This document shows positions 1-41,476 of a stretch of DNA of 41,476 nt, in pieces. Each line of letters begins with the position of its first letter. Within the stretch, counting starts at the first letter, position 1. This DNA is from a virus. The translations under genes and the position numbers were made by a program. The notes beneath the pieces were generated by a model. It had not been told where the DNA came from and did no database searches. It was given only the letters and a program-made list of their open reading frames with translations. Location: IMG/VR virus record IMGVR_UViG_3300006789_000003, positions 1-41,476 of that record. One strand, written 5' to 3'.

Positions 1-22
1 ACACACAAGGAACAACGACATG
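1..22. repeat. 22-bp terminal direct repeat (contig closure), left copy
   Basis: Bases 1-22 are identical to 41455-41476 and end in the ATG of the first gene. The right copy lies directly behind a promoter and leader at 41409-41454, so joining the ends gives a normal promoter-leader-gene unit. This looks like the overlap left when a circular or circularly permuted genome is assembled, rather than a biological terminal repeat, which would usually be longer. Confidence 0.75.
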
Positions 23-409
23 ACGAACCAACTAGACAACGCAGAAGTAGGCGACGGCGCAACGTACACGATCTTCTCGGATAGCCAAGCCGGTACAATC
101 ATTAAGCGCACGCCGAAGTCAATCACATGGCAACGCGATAAAGCTGCGCTTCTCAATAGCCCGAAGTCGGGCGAAGAGGACGCTCTAGTATGTACGCCGG
201 GCGGCTTCGCCGGCCATACGTCAGGCATCCAGCGTCATAGCTACGAACGCGACACGGAAGGCCGTGTGATCAAATTCACGCGCCGCGAGGTGCATAACAA
301 GTACACTGGCGAGACGAAGGTTTACTGGGTGCAGTCGGGCCATCCTACGCGCTCGCCCGGTTGCAGCCTCACCGACGGCCGCCACGAGCACTACGACTTC
401 AACTTCTAA
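20..409 (+). CDS. early protein of unknown function, 129 aa
   Basis: First early gene. Its start is fixed by the leader ending AAGGAACAACGACATG, and its promoter lies at 41409-41437 across the contig junction. I do not recognise a known family. The segment PKSGEEDALV near residues 48-57, followed by a PG and a tyrosine/arginine-rich stretch, is similar to PKSDEKDALV in the protein at 728-994. The two look like diverged paralogues. The second half is basic and rich in H, R and Y. No membrane segment or catalytic motif is evident. Position argues for host takeover or defence evasion, but that is only inference. Confidence 0.8.
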   Translation: MTNQLDNAEVGDGATYTIFSDSQAGTIIKRTPKSITWQRDKAALLNSPKSGEEDALVCTPGGFAGHTSGIQRHSYERDTEGRVIKFTRREVHNKYTGETKVYWVQSGHPTRSPGCSLTDGRHEHYDFNF

Positions 410-418
410 GGAGCTGAC

Positions 419-637
419 ATGAGCAACGACATGATAATGACGCGACAAGACCGGTTAGGCAACCCCCGACAGGTCGAGGTGATCCGTGACCCGTATGACG
501 GGCAATGGGTCGCCGCAATCTACTCCCGCATGACCGCTAGGCCCCGGGAAGTGCTGGCGGTCGGGGCGGACTGGGAAAATCCAGAATGGGCCGCGAATGC
601 GGCAATTGACGCCTTTAATCGTAGGCGTCCCAAATAG
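419..637 (+). CDS. early protein of unknown function, 72 aa
   Basis: Small ORF 9 bases after the previous gene, preceded by AAGGAGCTGACATG, a good Shine-Dalgarno plus the GACATG start context used throughout this region. It begins MSND, as does the gene at 996; the first 14 coding bases of the two genes are identical. The body contains DPYDGQWVAAIYSR and an AANAAIDAF helix. No family is recognised. A second in-frame ATG follows at codon 5. Confidence 0.7.
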   Translation: MSNDMIMTRQDRLGNPRQVEVIRDPYDGQWVAAIYSRMTARPREVLAVGADWENPEWAANAAIDAFNRRRPK

Positions 638-654
638 ACATAAACACGTCGCAT
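626..654. repeat. 29-bp element upstream of an early promoter, copy 1
   Basis: This stretch matches 41362-41390 at 25 of 29 positions, sharing CGTCCC, AGACATAAA and CGTCGCAT. Each copy sits just upstream of an early promoter (the -35 elements at 662 and 41409). It may be a protein-binding or UP-like element, or a relic of cassette duplication. Confidence 0.6.
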
Positions 655-661
655 ATGGGCA

Positions 662-690
662 TGGACAAACCCGAGGCGATCAGGCACAAT
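662..690 (+). promoter_or_regulatory. sigma70-type early promoter
   Basis: TGGACA, a 17-bp spacer, then CACAAT. Eight bases later comes the leader motif CATCAACG (699-706), then ACACACAAGGA and the ATG at 728. It is the weakest of the early promoters by consensus match, but the shared leader and upstream element support it. Confidence 0.6.
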
Positions 691-727
691 AGCTACAACA
701 TCAACGAACACACAAGGAAACACCGAC

Positions 728-994
728 ATGCCAATGATTTACCGAACAGACAAAGAAACAGTCGTACAGACTGGCACGATCAATGGTTGCGCATACACGG
801 CGGTCGCTAAGTTTCGGGGAAACGAGGACGACGCTATGACACAAGCCAAGGCCGCGATACGCTCTGCGCTCTGCGACCACTTTGCGCTTTTCAGAGGCCC
901 GAAGTCGGACGAAAAAGACGCGCTAGTAGTTATTCCGGGATCACCTTCGGTTTCGCTGCACTACCGGTACGACTACAACACACAAGGAGAATGA
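728..994 (+). CDS. early protein of unknown function, 88 aa
   Basis: Starts behind leader AACACACAAGGAAACACCGACATG. Residues around 57-66 (PKSDEKDALV) and the following PGS...YRYD resemble the first gene of the window, suggesting a paralogue derived from cassette duplication. The C-terminus (YNTQGE) is encoded by the ACACACAAGGAG leader of the next gene, so the reading frame runs out inside the neighbour's ribosome-binding region. Function unknown. Confidence 0.7.
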   Translation: MPMIYRTDKETVVQTGTINGCAYTAVAKFRGNEDDAMTQAKAAIRSALCDHFALFRGPKSDEKDALVVIPGSPSVSLHYRYDYNTQGE

Positions 995-995
995 C

Positions 996-1304
996 ATGAG
1001 CAACGACATAAAAGAGCAGGTATGGTACATCAGGGCGGTGATCGAGGGCAGAGATGATGAAGTCGAGGAAATTACTGACAAGTGGTCGTTGCTAGAAGAC
1101 GCGCTCGACATCGAGTACATAATCAGTTCCACGGGCGAGTATCTCGGCGCAAGAGTGCTGGTCACATGCGGCGGGCCGACGATTTGGGTAAACACCCGCA
1201 CAAACACGATTGAGGGAACGTGGTGGAGTGACAGCTACGATCTCGCGTTCGAGGACCCATTCGGGATCGACGATTACTTGCGCGACTTACACGCTTGCCT
1301 GTAA
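996..1304 (+). CDS. early acidic protein of unknown function, 102 aa
   Basis: Begins one base after the preceding stop codon, behind ACACACAAGGAGAATGACATG. The protein is clearly acidic (many D/E, for example GRDDEVEEITD near residues 18-28 and a D/E-rich C-terminal third) and rich in W and Y. Small acidic early phage proteins are sometimes DNA mimics that block host nucleases, but no fold can be assigned here and this is only a possibility. Confidence 0.75.
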   Translation: MSNDIKEQVWYIRAVIEGRDDEVEEITDKWSLLEDALDIEYIISSTGEYLGARVLVTCGGPTIWVNTRTNTIEGTWWSDSYDLAFEDPFGIDDYLRDLHACL

Positions 1305-1325
1305 CACACACGAGGAGACAACGAC

Positions 1326-1622
1326 ATGATAAAGCTAGTATACTACACGACCATGCATGGCCGTAAGGTAGCCTTAGTCAAGCCCGGGCGCAAGTGGGTG
1401 AGGGTGCTGATGATGGAGGATCGGCCACTCACGGTGCGCCGGGTGCCGATGAGCGAGACGAAATACTTCGGCGTGGTGCGAACTTCCGGCACTATGCGAA
1501 TGAAGCAAGGCAAGGCGTACCCCATCAGGCGCGCGATCCGGCACTACAGGAACCACGCAAAAGCGCATGGCTCGACTAAGACAGCTCAACGCTTCCTCAC
1601 GGAAGCAGCAAAAAGTGCTTGA
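1326..1622 (+). CDS. early basic protein of unknown function, 98 aa
   Basis: Starts behind ACACACGAGGAGACAACGACATG. The product is strongly basic (many K and R), with a predicted beta-rich N-terminal half (LVYYTTMHGRKVALVKPGRKW) and a basic helical C-terminal half. It could bind nucleic acid. Its TGA stop overlaps the -35 hexamer TTGACA of the next promoter. No family recognised. Confidence 0.7.
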   Translation: MIKLVYYTTMHGRKVALVKPGRKWVRVLMMEDRPLTVRRVPMSETKYFGVVRTSGTMRMKQGKAYPIRRAIRHYRNHAKAHGSTKTAQRFLTEAAKSA

Positions 1623-1647
1623 CATTCACGAAACCCGCGTGTATAGT
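1619..1647 (+). promoter_or_regulatory. consensus sigma70 early promoter
   Basis: Perfect TTGACA (1619-1624), a 17-bp spacer, then TATAGT (1642-1647). The leader motif CATCAACG starts nine bases after the -10. It is nearly identical to the promoter at 2544-2572: the spacer shares CGAAACCCGCGTG and the GGG after the -10 is the same. Confidence 0.88.
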
Positions 1648-1683
1648 GGGTTTCAGCATCAACGAACGCAAGGAAACAGTGAC

Positions 1684-1905
1684 ATGACCCCTACCAACAT
1701 ATTCAATCAGCACGAAGCCGGGCTAATCAGCAAGGCGGAAGCCTTGCAAGAGCTGGAAGGGCACCGGCTGGCCGCAGTATATGACCAAGCATGCGCTGAC
1801 ACGCACTCGGAATGGATCAGGTACCAGCGCCGCATAAGCGACGCGGAACGCTATCAGGCTTATGTGCGGTCGGGCATACATAAACGAACAAACACACGGG
1901 GATAA
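1684..1905 (+). CDS. early protein of unknown function, 73 aa
   Basis: The ATG at 1684 is chosen because the promoter and its leader (GCAAGGAAACAGTGACATG) lie immediately upstream; a longer in-frame extension would run through the promoter. The product is mostly helical (NQHEAGLISKAEALQELEG), consistent with a small coiled or helical domain. Its last residues (HKRTNTRG) are encoded by the leader-like sequence preceding the next gene. Function unknown. Confidence 0.75.
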   Translation: MTPTNIFNQHEAGLISKAEALQELEGHRLAAVYDQACADTHSEWIRYQRRISDAERYQAYVRSGIHKRTNTRG

Positions 1906-1909
1906 TGAC

Positions 1910-2140
1910 ATGATCCGCAAAAACTTCGCAGTAGCTATAGAATCCGCTGAGACCATAATCTACGAGGGCGGCGACAATGAAATCATCAGAGGCTACAATC
2001 TGATGATCACCCGGAACGGCTCACAATGGTGCTGCCCGGGAACAGTAACCCGAGGCGAGCTTCGCAAAATTTACGAGGCGTTGAAAGTCGAGCTGGAGAA
2101 TAACGACCCAACGAGCACACACAAGGAAACACGACAATGA
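1910..2140 (+). CDS. early protein of unknown function, 76 aa
   Basis: The start at 1910 is set by ACACACGGGGATAATGACATG. An upstream in-frame ATG at 1862 lies inside the previous gene and has no comparable ribosome-binding site. The protein has a beta-rich centre (GYNLMITRNGSQWCC) and a helical end. Its C-terminus (STHKETRQ) is translated from the leader of the next gene, whose start overlaps the stop codon. No family recognised. Confidence 0.7.
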   Translation: MIRKNFAVAIESAETIIYEGGDNEIIRGYNLMITRNGSQWCCPGTVTRGELRKIYEALKVELENNDPTSTHKETRQ

Positions 2141-2328
2141 TGACACGTAAACACTTTGAAGCCGTTGCCCGCATACTCCGCGAGGAACGCCAGCTGCAAC
2201 GGGAGCGCCCCCAGCGCACCGACGATCAGCGCACAACGTATATTGCAAGCGAGCTAGCGGCGGTATTTCAGGCGGACAATCCGCGATTTGATCGTCAGCG
2301 ATTCATCGCCGCCTGCACGGGAGAGTAA
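2137..2328 (+). CDS. small helical phage protein, 63 aa
   Basis: Overlaps the previous gene by four bases (ATGA) and follows ACACACAAGGAAACACGACA. The ends RKHFEAVARIL and NPRFDRQRFIAACTG match a widespread family of small phage proteins of unknown function, which share an N-terminal (R/K)KHFxxIA and a C-terminal NPRFDRxRFxxAC signature. This family resemblance is from memory of the motif. Function unknown. Confidence 0.8.
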   Translation: MMTRKHFEAVARILREERQLQRERPQRTDDQRTTYIASELAAVFQADNPRFDRQRFIAACTGE

Positions 2329-2330
2329 AC

Positions 2331-2537
2331 ATGAGCAACGCCCTACAAGGATTCTACAACGCGGCTAACGCCGCACCGGGCAAGCCTACGAGCCGTGATC
2401 CTAAGGTCATCAAGGCATACGAGGAACGCCAACGACAGCTAACCCTGCCGGGTAGATGGAGAGCCGGGGGCAACCCGGATCAGTATCCGGACAAGGGCCG
2501 ACAAACAGACATCGATTACCTGATATTGGAGTGGTAA
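2331..2537 (+). CDS. early protein of unknown function, 68 aa
   Basis: Starts two bases after the previous stop, with GGGAGAGTAAACATG as ribosome-binding region. It is proline- and glycine-rich, with a basic middle (KAYEERQRQLTLPGRWR), and probably has little fixed structure. It ends just upstream of the promoter at 2544. No family recognised. Confidence 0.65.
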   Translation: MSNALQGFYNAANAAPGKPTSRDPKVIKAYEERQRQLTLPGRWRAGGNPDQYPDKGRQTDIDYLILEW

Positions 2538-2543
2538 CGAAGC

Positions 2544-2572
2544 TTGACATTTGCGAAACCCGCGTGTATAGT
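2544..2572 (+). promoter_or_regulatory. consensus sigma70 early promoter
   Basis: Perfect TTGACA (2544-2549), 17-bp spacer, TATAGT (2567-2572). The downstream leader CATCAACG starts at 2582 and is followed by CACACAAGGA and the gene start at 2606. It is almost a copy of the promoter at 1619-1647. Confidence 0.88.
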
Positions 2573-2605
2573 GGGCTTTAACATCAACGCACACAAGGAA
2601 CTGAC

Positions 2606-2974
2606 ATGAGCTATATCAACGACATACCCTGCAGAATTGCAAACGGCCCTCAGCCGGATGACAACGACGTACCCGGCCCGGAGGACAACCCGGACAGGGA
2701 AGCGGCCCTCAAGAATAGCGGCGCTGCGATCCGGTACCTCGAGGAAGAGATGAAGCGAGATGAAGTACACGAGTGGCTGGCCGACCAGCTCTGGGAGCAG
2801 TACTCGCCGAGTGGTGCAAGCTACATGGACGACTTGGTTATGTACGCGCTGAACGGCGATCACGAAGCAGCTGGAAAGGTTATTCACGATGCGCTGCAAG
2901 ACACGGGAATCGCTGCAATTAATCACTACCGTGGCCGTTCCGGTCTTTACGCTTACGGGGACAAACAATCATGA
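2606..2974 (+). CDS. early acidic protein of unknown function, 122 aa
   Basis: Has its own strong promoter and leader immediately upstream. The N-terminal third is acidic and proline-rich (PQPDDNDVPGPEDNPDRE), and the rest is mainly helical, including EEEMKRDEVHEWLADQLW. No membrane segment or known motif. The next gene overlaps it by four bases, so translation of the two is probably coupled. Confidence 0.75.
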   Translation: MSYINDIPCRIANGPQPDDNDVPGPEDNPDREAALKNSGAAIRYLEEEMKRDEVHEWLADQLWEQYSPSGASYMDDLVMYALNGDHEAAGKVIHDALQDTGIAAINHYRGRSGLYAYGDKQS

Positions 2975-3345
2975 AAAAGCGGCGCAGTTTTAATGATTGG
3001 AACGTGACCCCGCCGGAAGCCGTCGACGCTAGCGCGATGAAGCTAACCCACCTCCGGCGGTTAGACATGCGGCGCAATCCGCACGCCGTGCGCGGTCGCG
3101 GTCCCGATAGTGATCTAAACGCGGCCGAAATACCAACGGCGGTAGATGGGCGGGCTGACGGCGCGTCGGTTTTGCCCCGTTTCGAGGACGCCGCGTGGCC
3201 CGATTACCAGAACGAACTATGCAAACGCGAGAACGATGCGCCCGAGAATCTAGCCAAGCCGGGGCGGTACTTTTGGGACGCCCGGCGGCGCTGCCTGATT
3301 GATTCGGCGGGCGACCCGATCGGATCCCGGAGTTTGCGAAAATGA
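2971..3345 (+). CDS. early basic protein of unknown function, 124 aa
   Basis: Begins with ATGA overlapping the preceding stop. Rich in R, D and P, with two arginine clusters (LRRLDMRRNPHAVRGRG near residues 28-44 and WDARRRC near the end). It could be a nucleic-acid-binding or partly disordered protein. It forms a tail-to-head overlap with the small membrane-protein gene that follows. No family recognised. Confidence 0.7.
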   Translation: MKKRRSFNDWNVTPPEAVDASAMKLTHLRRLDMRRNPHAVRGRGPDSDLNAAEIPTAVDGRADGASVLPRFEDAAWPDYQNELCKRENDAPENLAKPGRYFWDARRRCLIDSAGDPIGSRSLRK

Positions 3346-3512
3346 GCGCCGCGGCCGTTTTACTGGTGGCGGTGTTTGTGCTGCTCACGTGGCGGTTATG
3401 GATCCCGGCGGTTTGTTTTGTGCTCGTGTTTTCCTTTTGGGTCGCCGCTTTTGGTTTGATGTTTGGGGGGATCATTCTAGCTTTTGTAGTGATGGCGGGA
3501 GGCTGGACCTAG
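3342..3512 (+). CDS. small hydrophobic membrane protein, 56 aa
   Basis: A 56-codon ORF starting with ATGA over the stop of the previous gene. Nearly the whole chain is hydrophobic: segments VLLVAVFVLLTW near residues 6-17, VCFVLVFSFWVAAFGLMF near 24-41 and IILAFVVMA near 44-52, consistent with two or more membrane spans. It is the last gene before the promoter at 3588. It could be an early membrane effector such as superinfection exclusion; holin action is less likely from its early position. Confidence 0.65.
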   Translation: MSAAAVLLVAVFVLLTWRLWIPAVCFVLVFSFWVAAFGLMFGGIILAFVVMAGGWT

Positions 3513-3587
3513 GCGCAGTTATTGCAATTGCGCACGCTGAGTAAAAACTAAATTTCTCTAAATATCAAGGCGTTAGTATTTTTTAAC

Positions 3588-3616
3588 TTGACAGGGTGCA
3601 AAATTCGTTTTACTGT
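3588..3616 (+). promoter_or_regulatory. sigma70-type promoter of the replication operon
   Basis: Perfect TTGACA (3588-3593), 17-bp spacer, TACTGT (3611-3616), in a 241-bp gap between the early and replication genes. Unlike the other early promoters it lacks the CATCAACG leader. It is followed instead by a leader of about 130 bases with two hairpins. Confidence 0.75.
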
Positions 3617-3636
3617 TAAGACAGGGGGTTACGTTA

Positions 3637-3702
3637 GCTCGAAAGCTCGCCCAGAGCTTGAGAGCGACGATAACTAAAAGTCTTTACGTTACTATAAGTA
3701 AC
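3637..3702 (+). promoter_or_regulatory. structured 5' leader: GA-paired hairpin plus second stem-loop
   Basis: Bases 3637-3665 form a symmetrical hairpin: GCTC, then GA, then AAGCTC around a five-base loop, closed by GAGCTT, GA and GAGC. The two GA steps face each other as tandem G-A mismatches, a stable RNA motif. Bases 3688-3702 form a second stem (GTTAC-TATAA-GTAAC). Both lie about 15-80 bases after the predicted transcription start. They could protect the mRNA 5' end or be bound or cut by a protein. Confidence 0.5.
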
Positions 3703-3736
3703 TTAATTAGACGTACTAACTGCGAAGGACACTGAC

Positions 3737-3757
3737 ATGACAAGGAGTAGTACATGA
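3737..3757 (+). other. six-codon leader mini-ORF upstream of the 3754 gene
   Basis: ATG-ACA-AGG-AGT-AGT-ACA-TGA begins with the same GACATG context as the early genes. Its TGA overlaps the ATG at 3754. The AAGGAG that should serve the downstream gene lies inside it, so ribosomes translating the mini-ORF could affect initiation at 3754. Expression is not proven. Confidence 0.35.
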
Positions 3758-4290
3758 TCGGCGACAACCCCGAGGACGATCTACTAGCAGGCATAGGAGA
3801 GAGCCTAGACGACGCGCTCGACAAGGCACAATCTCCGTTAGCGGCGCTGGTGGCGTTGTATAATCACGCCCCGCATCCAGTCATTCGAGAATTCTTAGAT
3901 AGCCGGGCCAAGGAAATTGTGGAAACTGACCTTCCGAAAATATACCACATGCTCGAAGCCGGACCCGCTGCCGATAGGGAGGAGCTGGGGTCGCTTGCGG
4001 AAGTTTTCGAGGCGGCGATGACGAGCATAGCGGCCGAAGATCCGCAGGCCGTACCAAGCGCAACCGCGCAACAAATCGGCCGGGATTTGGCAGCGTTTAT
4101 TGATCAGAATCTCGGGCGCGTGCTTTTAGAGGAGACGCAATTTAACCGGAAGTGTTGGCACGATATTGTCTCCTCGCACGCTACATTGACCGCGGCGTTG
4201 GACGGTCTGGCGCTTACTGAGGACCAGAAGAAGTTGCTTGACGAGTGGGAAGAGGGCGCGGAGAGTTACGCTTCTGCGACGCTGCACTGA
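3754..4290 (+). CDS. acidic helical protein of unknown function, 178 aa
   Basis: First full gene of the replication operon, with AAGGAG about 7 bases before the ATG. It is strongly acidic, with few basic residues and long predicted helices throughout (for example SLAEVFEAAMTSIAAED near residues 79-95). No catalytic motif, coiled coil register or membrane segment stands out. Placed directly before primase and helicase, it could be a replication accessory protein, helicase loader or regulator, but nothing in the sequence settles this. Confidence 0.8.
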   Translation: MIGDNPEDDLLAGIGESLDDALDKAQSPLAALVALYNHAPHPVIREFLDSRAKEIVETDLPKIYHMLEAGPAADREELGSLAEVFEAAMTSIAAEDPQAVPSATAQQIGRDLAAFIDQNLGRVLLEETQFNRKCWHDIVSSHATLTAALDGLALTEDQKKLLDEWEEGAESYASATLH

Positions 4291-4299
4291 CTTTGACTG

Positions 4300-5142
4300 A
4301 TGTCTGGAAGCATCAAGACATTCGCGCAACTACCTGCACAGGTACGCGAGGCAATAGCGGCCGGGGAGGGTTACGCCTATTGCCCCAGCTGCGACGGGGG
4401 GAGCAGTCGCAGGAAAACGCTAGGTCTGATACGTGGTGAGGCTGGGGCCGTGATCTTGAAGTGCTTCCGCCTGACGTGCGGCTACCGTGGGACCACTCTC
4501 CCTGACGGTACGGCCGTGATACCAACGCCGCAAGAGAGGAAAGGCCGCTTCTACCGGGATGCCACGGTTCCAGTAGGCGGCGACGCACAGGCAGTAGTCG
4601 AGCTGGATTACTGCCTCGATCGACAGGCGTACGAACAGCACGGCTGGCGCATGAACGAGACAGGGCGGGAACTGGTCATGCCGGTACTCGATCCATACGG
4701 ACGGGTTAGGGGACACACGACCCGCACGCTGTTCGACAAGCGCAAACGGTGTTTTACTTACAACCAGATTCCCGGCGCGCCATTCCTAGACTGGTGGCTC
4801 GGCGGAACCCAGACCATTGTCGTGGTGGAGGGCCAGCTAGATGCGGCCCGGCTGTCCGGGTTGGGCTACAATGCAGTAGCCCTTCTCGGTACAGCCATTT
4901 CCCCTGATGATGCGATAGAAATTTCACAAACAGCTAGACAAGCGGGCGCAACGAGGCTAGTATTGGGCCTTGATAGAGACGCCTTTGCGAAGGCATTGAA
5001 GCTACGCCGCAAGTTAGCGCACATACTTCCGCTTTCGGACGTACTGTGCTTAGAGCGCGACTTCAAAGACACACACGACGACAATGAGATCCGAGGGATA
5101 TTGGATGGACAACAACAACTTACTGGCGGCGGTGCTAAGTGA
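4300..5142 (+). CDS. DNA primase, zinc-binding plus Toprim domains
   Basis: Makes RNA primers for replication. The N-terminal zinc-binding domain has cysteines C28-x2-C31 and C55-x4-C60, the arrangement seen in T7 gp4-type phage primases. The Toprim domain contains EGQLDA (E177, D181) and the metal-binding DRD (D225, D227) in GLDRDA. At 280 aa it is primase only: the helicase that T7 fuses to this module is encoded by the next gene, which starts 38 bases before this one ends. Confidence 0.92.
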   Translation: MSGSIKTFAQLPAQVREAIAAGEGYAYCPSCDGGSSRRKTLGLIRGEAGAVILKCFRLTCGYRGTTLPDGTAVIPTPQERKGRFYRDATVPVGGDAQAVVELDYCLDRQAYEQHGWRMNETGRELVMPVLDPYGRVRGHTTRTLFDKRKRCFTYNQIPGAPFLDWWLGGTQTIVVVEGQLDAARLSGLGYNAVALLGTAISPDDAIEISQTARQAGATRLVLGLDRDAFAKALKLRRKLAHILPLSDVLCLERDFKDTHDDNEIRGILDGQQQLTGGGAK

Positions 5143-6304
5143 CAGACGCACACACGACGCGCTCGTACAGCTTGGTTTTGCTGGATTGGAATTTGAGGAT
5201 GCCGCACGCGTGGTCTTCGACTGCGCTGGTGAACAATATCAGCGCGACGAATTGCTGGCGGCGGTGGATCGCAATCTATTGCGCCATCAGGTCGAGAGGC
5301 GGTACGGCGTGGGTAGCATGGCAGACAGCGTGCTTAGCTTCGCGGCGGATCTCCCGGTTATTGCCAGCGTTGCAAATGTGGCGGAAGAATATAGACTCCT
5401 TCGTTTGCGACGTACCGCCACTGAACTCGCAACTCGTCTTGCGTCTGGAGATCATTCGGACGAGACACGAGAAGCCCTCGAACATTACAAGACTCTTATT
5501 TCGGGCGCGGCAGCTGAGGAAGTTAAGGATCGATTAGAGTTTGACGATTTCACAGAAGAGGCCGGTGAGCGGATTAAGCTGTACCCTTCAAGTATTAACA
5601 AGGTGATTTCCGGCGGCGTACACCGGGGCAATAACCTAACGGTGTTTGGCCGGCCGAATAGTGGGAAAAGTATGTTTGCGCTCAACAACGCAGCCTGTCT
5701 TATCATGAACGGGTACAAGGTACTGTACGTAGCCAACGAGGAGCCGGCATTTGATCTTACCCGGCGCTTGCTGTCTCGAATTGTTAAGACCGACATTGGG
5801 CATTTGGAGGACCGGGATAGGTTGAAGGAAGCGTTTGATCGAGCCGGCGAAGCATACAAGCGGAATTGGCATCTCATGCACAAGGCTGGCTGTACGTACC
5901 ACGACATTAGGCGCGCATGCGCCAGAGTGAAGCCGGATATTATCATTGTTGACCAGTTAAAAAATGTTCACATCAAAGAGGACAACCGCGCATTGCAGCT
6001 TGACAAATTAGCTAGACAAGTCAGGGAATTGGGCATAGAATTTGCAGCAGTTACGATATCAGTCACGCAGGCGGGAGAGTCGGCCGAAGGAAAGTTGGTA
6101 TTAGGCATGTCGGACGTTGAGTGGTCTAACACCGGCATCCCCGGAGCGGCTGACCTGATGATAGGGCTGGGCGTGAACGACGATTTCGACGCGCAAGATA
6201 AGCGCATGATTTCGATTCCGAAGAACAAGCTTAAAAATTGGCACGGGGCATTTCCCGTTTGGATTAAACCTGAATTAACACTGATATCAGGCCAAGCATT
6301 ATAA
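5105..6304 (+). CDS. DnaB-like replicative DNA helicase
   Basis: RecA-fold helicase of the DnaB/T7 gp4 C-terminal type, 399 aa from ATG 5105 (an in-frame ATG 7 codons upstream lies deeper in primase). Residues 1-150 form a helical N-terminal domain. Walker A is GRPNSGKS (182-189) and Walker B IIIVDQ with D283. YVANEEP carries the catalytic-glutamate region. No DnaC-like loader is seen in the window. Overlap with primase suggests coupled translation and a physical primase-helicase pair. Confidence 0.92.
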   Translation: MDNNNLLAAVLSDRRTHDALVQLGFAGLEFEDAARVVFDCAGEQYQRDELLAAVDRNLLRHQVERRYGVGSMADSVLSFAADLPVIASVANVAEEYRLLRLRRTATELATRLASGDHSDETREALEHYKTLISGAAAEEVKDRLEFDDFTEEAGERIKLYPSSINKVISGGVHRGNNLTVFGRPNSGKSMFALNNAACLIMNGYKVLYVANEEPAFDLTRRLLSRIVKTDIGHLEDRDRLKEAFDRAGEAYKRNWHLMHKAGCTYHDIRRACARVKPDIIIVDQLKNVHIKEDNRALQLDKLARQVRELGIEFAAVTISVTQAGESAEGKLVLGMSDVEWSNTGIPGAADLMIGLGVNDDFDAQDKRMISIPKNKLKNWHGAFPVWIKPELTLISGQAL

Positions 6305-6329
6305 ACCCAGAAACAAAGAAGGACGAAAC

Positions 6330-6434
6330 ATGAAAAATTTATGGGAAGAACTTAAAGACACGTGGCGCGCTTATCCGGGCGTCGTAATAGCTTTAATCAT
6401 ATTGGGCGCGCTCATCGTTGCCGTTATTGGATAG
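6330..6434 (+). CDS. tiny single-span membrane protein, 34 aa
   Basis: ORF with a clear ribosome-binding site (GAAGGACGAAACATG). Residues 1-14 are charged and amphipathic (MKNLWEELKDTWRA), and residues 17-33 form one hydrophobic span (VVIALIILGALIVAVIG). Topology suggests a cytoplasmic N-terminus. It is one of several very small membrane proteins among the replication genes. Function unknown. Confidence 0.6.
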   Translation: MKNLWEELKDTWRAYPGVVIALIILGALIVAVIG

Positions 6435-6443
6435 GGGGCAGCA

Positions 6444-6674
6444 GTGGTTACAATTGACCTAACAGGGCCGGAAGGCGACGTTTATAATTTAGCCGGCGTT
6501 GCTAATATGTGGAATCATTTGCTCCGAAACCATCGGCCCAACCTATTGGACGCGGCAAAAGATCGTTTTCCTTATGTGAAATACAACGACGTGCTGGATT
6601 TGTTTGACGAATGGTTTCAATCTTCGCAAGAATACCGTTTTCTTAACGATCCTAGAGTACCGGTACGGGTATGA
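6444..6674 (+). CDS. small conserved phage protein, 76 aa
   Basis: GTG start preceded by GGGGGCAGCA. The opening VTIDLTGPEGDVYNL resembles the (K/V)TINLTGPDGNAYxL start of a small protein found in many phage replication modules; this resemblance is from memory. The C-terminus (FDEWFQSSQEY) is aromatic and acidic. Function unknown. It overlaps the following membrane-protein gene by ATGA. Confidence 0.75.
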   Translation: MVTIDLTGPEGDVYNLAGVANMWNHLLRNHRPNLLDAAKDRFPYVKYNDVLDLFDEWFQSSQEYRFLNDPRVPVRV

Positions 6675-6796
6675 TGGGGACAACGGCACTAGTGATAACG
6701 GCCGAGCTGTTGGCGCAGGTGTTACTAGCCTTGTCAATGGTGACGCTTTTGGCGTTCGTGTTGTTATTGTTTTTGAGCGATGACGATGAGCGGTAA
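6671..6796 (+). CDS. tiny single-span membrane protein, 41 aa
   Basis: Starts with ATGA overlapping the previous stop. Residues 6-35 are hydrophobic (leucine, valine and threonine rich) and are followed by an acidic tail SDDDER. It overlaps the next ORF by 11 bases in another frame. The tight overlaps on both sides favour a real gene. Function unknown. Confidence 0.6.
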   Translation: MMGTTALVITAELLAQVLLALSMVTLLAFVLLLFLSDDDER

Positions 6797-6950
6797 AGGC
6801 AGTCGCCGCCGTGCTCCGGCGGTGACTGAGAAGGAAATCGACAAGAACTGGACCCGTATTTTTAATAAAAGGAACGCACATGCAACTGACAAAACAAGAC
6901 GTAGCTCCGGCCAAACTGGTCGATCCCGCGAACCTGCCGCCACTCAATGA
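6786..6950 (+). CDS. small basic phage protein, 54 aa
   Basis: ATG at 6786 lies within the tail of the preceding gene. The N-terminal half (SGKGSRRRAPAVTEKEIDKNWTRIFNK) resembles a common tiny phage protein that ends in a W/Y-x-x-IFGKK motif. In that family the protein usually stops soon after this motif. Here the frame continues for about 25 residues over the start of the next gene (6880), so the tail may be non-functional. Confidence 0.55.
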   Translation: MSGKGSRRRAPAVTEKEIDKNWTRIFNKRNAHATDKTRRSSGQTGRSREPAATQ

Positions 6951-7185
6951 GGTGCAAATAATGCTTGAGCATGCGTTTGTGCAAGGGTCGCAAACTTGGG
7001 GCGTGAAGCGCGAGATCGGTATTATACTGGTACTGGCTCAAGAACTTCTGGAAGCTCTAGACATAGCCCAAGCAGCGGACGCTAATCAACGGATGTTAAA
7101 AGGAGCACAGCTGGAAACCGGGCGGCTGCGGAAGCAAGTATCGACGCTACGAGCCGAACTTGACAGAAAAAAAGAGGCGTGTTAA
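6880..7185 (+). CDS. protein of unknown function with C-terminal coiled coil, 101 aa
   Basis: ATG at 6880 behind AAAAGGAACGCAC. The first 40 residues include LPPLNEVQIMLEHAFVQGSQTWG. From about residue 45 to the end the chain is helical, with a heptad-like leucine/alanine pattern (KGAQLETGRLRKQVSTLRAEL near residues 74-94). It could be an adaptor or oligomerising protein for the polymerase encoded just downstream. No family recognised. Confidence 0.7.
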   Translation: MQLTKQDVAPAKLVDPANLPPLNEVQIMLEHAFVQGSQTWGVKREIGIILVLAQELLEALDIAQAADANQRMLKGAQLETGRLRKQVSTLRAELDRKKEAC

Positions 7186-7207
7186 AGTTTTATTAAGGGT
7201 TAAACCT

Positions 7208-9106
7208 ATGATATTCTTCGACTTAGAGACTACCAACACACGCAAGGGGACGGCCCTAGAGCCGACCAATCGCGTTGTTATGGTGTCTTGGTGCGTCAAG
7301 GGCGGGCCCGTCAAGAATTTTACAGGCCCCATTATGGAAGCCGCGGAGTTCTGGCGCGACTTGCAGGACTCCCCGGCAGCGTGCTGCTATAATGCGAAGT
7401 TTGAGATGCACTGGCTGAAACGGTTGGGTTTCGATATCGACCGCATCCGGTGGCACGATCCCATGCTCGGCGAGAAGGTACTGTTGGGTAACGAGCCCCT
7501 ACCCATGTCGATGGACAAGGTGTCCGATCGTTACGGGTTCGACACGAAGGACAAGATGATAGATGCGCTGATGACGGGGGGTGTCTGCCCTTCGGAGATG
7601 CCACAGAGACGGTTGCGCGCTCGTTGCAACCGAGACGTGCGCGTTCTGCGCAGTTTACACGTCGAGGTCATTAGACGGCTGAAGCAGCGCGAGCAGATCC
7701 ACCTTTACCGCAACCGCTGCGACTTTGCGGTTATCCTGACTCACATAGAGGCCGAGGGGATGCAGCTAGACGTTGAGCGGGTAGAGGAGCACTACGCCAA
7801 GTACGCCGCCGAGGTTGCAGATTTGACGCGGCGGCTTGACGAGATTACGGGCGGTATCAATATGAATAGCCCGGATCAGAAGGCGCATTTCCTCTACGGG
7901 GAGCTGGGGTTTCCGGAGCAGATGCGTGGCAAGCACCCGATGCGGAACAAGCCGTCGAAGCAGTTCCCAGACGGCAGACCCAAGACGGATGCCGCTACTA
8001 TTCAGTGGCTCACGGGGCAGGCCACGACTGATCGGCAGCGTGAGTTTGTCGAATTGCAACAACGGTACAGCAAAGCTAACGCGGCGCTGTCTAAGAATTT
8101 GGAGTTTTTTCGAGGGGTATGTCTGGAGCGTGGGGGGAAGTTTCATGCGCAGTTCAACCAGACGGTAGCGGCTACGCATAGACTAACAAGTTCCGGCATG
8201 CCCCTTGTTTTCGACGCGTACGGCGGAAAGTCGAAGTCGGTGCAGTTCCAGAATATGCCCCGAGAGTTTAAAAGTTGTTTTAAGGCACCGTCTGACGATT
8301 ATTATATTGTAGAGGTCGATGCGATGCAGCTGGAGTTCCGGGTGGCGGCGTTCGTCGGTGATGATGAGCAGGCGCGCGCTGATATCGAGGATAAGGACTT
8401 CGACGCGCATTGCAAGTCGGCGTCGGTCATGCACGGCGTGGACTACCAGACATTCCTGACGGAGTTCAGGAAGGGCAGCAAGGAACGCAAGGTACAGCGA
8501 CAGGGAGCAAAGGCAGACACGTTCAAGCCGCTATACGGCGGTACGAAGGGGACGCCAGAGCAAGAGCTATATTACAAGGCGTTCGCTGCGCGGTATTCCG
8601 GGTTGATACGCCAGCAGGAAACATGGCTGGCTGAAGTCGCCATTGCAAACGAGTTTCGCACGCCGTGGGGCATGACGTTTAGGTTCGACACATATACGAA
8701 CCGACGCGGCGTATTAATGAATAAGAAAACGGGCAAGCCGGTAGGCCCGCAGGTTTACAACTATCCGGTACAGAACCTTGCGACGGCAGAGATCGTGCCG
8801 ATCGGCATATGCTCACTATATCGCCGCTGTAAGGAGAAGAAGTTAGACGTTAGGTTTTGCAATACGATTCATGATAGTATAATATGCTACGTGAACAAGG
8901 CGCACATCAATCTATTTAATCAGGAAGCAGCGAAAGCTTTCACGAGTGATGTGTACGATCATTTAGAGAAACATTACGATACTGAGTTTAACGTCCCGCT
9001 TGGTGTCGAGTCTGTCTACGGGCATCACTGGAATCAAGGGGACGAGTTTATTTATGATGGAGTGAGTAACAATGAAGCGCAAAGGTACAGTCAGCAAAGT
9101 CGGTAA
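7208..9106 (+). CDS. family-A DNA polymerase with 3'-5' exonuclease
   Basis: Replicative polymerase of the T7 gp5 / Pol I type, 632 aa from ATG 7208; an upstream in-frame TTG would add 16 residues. Exonuclease motif I is DLETT near residue 5 and Exo II is NAKFEMHW. Polymerase motif A is D371-AMQLE376-FR. Motif B runs from K435 to F439 and Y443. Motif C is HDS (D556) instead of the usual HDE. F439 aligns with E. coli F762. It overlaps the downstream SSB candidate by 35 bases. Confidence 0.95.
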   Translation: MIFFDLETTNTRKGTALEPTNRVVMVSWCVKGGPVKNFTGPIMEAAEFWRDLQDSPAACCYNAKFEMHWLKRLGFDIDRIRWHDPMLGEKVLLGNEPLPMSMDKVSDRYGFDTKDKMIDALMTGGVCPSEMPQRRLRARCNRDVRVLRSLHVEVIRRLKQREQIHLYRNRCDFAVILTHIEAEGMQLDVERVEEHYAKYAAEVADLTRRLDEITGGINMNSPDQKAHFLYGELGFPEQMRGKHPMRNKPSKQFPDGRPKTDAATIQWLTGQATTDRQREFVELQQRYSKANAALSKNLEFFRGVCLERGGKFHAQFNQTVAATHRLTSSGMPLVFDAYGGKSKSVQFQNMPREFKSCFKAPSDDYYIVEVDAMQLEFRVAAFVGDDEQARADIEDKDFDAHCKSASVMHGVDYQTFLTEFRKGSKERKVQRQGAKADTFKPLYGGTKGTPEQELYYKAFAARYSGLIRQQETWLAEVAIANEFRTPWGMTFRFDTYTNRRGVLMNKKTGKPVGPQVYNYPVQNLATAEIVPIGICSLYRRCKEKKLDVRFCNTIHDSIICYVNKAHINLFNQEAAKAFTSDVYDHLEKHYDTEFNVPLGVESVYGHHWNQGDEFIYDGVSNNEAQRYSQQSR

Positions 9107-9656
9107 GAGCAAATTTTCCTTTTTTGTTATGCTTGACGGCGAGGCGTTCTATTTTAATACTAAGTTTGAACCGAAGTGTGGCGTAGGCGATGTCGTCGGC
9201 ATCGAGTTTGATAAGAAGGCCGACAACCGGGGCCAGATCCAGAAGATCGTTGTCTTAGAGGACAGTGGCAGCCCGAAGGGTGTACAGGAATCTGCAGGCT
9301 TTGGCGGGGGCAGTCAATCTAGCGCCAGCGGCGGCAGTAACTACACGCCGAACACCGACCGACAGGATAGCATCGTCTACCAGTCTTCGCGTAAGGACGC
9401 TCTGGTACTAGCTGAAATCCTCGTGTCTAACGAGGCTATCAAATTGCCGAAGGATGCAGACAAGAGGCGTATGGTGATTGAAGAGCTAGTTAATGAGACG
9501 ACGTTCACGTATTTTAAGGCGGCAAGTGACCCACAAGCCGCCCTGAAGGGCGAGGAGGCTGTCGCAGCGGACGCAGCAGACGAGCCACAAGATAACGTGG
9601 TTAGTTTAGACACCGCAGTCGGCGATGACAGTTGGGACGACGACAGCTGGGAATAA
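9072..9656 (+). CDS. probable single-stranded DNA-binding protein
   Basis: 194 aa. The N-terminal 60 residues are beta-rich and basic, suggestive of an OB fold (KGTVSKVGKSKFSFFVMLDG). A Gly/Ser linker covers about residues 74-95, then comes a helical section. The C-terminus is very acidic with aromatic residues (GDDSWDDDSWE), the hallmark tail of SSB proteins such as T7 gp2.5 that recruits polymerase and helicase. SSB function is inferred from this architecture and the position next to polymerase. Confidence 0.65.
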   Translation: MKRKGTVSKVGKSKFSFFVMLDGEAFYFNTKFEPKCGVGDVVGIEFDKKADNRGQIQKIVVLEDSGSPKGVQESAGFGGGSQSSASGGSNYTPNTDRQDSIVYQSSRKDALVLAEILVSNEAIKLPKDADKRRMVIEELVNETTFTYFKAASDPQAALKGEEAVAADAADEPQDNVVSLDTAVGDDSWDDDSWE

Positions 9657-9714
9657 CTGAGTGCCCTAGTGTGTGTGGACAGGGACGTCCTCCGCACTTT
9701 AACTGGAGAACGAA

Positions 9715-9834
9715 ATGGTAGATATGTCAACAACAGACACAGTAATAGCAGTCGGCTACTGGGTAGGACTGGCGGCAGGTCTAGGATTGATAGGCACGCT
9801 GCTCGGTATTGTGCTCGGCAAGATACGGGTCTAA
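9715..9834 (+). CDS. tiny single-span membrane protein, 39 aa
   Basis: Behind AACTGGAGAACGAA. Residues 10-36 form a glycine-rich hydrophobic span (GYWVGLAAGLGLIGTLLGIVLG) followed by a short basic end (KIRV), giving an N-out/C-in prediction. Function unknown. It sits between the SSB and exonuclease genes. Confidence 0.6.
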   Translation: MVDMSTTDTVIAVGYWVGLAAGLGLIGTLLGIVLGKIRV

Positions 9835-9868
9835 AACTGAAATTTCCCAAAGTTGGCGGAACAAAACT

Positions 9869-10759
9869 ATGAAAGTACGCGCTTTAATTGACGGAGACTG
9901 GATATTATACGCCGCCGGTTTTGCGGGGCAGAAAACGAAGTACGTTTTGCCCGCGTTGTTTGGAGAGCAGGAGTTCGACAACAAAACCGAGTTGCGGGAA
10001 GTGGCCGAGCAAGAGGACCGTGATTGGCAGGAACTCCCGGTTTATTCGCGCGTCGTGCTCGATCCCGAATCGCACTTCTTTCACAGTGCGAAAAAAATGA
10101 TCGAGACGCAATTGCAAAAGATCGGCGAGAAATTTGGAACCGACAACGTGCCCTATACGGTGCTGATAGACGGGGACGGAAACTTTCGTAACCGCATCGC
10201 AACCTTGCGTGGTTATAAAGCAAACAGGGCGCCAAATTCAAAGCCCATGATGTACGGAGCGATCCGACAGTATCTGATTGATAACTGGGACGCCGAAGTA
10301 ATACACGATCAGGAAACTGACGACGAAATGTGCATTCGGGCAACAGCCTTACAAAACAACGGGGTCACTTCGGTGCTGGTCGGAGTAGACAAGGATTACA
10401 AACAACAGCCGGGCTGGTGGTTGAACCCAAACAAGGGTTTTATGCGCATCGGCGAGCAGCAAGGAGCGTGGTACTTGCACATTCAATGTTTAACCGGGGA
10501 CAGCTCCGACAACATCGGCGGGGCGTATAAGATCGGCCCCAAAATAGCGCAAGAATTAGTGCCGAAACGCGGCACGCCGGAGCAGATGTGGGACGCAGTA
10601 GTAGGAGGCTTCCAGCTAAGCATGACTAAGTACCCGGAAAAGTACCCGGCGGACATGACGCCGGAAACCGCGGCGTTAGAGAACATGAGGCTTGTTTATT
10701 TACGGCGGGAGTATAACGAGATGTGGGCACCACCGGGGACCGACGATGGGCGGACGTAG
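9869..10759 (+). CDS. 5'-3' exonuclease (FEN / Pol I 5' nuclease family)
   Basis: 296 aa, comparable to T7 gp6. The start at 9869 places the first metal-binding motif ALIDGDW (D8, D10) at the N-terminus as in this family; a 20-residue in-frame extension upstream lacks homology. Further landmarks are RGYKANR, the acidic QETDDEM, VGVDKDYKQ and the helix-hairpin-helix LTGDSSDNIGG...GPKIAQ. It likely removes primers and degrades host DNA for nucleotides. The next gene starts 14 bases before its end. Confidence 0.92.
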   Translation: MKVRALIDGDWILYAAGFAGQKTKYVLPALFGEQEFDNKTELREVAEQEDRDWQELPVYSRVVLDPESHFFHSAKKMIETQLQKIGEKFGTDNVPYTVLIDGDGNFRNRIATLRGYKANRAPNSKPMMYGAIRQYLIDNWDAEVIHDQETDDEMCIRATALQNNGVTSVLVGVDKDYKQQPGWWLNPNKGFMRIGEQQGAWYLHIQCLTGDSSDNIGGAYKIGPKIAQELVPKRGTPEQMWDAVVGGFQLSMTKYPEKYPADMTPETAALENMRLVYLRREYNEMWAPPGTDDGRT

Positions 10760-11147
10760 TAGCAGAATCAAGGGGGCGACCGGAGAGCGTGAGTTTTTCA
10801 AGCTATCCAACGCGGCCGTAGAGGACGTAGACTGGCCGTATCGTCACCGGGACGGGGACATATTTAAGCGTCATCCGGCACCACGGCACGGTAAAGGTCA
10901 GCCGGATAACACTGATCCGATGGGCGTATTACCAGTCACTATAGAAGTGAAACGCGTTGAAAAGCCACAGTTTAAGACGTGGATCGACAAGCTACAAGAG
11001 CAAAGCAGACCGACACAGACCCCCGTATTAGCGTGGCGTAAGAATGGTGAGGACTGGACCGTGATGCCCTTGCTGGACATGAACGAATGGCAATCCTATT
11101 TGCGCTGGCGTTTAAAGCGAGTGAATGAGGGGCACGATGAGGCATAG
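10746..11147 (+). CDS. PD-(D/E)XK nuclease, Holliday-junction-resolvase-like
   Basis: 133 aa, starting MGGRSSRIKGATGEREF, typical of phage resolvases in which a basic N-terminus precedes the GxxxER helix. The active-site strand is VTIEVKRVE (E-x-K), followed by FKTWIDKLQEQ and VLAWRKNGEDWTVM, the usual end of this family. It would cut branched replication intermediates before packaging. Start at 10746 is preferred over an upstream ATG at 10692 inside the exonuclease gene. Confidence 0.8.
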   Translation: MGGRSSRIKGATGEREFFKLSNAAVEDVDWPYRHRDGDIFKRHPAPRHGKGQPDNTDPMGVLPVTIEVKRVEKPQFKTWIDKLQEQSRPTQTPVLAWRKNGEDWTVMPLLDMNEWQSYLRWRLKRVNEGHDEA

Positions 11148-11664
11148 CAATTCAGCAGCAAGAAAGGGGACGCCGATATTTACGGGCGTAATGAAATACT
11201 TTCCCGACGCGTTAGCGGAAATCGCGCGCGCCTCGCAGGTGGGGAACGACCAACACCATCCTAACACGCCGCTACATTGGGATCGTGCTAAGTCTACCGA
11301 CGAGTACGACTCCTGTGCGCGGCACTTATTAGACCGGGCGGCCGGAGATGTATTCGATGAGGACGGCACGCGCCACATGGCAAAGGTTGCATGGCGAGCA
11401 TTGGCTGCGTTGCAAAAAGAACTCGAAGAAGAACGTGACGAGGAAACGGCGGAAGAATTGCCGATCGGTGGGACGAAGATTATTCACCCGCTACCTCCGC
11501 CGCGGGAAAACGAGACTGATTACGACCGCATACAGCGTCGATCGGCCGAACGGGAGGCAGAACTGTTACTTCAGGATCGTCTGCGCGCAGCTGGCGACGG
11601 CTCAGTCGCGGCGCAGGACTTTATCAACGAGTATGAAGCAGAGATTGCGAGGCTCCGAAGATGA
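11137..11664 (+). CDS. dATP/dGTP diphosphohydrolase-like protein (PF18909/DUF5664 type)
   Basis: 175 aa from ATG 11137, with AGGGG just upstream (an in-frame ATG 12 bases earlier is possible). The core RKGTPIFTGVMKYFP...ALAEIA...GNDQHHP...LHWDRAKSTDE...DEDGTRHMAKVAWRALA is the signature of the phage family annotated as dATP/dGTP diphosphohydrolase. That family is thought to adjust dNTP pools. A charged C-terminal extension (about 85 residues) is of unknown role. No PurZ gene is present, so 2-aminoadenine DNA is not indicated. Confidence 0.78.
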   Translation: MRHSNSAARKGTPIFTGVMKYFPDALAEIARASQVGNDQHHPNTPLHWDRAKSTDEYDSCARHLLDRAAGDVFDEDGTRHMAKVAWRALAALQKELEEERDEETAEELPIGGTKIIHPLPPPRENETDYDRIQRRSAEREAELLLQDRLRAAGDGSVAAQDFINEYEAEIARLRR

Positions 11665-12395
11665 ATATATTGACTTTTGATATTGAAACAGCGCCAGCCG
11701 AAGCATACGCTTGGCAGATGTGGAAGACTAACATTGCTCCGACTCAAATTATCGCGCCGGGTTACACTTTGTCTTGGGCGGCAAAGTGGCTGGGAGAACC
11801 AGCTAAAAAGACGGTTTACCGCAGCGTGTGGGATAAAGGGGATTTCATCAGCGAGCTGCACGACCTGCTTAACGAAGCTGACGCCGTGGTCGGGTATAAT
11901 TCGGACAAGTTTGATTTGCGCCACATGAACCGGGAATTTACGCAGATTGGACTCGGCCCAGTACGTCCGCTAGCTTCTATCGACTTGTACAAGATAGTGA
12001 AGCGCAACTTTAATTTCCCGTATTACCGGCTAGATTACGTGTCGCAGAAATTACTCGGGGCGAAGAAGCTGGACACGGGCGGGTTCGACTTGTGGCCTGC
12101 GTTCATGAAGAAAGACCCGAAAGCACTAAAGAAAATGCAGCAGTATAACATTAAGGATGTATTATTGACGGAAAAGTTATACACGTACTTGCTGCCGTGG
12201 GTCAAGAATCATCCTTTCGTCGGTGATGGTGATATCATCATCCCTGACAGTGACGTGACGTACGAGTGCCCGGCTTGTGGATCTACCGACACGCAAAAAG
12301 AGCGCCCACGTCGCACACGCTGTTTTGGCATTCGCGTAGTACGATGTGGTAACTGTGGGTCGTGGTCTGAAGGGCAAAGGAAAAAGTTGTCATGA
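11661..12395 (+). CDS. DnaQ-like 3'-5' exonuclease with C-terminal zinc ribbon
   Basis: 244 aa, overlapping the previous gene by ATGA. Exonuclease motif I is LTFDIETAP (residues 4-12), motif II GYNSDKFD, and motif III YNIKDVLLTEKLY, as in RNase-H-like DEDD exonucleases. After residue 200 a zinc ribbon has CPACGS and CGNCGS pairs. Because the polymerase carries its own exonuclease domain, this second one may act in recombination, RNA processing or defence evasion. Substrate unknown. Confidence 0.82.
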   Translation: MNILTFDIETAPAEAYAWQMWKTNIAPTQIIAPGYTLSWAAKWLGEPAKKTVYRSVWDKGDFISELHDLLNEADAVVGYNSDKFDLRHMNREFTQIGLGPVRPLASIDLYKIVKRNFNFPYYRLDYVSQKLLGAKKLDTGGFDLWPAFMKKDPKALKKMQQYNIKDVLLTEKLYTYLLPWVKNHPFVGDGDIIIPDSDVTYECPACGSTDTQKERPRRTRCFGIRVVRCGNCGSWSEGQRKKLS

Positions 12396-13219
12396 AAGTT
12401 TTAGGACTTCAGAGGGATTCTCCAAAGTCAGCAGCTAACCGCGCCACTAGCTCGCTAATAGACCGGCTGAACGGATCCTATCAGCGACGGGCACTGCCTG
12501 TACACCCGGACGAACCGGACCTCGTGGTGCAATGGGGATTCAAGCCGGACCCCGGATTATTGTCAGCGATTTCCGCTGGTATTCCGTACCTTATAATAGA
12601 CCTTGGGTACATAGACAATGGAAGGGCGGCGAAGTTCTCTATATCCTTCAACGGTTTTCACGGTACAGCGTGGAGCGATCCAAAAGTGTTAGACCGAGAG
12701 CCGCGTCCGATGCCGGGCTATTCTGATTGGCGATCGGGGGAAGGGGACAAAGTTGTAGTGGTTGGACAAATGCCTAACGACCAGTCTTTACGTGGGCAGG
12801 ATATAAACGCGTGGATGGGGAGGGCAGCAAGCGCAGCAAGGGACGCATTCGGAAAACCAGTCATAAAACGGCCCCACCCAAAAATGTTAAACCCGTGGGA
12901 ACCAGCCAATGATCCTTGGAGCACGGCTTTAGAGGAAGCGTACGCTGTTGTAACGTGGACGTCTACTGCTGCTATTGGCAGCGTGTTGGCAGGGGTGCCC
13001 ACTATTGCTATGCACCCCGGCAACATGGCGTACAAGGTGGCGGCGCACGATATGATATTGCGCACACCGCCCGGCAGAAGCGAATGGCTACACGAGTTGG
13101 CGTGGCGGGAGTGGGATTTTTCGTCTTCGGCTGACTTAGATCGTTTGGCCGATTACATAATAGAAGTTTACCCCCGTTTGCGGGACACCCCGCTAGATAG
13201 CCCTCGGAATGTATTGTGA
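12392..13219 (+). CDS. putative GT-B-like glycosyltransferase
   Basis: 275 aa, coupled to the exonuclease gene by ATGA. The C-terminal half has VVTWTSTAAIGSVLAGVPTI followed by MHPGNMAY and HELAWREW. A T/S-rich loop followed by an AGVP(T/V)I strand is typical of the donor-binding side of GT-B folds, including capsule- and surface-polymer-type transferases, and of a recurrent phage protein of this kind. Substrate (phage DNA, surface glycan or nucleotide sugar) cannot be read from the sequence. Confidence 0.55.
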   Translation: MKVLGLQRDSPKSAANRATSSLIDRLNGSYQRRALPVHPDEPDLVVQWGFKPDPGLLSAISAGIPYLIIDLGYIDNGRAAKFSISFNGFHGTAWSDPKVLDREPRPMPGYSDWRSGEGDKVVVVGQMPNDQSLRGQDINAWMGRAASAARDAFGKPVIKRPHPKMLNPWEPANDPWSTALEEAYAVVTWTSTAAIGSVLAGVPTIAMHPGNMAYKVAAHDMILRTPPGRSEWLHELAWREWDFSSSADLDRLADYIIEVYPRLRDTPLDSPRNVL

Positions 13220-13701
13220 CCAAACGCATAAGTTCGTATTTGACTAAACGGCCTGTCCGAACCGGAGCAGCAATTAAGTCAGATCCGCAAAGTCACCGTG
13301 TTTATCGCATGGAACGACGAATAGTAGGGTGGGCCATATATGCTCGCGTCGAACAAGCAGATTTACAAAGGATAGCAGATTACGTTTGCCGAAAGAAAAA
13401 CGTTAAGCGTGTAGGTGTTTCAGTATTAGACGGGGGGAAACAACATGCCAATGTTTTCGGATGGTGTGAGGATAGCACGATTCATCTTAACGCTGACTAT
13501 CATGGCGACAACACGTCTGTATTGGTGCATGAACTTGCCCACTATGTTACGAGCCAGTTCTGGCCGGAAGCGGACCATCATGGCCCGCAATTTATGGAAG
13601 TTTATATTGACTTATTAGACATGCTAAATCTTATACCTAGAAAGCAAATGGAAGACCTCTGTCACGAACATGACGTACAGTGGGGAGTGCCCGATGATTA
13701 A
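13216..13701 (+). CDS. SprT-like zinc metallopeptidase
   Basis: 161 aa with GTG start overlapping the preceding stop. It contains HELAH (H105, E106, H109) and a third candidate ligand H121/H122 in ADHHGPQF, the HExxH...H pattern of SprT/Spartan-type metallopeptidases. Spartan proteins remove DNA-protein crosslinks. A phage version could clear blocked replication forks or destroy host DNA-binding proteins. The N-terminal 45 residues are basic. Confidence 0.75.
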   Translation: MTKRISSYLTKRPVRTGAAIKSDPQSHRVYRMERRIVGWAIYARVEQADLQRIADYVCRKKNVKRVGVSVLDGGKQHANVFGWCEDSTIHLNADYHGDNTSVLVHELAHYVTSQFWPEADHHGPQFMEVYIDLLDMLNLIPRKQMEDLCHEHDVQWGVPDD

Positions 13702-13987
13702 CAGCATGCACAAATTTTTTAAAATTGTAGCCGCGATATTATTGACGGCGTACGCATTAACGGCCCTCGCCGCCCCCGGCACGTCTAGCTGGAACGCCAT
13801 GTTAAAAGACCGCCTGAAAAACCCGCAAAACTATTGGGGCGGGCCAGAAATGCGGCCATCGATTGAGGAATTGTCGGACGGCCCTTCCCGCTCTAAGCAC
13901 ATCGCTCTTAGAGGAGGTAAGACTAACGCAGAAATCGCCGCCGATCTACGAATCGTTGTGCTTTGGTTACGGCAGCCGGAGCTATGA
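13694..13987 (+). CDS. secreted or periplasmic protein with signal peptide, 97 aa
   Basis: Starts at 13694, overlapping the metallopeptidase gene by eight bases; a second ATG four codons later is possible. Residues 5-28 form a classical signal peptide: basic HKFFK, hydrophobic IVAAILLTAYALTALA, and a probable cleavage near ALAA/PG. The mature part is small and charged, with no known domain. Export of an early/middle phage protein suggests action in the host envelope, such as superinfection exclusion. This is inference. Confidence 0.7.
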   Translation: MINSMHKFFKIVAAILLTAYALTALAAPGTSSWNAMLKDRLKNPQNYWGGPEMRPSIEELSDGPSRSKHIALRGGKTNAEIAADLRIVVLWLRQPEL

Positions 13988-14514
13988 GTAACTGGACAGC
14001 ACGCAAGGCGGCGCTGCAGCCGGACGAAATAACGCATAGGCTTGCGTTTAATCCCAACTATCCGGGCATCCCTACGGGGGTTCCCGGCGCTATTGGTATT
14101 AAGATACGCGACAAGATAAAGCCGGAGACGCGTGAGCGCATCCGGCAGAGCATCGACAGGCAGGGTATTAGAAATCCTATTACAGCGTACCGCACTAGCG
14201 AAGGGTTGTTTCTAGGCTTCGGTGGGGGGCGTCTACAGGCAGCTAAGGCGCTGCAAATATTAGTCCCGGCTATCGTCATCGACTACACAGGGGAGATGGT
14301 GGATTACGAGGAAGTAACGCCCGACAATTGGGAGGAGTTTTACACGGATGTGCCCATGTACTTTGAGTTCAACGATACTGGCATCTACACCCATTATGGC
14401 CTCGAACGTAACCGTGACGAGCCGGTTGATATACGAGGACTTGCGTGGGCGCGTGAAGAAGATATGCAAGCAATTTTAAAAGAATCACCGTGGCTAGGAG
14501 AAAAGAGTGAGTAG
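13984..14514 (+). CDS. ParB N-terminal-domain-like protein
   Basis: 176 aa, overlapping the preceding gene by ATGA. Residues about 42-92 fit the ParB/Srx-like nuclease fold: RIRQSIDRQGIRNPITAYR, then GLFLGFGGGRLQAAKAL with the GGxRLxAA signature and IVIDY. It lacks an obvious helix-turn-helix after the domain and has no ParA partner nearby, so plasmid partition is unlikely. It may be a nucleotide-binding or DNA-nicking accessory protein. Confidence 0.7.
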   Translation: MSNWTARKAALQPDEITHRLAFNPNYPGIPTGVPGAIGIKIRDKIKPETRERIRQSIDRQGIRNPITAYRTSEGLFLGFGGGRLQAAKALQILVPAIVIDYTGEMVDYEEVTPDNWEEFYTDVPMYFEFNDTGIYTHYGLERNRDEPVDIRGLAWAREEDMQAILKESPWLGEKSE

Positions 14515-14526
14515 AAGGATGCAGCG

Positions 14527-16413
14527 ATGATGGATTTATACCAACAATACATTCACAAAAGCCGTTACGCTAGGTACTTGCCGGAGGAGAAGCGGAGGGA
14601 GACGTGGGAGGAAACAGTAAATAGATACATGACTTTTATGAAAGACCATCTATCGACGAACACTGGCTACGATTTGTCCGAGAAAACTTACAACGAACTA
14701 AGTGATGCTATCTACAATATGGAGGTCATGCCTAGCATGAGGGCCATGATGACGGCCGGGCGCGCACTGCAACGCGATCATGTGGCGGGGTATAACTGCG
14801 CTTATGTGCCAATTGATAACAGAAAAGTGTTTGATGAGATTATGTATATTTTGCTTTGCGGAACGGGCGTTGGTTTCAGCGTAGAGCGAGAATATACTAG
14901 CCAATTGCCCGAGGTGCCCGACGAATTTTACCCCGCTTCCGCAACCATCAATGTTGCAGATTCTAAAATTGGGTGGGCCTCGGCCTTGCGAAAGTTTATA
15001 TCGTTATTATACGACGGGCAAGTCCCCGACGTTGATTACTCAAAGATACGTCCAGCCGGGACGCCTCTTAAAACCTTTGGCGGCCGGGCCAGCGGCCCGG
15101 AGCCGTTAGAAGAATTATTAAACTTTATCTATGTTATCTTTGAAGGCGCAAAAGGAAGACAGTTAAATGACTTAGAATGTCATGACATAGTTTGTAAAAT
15201 TGCTGAGTCGGTAGTGGTGGGTGGGGTCCGTCGATCGGCTCTTATCAGCTTGTCAAATTTGCAGTCGGAACGGCTGAGAGGAGCCAAGCAAGGCACGTGG
15301 TACTACGCAGATCCGCAGCGATCGCTGTCTAACAATTCAGTTTGTTATACAGAAATACCTGATACGGGGGTGTTCCTTAAAGAATGGTCCGCCTTATACG
15401 AATCAAAATCGGGAGAGCGTGGAATATTTAGCCGCGCAACAGCAGAAGCCGAGTTACCAGAGCGACGAGAAGGCGGGCATGACTGGGGGACGAACCCTTG
15501 TAGTGAGATTATTCTTCGGCCCCGGCAGTTTTGTAATCTTACCGAGGTAGTTGTCCGGCGAACCGATACGGAGGACACTTTGTTGCGCAAAGTGCGACTA
15601 GCGAGTATACTGGGAACGATGCAATCTACGCTAACGGACTTCCGCTATTTAAGCAAACGATGGAAGCAGAATTGTGAAGAAGAGAGGCTATTAGGGGTAA
15701 GCCTGACAGGGATCATGGATAACCCGTATTTGAACGGCTCCCAGAATAATAAAAAGCTGCCATTACTGTTACGGAAGCTAAAGGATTGCACCATCCGAAC
15801 TAACCAAACATGGGCAAGCAATTTCGGGATTGCAAATAGCGCGGCGATTACGTGCGTAAAACCGTCGGGAACAGTTAGTCAGCTTACTAATAGTAGCTCG
15901 GGAATTCACCCAAGATACGCCCCGTATTATGTGCGCCGCGTCCGACAGTCTAAGGCAGATCCCCTCAGTCAAGCACTGATAGAAGCAGGCGTACCGCACG
16001 AGACTGATGTTATTAACGACAGCACATGGATTTTTACGTTTCCGCAAGTTTCTCCGGAGGGCAGCGTGTGTGTGAAAAATGTGTCAGCACTATCACAGTT
16101 GCAGCATTGGAAAATTTTTGATAAGTCGTATTGTGAGCACAAGCCGTCGGTTAGTATTTACGTTCGAGAAAACGAATGGATGTCAGTGGGCGCTTGGGTG
16201 TACGAAAACTTTAAATCGTTGTCTGGGGTTTCCTTTTTCCCAGTAGACGAACATTCTTACAGGCAAGCGCCGTATCAAGAAATTAAGCGGAGAGAATGGG
16301 AAAAACTTGTGGCAGAATTCCCAACGGAGATTAATTGGGACGTCACAGAAGAAAATGACAGCACTACTTCCAGCCAAGAATTGGCGTGTGTAGGCGGGGC
16401 TTGTGAATTATGA
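14527..16413 (+). CDS. nrdJ: adenosylcobalamin-dependent class II ribonucleotide reductase (NrdJ type)
   Basis: Converts ribonucleotides to deoxyribonucleotides with coenzyme B12. 628 aa, shorter than the 739-aa Lactobacillus enzyme it most resembles. Key residues are visible: thiyl-radical cysteine and glutamate in NPCSE (C325, E327), the reducible pair C91 (YNCAYV) and C336 (FCNLTEV), KPSGTVSQL in the substrate loop region, and the C-terminal shuttle pair C621/C626 in CVGGACEL. No class I small subunit is present. The start follows AAGGATGCAGCG. Confidence 0.95.
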   Translation: MMDLYQQYIHKSRYARYLPEEKRRETWEETVNRYMTFMKDHLSTNTGYDLSEKTYNELSDAIYNMEVMPSMRAMMTAGRALQRDHVAGYNCAYVPIDNRKVFDEIMYILLCGTGVGFSVEREYTSQLPEVPDEFYPASATINVADSKIGWASALRKFISLLYDGQVPDVDYSKIRPAGTPLKTFGGRASGPEPLEELLNFIYVIFEGAKGRQLNDLECHDIVCKIAESVVVGGVRRSALISLSNLQSERLRGAKQGTWYYADPQRSLSNNSVCYTEIPDTGVFLKEWSALYESKSGERGIFSRATAEAELPERREGGHDWGTNPCSEIILRPRQFCNLTEVVVRRTDTEDTLLRKVRLASILGTMQSTLTDFRYLSKRWKQNCEEERLLGVSLTGIMDNPYLNGSQNNKKLPLLLRKLKDCTIRTNQTWASNFGIANSAAITCVKPSGTVSQLTNSSSGIHPRYAPYYVRRVRQSKADPLSQALIEAGVPHETDVINDSTWIFTFPQVSPEGSVCVKNVSALSQLQHWKIFDKSYCEHKPSVSIYVRENEWMSVGAWVYENFKSLSGVSFFPVDEHSYRQAPYQEIKRREWEKLVAEFPTEINWDVTEENDSTTSSQELACVGGACEL

Positions 16414-16640
16414 AGCTGCACACACGCCTAGAGTATATGGAAAAGACCGGGAAGCGCCTTTCTCGCGGCGCTTGGGAGCGCATGAACCGCCTGTACGACG
16501 TACACTCGGATGGCACAAAAGTGCTTAAGCCTATGACAGCCAAACATACCCGCAAAGTAATGATAAGGGATAAGGATAAAGGGAGCAAGCATGGCAGGAC
16601 GCGATACAATGAGTCCAGCAAAGTGGGAAGCTCTCTGTGA
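16410..16640 (+). CDS. small basic protein of unknown function, 76 aa
   Basis: Starts four bases before the RNR stop (ATGA). Highly basic, with repeated K/R clusters (KTGKRLSRGAWERMNRLYD and KHTRKVMIRDKDKGSKHGR), suggesting nucleic-acid binding or a partly disordered chain. Its last 50 bases overlap the following gene in another frame. No family recognised. Confidence 0.65.
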   Translation: MKLHTRLEYMEKTGKRLSRGAWERMNRLYDVHSDGTKVLKPMTAKHTRKVMIRDKDKGSKHGRTRYNESSKVGSSL

Positions 16641-16968
16641 CGGGTGCGGCGCTTGTTGCCGCATCCCTAATACACAGTACGCCTGCAAGGGGCTAGACGT
16701 CGAGACTAAGCGGTGTACCGTCTACAACAAGCGCCACCAAACATACCCGTGCCTGTCCGTCACTCCTTACAACGTACTGGACTTGCATGAGCGCGGCATA
16801 CTGCCCGCTTCATGCGCATACGTCAGGCACGAAAAAGGGCAGCCCCAGCAGGAGCCGCCCGAATATGTGCTAGTGCCCTATGAGATGGCAACGCCGACGA
16901 TAAAACACCATTTCCGGGTAGATACGAAGCATTACCTCAAGGCACGGGCTAAAACTTCTTCCAAATAG
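16591..16968 (+). CDS. YcgN/YkgJ-type cysteine-cluster protein
   Basis: 125 aa behind GGGAGCAAGC. The N-terminal CDGCGACCRI, then YACKGLD, RCTVYNKR, YPCLSVTP and LPASCAYV reproduce the conserved order of the UPF0260/YcgN family, which probably binds Zn or an Fe-S cluster. Host versions are of unknown function and a phage copy is noteworthy. It is the last gene on the plus strand and overlaps the converging minus-strand gene by 20 bases. An alternative start six codons later is possible. Confidence 0.82.
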   Translation: MAGRDTMSPAKWEALCDGCGACCRIPNTQYACKGLDVETKRCTVYNKRHQTYPCLSVTPYNVLDLHERGILPASCAYVRHEKGQPQQEPPEYVLVPYEMATPTIKHHFRVDTKHYLKARAKTSSK

Positions 16969-17350
16969 ACAGGCCGAGCGCCGACAGGACGGCAGCTTCT
17001 AACAGAAAACCGACGTCTACGCCGGACTGCGTGAGGGAGTTAATAGCTATAGCAACGCCCTCTAGTACCTGCGGATAGCCGAAAGCGGCAGCAAGCCCGC
17101 CCACTACCACGAGGTTTAAGATAGAAACAACGCTAACGACAGCGTACTCGTCCTTCCACGTGTCTGCTAGACCGTTAGTAGCGACAATCTCATACTCGTC
17201 CTTATTTAGCTCCAACGTATGCTCGTTGTCTAACGCGGCCTGTGCTAGTTTAGCACGGGCCGTTTCTTTTGCAGCTTTGCGCTCTTGGCGGCGGGCTATT
17301 ATTTTCGACACCGGCTCAAAGATAGCGGTTAACCACGTTGGAATTGCCAT
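16949..17350 (-). CDS. membrane protein, holin-like, 133 aa
   Basis: Last gene of the late operon. The N-terminal 60 residues are amphipathic and basic (SKIIARRQERKAAKETARAKL), then WKDEY precedes a first span (VVSVVSILNLVVVGGLAAAFGY). A second hydrophobic region lies at the end (VGFLLEAAVLSALGLSIWKKF). A basic helix followed by WKDE and two spans resembles a recurrent phage lysis-region membrane protein. It may be a holin or holin regulator; function is not proven. Its 3' end overlaps the opposite-strand gene. Confidence 0.65.
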   Translation of the reverse strand: MAIPTWLTAIFEPVSKIIARRQERKAAKETARAKLAQAALDNEHTLELNKDEYEIVATNGLADTWKDEYAVVSVVSILNLVVVGGLAAAFGYPQVLEGVAIAINSLTQSGVDVGFLLEAAVLSALGLSIWKKF

Positions 17351-17359
17351 AGTCTATCC

Positions 17360-17659
17360 TTACGGGGTTTTGTCGACCACCGGAATAAACCCTTGGTTAA
17401 TGTCAGTACGCCATCGCGCAGTGCGAGACGTTACAAACGCGACGGGTACATAATCTTCCCACTCGGTTAACCCGGAATTCGACGCAAGCGTGTCTACTTC
17501 TACGTAACCGTCGTCTTCAAATCGATCCTCGCTAGCCGCAACTTCTGTTACCGCCTGTATAGGTATATAATCAAACCACGCGCGTTTGCCCGACGTATTA
17601 ATAGAAAATACTACCCACCGGCCGGAGGAATCTCTAGGGGCGTATCGTAGTGCTGACAT
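17360..17659 (-). CDS. late protein of unknown function, 99 aa
   Basis: Good Shine-Dalgarno (GGAGG) upstream. Beta-rich, with W and aromatic residues and alternating charged stretches (RFEDDGYVEVDTL). No signal peptide, membrane span or catalytic motif. It sits between two membrane-protein genes in the lysis region, so it may be a small virion decoration or a lysis accessory protein; neither is supported directly. Confidence 0.7.
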   Translation of the reverse strand: MSALRYAPRDSSGRWVVFSINTSGKRAWFDYIPIQAVTEVAASEDRFEDDGYVEVDTLASNSGLTEWEDYVPVAFVTSRTARWRTDINQGFIPVVDKTP

Positions 17660-17697
17660 TGGTCTTGCCTCCGTTCTTTAGGGATATATAGCCTTGT

Positions 17698-17982
17698 CTA
17701 AGTATCACGTATTTTTCGATTTCGGCGGCGCATGCCAATAGCTCTTTCAAAGTGGTACCACGCCGCAAAAGAGCCGGCAACAATTGCAACTAAACCGGCA
17801 AGAACTGTAACAACCGGCTCAACTTCGGCAAACCATGCAGTTCCAGCGAAGAACGCGCTGCCCGCAGCCGCAACGTCCGCAGTTCTTGTTACCTGCGTAT
17901 CAAGTCCCATGTCTTGTCCTTTTGCGTGCATAACGTGCTCTCGCAAGTTGCTTTGGTTCTTTTTGCTTTTCCCCCACGCCAT
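17698..17982 (-). CDS. probable holin, two membrane spans, 94 aa
   Basis: Its ATG overlaps the endolysin stop codon (TAATG). After a polar N-terminus come two hydrophobic segments: ADVAAAGSAFFAGTAWFA around residues 36-53 and VVTVLAGLVAIVAGSFAAWY around 57-76, ending in a basic tail (RRRNRKIR). Size, two spans, charged C-terminus and adjacency to the endolysin fit a class II holin. Confidence 0.7.
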   Translation of the reverse strand: MAWGKSKKNQSNLREHVMHAKGQDMGLDTQVTRTADVAAAGSAFFAGTAWFAEVEPVVTVLAGLVAIVAGSFAAWYHFERAIGMRRRNRKIRDT

Positions 17983-18419
17983 TAAAATCTCGAATAAATT
18001 TTTTCCGCACTTTTTACATCCAGAATCTCAAAATGGAACAGATCGTCAAAACGTTGGTCTAATATGTCCCCGTCTTTGTCCCAGTCTCCCCCCCACCGTA
18101 GTCTTATTCCATCTTCGTCTGCCATTTGAACTAGGCGACCACCGATATACCCGAGCGATTGATACAGCTTATGCGTCAGATGCGGCTTCGGGTATGGCTG
18201 AAGGTCTACGGCGATACTGGGTAACTGGTTGTGTGCTCCATCAGGCCAACGTAATTTGCTAAATCCCTCTTCGTATGCCTCGTCTTGCTCTTCTTGTCCG
18301 CGATGTCCGCAGATAAGGGAGATATCAGCTACTTCCTGTAGCACTCGATCGAGATAGTGCTGGAGCACTGGGTGCAGCTCACTATAGACCCTCGAGCTTT
18401 TTCTCCCCCACTTACGCAT
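17982..18419 (-). CDS. endolysin, M15-family peptidoglycan peptidase
   Basis: 145 aa. It carries the zinc-ligand pattern of L-alanyl-D-glutamate / VanY-like peptidases: H63 and D72 in GAHNQLPSIAVDL, and H129 in LFHFEI after the GGDWDKDGD loop. No signal peptide is present, so release would depend on a holin, which is encoded immediately downstream. The start codon overlaps the stop of the internal virion gene by one base. Confidence 0.88.
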   Translation of the reverse strand: MRKWGRKSSRVYSELHPVLQHYLDRVLQEVADISLICGHRGQEEQDEAYEEGFSKLRWPDGAHNQLPSIAVDLQPYPKPHLTHKLYQSLGYIGGRLVQMADEDGIRLRWGGDWDKDGDILDQRFDDLFHFEILDVKSAEKIYSRF

Positions 18420-20086
18420 TAGTTAAATCCGGGCGGCGGCGCTGCCTGCGCCGGAGCCTTCACTTCTTCCTCTGCAGGTCGCCCGCCGGACTCATCGAGC
18501 AGCTCTTGAATGGCTGCCTGATCTTCTCGTATTTTCATAACCACGTTAGCTGTCGCAGCAGGGTTTCGGGCGGCGGTCTTAGCTGCCTCGGCAAGCCCGT
18601 CCGCCAAGTTAGCAAGGGCACGTCTACCTTCTGGCCCCTTCAGGGCTTTGTAGCCCTTAAACCCAGCGTACAGTGTGCCGCCCACTCCCGCGGCTTTCGC
18701 TCCGGTCAGTAGCATCGACCCTACGGCTGCGCCTGCTCCAGCTTGATAGCCAACAAGACCGATCAGCCCTGTGGCTGCCGAGTATGTTAGGGGAGACGTT
18801 GGCACGTATTGCTTCAGCGTGTCCCATGCCCGTCCGATACGAGTCGTTGCCTCGCGCGCTGCTTTGCCCTGTACGTTCTCCATCGCGTTCAGTACGCGGT
18901 GCTGGAACTCCATCGACTGGCGGAAGGTTGCGGGGTTGGCAGTACGGGCCTCGATAGTATCCCGCATAGCCTGCTGGACTACTCGATGAGCGTCTGCCAG
19001 CGGCGTAGCGTTTACGTCCGGGCTATGTACTTTGCCCTTCTTGTTCGTTACCCACCTGTCCTGTGCGCGGCGTGCATCTAGTGCGCCCCGCAGGTTAGTC
19101 GGCTGGGCGTCTAGCTCCCGGAGGGCGTTCTGAACAACAGACTCGGCAGTAGCTCGTCCCTGCTTGGTGCCCGCGAAGTTCGGGTGTTCGTCTATACCAG
19201 CCTTAACGCGGTCGATAAATTCTTGCCGGAAGGTAGCCGGGTCATAAGCCTCTCGAGCCAATGTCCGATCGAGAGCTTCCCGCTTTACATTGACTGCGGA
19301 CTGCATGGCGTTGTAGTTCTCTTGCAGGGTATTGCTCGGCTTGACTTCTGGAATACGAGCAACCGCTGCCGCGCTCTCCGCTTCCTGACGGCTAGGCCGC
19401 GTAACCTTTGTCCCGCCGGGGGTGACGTCCGTCCGACCGACTTCCTGCTTCCGCACCTTAAGGTCTTGATGAGGGCGTACCAAGTCGAGTACGAACTCTC
19501 CGCGCTCGCGTTCCGCTGTCGCAGCGGCAGACTTGCGCAGGGGATCACCCAGCTTCTTAACGCCCGGCCCTAGAACCGCCTTACCGCCTCGAGCTGGGGG
19601 GAACCACGCCGACACGATATTACCTATCGCGCCGAGATTAGCCTGCTCTGATGGCGTCAGAGTGTTATACCAGTCTTCCGTAGCTCCGGCTGCTGAACCA
19701 GCAAGCTCAATCGTAGCTTGCCCAGCGTCGCTCTCTAGGAACGCCTGAGCTGCCGCGTCGAATCCTGCTGCGGCCTGTTCCTTAACTGCGTCCGGTAGTT
19801 TGTCTATGGCAGCTCCGGCTACTGCAGTAGCTGGCTCCCACAGTGTTCTGCGGACTGCACTAGCCCCTGCGTCAAATACCAGAGCCACGCCCCCACCGGC
19901 CAGCTGCAGAGCCCAGTCGAGCCCCATCGCTTCCCCGGACGCGTGGCGTTCGAGGCTATCGGTAAAGTCCAGTACGCGCTTGTCGTAATCTTCCCCGAGT
20001 TCCTCGAAGAATCCCTTCTCCTCTTCCTCTGGGGCAGCAGTGAGCGCTGGACCGAATCCCGGCGGTGGTGCCGCTTGTTGTGCCAT
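18419..20086 (-). CDS. internal virion / ejection protein, 555 aa
   Basis: Large alanine-rich helical protein, the last of three consecutive genes in the position of podovirus internal core (ejection) proteins. It has a hydrophobic stretch near residues 415-455 (LTYSAATGLIGLVGYQAGAG) that may insert into membranes during DNA ejection. The motif QAAPPPGF occurs at both extreme ends (residues 4-11 and the last nine residues). No lytic transglycosylase motif was seen. Assignment is from position and composition. Confidence 0.65.
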   Translation of the reverse strand: MAQQAAPPPGFGPALTAAPEEEEKGFFEELGEDYDKRVLDFTDSLERHASGEAMGLDWALQLAGGGVALVFDAGASAVRRTLWEPATAVAGAAIDKLPDAVKEQAAAGFDAAAQAFLESDAGQATIELAGSAAGATEDWYNTLTPSEQANLGAIGNIVSAWFPPARGGKAVLGPGVKKLGDPLRKSAAATAERERGEFVLDLVRPHQDLKVRKQEVGRTDVTPGGTKVTRPSRQEAESAAAVARIPEVKPSNTLQENYNAMQSAVNVKREALDRTLAREAYDPATFRQEFIDRVKAGIDEHPNFAGTKQGRATAESVVQNALRELDAQPTNLRGALDARRAQDRWVTNKKGKVHSPDVNATPLADAHRVVQQAMRDTIEARTANPATFRQSMEFQHRVLNAMENVQGKAAREATTRIGRAWDTLKQYVPTSPLTYSAATGLIGLVGYQAGAGAAVGSMLLTGAKAAGVGGTLYAGFKGYKALKGPEGRRALANLADGLAEAAKTAARNPAATANVVMKIREDQAAIQELLDESGGRPAEEEVKAPAQAAPPPGFN

Positions 20087-21319
20087 CTAAATAGATTCCC
20101 ATGTATTAGTTGCGGCGTTATATCGAATTTCCTCGCCCGTTGCATCATTCCTCATCACTTGCCCGTCGGTGTACCGCGGAGTAGCGGCACCGTCGTCTCC
20201 GAGGGCAGCGGTCGCTGGGTCTTGTCCCGGCTGATGGTTGTTAAAGTACGAGGTAGTCGAGCCAGCTTGGAACATAGCCATACGAGTGTCCGTATCCATC
20301 TGAGTGTAGTCCCGTACGATGTGCAGCTTGTTGACGGCTACGGATACAGGATCGTCAGGCGACGGCAGGAACGGTTCGAGGTATTGAATCTCGAAGGCAG
20401 ACATCTGCGCGCCAGTCAGTGCGTGACGCACTTTAGCGGCGATGAGGGCAGATTTACCCTTCTTCGTCTGAATGCGCTCCATGAACTCGCGCTCACTTTC
20501 GCTAGTCTCGCGACCGAAGTACTTCTCGGCAAAGCCGAAGAAGCCTGCTTGCGCCTCGGCCCAGAAGGTTTTCTCGAAGGTATCGAGGTTCTCGAACTGG
20601 GTCATCGCTCCGTCGATGTTGTTGAGCAGCACCTGATTATCGCCGAGGTCGCTGAACATTTTTCGCATGAGCACCGGATCATTCCGAAGGTCTTGCTCTG
20701 TCCGGCCCGTGATAGTCTCGTCCTTAAGCATCTTAGCGTCGAGATGGCCCATCGACCGTTCGATCGTAGACCGTTGCTCGGCAGTCAGCGTCTCGTCAGC
20801 GAGGCGTGCGTTTAATTGTTCCCGCGTAGTTACGTTCTGCATATGCGGGGTCATGCCGACATACTGTGTCTCGGCGATAGTCCGCGCGGCTTGTGCGCCG
20901 CTGGCTGCGGTGCGTGCTTTCAAGTTCTCCCGTTCGAGGCGAGCTTTCTCTGCGGCAGCTAGAGCTGCGTTACCCTGTACCGACAGGTTGTTAGCTTCCT
21001 GTGTGAGGCCGAGCCTGCGCAGGCGATCTGCCATGAGCAGCATACCTTGTCCCTGACGTACGTCGTAAGGTACGGCGGAAGGCATACTATCTACGATGGA
21101 ACCCATCTCGCTCATCGCTTCTTGAGTAGCGGTAGCACGGCGCTCTAGCGCAATCTGCTGCTTAGCGTTGTCCGGGGCGTTGAAGATGGCAGCGAGTGAC
21201 GCGCCAGCTTGTGCGCCTTTACTGCCACTCTGCATTGCGCGAGCGAAGGACGTCTGCTGCTGTTGCTGGTTTGCAGCGAACAGCTCTTGCGGAGTAGGAT
21301 TACCGTATGGATCAGGCAT
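20087..21319 (-). CDS. internal virion protein, 410 aa
   Basis: Starts at the last base of the preceding gene. N-terminus is glutamine-rich (QELFAANQQQQQTSFARAM), then long alanine-rich helices. The central and C-terminal parts contain FGFAEKYFGRETSESEREFMERI and a small beta-like end. Composition and position between two similar genes indicate an ejected core protein, but no sequence family is recognised. Confidence 0.6.
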   Translation of the reverse strand: MPDPYGNPTPQELFAANQQQQQTSFARAMQSGSKGAQAGASLAAIFNAPDNAKQQIALERRATATQEAMSEMGSIVDSMPSAVPYDVRQGQGMLLMADRLRRLGLTQEANNLSVQGNAALAAAEKARLERENLKARTAASGAQAARTIAETQYVGMTPHMQNVTTREQLNARLADETLTAEQRSTIERSMGHLDAKMLKDETITGRTEQDLRNDPVLMRKMFSDLGDNQVLLNNIDGAMTQFENLDTFEKTFWAEAQAGFFGFAEKYFGRETSESEREFMERIQTKKGKSALIAAKVRHALTGAQMSAFEIQYLEPFLPSPDDPVSVAVNKLHIVRDYTQMDTDTRMAMFQAGSTTSYFNNHQPGQDPATAALGDDGAATPRYTDGQVMRNDATGEEIRYNAATNTWESI

Positions 21320-22380
21320 TAGATGTTAAACTCCTGTCTAAGATAGTTTTCAAGGTTGCTTGCGCCACCCGCACCACCACCGCCGAACATGCTCATTAGC
21401 GGGGCAAGTCCGCCGCCAGAGGCGAAGCTGCCTGCGCCAATTAGCGCCTGTAAGAAGGGACTTTGCGCCTGTGAAGCGACGTTCAGCATCTGGTTTGATC
21501 CGCCGAGCGCGCTCTGGGACGCCTGCCCCTGCGACGCGTTAAGCGCCTGCATGAAGGCCAGCGGAAGTTGAGCCGTGCTCTGTGCGCCCTGCTGAGCAGC
21601 CAAGCCGAGCTGCGCGCCCTGATACTGGTTCCGCAGAAAGTTCTGGAACATGTCCTGCCCCACGCCAAACTGCTGCAACGCACGGTTTGCGCCAAGCTGT
21701 TCGAGTCCAAATTCCTCGCCAAACTGTCGTCCGCCGATAGCTTCCCGCTGTTGGGACGCGCCTAGAGCGTTGCCGAACGCTCGTTGTAGCTCGCCCTGCC
21801 CGAACTGGAGTCCCGCGAGGTCTTGCTGGAGAGCTTGGTCGCGCAGGTTCATGTCCAGCTCGCCAGCGATACCAGCACCAGCCGTGGTGCCCAGCTTACC
21901 GCTGCGCTTCAGCCGATCGAATGTCTTGTTGACGAGGCGCTGATTACGGCGCTCTGACAGTTGGCGTAACCGGGAGCTTACTTCGCTTCCCATGTCGAAC
22001 ACGTCGCGGCCTGCTGTAGCTGCCGCTGATCCGAACAGTTGCCCGAGCTGATTGAAGTCTGACTGGTTCTGGAGACGGTTAACGTCTATGTTGCCGAGGC
22101 GGTCTATCGCGCCCTGACCGAGCTGCTGAAGCTCCGAGGGTATGCCGCCCTGCGCCTGACTGAGAAGACTTCCACTCAAGCCCTGAAGCTGATCGAGTGC
22201 GCCCTGAAATGAGCCGAGGCCCAAGTTCATGCCGCCTTGTCCACCAGAGAAGTCGAAGGAACCTCCGATACCGCCCGGCCCCGAGAAGTTACCCCCGGTG
22301 ATAACCGCTTGCTGGGCTAAGCGAGCCGCTGCCTCGCGGTCTTCTTTACCCGGATCGAATAAACTGTCAAGAAATCCCAT
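21319..22380 (-). CDS. Gln/Gly-rich internal virion protein, 353 aa
   Basis: Low-complexity, with residues 30-60 dominated by G, S and F (GGNFSGPGGIGGSFDFSG) and the rest Q-, L- and G-rich helices (QLQGLSGSLLSQAQGG). The short N-terminus GFLDSLFDPGKEDREAAA is typical of small phage core proteins. It ends in a glycine-rich MSMFGGGGAGG region. First of the three internal protein genes in transcription order. Confidence 0.6.
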   Translation of the reverse strand: MGFLDSLFDPGKEDREAAARLAQQAVITGGNFSGPGGIGGSFDFSGGQGGMNLGLGSFQGALDQLQGLSGSLLSQAQGGIPSELQQLGQGAIDRLGNIDVNRLQNQSDFNQLGQLFGSAAATAGRDVFDMGSEVSSRLRQLSERRNQRLVNKTFDRLKRSGKLGTTAGAGIAGELDMNLRDQALQQDLAGLQFGQGELQRAFGNALGASQQREAIGGRQFGEEFGLEQLGANRALQQFGVGQDMFQNFLRNQYQGAQLGLAAQQGAQSTAQLPLAFMQALNASQGQASQSALGGSNQMLNVASQAQSPFLQALIGAGSFASGGGLAPLMSMFGGGGAGGASNLENYLRQEFNI

Positions 22381-22406
22381 AATATCCTCGTTATATACTG
22401 TGGCCG

Positions 22407-22877
22407 TTAAGGGCCGACGTTGCCGATCTCAAGAGAAGTATTCCCACTGTCGGCAACTACGTCCGTTCCCCCGGAGTCGCGTGCAAGTTCTATTTTTATA
22501 ACCGAACTGATTAAGTCAGGAGAGCCGGCACTAGCTGTGTAGGTTAAACCAAAAGAACGTGCCGTAGACGATGTTAGCGTGTGCCATGACCCGGCTGAAT
22601 CGCCTGCATTAATAGACGTACCTGACACGTTCGTACAGCGTACCCACAAATTCTTTCCGTTAGCCGGAGTAATGTATGTTTCGGCATCGTTTGTATCAGA
22701 GTTATGTACTCGTACTACGTCGATGGTGCCGTCTGTCGTTACTCTGATGTGGAACGTAATTCCATAATTCCCCGAAGAATCTGACGAGCTTTTATCAGTG
22801 TAACTTGCGGACAAGCTCGACAAATCGTACGCAATTGCCGGAGTAGATACGGCTATGGCCTGCAATAAAGCGTGCAT
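22407..22877 (-). CDS. tail-fibre-associated structural protein, 156 aa
   Basis: The ATG at 22877 overlaps the stop codon of the preceding fibre gene; a longer frame would extend into it. The protein is Ser/Thr/Asn-rich and beta-predicted (GNYGITFHIRVTTDGTIDVVRVHNS), like a receptor-binding or fibre-tip domain, or an accessory chaperone-like domain of the fibre. No family recognised. Confidence 0.6.
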   Translation of the reverse strand: MHALLQAIAVSTPAIAYDLSSLSASYTDKSSSDSSGNYGITFHIRVTTDGTIDVVRVHNSDTNDAETYITPANGKNLWVRCTNVSGTSINAGDSAGSWHTLTSSTARSFGLTYTASAGSPDLISSVIKIELARDSGGTDVVADSGNTSLEIGNVGP

Positions 22878-23839
22878 TAACTTGCCGAATCGCCAGTGAT
22901 CGTCCACTCTGTGCTGCCGATCTTAATGACAAATATGGTAGAATACTGTGCTGCTGTTTTTGCTCCATTCGGAGATCGTAGGGTGTCAGACGTGACAGCC
23001 ACGGTGATCTGGCCTGCGCCACGCTGGTGTAAAGCAAACACGGTGCCCACCGGGAATGCTAGCGACGAGTTAGCCGGAATTGTGGCCGTTATAGCCGAAC
23101 CGTTGTTGCAGTTGAACCACCGGTTGGCGTCCGTCAGAGCCAGAGACGAGAACGGAGTTGTCGTTGTATTGTCTGTCTGAGGGATACCAAAGTCCTGCCA
23201 GCGCAAAGACTTGTTGGCCGTAGCAGAGGCGTCGTATACAAGAAACTCGTCCGCTCCTGCGCCTGCCGCGTCACCGCCAAACGTCAGGTTCGTGACTGGC
23301 GTCAGGTCAATGCTGACCGTGCCTGAGCTTATGTCGATGGGGTTAGTCGTACTAGCATCTGCGTCTGTCAGAGCTACATCGTTAGCGTTGGCTGTAATAC
23401 CGTTGCCACCACCGACAGCTAATACGCCCGACGAAAACGTTAGACCGGCACCCCCCGTTGTCGAAGCAAGGCGAATAGTTGTAGCGTTGAACTCAATGCC
23501 GTCCGTAGTAGTAAATCCGATAGCTGCTCCACCAGAATCATCCCATCCCAGTAACTTGTCAGCATTGGGATCAGCAAGGGCTTGAATATCTCCGACCATC
23601 CCGCCGTTAGCGTCTGCCCAGTTCGCAACTCGCAACGGAGTCATAAGAACGGTGTTTACCGTTTCAGCTTCCGCTTGCGCTTGTGACGCCAGTTCCCCAG
23701 AATCGTATTTAGTGGCTACAGCCGTCGCTATGTTATCAAATTCCGTGTCAAAGTACGAACCTTTGATGACTTTAAGAGGGTTGCCCGTCGTTAGTGCGTC
23801 TTTGGCGGTGAAATTAGTAGTCTTTGTATAATCTGACAT
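22877..23839 (-). CDS. tail fibre protein, 320 aa
   Basis: The N-terminus TNFTAKDALTTGNPLKVIKG followed by FDTEFDNIATAVATK is a common virion-attachment start of podovirus fibres. The rest is Thr/Asn/Gly/Ala-rich beta structure of trimeric-fibre type (ASTTGGAGLTFSSGVLAVG). The C-terminal part resembles a capping or receptor-binding domain (FPVGTVFALHQRGAGQITV). Confidence 0.8.
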   Translation of the reverse strand: MSDYTKTTNFTAKDALTTGNPLKVIKGSYFDTEFDNIATAVATKYDSGELASQAQAEAETVNTVLMTPLRVANWADANGGMVGDIQALADPNADKLLGWDDSGGAAIGFTTTDGIEFNATTIRLASTTGGAGLTFSSGVLAVGGGNGITANANDVALTDADASTTNPIDISSGTVSIDLTPVTNLTFGGDAAGAGADEFLVYDASATANKSLRWQDFGIPQTDNTTTTPFSSLALTDANRWFNCNNGSAITATIPANSSLAFPVGTVFALHQRGAGQITVAVTSDTLRSPNGAKTAAQYSTIFVIKIGSTEWTITGDSAS

Positions 23840-25461
23840 TACGTTACCATTCGTCCAATCTTAGGTGCAATGCTGAGATGCTGTACAGCCAACTCAGAGC
23901 CATTAATAGATGCGGTACAACCTACTCGAAGAAATTGCCCTTCGCCGTGTGCTGCAATATTTTTACGCTGGATAACTGCGCTGCCGCTAAACTCGGTTTC
24001 GCCGCTACCGGAGCCAACGCTAGGGTTAACGTAGCCTACGCCGGACCCTCCTCCGTCGGAAAATTCAGCAACGTTAAATTCAGCACTGGCTCCTCCGCTA
24101 TATGAAATCGCTCGGGTCAGGGTTGTAGCGTTAAAATCAAATTCCCAATTCCAAATTACCGTAGCGTCCCCGACTTGAATACTTGCGACAATTTCCTTGA
24201 GCATTTTTAGACGATGATTAATTTGCGGATCACCAAAGTCAAGAAAGCCTGTTAGGAATTCAAAATCGTATGACGCAGAAACGTCGTCCTGCCCTTGATA
24301 CCGCAAAACCGTGCCACTAGACGAGCCAAAGTACAGCTCTCCGCTAGTCAACGATACCATAGCCGCTACGCTATCGCCTATCTGCCAGTCCGTTACCGGG
24401 AAAAGCACGTCTCCCTGCTCGTCTTGAAACGGGTGGTTTGTGTCAAAAACAAACTGTTTGTCGATGCTAGGAAAGTTAATAATGTACAAACCCTCTTCGG
24501 GCGAGTGTGCCGCTTGTACCCTGTCTAACGCTGAATCAGCCGCCCTACTTTGTTTGATAGCTTCCAGCATGTTCCCACGGACATGTTTAGACAGCGTTGT
24601 AGTCGGATTGTTCTTAAACTGAATTACACGACCTAACGACTGAACCCCGTGGCGCGACAAAAAGAGTAAGTCTCCTTCGCCGGTAACAGCGACGGAATCG
24701 CGCGCAATACAACCGGTCCCTTCGATCGTGTCTACAACTTCTAGCTCGGTGGGGTCTAGGCCGATCTCCGAGCCGGAGCGATCCGCCCATAAAACTATAT
24801 GATTCTTTCCAAATACTATAAGATTAGATCCTAGAGCCGCTAGAGCCACGATCTCGTCCATGCCCTGCGTCCACACTGAACTCATGTCTATAGTACCGCC
24901 CCCGTTGGCGGTACGGTAGTCAGTGTCGTCTAAAAGAACGCTGTAACGCACGGTCTGGAGATCGGCGTCAGCCGCCCATACTCGCCCAAAAGCAGCGACG
25001 GCGCTGTTGCCGTCGGGACCCGTTCCAGTGTAGCTAGCGTTTGCAAAATCGCCGGACGCTCTTTGGATCGGTGTATGACCCCGCTGAAAACCGAGCACTT
25101 TATTATTAAAGTTTACAAATTGCCAATAGTCCGCGGTGGGGGCAGACGAGGACGTGATATCATTGCCGGAATCTGTAAAGTCGTCGACATCTTTGTATAT
25201 TTTATTAGCCGCAGTAGAAATAACTTCGATAGTCCCCGCTTCGTTGACAAACTGGTGCATAACGTCAATTTGCGGAGTACCACTGATAGCGTTTGTCGTA
25301 ACATTAGCCGTACCTTTACGAGCAGCTAACCGGCCCGAGCTGTTAATAATGCCGTTACGTGCTTTAGTGGCCCACTGAGGCGCTAACAACGTACTGGAAG
25401 CCTCGGTGTTTAAACCGAGTGACCCCGGCGCGATAACGTCAATAGGAAAAACGTTAGCCAT
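23839..25461 (-). CDS. tail tubular protein B-like (tail nozzle), 540 aa
   Basis: Opens with the family-like GLNTEASSTLLAPQWATKARNG and GRLAARKGT, the usual start of podovirus tail-nozzle / stabilisation proteins. The body has repeated beta strands as in the gp12-type propeller. It follows directly after the gp11-like gene and is translationally coupled on both sides (one-base overlaps). Confidence 0.72.
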   Translation of the reverse strand: MANVFPIDVIAPGSLGLNTEASSTLLAPQWATKARNGIINSSGRLAARKGTANVTTNAISGTPQIDVMHQFVNEAGTIEVISTAANKIYKDVDDFTDSGNDITSSSAPTADYWQFVNFNNKVLGFQRGHTPIQRASGDFANASYTGTGPDGNSAVAAFGRVWAADADLQTVRYSVLLDDTDYRTANGGGTIDMSSVWTQGMDEIVALAALGSNLIVFGKNHIVLWADRSGSEIGLDPTELEVVDTIEGTGCIARDSVAVTGEGDLLFLSRHGVQSLGRVIQFKNNPTTTLSKHVRGNMLEAIKQSRAADSALDRVQAAHSPEEGLYIINFPSIDKQFVFDTNHPFQDEQGDVLFPVTDWQIGDSVAAMVSLTSGELYFGSSSGTVLRYQGQDDVSASYDFEFLTGFLDFGDPQINHRLKMLKEIVASIQVGDATVIWNWEFDFNATTLTRAISYSGGASAEFNVAEFSDGGGSGVGYVNPSVGSGSGETEFSGSAVIQRKNIAAHGEGQFLRVGCTASINGSELAVQHLSIAPKIGRMVT

Positions 25462-26219
25462 TATCGTTCCAAAAAGACGGTGCTGTCCGCCGGGGACATC
25501 TCAATACCTACGGCGGCAGAGTGTGCATCCGTGTACGCCAGCCAAAGCGTCGATCCTTCCTTACCTAATTCGTCGCCACGTTCCTGATTGGCTTTTAATA
25601 ATGCTTTTGTCCAAACCGGACGAGAAGGAATCGTGATAGACGTAGTTTCCAGAGCGGTAGAAGATAACTCTGCTTGCGGAATAAACAGACGCATCTTCAA
25701 AGTTCTCGTCTCAGACGGAGTCGGATAAACTTTCATTTTTAAATTGTCCGTATCCGCGTAGATTGCAAAGTGTGTCGGACGCTCTGAAGTTTCGTTATCG
25801 TCAGTAAAGTGTACGCGCTCCATTTTTTCTTGCGTCCACTGTTTTAGACGGTGCTCGCTGCTGTCCGTTACGTCGAATACTTGCGCCCGAGAGCTAGAGC
25901 CAATGCGAAAACCTTCGGTGCGACCCCCCTCGTGGACCGTCTCATACAAAAGCCGGGTGCGATCGTTAGTATTAACGTCCGCGTTCCCGGCTGCTGTCAG
26001 TGTGTACTCTGAGGTCGAGGCAGACAAAGTCACGGTAACGGTTTGTCGTAGAGCTTGCCACGCCCAACCGCTTTCCTCAATCTCTTCTTTAGCTTCGTTG
26101 AGAAACTGGAGGATCATAAGCAGGTAGTCATCAGTCGTGGAGGACGTACCGGACTCCATCAACAGACCAAACTGGCGCAGTCCTCTGAGTACCTTGTTAA
26201 TCGCTTCTCTAGTCGTCAA
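25461..26219 (-). CDS. tail tubular protein A-like (portal-tail adaptor), 252 aa
   Basis: N-terminal helices TTREAINKVLRGLRQFGLL and LMILQFLNEAKEEIEESGWAW match the pattern of T7 gp11-like adaptor proteins, followed by a beta-rich middle and a C-terminal helix (KALLKANQERGDELG). It would form the ring linking portal and nozzle. The adjacent nozzle gene supports this. Confidence 0.72.
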   Translation of the reverse strand: MTTREAINKVLRGLRQFGLLMESGTSSTTDDYLLMILQFLNEAKEEIEESGWAWQALRQTVTVTLSASTSEYTLTAAGNADVNTNDRTRLLYETVHEGGRTEGFRIGSSSRAQVFDVTDSSEHRLKQWTQEKMERVHFTDDNETSERPTHFAIYADTDNLKMKVYPTPSETRTLKMRLFIPQAELSSTALETTSITIPSRPVWTKALLKANQERGDELGKEGSTLWLAYTDAHSAAVGIEMSPADSTVFLER

Positions 26220-26230
26220 TGTCTAATCCT

Positions 26231-27988
26231 CTAGCTCAATTTGGTCAGTTTTATCCATGACCCTCTATGTACTGTCGTGGCTGCACCGTCACTGGAATTT
26301 TGCGCCCACTCAACGGTAAACGTTCCACCGGTACTAGCGTTACTTTGGATAAATCCAGAAACTACAAATCCATGCTCGTTGTCGTTATTTGCATCGAGAA
26401 TAACGGTGGAAGTAGCTATATTAGGCCCAAAATCTCCCTCATTCGTACCTCCCGAGTTTCGGCCCGTCATTACCCACGCACCGTCTTGTGGTGTCTGTGT
26501 AAAAGAGCCCCTAAATTTAATATCTACCCCGCTATCAGTTGACGTATGCAGAAAGCCCTCTACCATATACCAAGTGTCGGCGTCCATAACGAAACCCGCT
26601 AGGTCTGCGTCGTCGTTGTAACTACTGTCCGACGTTATCGCTGCATCAGAGGTCTTGTACTTTATTTGCTCTTTCGGAATTTTCCAATCTGAGCCCGCAT
26701 CGTCAGTAAAGTACAGCGTGTTTGGAGTGTCGTTCTTTACCCATATTTGGCCGTCCGCAGTCACGTCCGCATCAGCTGCTGCTTGTTCGCTCAGGAACAT
26801 AACGCCAATGTTATCTAAATTATTGCCCTGACCGTCTAGGTCGCCTCCTAGCTGCGGTGATGTATCTTCGACTACGTTAGACAGCCCCCCGCCTCCGGAA
26901 GAGGCTTCTAGGCCAATTTCGCCGCTAGAATGATCGTAAGTTAGGACGTAATTGTCTTGCCCAGACCCCACTGTCTCATTGACGTTAAATACGTAGTTGT
27001 TCGCAGTAAAAGCCGTAGCGGACGCCAGAGCTGCTTCTACTTGAGACTCTGCAATAGTTAGCGCCGCTTGATGCTGCGTTACATTCGACTCGGCAATTCT
27101 AGCATTAGCAAATGTACCGGACGTTATGTCTGACGTTGCGTGCGTATGTGTTGCAAGAGCATATCGACCGTCTAAATCTTGCGTTAAATCGCTTCCTACG
27201 TTGCGTGCGAGCGTAAGAACTCCACTGCTAGTATTAAACGATACCCCGTCAACGTGTTCATCAGCAACAGAAGGAATAGCCTCAAGCTGAATTGTACCCC
27301 CTGTATTGTCGTACGTCAGAACATAATTATCTTGTCCTGCCCCCACGGTCTGGTCAGCATCAAAGGTCAAATTGCCTATTAATACGTTGCCCGTGCCGTT
27401 TGGCTCGATATCAATGTTTCCGTTTGATACGGAAACAATCTTTTCTCCATTTACGTCTAACGAGCCGCCTAGTTGGGGACTTGTATCTTCGGAAACATTA
27501 GACAGATAGCTACCTGCCGGTTGAATTCCTGCCTCGGCAAGCGTGTTGTTAATCCACGCCGATCCGTTCCATTTCAGAAGTTCGCCAGAAGCAATACTGC
27601 TGATAGTAACATCGGATAAAGTGCTTAAAGCTTGCCCTGTTATGTCCGTTAAGTAAGTGCCAAGATCGGAAATGTCTGCCTCGACAATAGCCCGACTATG
27701 GAAATCTGATCCGTCAGCCAACAACGCGTATCGATTCGTAGCCGTGCTAGCTGCGACATCTGATAAGTCTGACAGCTCTGAGGCTCCCCCACCTCCGCCT
27801 GCAGCGGCTTCCCAGTTTACGTCTGATCCGTCGACGGTTAAGACATGATTATCACTACCTATTGGCAGAAGCGCCAAGTCACCAGAAGAATTGACATATA
27901 GAACGTCTCCCTGCGTTAGCGTGTCTGACAATAATCTTGAGGCTTTGTGCTTATGTCCCCGTCTAGCGGGGATGCGCGGATTTGCCAT
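26231..27988 (-). CDS. fibre-like structural protein with internal repeats, 585 aa
   Basis: Short Asn/Asp/Thr/Gly-rich repeats such as VGAGQDNYVLTYDNTGG and VGSGQDNYVLTYDHSSG, and EDTSPQLGG repeated twice, are typical of trimeric beta-fibres. The N-terminus is basic (NPRIPARRGHKHKASR). The C-terminal 140 residues look like a globular beta domain. It lies between capsid and adaptor genes, so it could be a head or collar fibre rather than a tail-tip fibre. Confidence 0.72.
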   Translation of the reverse strand: MANPRIPARRGHKHKASRLLSDTLTQGDVLYVNSSGDLALLPIGSDNHVLTVDGSDVNWEAAAGGGGGASELSDLSDVAASTATNRYALLADGSDFHSRAIVEADISDLGTYLTDITGQALSTLSDVTISSIASGELLKWNGSAWINNTLAEAGIQPAGSYLSNVSEDTSPQLGGSLDVNGEKIVSVSNGNIDIEPNGTGNVLIGNLTFDADQTVGAGQDNYVLTYDNTGGTIQLEAIPSVADEHVDGVSFNTSSGVLTLARNVGSDLTQDLDGRYALATHTHATSDITSGTFANARIAESNVTQHQAALTIAESQVEAALASATAFTANNYVFNVNETVGSGQDNYVLTYDHSSGEIGLEASSGGGGLSNVVEDTSPQLGGDLDGQGNNLDNIGVMFLSEQAAADADVTADGQIWVKNDTPNTLYFTDDAGSDWKIPKEQIKYKTSDAAITSDSSYNDDADLAGFVMDADTWYMVEGFLHTSTDSGVDIKFRGSFTQTPQDGAWVMTGRNSGGTNEGDFGPNIATSTVILDANNDNEHGFVVSGFIQSNASTGGTFTVEWAQNSSDGAATTVHRGSWIKLTKLS

Positions 27989-28021
27989 TATAGCTCCCCT
28001 TAATTATAATTATAAAAGTTC

Positions 28022-28045
28022 TCCCCCCGCCCGAAGGCGGGAGGA
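28022..28045 (-). terminator. hairpin terminator after the major capsid gene
   Basis: On the minus strand CCCGCC-TTCG-GGCGGG forms a very stable stem with a UUCG tetraloop, extended by TCC/GGA, and is followed by AACTTTTATAATT. It lies 15 bases past the capsid stop codon. In T7 a terminator sits in the same place, after gene 10, to boost capsid expression relative to tail genes. The U-tract is short, so termination is probably partial. Confidence 0.65.
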
Positions 28046-28059
28046 TCACTAAAGCCTTA

Positions 28060-29010
28060 TTAGGCAGCTGGGACCATCATAGCGCGGCAACCGCGTCCGA
28101 TTTCTCCTGAAACGTTACCACGAATTGTGGAAACGCCATAGAGAGCGTCGGCAACGATCAAGTCGCCAAGTGCTTCCAGTTTGTACTGTTCCTGTACACG
28201 CGGAGTTAACTGCTCAGCCAGTACGAGCGAGTCGCGCTGGAAGAACAGAGCCGGGCGGTACGAAGTACAGTCAGACGAGTCAATAGTTTCAAGATTCGAT
28301 GATACATAAATCTCAAAACCGTAGAGGTCGCCAACCAAGCCGTTGCGGATTGAGTTGTTCATGCCAACTTCGCCCACGAAAGCCTGCTCTGTGTAACGGG
28401 TGTTACCAAGCATGCGCTTCTTTTCGACCGGCGGAATCACGATGTAGCGATCCCTAGACGGAACATCTTCGTCGTCGAAGTCTTGCACAACTTCACGAAC
28501 GCCTGCGTCAGAGATGGCGGAACCGTTACCGGAAGTAGTCTGGACCCATGCGGTCGTTCCGTCACCAATAACAGCGGTACTGTAGGCCGTGCCTCCGCCC
28601 CATGTAGCAGCGAGCTGCAACAACGAGGTGTCGGTCTGTTTAGCCAGAGCGTAGCCAGCGTCGTCAGTGAAGAAGCGGCGGATTGAAGGAAGACCTTGAA
28701 TTTCTGCTACGTCTTCGAGCAAACGCGCGTAGTGGAAATGCTTGTCAATGGTGACAGACTTTTCAGTCGTATCAGCGTAGGTCAAAAGAGAAACAACCGT
28801 GTTCGCGGATTTCGCTGAAGCGGAGGCGCGGGTCGGGGCTGGGATGTGAATGACATCGCCCTTCTTGCCAACGTGAGGGATAAGAGATACCAACTGCGCC
28901 ATAACGAGATTGCTCTTGTAGGCTGCAACAGTTTCCAAAGCCCATACTTCAGGTACGAAATCTTGAACATCGGATACGTCGATTGACGAACTAATGTTGA
29001 AGTTACTCAT
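28060..29010 (-). CDS. major capsid protein, 316 aa
   Basis: Soluble alpha/beta protein in the right place between scaffold and tail genes. The N-terminal SSIDVSDVQDFVPEVWALE and LVSLIPHVGKKGDVIHIPAP, the helical E-loop-like LLTYADTTEKSVTIDKHFHY, and the C-terminal RGNVSGEIGRGCRAMMV match the layout of HK97-fold capsid proteins of podoviruses. Its ATG is 11 bases after a T7-promoter-like sequence at 29021-29039, and a hairpin terminator follows the gene. Confidence 0.85.
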   Translation of the reverse strand: MSNFNISSSIDVSDVQDFVPEVWALETVAAYKSNLVMAQLVSLIPHVGKKGDVIHIPAPTRASASAKSANTVVSLLTYADTTEKSVTIDKHFHYARLLEDVAEIQGLPSIRRFFTDDAGYALAKQTDTSLLQLAATWGGGTAYSTAVIGDGTTAWVQTTSGNGSAISDAGVREVVQDFDDEDVPSRDRYIVIPPVEKKRMLGNTRYTEQAFVGEVGMNNSIRNGLVGDLYGFEIYVSSNLETIDSSDCTSYRPALFFQRDSLVLAEQLTPRVQEQYKLEALGDLIVADALYGVSTIRGNVSGEIGRGCRAMMVPAA

Positions 29011-29020
29011 TTTAGGTGTG

Positions 29021-29039
29021 CCCTATAGTGTGTGTATTA
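29021..29039 (-). promoter_or_regulatory. T7-promoter-like sequence upstream of the capsid gene
   Basis: Minus strand reads TAATACACACACTATAGGG, which equals the T7 consensus core TAATAC-CACTATAGGG except that the middle is one base shorter. It lies in the 46-bp gap before the capsid gene, the position of the strongest T7 late promoter. No -35 matching sigma70 is present. No single-subunit RNA polymerase gene was found in the window, so its use is unproven. Confidence 0.35.
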
Positions 29040-29056
29040 ATTGATTAGGTTAAATG

Positions 29057-29947
29057 TTAGCTCGATTTTACGTAGCGTCCTTCGCGCATCGCCGTCATCA
29101 ATTCTCCCTGAAATGATGGCGAGCGATACTTGCCGGGGTCGCTTTGTATGAGCTTTATTACGTCTGTCTCGTAGATTAGCGGTTTCGTACTTACCGCCCC
29201 GGACGGACCTGCGCCTTCCGTTGAAACGGCTGCGGCAGCTTGAACGCCCGGATCGGGAGTGGGGTTTACCGGTCTACTTTGAACAGTGTTCGGGGCTTGC
29301 TGGGGAGCCATACTGTCTCTAAAGTCAGTAAAGTCTTCCAGTAGCCGACGAGCAGCCTGCACTTGCTCGAAACCTTCGCCTTGTGCCGCAGTAACTAAAT
29401 CCTGCTGGCGGGCGCTGGTGCGATGAGCGAATTCCTGAAACTCGCGCGATGCGACAATTGTATCCAAGTCGGGAAAGTCTGTGACGAGACGTTGCCCTTC
29501 AAGGTCTTTCTCTGCCTGCGCGCGGGAAACAGCTTCCGCTTCGTCGCGTTCTTGCAAACGCTGGGTAACGACTTTATCAATAGCCCCTGCTGGGTCTAGC
29601 AATATATCGTCGCCTGACACGTCTACTTTTTCCTGATCAACATTTTGCGGCTCTGGCGCTTTTCGCTGGAGATTAGTCAGATCGTTCACTAGACCCCGGT
29701 AGGTACCCACTTCGTTGCGCACGCGGCCAAGCTCTTTCTCGGCGTTCATGTGCATCTCAGCGATTTCCTCTGTGGTCTTGCCCTTATACTTTTCGGGCAA
29801 TATGGACTCCTGTTTATTCTCAGTTGCAGGGGACACAAACTGGCCGGTTTCTGAATCTCTCGGCTGGTCTTCTGTGTTTTGCCCCTCGGCGGGCAGATCG
29901 GGTGTTTCTGCTAGGATTTTCGACAGCGGTCTATGCTGGTATGGCAT
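29057..29947 (-). CDS. scaffolding protein, 296 aa
   Basis: Immediately precedes the capsid gene. Acidic and almost entirely helical, with Q/E/K-rich stretches (EKYKGKTTEEIAEMHMNAEKELGRVRNEV) and a proline-rich C-terminal third. The C-terminal RYVKSS tail is basic. Gene order portal-scaffold-capsid is the podovirus standard. Confidence 0.78.
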   Translation of the reverse strand: MPYQHRPLSKILAETPDLPAEGQNTEDQPRDSETGQFVSPATENKQESILPEKYKGKTTEEIAEMHMNAEKELGRVRNEVGTYRGLVNDLTNLQRKAPEPQNVDQEKVDVSGDDILLDPAGAIDKVVTQRLQERDEAEAVSRAQAEKDLEGQRLVTDFPDLDTIVASREFQEFAHRTSARQQDLVTAAQGEGFEQVQAARRLLEDFTDFRDSMAPQQAPNTVQSRPVNPTPDPGVQAAAAVSTEGAGPSGAVSTKPLIYETDVIKLIQSDPGKYRSPSFQGELMTAMREGRYVKSS

Positions 29948-29993
29948 CTTTTATCCCTCTATATTTGGGGCCGCATAATTGCGGTTTACCCGG

Positions 29994-30275
29994 TTACGAG
30001 CCGTAGCTATGATGCAGTTTATCTGCGCCGTGCTCTTTATAGAACTTTCGGTCCTGCTCAGTCTTTTGCCGGCGTGTTTTAACCCATTTGTCACCAAATG
30101 ATTTAAAATCCGGGTCTGTGCCCATGCTAGGATCAAAGTGCGGCGCGGAAATAATCCGCTTAGCGTCAGCTCCGCACCGGGGACATCCAATTATATTAAC
30201 GGATGACTTAGCCAGTGCGTCAAACTTGACGGTGCATTCAAGGCACCGCCACTCGTACATAATTAATTTACTCAT
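29994..30275 (-). CDS. zinc-ribbon protein, 93 aa
   Basis: CLECTVKFDAL (C-x2-C) and CPRCGADAKR form a four-cysteine zinc ribbon similar to FmdB-type regulators, though it lies inside the morphogenesis operon. The C-terminus is charged (KTRRQKTEQDRKFYKEHG). It could be a small virion or assembly protein, or a transcription modulator of the late operon. Overlaps the upstream gene by eight bases. Confidence 0.7.
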   Translation of the reverse strand: MSKLIMYEWRCLECTVKFDALAKSSVNIIGCPRCGADAKRIISAPHFDPSMGTDPDFKSFGDKWVKTRRQKTEQDRKFYKEHGADKLHHSYGS

Positions 30276-30525
30276 CTTCTGCTTCTTCTACCGCGTTAAG
30301 CTTTTGCTGCGCAATAGTCTCTGGCAAACTTACTAATTCGTCCAGCAATCCATACCGGACGCGAAACGCTCGTAGCTCTTCTACGTCATTTACGTTAAAA
30401 AACGCTGCCGTAGGCAACCCGTCGCGTTCCTCGGCCCACCCTTGTTTAAGCAATCCCCATCCGGGGGTATTAAACGTTTGCTCAAGTGAGCTAAAAAATT
30501 CTTTTTGCTGTGGCGTTAGTGCCAT
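30268..30525 (-). CDS. small morphogenesis-region protein, 85 aa
   Basis: Helical, with PQQKEFFSSLEQTFNTPGW at the start and an acidic end (AVEEAEDE). No family recognised. Position between portal and zinc-ribbon gene suggests a head-assembly factor, which is inference. Confidence 0.7.
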   Translation of the reverse strand: MALTPQQKEFFSSLEQTFNTPGWGLLKQGWAEERDGLPTAAFFNVNDVEELRAFRVRYGLLDELVSLPETIAQQKLNAVEEAEDE

Positions 30526-30543
30526 GGTTCCCTCCAGTTAGTG

Positions 30544-32541
30544 CTATTCTGACGTTTTCTTGGCCTCAGTCTTAGCCCGCTGAATCGACAAGGACTCTCG
30601 TTTAATCTCGTTGTCATCTCGCTGGATATCTAACGACTCTTCGTTTTGCTCTAACTGCTCAAGGTCAATGATCTTATCTAACTTAGAAAGCTCGGCCGCG
30701 TCGTCTAACATTACCGTTTCTTTTTCAATCTTGTCAGTCTCGGCACCCTTCTTCTCAGCTTCTTCCAGCAGCTTCGCAATTTCTGCGTCCAGCTTCTGAA
30801 CTTGCTTGACCGGAACGGCGAGCTGCGCAGCTTGTGCTGCTTGTTCTTCCGGCGAAGGCTCTTTTTCTTGCAGAGATTTCAGAGCTTGCAGAACTTCCGA
30901 TTTGACCGGGGAGCCTGAGTGCTCGAATACAGCGCGGATAATCGGCATTGATGCTGGAGAGTCCGGCCCGATGACCGATAGCAGATTGACCATGAAACCC
31001 TGTTCGATCTCGCGCGCCATCATGCCCAGCGTGCCGCGTACGCGGAACTTGTAGTCGACAGGATAGCGTCTGGAGTCGTACTGCATCTTGAGATGCGTCA
31101 CTCGGCGGATCAGACGATTCATCATGTCCTCGATGTTAAACATCGTGCGCTTAGAGCGTTTAATAAACGAAGACGCGGCCAGAGCCGATCCTGTAGCGGT
31201 TTCGTCGCGGACACCGCCTCGCAAGCCTGCTGTGTCTAATGCACCAGTCGCTTGCTGGCCCATGCGCTCCAATTCCTGCATATGTGCATAGGAATTTTGG
31301 TCTGGGCCGGATATCTTGAATTCTTGGATAACTTCTGCTGGATTGCCCCGCGTGCCCCAAGCTTTGCCGGGCCATGCGTTCATGTTGCTGCCCGGAGGCA
31401 TGCGCGTTAGGTCGAATGCAAACATCGGATGGTTAGCCCATGCCAAACCGTCAATACGTCCGCGCATCTCAGCGTCTTGTGCTCGCTGTACATTCGCACC
31501 TTTCTCAGCTACTCCGCGGCCATAAAATCGACCGGGGACAAGCTCGTGCTGGTAGGCTACCATCAGCCGTTCGCCAGTAATTAACGGGTTCTCGATAGCA
31601 CGTAGCAAATGCGTCTCGTTTGCGAGCGTCGCAATTACTTCTACCATGTCGTTTGGCATCTCATTTAGAACCTTGTCGTCTAATTGTACGCCATTATTTT
31701 CGGCCTCCAGCGCCGCCATTAATCGGCGGGGAATTAGGCCGTAGTATTCGGTGATGTAAGCAGCTTCGCCCTTATCCTTGCGCTGACCTTCTTCCGTGTC
31801 GCCCCGGTTAACGTTCAGAGTCTTAGCTCGGAACGCGCCGATCTTCACGTCGTTGTAGTATTGCCCTTCCATCTGCTTGCGCTCAAGCGTAGGCAGAGGC
31901 ATTAGGAATTCATGCGCGCAGCCTACCATGTCGTCGATGTCAGCTACAGCGGGATCAGCGACGAAGTTACCCGGCTCGATGGCGACAGGCTTGATTCGTA
32001 CAATCTCTTCTTCAGCTACCCGGAGGTTGCCCTCAGAGTCGCGCTCTGGCGTCTTAACCTTCTTCGTGTTTATCTGGATTTTCAGGATACCGTTGCCGTA
32101 CAAGCAGCCGTTCAGGACTGCTTTGGCAAATTCGTTGACGAATCCCTCGTCCTTCAGATCATTAACGAGCCGGACGCGGACTACGTCCATATCGGAGGTG
32201 TCTTCGTCTTCTACGTCGTCCGGCAGATCTACGAAGTATTCGCGCCCCATGACAGATTCAATAATTTCGGCAGTCGTAAGGTCTATAGACATACTTGTAA
32301 GCGGAGAGATTAGCTTAGACCGTTCTGTCTTGTAGCTCTTGTGCTGGGGCATCCAGAAACCACGCCATTTGGCGTAATACTCGTCCCACAGCCGCTCAAA
32401 ATCGCCGTCTCTTAGTTTGCGCCACGGCTCTATCTTGCCCATAATTTCTGAAACAATTGCGCCGCGGGCACCGCCCTGCACGTCACGGGAATCTTCTCCC
32501 CCTGCTATCTCTCGCTCTCGTACAATGTGTCGGTTAGCCAT
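30544..32541 (-). CDS. portal protein, 665 aa
   Basis: Located between large terminase and scaffold genes and of normal size for podovirus portals. The N-terminal PWRKLRDGDFERLWDEYYAKW, the central FAKAVLNGCLYGNGILKI and RFYGRGVAEKG, and the long acidic/lysine-rich coiled C-terminus (from about residue 570) fit the family. Its start lies three bases after the terminase stop. Confidence 0.9.
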   Translation of the reverse strand: MANRHIVREREIAGGEDSRDVQGGARGAIVSEIMGKIEPWRKLRDGDFERLWDEYYAKWRGFWMPQHKSYKTERSKLISPLTSMSIDLTTAEIIESVMGREYFVDLPDDVEDEDTSDMDVVRVRLVNDLKDEGFVNEFAKAVLNGCLYGNGILKIQINTKKVKTPERDSEGNLRVAEEEIVRIKPVAIEPGNFVADPAVADIDDMVGCAHEFLMPLPTLERKQMEGQYYNDVKIGAFRAKTLNVNRGDTEEGQRKDKGEAAYITEYYGLIPRRLMAALEAENNGVQLDDKVLNEMPNDMVEVIATLANETHLLRAIENPLITGERLMVAYQHELVPGRFYGRGVAEKGANVQRAQDAEMRGRIDGLAWANHPMFAFDLTRMPPGSNMNAWPGKAWGTRGNPAEVIQEFKISGPDQNSYAHMQELERMGQQATGALDTAGLRGGVRDETATGSALAASSFIKRSKRTMFNIEDMMNRLIRRVTHLKMQYDSRRYPVDYKFRVRGTLGMMAREIEQGFMVNLLSVIGPDSPASMPIIRAVFEHSGSPVKSEVLQALKSLQEKEPSPEEQAAQAAQLAVPVKQVQKLDAEIAKLLEEAEKKGAETDKIEKETVMLDDAAELSKLDKIIDLEQLEQNEESLDIQRDDNEIKRESLSIQRAKTEAKKTSE

Positions 32542-32544
32542 TCA

Positions 32545-33897
32545 TCAATACCCTGCTCGTGCATCTTGCGGCTGAAACTTAGTTGCCGCCTCAACACTGG
32601 AAATGTCAAAGTTAGTAAGCGTCTCGGGAACTAGCTGGTCTATGTACGCCAAGGCGTCTATCAAATCGTCGTGAACGTATTTAGAAGGAAACGAAACGGC
32701 TTGATCAATTAACTCGGCGTTCCACGCCCCCTTAAGTAAGCTCAAAGAACCCTTTTGTGCCCGGCCCTGCAGTGCCCACTGGACCCGATCGTACTTTTTC
32801 TGATTGCCGTGTGTTAGGGGTTTAATTTCAAACCAGCGGTTATACTGCGCCATGTACTCCCGCATGTACGGCTCCACCGCGTTCATTAGCGCGCCACGCT
32901 CGATACCGATAATGGGTATCTGGTGATCCTTGGCGGCCTTGACAATGCGGAAGGCAGTCTCCCTGACTCCCCACTGGCCGTGCTGGATGTCGACAACATA
33001 CCAATGCCCGTGCAGATTGACCTTCACAATCGCTATAGCCGTACTATCTAACTTCCGCTTCTCGTTTTTGCGATCGGGGTCGGAAGCAAAGCCTGCTAGA
33101 TCGACTGCTAAGAAGGTATCGTACGTGGCGTCCGGTATCATGTTGACTATGTTAAAGTCGTCTTGATTGAAAATTTGCCCGCTAGACGCGACGAATTTGG
33201 CAGCAATTTCCTGCTCGTACAGATCCTCCGAGCCGTTCGTATACTCGCGGATCATGCCCTTTAATTCGTCGGGGTCTATGAGAGAATTATCCTCAGAGGA
33301 GTAGTTAAACACAGCCCACGGACTTTCGTCGCCTACGTCCTCGATATCTGCAAGCGCACGCTCGATAAGCTCGTAGAAGTGATTACGACCTTTCGGAGTA
33401 CCGATAAATAGGGCCGACCCCTTAACATCTATGAGTGCAGGGCGGATAATCTCCGGCCACACTCGGGGCGGCATATCAGCGTACTCGTCGAGTACGGCGT
33501 AGCGAAGTTTCATGCCCCGAGCAGCGTCAGGATCGTCCATACCCAATAGTCGGATACGACAACCGCCAAGCTCCTGCGGCAGCTCGATCATAGACGTCTT
33601 TTCAAGAATGCGGAGTTTTAGCCCCGTCGCTTCCTCAATCTCGTAGGAAAACTGCAAGAAATACGGCCACGCATTACGACGGGCCTGCTCGCGGTCGATG
33701 CCCACATAAATGACTTCCGAAGAAGAGTTAAGCTCTACTCCGGCTGCATTAACTTGGGCAAGCGCCTCCTCGAAGCAGCGTATAACGGAAAACACAGTTT
33801 TTCCAAACCGTCGTCCTGCTGCCACGATTTTAAAACGGGCAGGATGCTTATGGATTTCCGTCTGCGCCGGGTGCAGATTAAACTGAACTGTTGCCAC
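32545..33897 (-). CDS. terminase large subunit, 450 aa
   Basis: ATPase-nuclease that packages DNA. Walker A AAGRRFGKT (residues 26-34), Walker B AVLDEYAD with D137/E138, and FIGTPKG as the coupling motif. The nuclease domain begins at FLAVDLAG (D266). GTG start with GGAGGG eight bases upstream. The small subunit candidate lies 400 bases upstream, separated by two tiny genes. Confidence 0.95.
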   Translation of the reverse strand: MATVQFNLHPAQTEIHKHPARFKIVAAGRRFGKTVFSVIRCFEEALAQVNAAGVELNSSSEVIYVGIDREQARRNAWPYFLQFSYEIEEATGLKLRILEKTSMIELPQELGGCRIRLLGMDDPDAARGMKLRYAVLDEYADMPPRVWPEIIRPALIDVKGSALFIGTPKGRNHFYELIERALADIEDVGDESPWAVFNYSSEDNSLIDPDELKGMIREYTNGSEDLYEQEIAAKFVASSGQIFNQDDFNIVNMIPDATYDTFLAVDLAGFASDPDRKNEKRKLDSTAIAIVKVNLHGHWYVVDIQHGQWGVRETAFRIVKAAKDHQIPIIGIERGALMNAVEPYMREYMAQYNRWFEIKPLTHGNQKKYDRVQWALQGRAQKGSLSLLKGAWNAELIDQAVSFPSKYVHDDLIDALAYIDQLVPETLTNFDISSVEAATKFQPQDARAGY

Positions 33898-33940
33898 TGC
33901 ACCCTCCGCTAGTGGTTATGCTGCTTGCGTAGTCCCAATA

Positions 33941-34135
33941 TCAGTACGATACTCGTGAGGGATCGCAATCATGAGTTCCGCGGCTGTGTTCCTCCCCTAG
34001 TCTGATACGGGAGCGTGCGATCTCCTGTATAGATCCGAGAGACGATACTTTAACATCATCGTCAATAGGCGTGCAGGGAGGCACCGCCTTGCTGTTTTCG
34101 GCGTCAGTTGATTGATTGGCGCTATTAGCAGACAT
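33941..34135 (-). CDS. tiny protein of unknown function, 64 aa
   Basis: Starts at the last base of the preceding gene's stop codon (TAATG). Polar and Ser/Asp-rich, with a single short helix (GSIQEIARSRIRLGEEH). No family recognised; it may be disordered. Tight coupling supports expression. Confidence 0.5.
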   Translation of the reverse strand: MSANSANQSTDAENSKAVPPCTPIDDDVKVSSLGSIQEIARSRIRLGEEHSRGTHDCDPSRVSY

Positions 34136-34293
34136 TACTTAGTGCCTTCTTTCGAGCCTTTCTTGTCACCGCCGGTTGTGTTGCCCGGTACGCCGTCTTT
34201 TGTCAGAGCTTCCCAACCTTTGTTGTGCAGGGAACGAGTTCCCTCGCCGCCCTGATCTTCGTCGGTTGTCTGACGTGCTTTAATGTCACTCAT
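34135..34293 (-). CDS. tiny polar protein of unknown function, 52 aa
   Basis: Starts four bases after the small-terminase stop, at ATG 34293. Composition is K/G/T/D-rich throughout (GGDKKGSKEGTK at the end) and probably disordered. It links the small terminase to the next tiny gene through a TAATG overlap. Could be a terminase or head-assembly helper. Confidence 0.5.
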   Translation of the reverse strand: MSDIKARQTTDEDQGGEGTRSLHNKGWEALTKDGVPGNTTGGDKKGSKEGTK

Positions 34294-34297
34294 TGTT

Positions 34298-34714
34298 TTA
34301 TTCCTCTATAACCTCTGCCGTAGAGTCCACTATAGCTTGGACGGGGACTGTGGCATTGGGATTGGTCTGGATGATAATTTGTAATCGTTTGTCTGTCTTC
34401 TCTGCTTCTTCTGCCTCTTTAATAGGCATAGCAGGCATAACTCTGTCTAACAGGAGCTTCATCGCTGACAGGGAGTCTTTATCTTCCCCCTCCAACGCGA
34501 TCCCGAGAACGCGATCGATGCCCGAAAGCAGTTTTTCGGCTTGCGCCGGATTTGCGACATAATCGCGGAGTGCTGCTTCGAGCATCAAACGCTCGTGGGT
34601 GATGTAATTCTTCAGCCCTTTAGCTTTCCCTGCGGGATTGCCAGATTGCCCCGGAACAAATCGCCCCTTCTCGTCGCGTTGGACTAGCGACTTCCCCCCG
34701 TTAAACTCGGTCAT
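34298..34714 (-). CDS. probable terminase small subunit (DUF5681-type)
   Basis: 138 aa. The N-terminal RDEKGRFVPGQSGNPAGKAKG is the DUF5681 signature often found at the start of phage small-terminase-like proteins. A helical middle follows, then a beta/acidic C-terminus (LQIIIQTNPNATVPVQAI). Position upstream of the large terminase supports DNA recognition for packaging. Confidence 0.75.
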   Translation of the reverse strand: MTEFNGGKSLVQRDEKGRFVPGQSGNPAGKAKGLKNYITHERLMLEAALRDYVANPAQAEKLLSGIDRVLGIALEGEDKDSLSAMKLLLDRVMPAMPIKEAEEAEKTDKRLQIIIQTNPNATVPVQAIVDSTAEVIEE

Positions 34715-34717
34715 TTT

Positions 34718-35086
34718 TTACAGTTCGTCAAATACGTTAGCTTTTGGTTTTAAAACAACGCCTTTCATTAGGGGATTGCCAGCCAATTGCGTAGACGCAT
34801 CTGAGCCTTCGACGTTAAAAGTTGTTATAGTTACCGTGTTAGCGGCAGACACGTATCCCTGAATTAGTTGCGGACCTAGATCAGCTGCAACGCCAACAAG
34901 GACTATATCGCCTACTTCAGCGCCTGCTACAGAAATGTCACACTGTCCCGCTACTTGCGCGGCAAGAGAGTCGTCATCTATGTTAGCTTGAAACGGAATT
35001 ATATCAAAAAGACCTTGAAATTGTTTCGGACCTTTTACGCCGGCACTGTTATTAGTGTCGGTTATTGCTGTAATGTTTGTAGCCAT
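34718..35086 (-). CDS. structural protein of head or tail decoration type, 122 aa
   Basis: Gly/Ala/Val-rich beta protein: the stretch VGDIVLVGVAADLGPQLIQG followed by AANTVTITTFNVEG is typical of small virion decoration or fibre-base proteins in this kind of operon. Ends four bases before the small terminase start. No specific family recognised. Confidence 0.6.
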   Translation of the reverse strand: MATNITAITDTNNSAGVKGPKQFQGLFDIIPFQANIDDDSLAAQVAGQCDISVAGAEVGDIVLVGVAADLGPQLIQGYVSAANTVTITTFNVEGSDASTQLAGNPLMKGVVLKPKANVFDEL

Positions 35087-35120
35087 TGTGGTTTACCTTT
35101 GCTTGAGTTTTAGTTTTATG

Positions 35121-35336
35121 CTAGTTTTCGTCTCCAGACATCTCGCCGTCTGTGCGGCCGTCTGGTTCCTCATCTACGGTACCCGGAGCTGGATCGTTAG
35201 CCACGGGTTGTAAGTTGAGTTCTTTTGCCGCGCTAAAGTAAGCACGTACGACATCGTCTACATAAAGCAGCCCGTCAGCGGTTACTCGGCGCGTGGCCGT
35301 GCGGCCATTTTCGCTAATTTGTAATACAATCTTCAT
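35121..35336 (-). CDS. small acidic protein of unknown function, 71 aa
   Basis: Compact beta/helical N-terminus (KIVLQISENGRTATRRVTADG) and a very acidic, probably disordered C-terminus (DEEPDGRTDGEMSGDEN). Good Shine-Dalgarno (GGGAGATATAC). Possibly a chaperone or accessory for the large appendage genes upstream; not recognised. Confidence 0.6.
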   Translation of the reverse strand: MKIVLQISENGRTATRRVTADGLLYVDDVVRAYFSAAKELNLQPVANDPAPGTVDEEPDGRTDGEMSGDEN

Positions 35337-35355
35337 GTATATCTCCCTAACTCTG

Positions 35356-36678
35356 TTATCTGCGTCCTAAAAGGGGGCAAGCAAGGAATCGTCGGAATCT
35401 ACTGACTTGCTTTTTAGGCTCAGCGCCACCAGACGTCTCGGCCGTAACGGTCCAAGAAAATTCGTCTGTCACTTGGTTGCCGTCTAAGTCAGTACACGTC
35501 ATTGTGCAAGTAAACGGGCTGCTTGCGCTCTGGCCGTCAGCAATAGTGCCACTAACCAAACCGTCTGTTGATACAATTACTCCGCTCGGTTGTCCAGACA
35601 AACTAAAAGATAACTCGTCTTGTACATCTGATGCAAAGAAATACTCCGAAAAATTGAACGAAAACGCTTGTCCCGCTGTAAACTCAGTATCTACTGGGTT
35701 AGCACGGGCAGCTACAGCCGAGGCCCCCGGATCGTCGCGCAAAGCTATGTTAATAGAGTCGTTAGATGTATTGCCAGAGTTTTCCACTTCTAGCCACACG
35801 TTCGAGCTCGACAAAGACCCTTGGTCTACGTCAAACGTAATCTTCGTAGTCGACTGCGTCCGAATTGTCTGTGTAACCGATACAGACGGCGTAGTCGTCA
35901 GCGGGTCAGTATCGTGGATTTTGACTGCATTGCCGGAACTGGAAAAGTTTGTGCCATCAATCTCGACGCGCAATTCGTTGTCGTAAATTATTTCTAAGTT
36001 TGCCGGGCCTACAAAGTCAATTGAAACTGCGTTAGCTACTTCTGAAACCGCGCAAGCAACCATAGCATAAGCTGCTGCAGAAGCAGTCCAGCCTACCGTA
36101 AAATCAGAGCTGCCCGCTGTCGTTTGTCGTTGTGATATACCCACGCGCGCACCAAAATCTTCGCTAAACACGTCAGTAGTGCTGGCTACGGCGGTGTAAT
36201 CAGAAACGGAGGATTTACTGCCCAGTAACCCCGTAAAGGCCATGCAAGTACGGCCCCCGTATGTCAGGGAAATCTGCGGGTTTGTAGCACTCGTAGACGT
36301 GATAGCAGAGCTATCTACAACCTCTAAGTCAGCGGCTCCGTTTAAAGTAATACAAGTGCATTGTACTTTGCGCGAGTTTGCAGTAGTAAAGTCTACTGAT
36401 ACGGTTTTAGTGCCCGTTGGAACACTGGCCCCTAAAAAATACATGTATACTGCGCCGCCGCTGGGCGTAGATACGCCGTTACCTTCGTATGCTACCAACG
36501 TCATGGCGGTTCCGCCATAACTGACGGTGGCTGTATCAATCAGATCAGCTTCGTCGCCGTTCAGGTTTAGAATGAGAATTACGCCCTCTGGCCCGCCGCC
36601 TCCTGAATGGGAAAACGTGTAAGGAGTCGTATTATCAGTCCGGTTAGACTCTGTTACTGCATCTACTGTAACCGTCAT
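35356..36678 (-). CDS. virion appendage protein with Ig-like/He_PIG-type domains, 440 aa
   Basis: All-beta. The first 210 residues include a repeated GTKTVSVDF-type strand pattern, then an IPT/TIG-like region (VGPANLEIIYDNELRVEIDG...). Residues 335-430 resemble a He_PIG/cadherin-like domain (AFSFNFSEYFFASDVQDELSFSLSG...), similar to the N-terminus of the neighbouring spike protein. Such domains usually bind surface glycans or other virion proteins. The C-terminus is basic. Confidence 0.65.
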   Translation of the reverse strand: MTVTVDAVTESNRTDNTTPYTFSHSGGGGPEGVILILNLNGDEADLIDTATVSYGGTAMTLVAYEGNGVSTPSGGAVYMYFLGASVPTGTKTVSVDFTTANSRKVQCTCITLNGAADLEVVDSSAITSTSATNPQISLTYGGRTCMAFTGLLGSKSSVSDYTAVASTTDVFSEDFGARVGISQRQTTAGSSDFTVGWTASAAAYAMVACAVSEVANAVSIDFVGPANLEIIYDNELRVEIDGTNFSSSGNAVKIHDTDPLTTTPSVSVTQTIRTQSTTKITFDVDQGSLSSSNVWLEVENSGNTSNDSINIALRDDPGASAVAARANPVDTEFTAGQAFSFNFSEYFFASDVQDELSFSLSGQPSGVIVSTDGLVSGTIADGQSASSPFTCTMTCTDLDGNQVTDEFSWTVTAETSGGAEPKKQVSRFRRFLACPLLGRR

Positions 36679-39092
36679 GATATTTGCCAGATAACAGCTT
36701 CCAGCGGCCCAAGGGTGTAACTTGCGGAAGTGTTTACCGTGGAACCGTTATTTTTAGTCCGGTCCCGTAAAATAAAACCTGCGTTTGCCAAAGTAAACGA
36801 ACTAAGCCCGTTATTTGCGTCGTCTGGGTGTGCCTGATCTGGCCCCCAGTTAAAACCACTCCATACTGTCGGCTGGAGAAGCTGTAACTTAGACGTTACA
36901 TTTGCGTTGCTGTAAGTAGCGGGATTGTAATGTTTTAGCGTATATCCCGACTCCAGAACGCCGTCCGTGACCAGTTGTGCAAAATCGGACGCGGTAATAA
37001 GGTCCTCGGGATCTCTTGCCGAATACCCGCTGGCTAAATGCGTCGGGGCGTACGTATTGTAGCCTGACGGAGCGTTTGCGGTATTAATAGCAACTAACCA
37101 GTTACCGACGCGGCGCATATATATCTGCCGACCGTTGTCGGTAAGATCCCCTGAACCACCCGTAGCCCATGTCCAAGAACCGACCGGGTGCCCGTGGGTG
37201 CCGTTTCCCCCGCCTGCCGGATTGTATGTGCCAATAGCGGCCGGCGTCGAATAATTACTGTTTAGGTCGATAAAATGTTCTTCCAGCATACACGGGCGCT
37301 GTGTTGAATCTGCGACACGGATGCACAAAAAACAATTAGGAACCATTAGCTGTAGCGCCCAATAAAATCGGGCATAGGATGCGTCAATTGCTCCTAACTC
37401 GTCCCACGAGTTATTGCCGTAAACGTCAATTTCCAGCATAGCCCCGCGAGGCTTGTCCTGCATCCAGCCGCCTTGGTTGTCTCGAATCGCGTTAGAGCAC
37501 CAGCTAATGGCTCGCATACCACGAGCAATATTAGTATTTGAGCAGTCGTAAACAGACGCAGAGGTGTCGTATGTCTCGTGCGAGAATTTGGCGTTATTGT
37601 CAATAGACTCGTTATGGCCTATATCCCACATATTGTCGTATGCGCTAGGGTGCGGCAACCCGCTGCTGCGCTTAACCGTGTTAGATGAGCTAAAAGCGTT
37701 CCCGCAGCGCATCGAGTTAGTGCCGTTCTCGATGATCATGCGATCACTAATCTGGTCGAAATGATCTTTGACCGCAGCGGCGTGATTCCACGACTCTACC
37801 GTATATCGATCGAGGTTTACGCCGTCTCCGTCCCAATCAGGGTTTGAATGCCCCGAATCTTGCGTATTGAGGCTGTATTTCCAGCCTGCTTCTGGCAAAT
37901 GATATTGCGTATCATGTGCAATTTTGGATAAATCTTTAATATAGAGATCAGATTTGCCGCCACTGGAAGTCTTGTACCCAATAACGTGGTATCCGATGAA
38001 GCCCGTGGTTCCCGTAGGCGGAAACAGCCAGATTGCGTGCGCATCGTTGGTTTCCCCATACGAAGAATCTTGACTAAGCGTTCCCGTAGTGGAGAAGCCC
38101 GGCTGCGTGTCAATGCGAATTTGTCTATTTTGCTGGGGGCTGCTTGTCTTATTTTCAAGAATTGAGTCAACGGTTCCAGAAGAAATCTCTTTTCTGAGGG
38201 AAGCGCCGGACTTGGGTGTATTGATATCGATACCATCGTACCAAAACACCATAAAATTTGCCATGTTACCGCCGCCAAGGTCGTGCCCTGAGCGATTGGT
38301 ACCAGCCAGTGCATCAACGGCTACGTCAGACAAATAGCTGCGGAACGTGTCATTTGTGACGCGCATGTGCCACCCGGCCTGTTTAGACGGGTTTGTGGTC
38401 GATGCTTGGCTGTTCCCCTGCACTAAGTCGTTGTCGGTTCCGTCAATACTCAGCATTACCTCTTTACGAGTCAGCGGAGACGACGTGGGCATGGCGTAGT
38501 CCGTGTAGGGACTCCATTTTTCGGATCTCTTAACTCTAAAGCCCGGCACATTATTCATCGGAGCTTGGTGAAGAATAGTCAAACAGATCGGATTAATCTT
38601 ATTAATGTGCTCCCATTCATCAACCCATCGGGGGCGGCTAGCAGGTCGCCATAAATCTCGTGGTTGAAACAAGATAGTATTGACGGTACGGGCAAACAAA
38701 TAATGCTCATACGTGGGATCGTGTAGCCAATTAGCAGCAGAGGTTTGCACGCCGCCCGAAATGTTACGCGAATTGACAAATTCGGTAGTCGGGGAGGGCG
38801 GCAACTCGAATTTGGCGCTAACTTCGTTAAAGTTACCAGAGCCGTCCGTGCAACGTATTATAACGTTGAGCGGGGCAGCTGCTTCGTCTGCTGCACTTGG
38901 GGTCCCCGAGAAAACGCCGGTTTTTGAGTCAATGGTAAATCCGGTACCAATGGGCAAGCCAGATTTTATCGTATATGTGAGGGTATCCGAGACATCAGCG
39001 TCACTGAAGTTATCAGATACGTCCAAAGACACCGCCGCAAGGTCAGTGTTTGTCTGGTCAGCTATAGGCGTGGCTACGGTAGGACTTGCCAC
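36675..39092 (-). CDS. large appendage/spike protein with possible glycosidase-like domain, 805 aa
   Basis: Residues 1-95 are a He_PIG-like domain (LTYTIKSGLPIGTGFTID...TGVFSGTPS). From about residue 110 the sequence is rich in W, Y, H and acidic residues (WRPASRPRWVDEWEHINKI), including RFYWALQLMVPNCFLCIRVAD near residue 580, reminiscent of glycoside-hydrolase-like barrels. Active-site residues cannot be assigned. It likely recognises, and may cleave, host surface polysaccharide. Its start overlaps the next gene by four bases. Confidence 0.6.
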   Translation of the reverse strand: MASPTVATPIADQTNTDLAAVSLDVSDNFSDADVSDTLTYTIKSGLPIGTGFTIDSKTGVFSGTPSAADEAAAPLNVIIRCTDGSGNFNEVSAKFELPPSPTTEFVNSRNISGGVQTSAANWLHDPTYEHYLFARTVNTILFQPRDLWRPASRPRWVDEWEHINKINPICLTILHQAPMNNVPGFRVKRSEKWSPYTDYAMPTSSPLTRKEVMLSIDGTDNDLVQGNSQASTTNPSKQAGWHMRVTNDTFRSYLSDVAVDALAGTNRSGHDLGGGNMANFMVFWYDGIDINTPKSGASLRKEISSGTVDSILENKTSSPQQNRQIRIDTQPGFSTTGTLSQDSSYGETNDAHAIWLFPPTGTTGFIGYHVIGYKTSSGGKSDLYIKDLSKIAHDTQYHLPEAGWKYSLNTQDSGHSNPDWDGDGVNLDRYTVESWNHAAAVKDHFDQISDRMIIENGTNSMRCGNAFSSSNTVKRSSGLPHPSAYDNMWDIGHNESIDNNAKFSHETYDTSASVYDCSNTNIARGMRAISWCSNAIRDNQGGWMQDKPRGAMLEIDVYGNNSWDELGAIDASYARFYWALQLMVPNCFLCIRVADSTQRPCMLEEHFIDLNSNYSTPAAIGTYNPAGGGNGTHGHPVGSWTWATGGSGDLTDNGRQIYMRRVGNWLVAINTANAPSGYNTYAPTHLASGYSARDPEDLITASDFAQLVTDGVLESGYTLKHYNPATYSNANVTSKLQLLQPTVWSGFNWGPDQAHPDDANNGLSSFTLANAGFILRDRTKNNGSTVNTSASYTLGPLEAVIWQIS

Positions 39093-39094
39093 AA

Positions 39095-39430
39095 TCAGGC
39101 CATGTGGGTAACGCTGATACGTCCGCTAGTTGCGACTCGTACATAAGCAACGTAGCCGGCATCTTCAGGAACCCTAAAATACTCCACTCCAGCAACAAAC
39201 AGGTAATTAGAGGCAGCTGCCGTAACGGACACGTTGCCAAAATTAATATAACAATCTTCGTTACAAGCAATTCGGATAATTTCGCCCGGAACTGCGGCAA
39301 CAGGAATAGCTACCCGGTCACTAGAGGCGTCGACATCGTCTGCAATGTTCGTTTTTGGCGTCAAAGTTTGGATTCGACCGCCATTTACGTCTACGGGAAG
39401 TTCCGCAGAAATAAAGTTGCTTACTGCCAT
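39095..39430 (-). CDS. small structural protein, 111 aa
   Basis: Beta-rich, with VAIPVAAVPGEIIRIACNED and YINFGNVSVTAAASNYLFVAG, similar in style to fibre or decoration domains. Ends two bases before the spike gene begins. Probably links or decorates the appendage. No family recognised. Confidence 0.6.
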   Translation of the reverse strand: MAVSNFISAELPVDVNGGRIQTLTPKTNIADDVDASSDRVAIPVAAVPGEIIRIACNEDCYINFGNVSVTAAASNYLFVAGVEYFRVPEDAGYVAYVRVATSGRISVTHMA

Positions 39431-39618
39431 TAGGTAACATCCTGTTTCGTAATTTTTGGTACGGGGAGCCGTACTACGGCCCCTTCGTTACTCCGAAGTT
39501 GAATTCGGTGGGTGTTCCCCTCCCAATCTTCTACCAAAATATAGCCAGAAGCCGCGTCTTTGGCTTCAATAGGGATATGCGCCAGTCCTGTCTCGTTTGG
39601 TTCGAGTTTGGTCGGCAT
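39430..39618 (-). CDS. small structural-region protein, 62 aa
   Basis: Shine-Dalgarno AGGAGAG precedes the ATG at 39618, just downstream of the candidate RNA. Short beta protein (GYILVEDWEGNTHRIQL, VVRLPVPKI). It overlaps the next gene by one base. Function unknown. Confidence 0.6.
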   Translation of the reverse strand: MPTKLEPNETGLAHIPIEAKDAASGYILVEDWEGNTHRIQLRSNEGAVVRLPVPKITKQDVT

Positions 39619-39634
39619 GTATCTCTCCTGTTAT

Positions 39635-39726
39635 TAAAGGGCATCGCCCCCACCAAAGCCAGCCGGAGGGAGGAAGCATCGTCCAGTAGGAGCGACGCCA
39701 CATTGGGGAAGGCCCATTGCCCTTTA
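39635..39726 (-). ncRNA. candidate structured RNA between two late genes
   Basis: On the minus strand a perfect 9-bp helix (TAAAGGGCA at 39726-39718 with TGCCCTTTA at 39643-39635) closes a 92-nt element starting at the stop codon of the upstream gene. Inside are an 8-bp helix with one bulge (39710-39703 with 39656-39647) and a stem GCGTCG/CGATGC (39698-39693 with 39681-39676) whose G-U pair works only in the minus-strand RNA. It is not a tRNA and lacks a U-run for a terminator. Could be a processing, regulatory or packaging signal. Confidence 0.45.
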
Positions 39727-40146
39727 TGTGATTAATTGGTTCCCACAGGAACCGCAGGTCATCATACGAACGGGTGCCCCGCTCGGAGCAGTCATAATGG
39801 TGTCGGACATCGTGCCCATCTCACCACAGCCGCTGCACTCTAAATGTGCGTATGGGTTATTTGCTTTTTCTTCTTGCCGCTTCTTACGCTGACGTTTTCT
39901 ACGCTCGGCGTTAAATTCTTCCGGCGACAGATCGGCGGCGTCTTTTCGTTCGGGTGTTGGCGGACTCGCCTCAGAAGCCGCCGGAGGCGGCTCGCCGTTT
40001 AACGCTGCTACAGCAGCCGCTAACCTCGCTTGCTCTGTTCGAGCATGCTCGGCACGGGCAGATGCCTCTACAAGAGACATTTCTGCCTTAACTAGCTCAT
40101 CCTGTGCTTCGTCAAAGGCTTTATTTAGAACTTCAAGAGCTTCCAC
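39724..40146 (-). CDS. coiled-coil plus zinc-ribbon protein, 140 aa
   Basis: GTG 40146 behind a GGGGGGCAGC Shine-Dalgarno is preferred; an in-frame TTG at 40185 would add 13 residues and overlap the upstream gene more. The N-terminal half is a long helix (DEAQDELVKAEMSLVEASARAE). A proline-rich linker and a K/R patch (RRKRQRKKRQEEKANNP) follow. The C-terminus has CSGCGEMG and CGSCGN pairs of a zinc ribbon. Possibly an assembly or transcription-related late factor; not recognised. Confidence 0.65.
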   Translation of the reverse strand: MEALEVLNKAFDEAQDELVKAEMSLVEASARAEHARTEQARLAAAVAALNGEPPPAASEASPPTPERKDAADLSPEEFNAERRKRQRKKRQEEKANNPYAHLECSGCGEMGTMSDTIMTAPSGAPVRMMTCGSCGNQLIT

Positions 40147-40348
40147 CGACGCTGCCCCCCGCGCGTAGCGCCAATTCCGCCTCAAGATGCTTAGTTACAG
40201 CCAGATTAGCCTTTTGCATCTCGGCCATTTCTTCCGCAACCACTAATTGTCGCTCTGCAACCTTAGTTTGCGCTCTGAGGGCCTTAGCTTGCTGAAATAA
40301 TGCGTCTGCAATGCGATTAAGCGCGTCTGCAATCTGCCCGTCCGCCAT
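40133..40348 (-). CDS. helical protein of unknown function, 71 aa
   Basis: Mostly helix with heptad-like repeats (LNRIADALFQQAKALRAQ and VAERQLVVAEEMAEMQ), suggesting a coiled coil. Starts where the previous gene ends (one-base overlap). Its 3' end overlaps the zinc-ribbon gene. Function unknown. Confidence 0.65.
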   Translation of the reverse strand: MADGQIADALNRIADALFQQAKALRAQTKVAERQLVVAEEMAEMQKANLAVTKHLEAELALRAGGSVGGSS

Positions 40349-40569
40349 TATTCTGTCAATTTGCGGTGGACCGCATCAAATACCAGTGCGACAGCGCCGA
40401 ATCCATATAAAGGCCGAAGCTCGTTTGCCGTAAACTCAAACGAATCGGTAGTTATTTTCTGTTTTCGCTCAAGCTGCTCCAGTCGGTCAGTTAATGACTG
40501 CACTCGTTCTTCAAGAGCTTTAACAGTAATAGCTCCGGCCGGCTTTTTAGCCTGTGGTTCGTCTGACAT
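40348..40569 (-). CDS. first late-operon gene: coiled-coil protein, 73 aa
   Basis: Preceded by GGAGGGAAACC. A clear leucine-heptad coiled coil (VKALEERVQSLTDRLEQLER near residues 16-35) and a short hydrophobic C-terminal segment (LYGFGAVALVFDAV). Some phage lysis or spanin-like proteins have this arrangement, but no signal peptide is present. It is the gene nearest the late promoters. Function unknown. Confidence 0.7.
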   Translation of the reverse strand: MSDEPQAKKPAGAITVKALEERVQSLTDRLEQLERKQKITTDSFEFTANELRPLYGFGAVALVFDAVHRKLTE

Positions 40570-40720
40570 TCGGTTTCCCTCCGTAAAAATTTTGTCTTTT
40601 TTGCCTGCGTCTGAATTGACTAAGCACTCAACGCAGAATGAAAAAGCTAAATCAATTAAATCTTAATTAAGTCTAACTAAAGCAGGCTTACGCTATCTGC
40701 TTTACTTAGCACTCAGTTAC

Positions 40721-40749
40721 ACGGTAACACATGTTTTTAGTCTTGTCAA
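40721..40749 (-). promoter_or_regulatory. sigma70-type promoter of the late operon
   Basis: Minus strand: TTGACA at 40749-40744, 17-bp spacer, TACCGT at 40726-40721. It faces the first late gene (start 40569) with a leader of about 145 bases. The -10 has the TAnnnT form of the replication-operon promoter. Confidence 0.72.
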
Positions 40750-40769
40750 GGCCCTTAAATACCAACCCT

Positions 40770-40798
40770 TTGATAATTCGATCAATTTATTTTGTCAA
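40770..40798 (-). promoter_or_regulatory. second minus-strand promoter next to the LexA box
   Basis: Minus strand: TTGACA at 40798-40793, 17-bp spacer, TATCAA at 40775-40770 (4/6 match). Its -35 begins only eight bases from the LexA box, so a bound LexA dimer would lie against RNA polymerase. Confidence 0.6.
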
Positions 40799-40806
40799 AA
40801 CCACGG

Positions 40807-40828
40807 CTACTGTATGAATATACAGTAG
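40807..40828. promoter_or_regulatory. LexA/SOS-type operator (perfect 9-bp inverted repeat)
   Basis: CTACTGTAT-GAAT-ATACAGTAG. The core CTGTATGAATATACAG fits the gamma/betaproteobacterial LexA consensus CTGT-N8-ACAG, and the 20-bp form differs from the E. coli consensus at only two central positions. Arms are perfect over nine bases. It lies next to a late-operon promoter. LexA family logic is established; repression here is inferred. Confidence 0.8.
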
Positions 40829-40878
40829 TTATGCGCAAGAATCGTTCCTAATAAGCAGAAGGCTTGTCCTGTAGCTGA

Positions 40879-40901
40879 CCTGCACCGAGTGCAGGACTCG
40901 G
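40879..40901. other. two mutually exclusive hairpins
   Basis: CCTGCAC-CGA-GTGCAGG (40879-40895) forms a perfect 7-bp stem. The sequence CCGAGT-GCAGG-ACTCGG (40885-40901) forms a 6-bp stem using the same bases. Only one can form at a time, the arrangement expected for a conformational switch. No clear partner gene. Confidence 0.4.
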
Positions 40902-40998
40902 ACGCGCTAACGGGGGGGCTTACGAACTCGAAACGCCCAAAATTGGGTGTGTCCGGTATCTGTCTCTAGTCCTCGCCCCCCTTGGGGGGGTACCCCGG

Positions 40999-41097
40999 TT
41001 GTCCACAAGTTATCCACAGCTTGTTAACAGCTTGCTAACAAGTTAGCCACAGGCTATGCACAGCTTGTGCACACGCCTGTTAGTATCCTGTGGATAA
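40999..41097. other. putative oriC-like replication origin: array of DnaA-box 9-mers
   Basis: Seven 9-mers in the same direction start at 40999, 41010, 41021, 41032, 41043, 41054 and 41065, exactly 11 bp apart with 2-bp gaps: TTGTCCACA, TTATCCACA, TTGTTAACA, TTGCTAACA, TTAGCCACA, CTATGCACA, TTGTGCACA. The second is the perfect DnaA box. An inverted perfect box (TGTGGATAA) is at 41089-41097. Same-direction sites 2 bp apart mirror the DnaA-ATP filament arrays of E. coli oriC. An AT-rich flank lies to the left. Confidence 0.8.
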
Positions 41098-41361
41098 GTG
41101 CGAACGCCCTCAGATCGTGTCTAACGCACGATCTCGACAGATCGATACCAACGCTAGGCCTCTCGCTTGCGCCCGCTACACGGGCTTACAAGCCGTCGGC
41201 GAAAACGCCAGCGCGCGGGGAGAGCGCGCGGGAAGCACCCGCCCATACGGTCGGCCGCACGTAGGCTACGCCAGCCGCAAGCCCGACCTGTACGTGACGT
41301 ACGGTCGGTCGCCAGCCTTGTATATACGTAAGACAAGCGCATCCTGCGCTTGCCGTGAGTA
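41098..41361. other. GC-rich hairpin array with no gene
   Basis: Short ORFs here lack ribosome-binding sites and are rejected. Strong inverted repeats follow one another: GCCCG-CTACA-CGGGC (41171-41185), GGCG-AAAA-CGCC (41198-41209), GCGCGC around GGGGAGA (41211-41229), a bulged GTACG/CGTAC hairpin (41287-41308) and CAAGCGCA-TCC-TGCGCTTG (41334-41352). TACGGTCGG and CGCCAGCC each occur twice. It may be a single-strand initiation or primosome site, a packaging element or a non-coding RNA. Confidence 0.5.
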
Positions 41362-41390
41362 CGTCCCATAGAGACATAAATGCGTCGCAT
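41362..41390. repeat. 29-bp element upstream of an early promoter, copy 2
   Basis: Matches 626-654 at 25 of 29 positions. It lies 18 bases upstream of the -35 at 41409. See the first copy for the shared blocks. Confidence 0.6.
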
Positions 41391-41408
41391 GGAGACATGC
41401 ATTGGGGG

Positions 41409-41437
41409 TTGACATCCTGTGCGCCGCCATAGATAAT
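41409..41437 (+). promoter_or_regulatory. sigma70 promoter of the first early gene
   Basis: Perfect TTGACA (41409-41414), 17-bp spacer, GATAAT (41432-41437). The leader CATCAACG begins at 41446 and is followed by ACACACAAGGAACAACGACATG, whose last three bases are the start codon of the first gene once the contig is closed. Confidence 0.85.
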
Positions 41438-41454
41438 GTGTCCAACATCAACGT

Positions 41455-41476
41455 ACACACAAGGAACAACGACATG
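41455..41476. repeat. 22-bp terminal direct repeat (contig closure), right copy
   Basis: Identical to bases 1-22. Together with the promoter at 41409 it places the start of the genome map inside a normal leader, which indicates assembly of a circular or permuted molecule. Confidence 0.75.

Follow-up and report, generated by a model that had tools for sequence, protein, structure and literature searches.

Lytic phages equipped with a DNA polymerase and a helicase of their own are commonly assumed to initiate replication without the host initiator. The genome of an uncultured lytic tailed phage, analysed here as a single stretch of 41,476 nt (the window), raises the question of why such a phage carries a long, evenly spaced series of DnaA-box-like sequences, and whether this series might act as an oriC-like origin that makes use of host DnaA.

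Sequence, register and surroundings of the box array

Direct reading of the region 40999-41097 confirmed the existence of seven DnaA-box-like 9-mers spaced at 11 bp and of one perfect box in inverted orientation, as had been claimed in a sequence-only reading of this DNA. All seven boxes of the run (40999-41073) are on the plus strand, with start-to-start distances of exactly 11 bp. The perfect consensus TTATNCACA is present in only two of the eight boxes (box 2 and the inverted box), and the remaining six deviate from it at one to three positions. The individual boxes are as follows:

40999..41007, plus strand: box 1, TTGTCCACA, read directly
41010..41018, plus strand: box 2, TTATCCACA, perfect consensus
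41021..41029, plus strand: box 3, TTGTTAACA, two mismatches to TTATNCACA
41032..41040, plus strand: box 4, TTGCTAACA, three mismatches to TTATNCACA
41043..41051, plus strand: box 5, TTAGCCACA, read directly
41054..41062, plus strand: box 6, CTATGCACA, read directly
41065..41073, plus strand: box 7, TTGTGCACA, read directly
41089..41097, minus strand: inverted box, TTATCCACA, perfect consensus

Taken singly, boxes show no enrichment across the window (62 one-mismatch matches vs 54 expected), and what makes the array improbable is its register. The longest chain of YTRNNMACA matches in the window had seven members at period 11 and one member at the other periods from 9 to 23, with the exception of the harmonic at 22. 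When 300 dinucleotide shuffles were scanned at periods 10-12, the longest chain consisted of one box (289 shuffles) or two boxes (11 shuffles) and never exceeded two, and the number of 7-chains expected by chance is ~1e-18; on these grounds, a chance origin of the array was rejected. An identical array is carried by a second contig (L025).

The array occupies the noncoding gap that separates a leftward arm of late genes, whose first gene lies at 40348-40569 on the minus strand, from a rightward arm of early genes, whose first gene begins at position 20 on the plus strand across the circular join. This arrangement agrees with the proposed location of the site at the divergence point of the two arms. 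The ends of the window record have a 22-bp repeat in common, and the record is therefore circular as assembled. The AT-rich neighbour that had been described is present, but it stops ~140 bp short of the array, and the centre of the least stable 200 bp lies ~265 bp from box 1. The following elements surround the boxes:

40590..40860, no strand: AT-rich stretch, candidate unwinding element, containing the least stable 200 bp of the genome (centre 40734)
40936..40947, no strand: CCCAAAATTGGG inverted repeat, with CTCAAAATTGAG at the corresponding place in the relative L361
40976..40998, no strand: C6-TT-G7 palindrome plus GTACCCCGG, immediately 5′ of the array, with a similar GC palindrome in L361
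41409..41437, plus strand: sigma-70-type promoter TTGACA-17-GATAAT facing the early arm, a consensus match only

Box 7 is followed on its 3′ side by CGCC and then by CTG TTA GTA, a series too short to count as the DnaA-trio that, together with a GC-rich spacer, has been described beyond the box on the unwinding side (PMC8235120). Three similar host-type promoters (TTGACA, 17 bp, TATAGT or GATAAT) occur in the window at 41409-41476, ~1618-1690 and ~2543-2610, each leading into a near-identical leader with CATCAACG and ACAAGGAA and then a GACATG start. Comparison with the DNA of named phages revealed no similarity to the array region or to the 20000-41476 half of the window.

The proposed likeness to oriC in spacing was supported by comparison with Escherichia coli, where clusters of four low-affinity sites are likewise separated by 2-bp gaps. 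The E. coli origin shares with the window the one-direction 9-bp sites, the strong boxes that anchor the weak ones and the AT-rich DNA close by (PMC6070618). On the other hand, the window array belongs to a phage genome, forms a single run of seven sites, lies at the indicated distance from its unwinding stretch and has no dnaA gene.

Recurrence of phased arrays in viruses and bacteria

Among 2.9 million viral contigs, 48 stretches with at least five YTRNNMACA boxes at 11 bp were found, corresponding to 31 independent arrays. All these period-11 arrays are intergenic and no long open frame spans any of them, whereas many matches of a period-12 control scan are coding; a coding repeat was thus rejected as explanation. 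Simple tandem duplication was also rejected, since the boxes are non-identical in 22 of the 31 arrays, although the uniform arrays L008, L021 and L031 may be simple repeats. At position 4 of the boxes, which the pattern leaves open, 80% of the cases have T, and position 5 varies (C 54, A 21, T 19 and G 7%); this composition is that of the DnaA consensus TTATNCACA.

A second viral scan, in which the members of a triplet of consensus boxes could be separated by 0-14 bp, revealed start-to-start distances of 11 (104 pairs), 12 (45) and 13 bp (4), none at 9, 10 or 14-16 bp, and further peaks at 21-22 and ~33 bp. These values correspond to one, two and three turns of the helix, a pattern that proteins oligomerising along one face of the DNA should produce. 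Judged from the sequences, the combination of consensus and phasing is the signature expected of cooperative DnaA binding rather than of chance. It has to be noted that about ten of the 34 matches in the period-12 control were real DnaA-box arrays, the majority being coding repeats, so that 12 bp is a second allowed spacing and this control is not a clean null.

Regarding the flanks of the arrays, C-runs were found within 150 bp on the 5′ side of 11 of 85 independent arrays (background of 1.1% per 150 bp), and in the window the C-run directly adjoins box 1. No consistent AT-rich side was found across arrays, the AT excess of the flanks being small (~5% on the 5′ side). Arrays are closer to the GC-skew minimum than expected by chance: the distance, as a fraction of the half-genome, averaged 0.22 over 15 large viral records with arrays (KS vs uniform, p = 4e-4; p = 0.006 for the six circular records alone) and was 0.07 in the window; the skew does not constitute independent evidence, since diverging gene arms also produce a skew minimum.

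A search of named-phage DNA with six tandem boxes as query identified cultured matches in Berlinvirus P483, the Molineuxvirinae Kp7 and KPN7, the Vibrio phages BD1 and BD5, Arthrobacter phages and T5-like phages. The earlier remark that no phage initiator gene was found was supported, as regards DnaA, by the absence of the DnaA C-terminal domain from the 33 array-bearing records searched. In the literature covered, to which subscription journals do not belong, no description of such arrays in the role of phage origins was found, apart from DnaA boxes predicted in individual genomes and the injection stop region of T5.

Only 18 contigs (L329-L346) from bacterial and archaeal genomes, 257 billion bases in total, matched a stricter pattern (five TTRTNMACA at 11 bp), in comparison with 25 of the viral stretches. 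The array was immediately beside dnaA in five of the 14 bacterial genomes in which this gene was placed, namely three Binatota, one Deltaproteobacterium and one Blautia, that is, three lineages. These dnaA-adjacent arrays resemble that of the window in comprising five or more near-consensus boxes spaced at 11 bp, and differ from it in being chromosomal and in having stronger boxes. One further match to the pattern is a small plasmid. Several of the 18 contigs belong to organisms with reduced genomes (TM6/Dependentiae, Holosporales), and in these no array was detected next to dnaA. Plasmid and phage P1 origins that contain DnaA boxes borrow host DnaA and pair it with a Rep protein of their own; no such Rep protein was recognised in the window.

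Turnover of the array and the replication genes

The genes of the window that bear on its relationships and on its replication are the following:

4300..5142, plus strand: DNA primase (Toprim)
5084..6304, plus strand: DnaB_C-type helicase, matching DnaB_C only
7160..9106, plus strand: family A DNA polymerase, closest among named relatives to StenR_269 and Zobellviridae (VpV262) (35-37%)
32545..33897, minus strand: terminase large subunit; arrays in relatives lie ~1.2 kb upstream of this gene
34298..34714, minus strand: DUF5681 protein beside the terminase, probably the small terminase

A 5′-3′ exonuclease and a ribonucleotide reductase are further encoded. The early arm also contains a ParB-like protein (13963-14514, weak PHROG match), and VpV262 has a ParB-like gene as well.

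Distant relatives of the window's terminase and portal proteins (32-40% identity) occur among the array-bearing contigs. Within the terminase family, for which 80 loci were kept from a profile search, at least three perfect boxes within 200 bp were present in 13 loci vs none in local shuffles. These clusters are mostly located 1.19-1.31 kb upstream of the terminase gene, in the space between the gene arms, with the same orientation relative to it as in the window. Most relatives are without a cluster, many complete-sized ones have no array anywhere, and some show other repeats in the region of the array. In L283, four GCTACATTAG units at 15 bp lie beside a G-run (8190-8264), where related phages have DnaA boxes.

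The closest covered relative is L361, with identities to the window of 61% (polymerase), 56% (helicase) and 49% (first late gene). Its inter-arm region follows the layout of the window, with a CAAAATTG inverted repeat and then a GC palindrome, but the position of the array is taken by unrelated sequence without a box cluster, indicating that the array was gained or lost without a change in replisome type. The Zobellviridae phages VpV262 and Vibrio phage 1.209.O also lack a DnaA box cluster; VpV262 is like the window in its primase, helicase and polymerase homologues and in its two divergent arms. The replisome type of the window therefore does not require the array.

Two further observations were made on L361. 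Its inter-arm region contains tRNA-Met and tRNA-Gly genes (608-801), and the window has no tRNA genes. The motif GTCTAAC/GTTAGAC occurs 35 times in its 12.8 kb (1-12763), scattered over both strands, with ~1.6 occurrences expected by base counts; there are 16 in the 41 kb of the window vs ~5 expected.

The sequence-only reading had also argued from the lack of a phage initiator or helicase loader, and had suggested that the phage recruits its own DnaB-like helicase through DnaA. The former argument fails: no IstB/DnaC-type loader was found above the cut-off in either array-bearing or array-less records, and since array-less relatives with a PolA-type polymerase are likewise without a detectable loader of this type, its lack does not single out the phages with arrays. 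In these records, the presence of the array did not visibly follow that of loader or polymerase genes. The recruitment of the helicase is doubtful, as the window protein matches DnaB_C only and no DnaB N-terminal domain was detected in it. In G020, an array-bearing relative, primase and helicase are fused and show a weak T7-type N-terminal match.

Possible functions of the array

On the basis of consensus and phasing, binding of host DnaA at the window array is very likely. The explanation that we favour, with a probability of roughly 0.45, is that the array is an exchangeable host-DnaA-binding element that helps to start replication, probably by opening an origin. DnaA-ATP would nucleate on the strong boxes, namely box 2 (41010) and the inverted box at 41089, and spread across the weaker ones between them along a single face of the helix. 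The resulting filament could help to open the AT-rich DNA toward 40600-40860, and the opened DNA would then admit the replication proteins of the phage (primase, helicase and family A polymerase), with copying proceeding outward along the two arms. The array would behave as an exchangeable module with a fixed place between early and late arms, a place where relatives have DnaA boxes, other repeats or neither. The graded series of strong and weak boxes resembles, by analogy, that of an origin, and an oriC-like origin in the window phage is plausible.

The location of arrays in other phages suggests an alternative that we consider unlikely, in which the array lies in or beside a terminal repeat and the bound DnaA acts in DNA entry, end pairing, concatemer handling or packaging instead of in replication start. 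Klebsiella phage Kp7 (ON148527) contains seven phased boxes (63-222 and 45822-45981) within its 238-bp terminal repeat, with spacings of 11, 22, 20, 22, 21 and 55 bp; like those of the window, they have the same direction and are separated by approximately whole helix turns, but they belong to a T7-like phage with its own RNA polymerase. This T7-type enzyme (PF00940) was detected in P483, Kp7 and KPN7 and, by the same search, is absent from the window. The known origin type of these three phages thus needs no DnaA, and an array need not be an origin. In Arthrobacter phage Seahorse, the array is no more than 100 bp from the record end. In VpV262, the terminal repeats sit between the two corresponding arms, and in G021, a phage unrelated to that of the window, the array is found at the skew minimum and directly adjoins the gene of the small terminase, a position that equally speaks for the favoured role in replication start. 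The injection stop region of T5 has been described as containing DnaA boxes (PMC13250531), and it resembles the window in being a noncoding region close to the genome end, although the role proposed for it is in two-step DNA entry and the box spacing of T5-like phages is irregular. Weighing against a function at genome ends, contig ends show no excess of arrays (6 of 47 lie within 300 bp of one vs 4 expected), and DnaA phasing is not needed by any known end function.

The same data from T7-like phages and T5 would also fit a DnaA sink, to which we attach a similarly low likelihood. Hundreds of boxes on replicated phage genomes would sequester host DnaA or promote DnaA-ATP hydrolysis, in the manner of datA, and so halt host initiation. 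Such a role would account for the patchy distribution of the arrays and for their presence in phages with other origins, and some viral arrays do consist of pure strong-box repeats; on the contrary, the window boxes are mostly weak and only eight per genome, and a sink has no need for a place between the arms beside AT-rich DNA. The divergent arms around the array and the good sigma-70-type promoter ~310 bp downstream bring to mind a control of transcription, with DnaA timing early and late expression to the growth state of the host. This we regard as improbable, given that no promoter prediction overlaps the array and that promoters regulated by DnaA do not usually have long phased arrays. 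Finally, the other short repeats at the corresponding place in relatives such as L283 might indicate that the boxes are sites of a phage protein and only look like DnaA boxes; this reading is very improbable, because the DnaA-box consensus and its degenerate position are matched in many unrelated viruses, and no shared phage binding protein was found.

Beyond the favoured role of the window array in replication start, several unrelated tailed-phage lineages might share an exchangeable initiator-capture site between their arms, made of phased host-DnaA boxes or, in close relatives, of iteron-like repeats, so that a swap of the array would change the initiator under the same polymerase and packaging genes. 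This generalisation is speculative, and we consider it somewhat unlikely. The recurrence and turnover of the arrays among phages is a wider and more surprising result than the claim of a single origin. The presence of phased arrays in many phages, including cultured phages of Klebsiella, Escherichia and Vibrio, makes the supposed independence from the host initiator directly testable. Since many unrelated phages carry arrays, often where their arms meet, phages may tap DnaA more widely than has been recognised; if so, phage replication would be tied to the level of host DnaA-ATP and hence to the growth state of the host.
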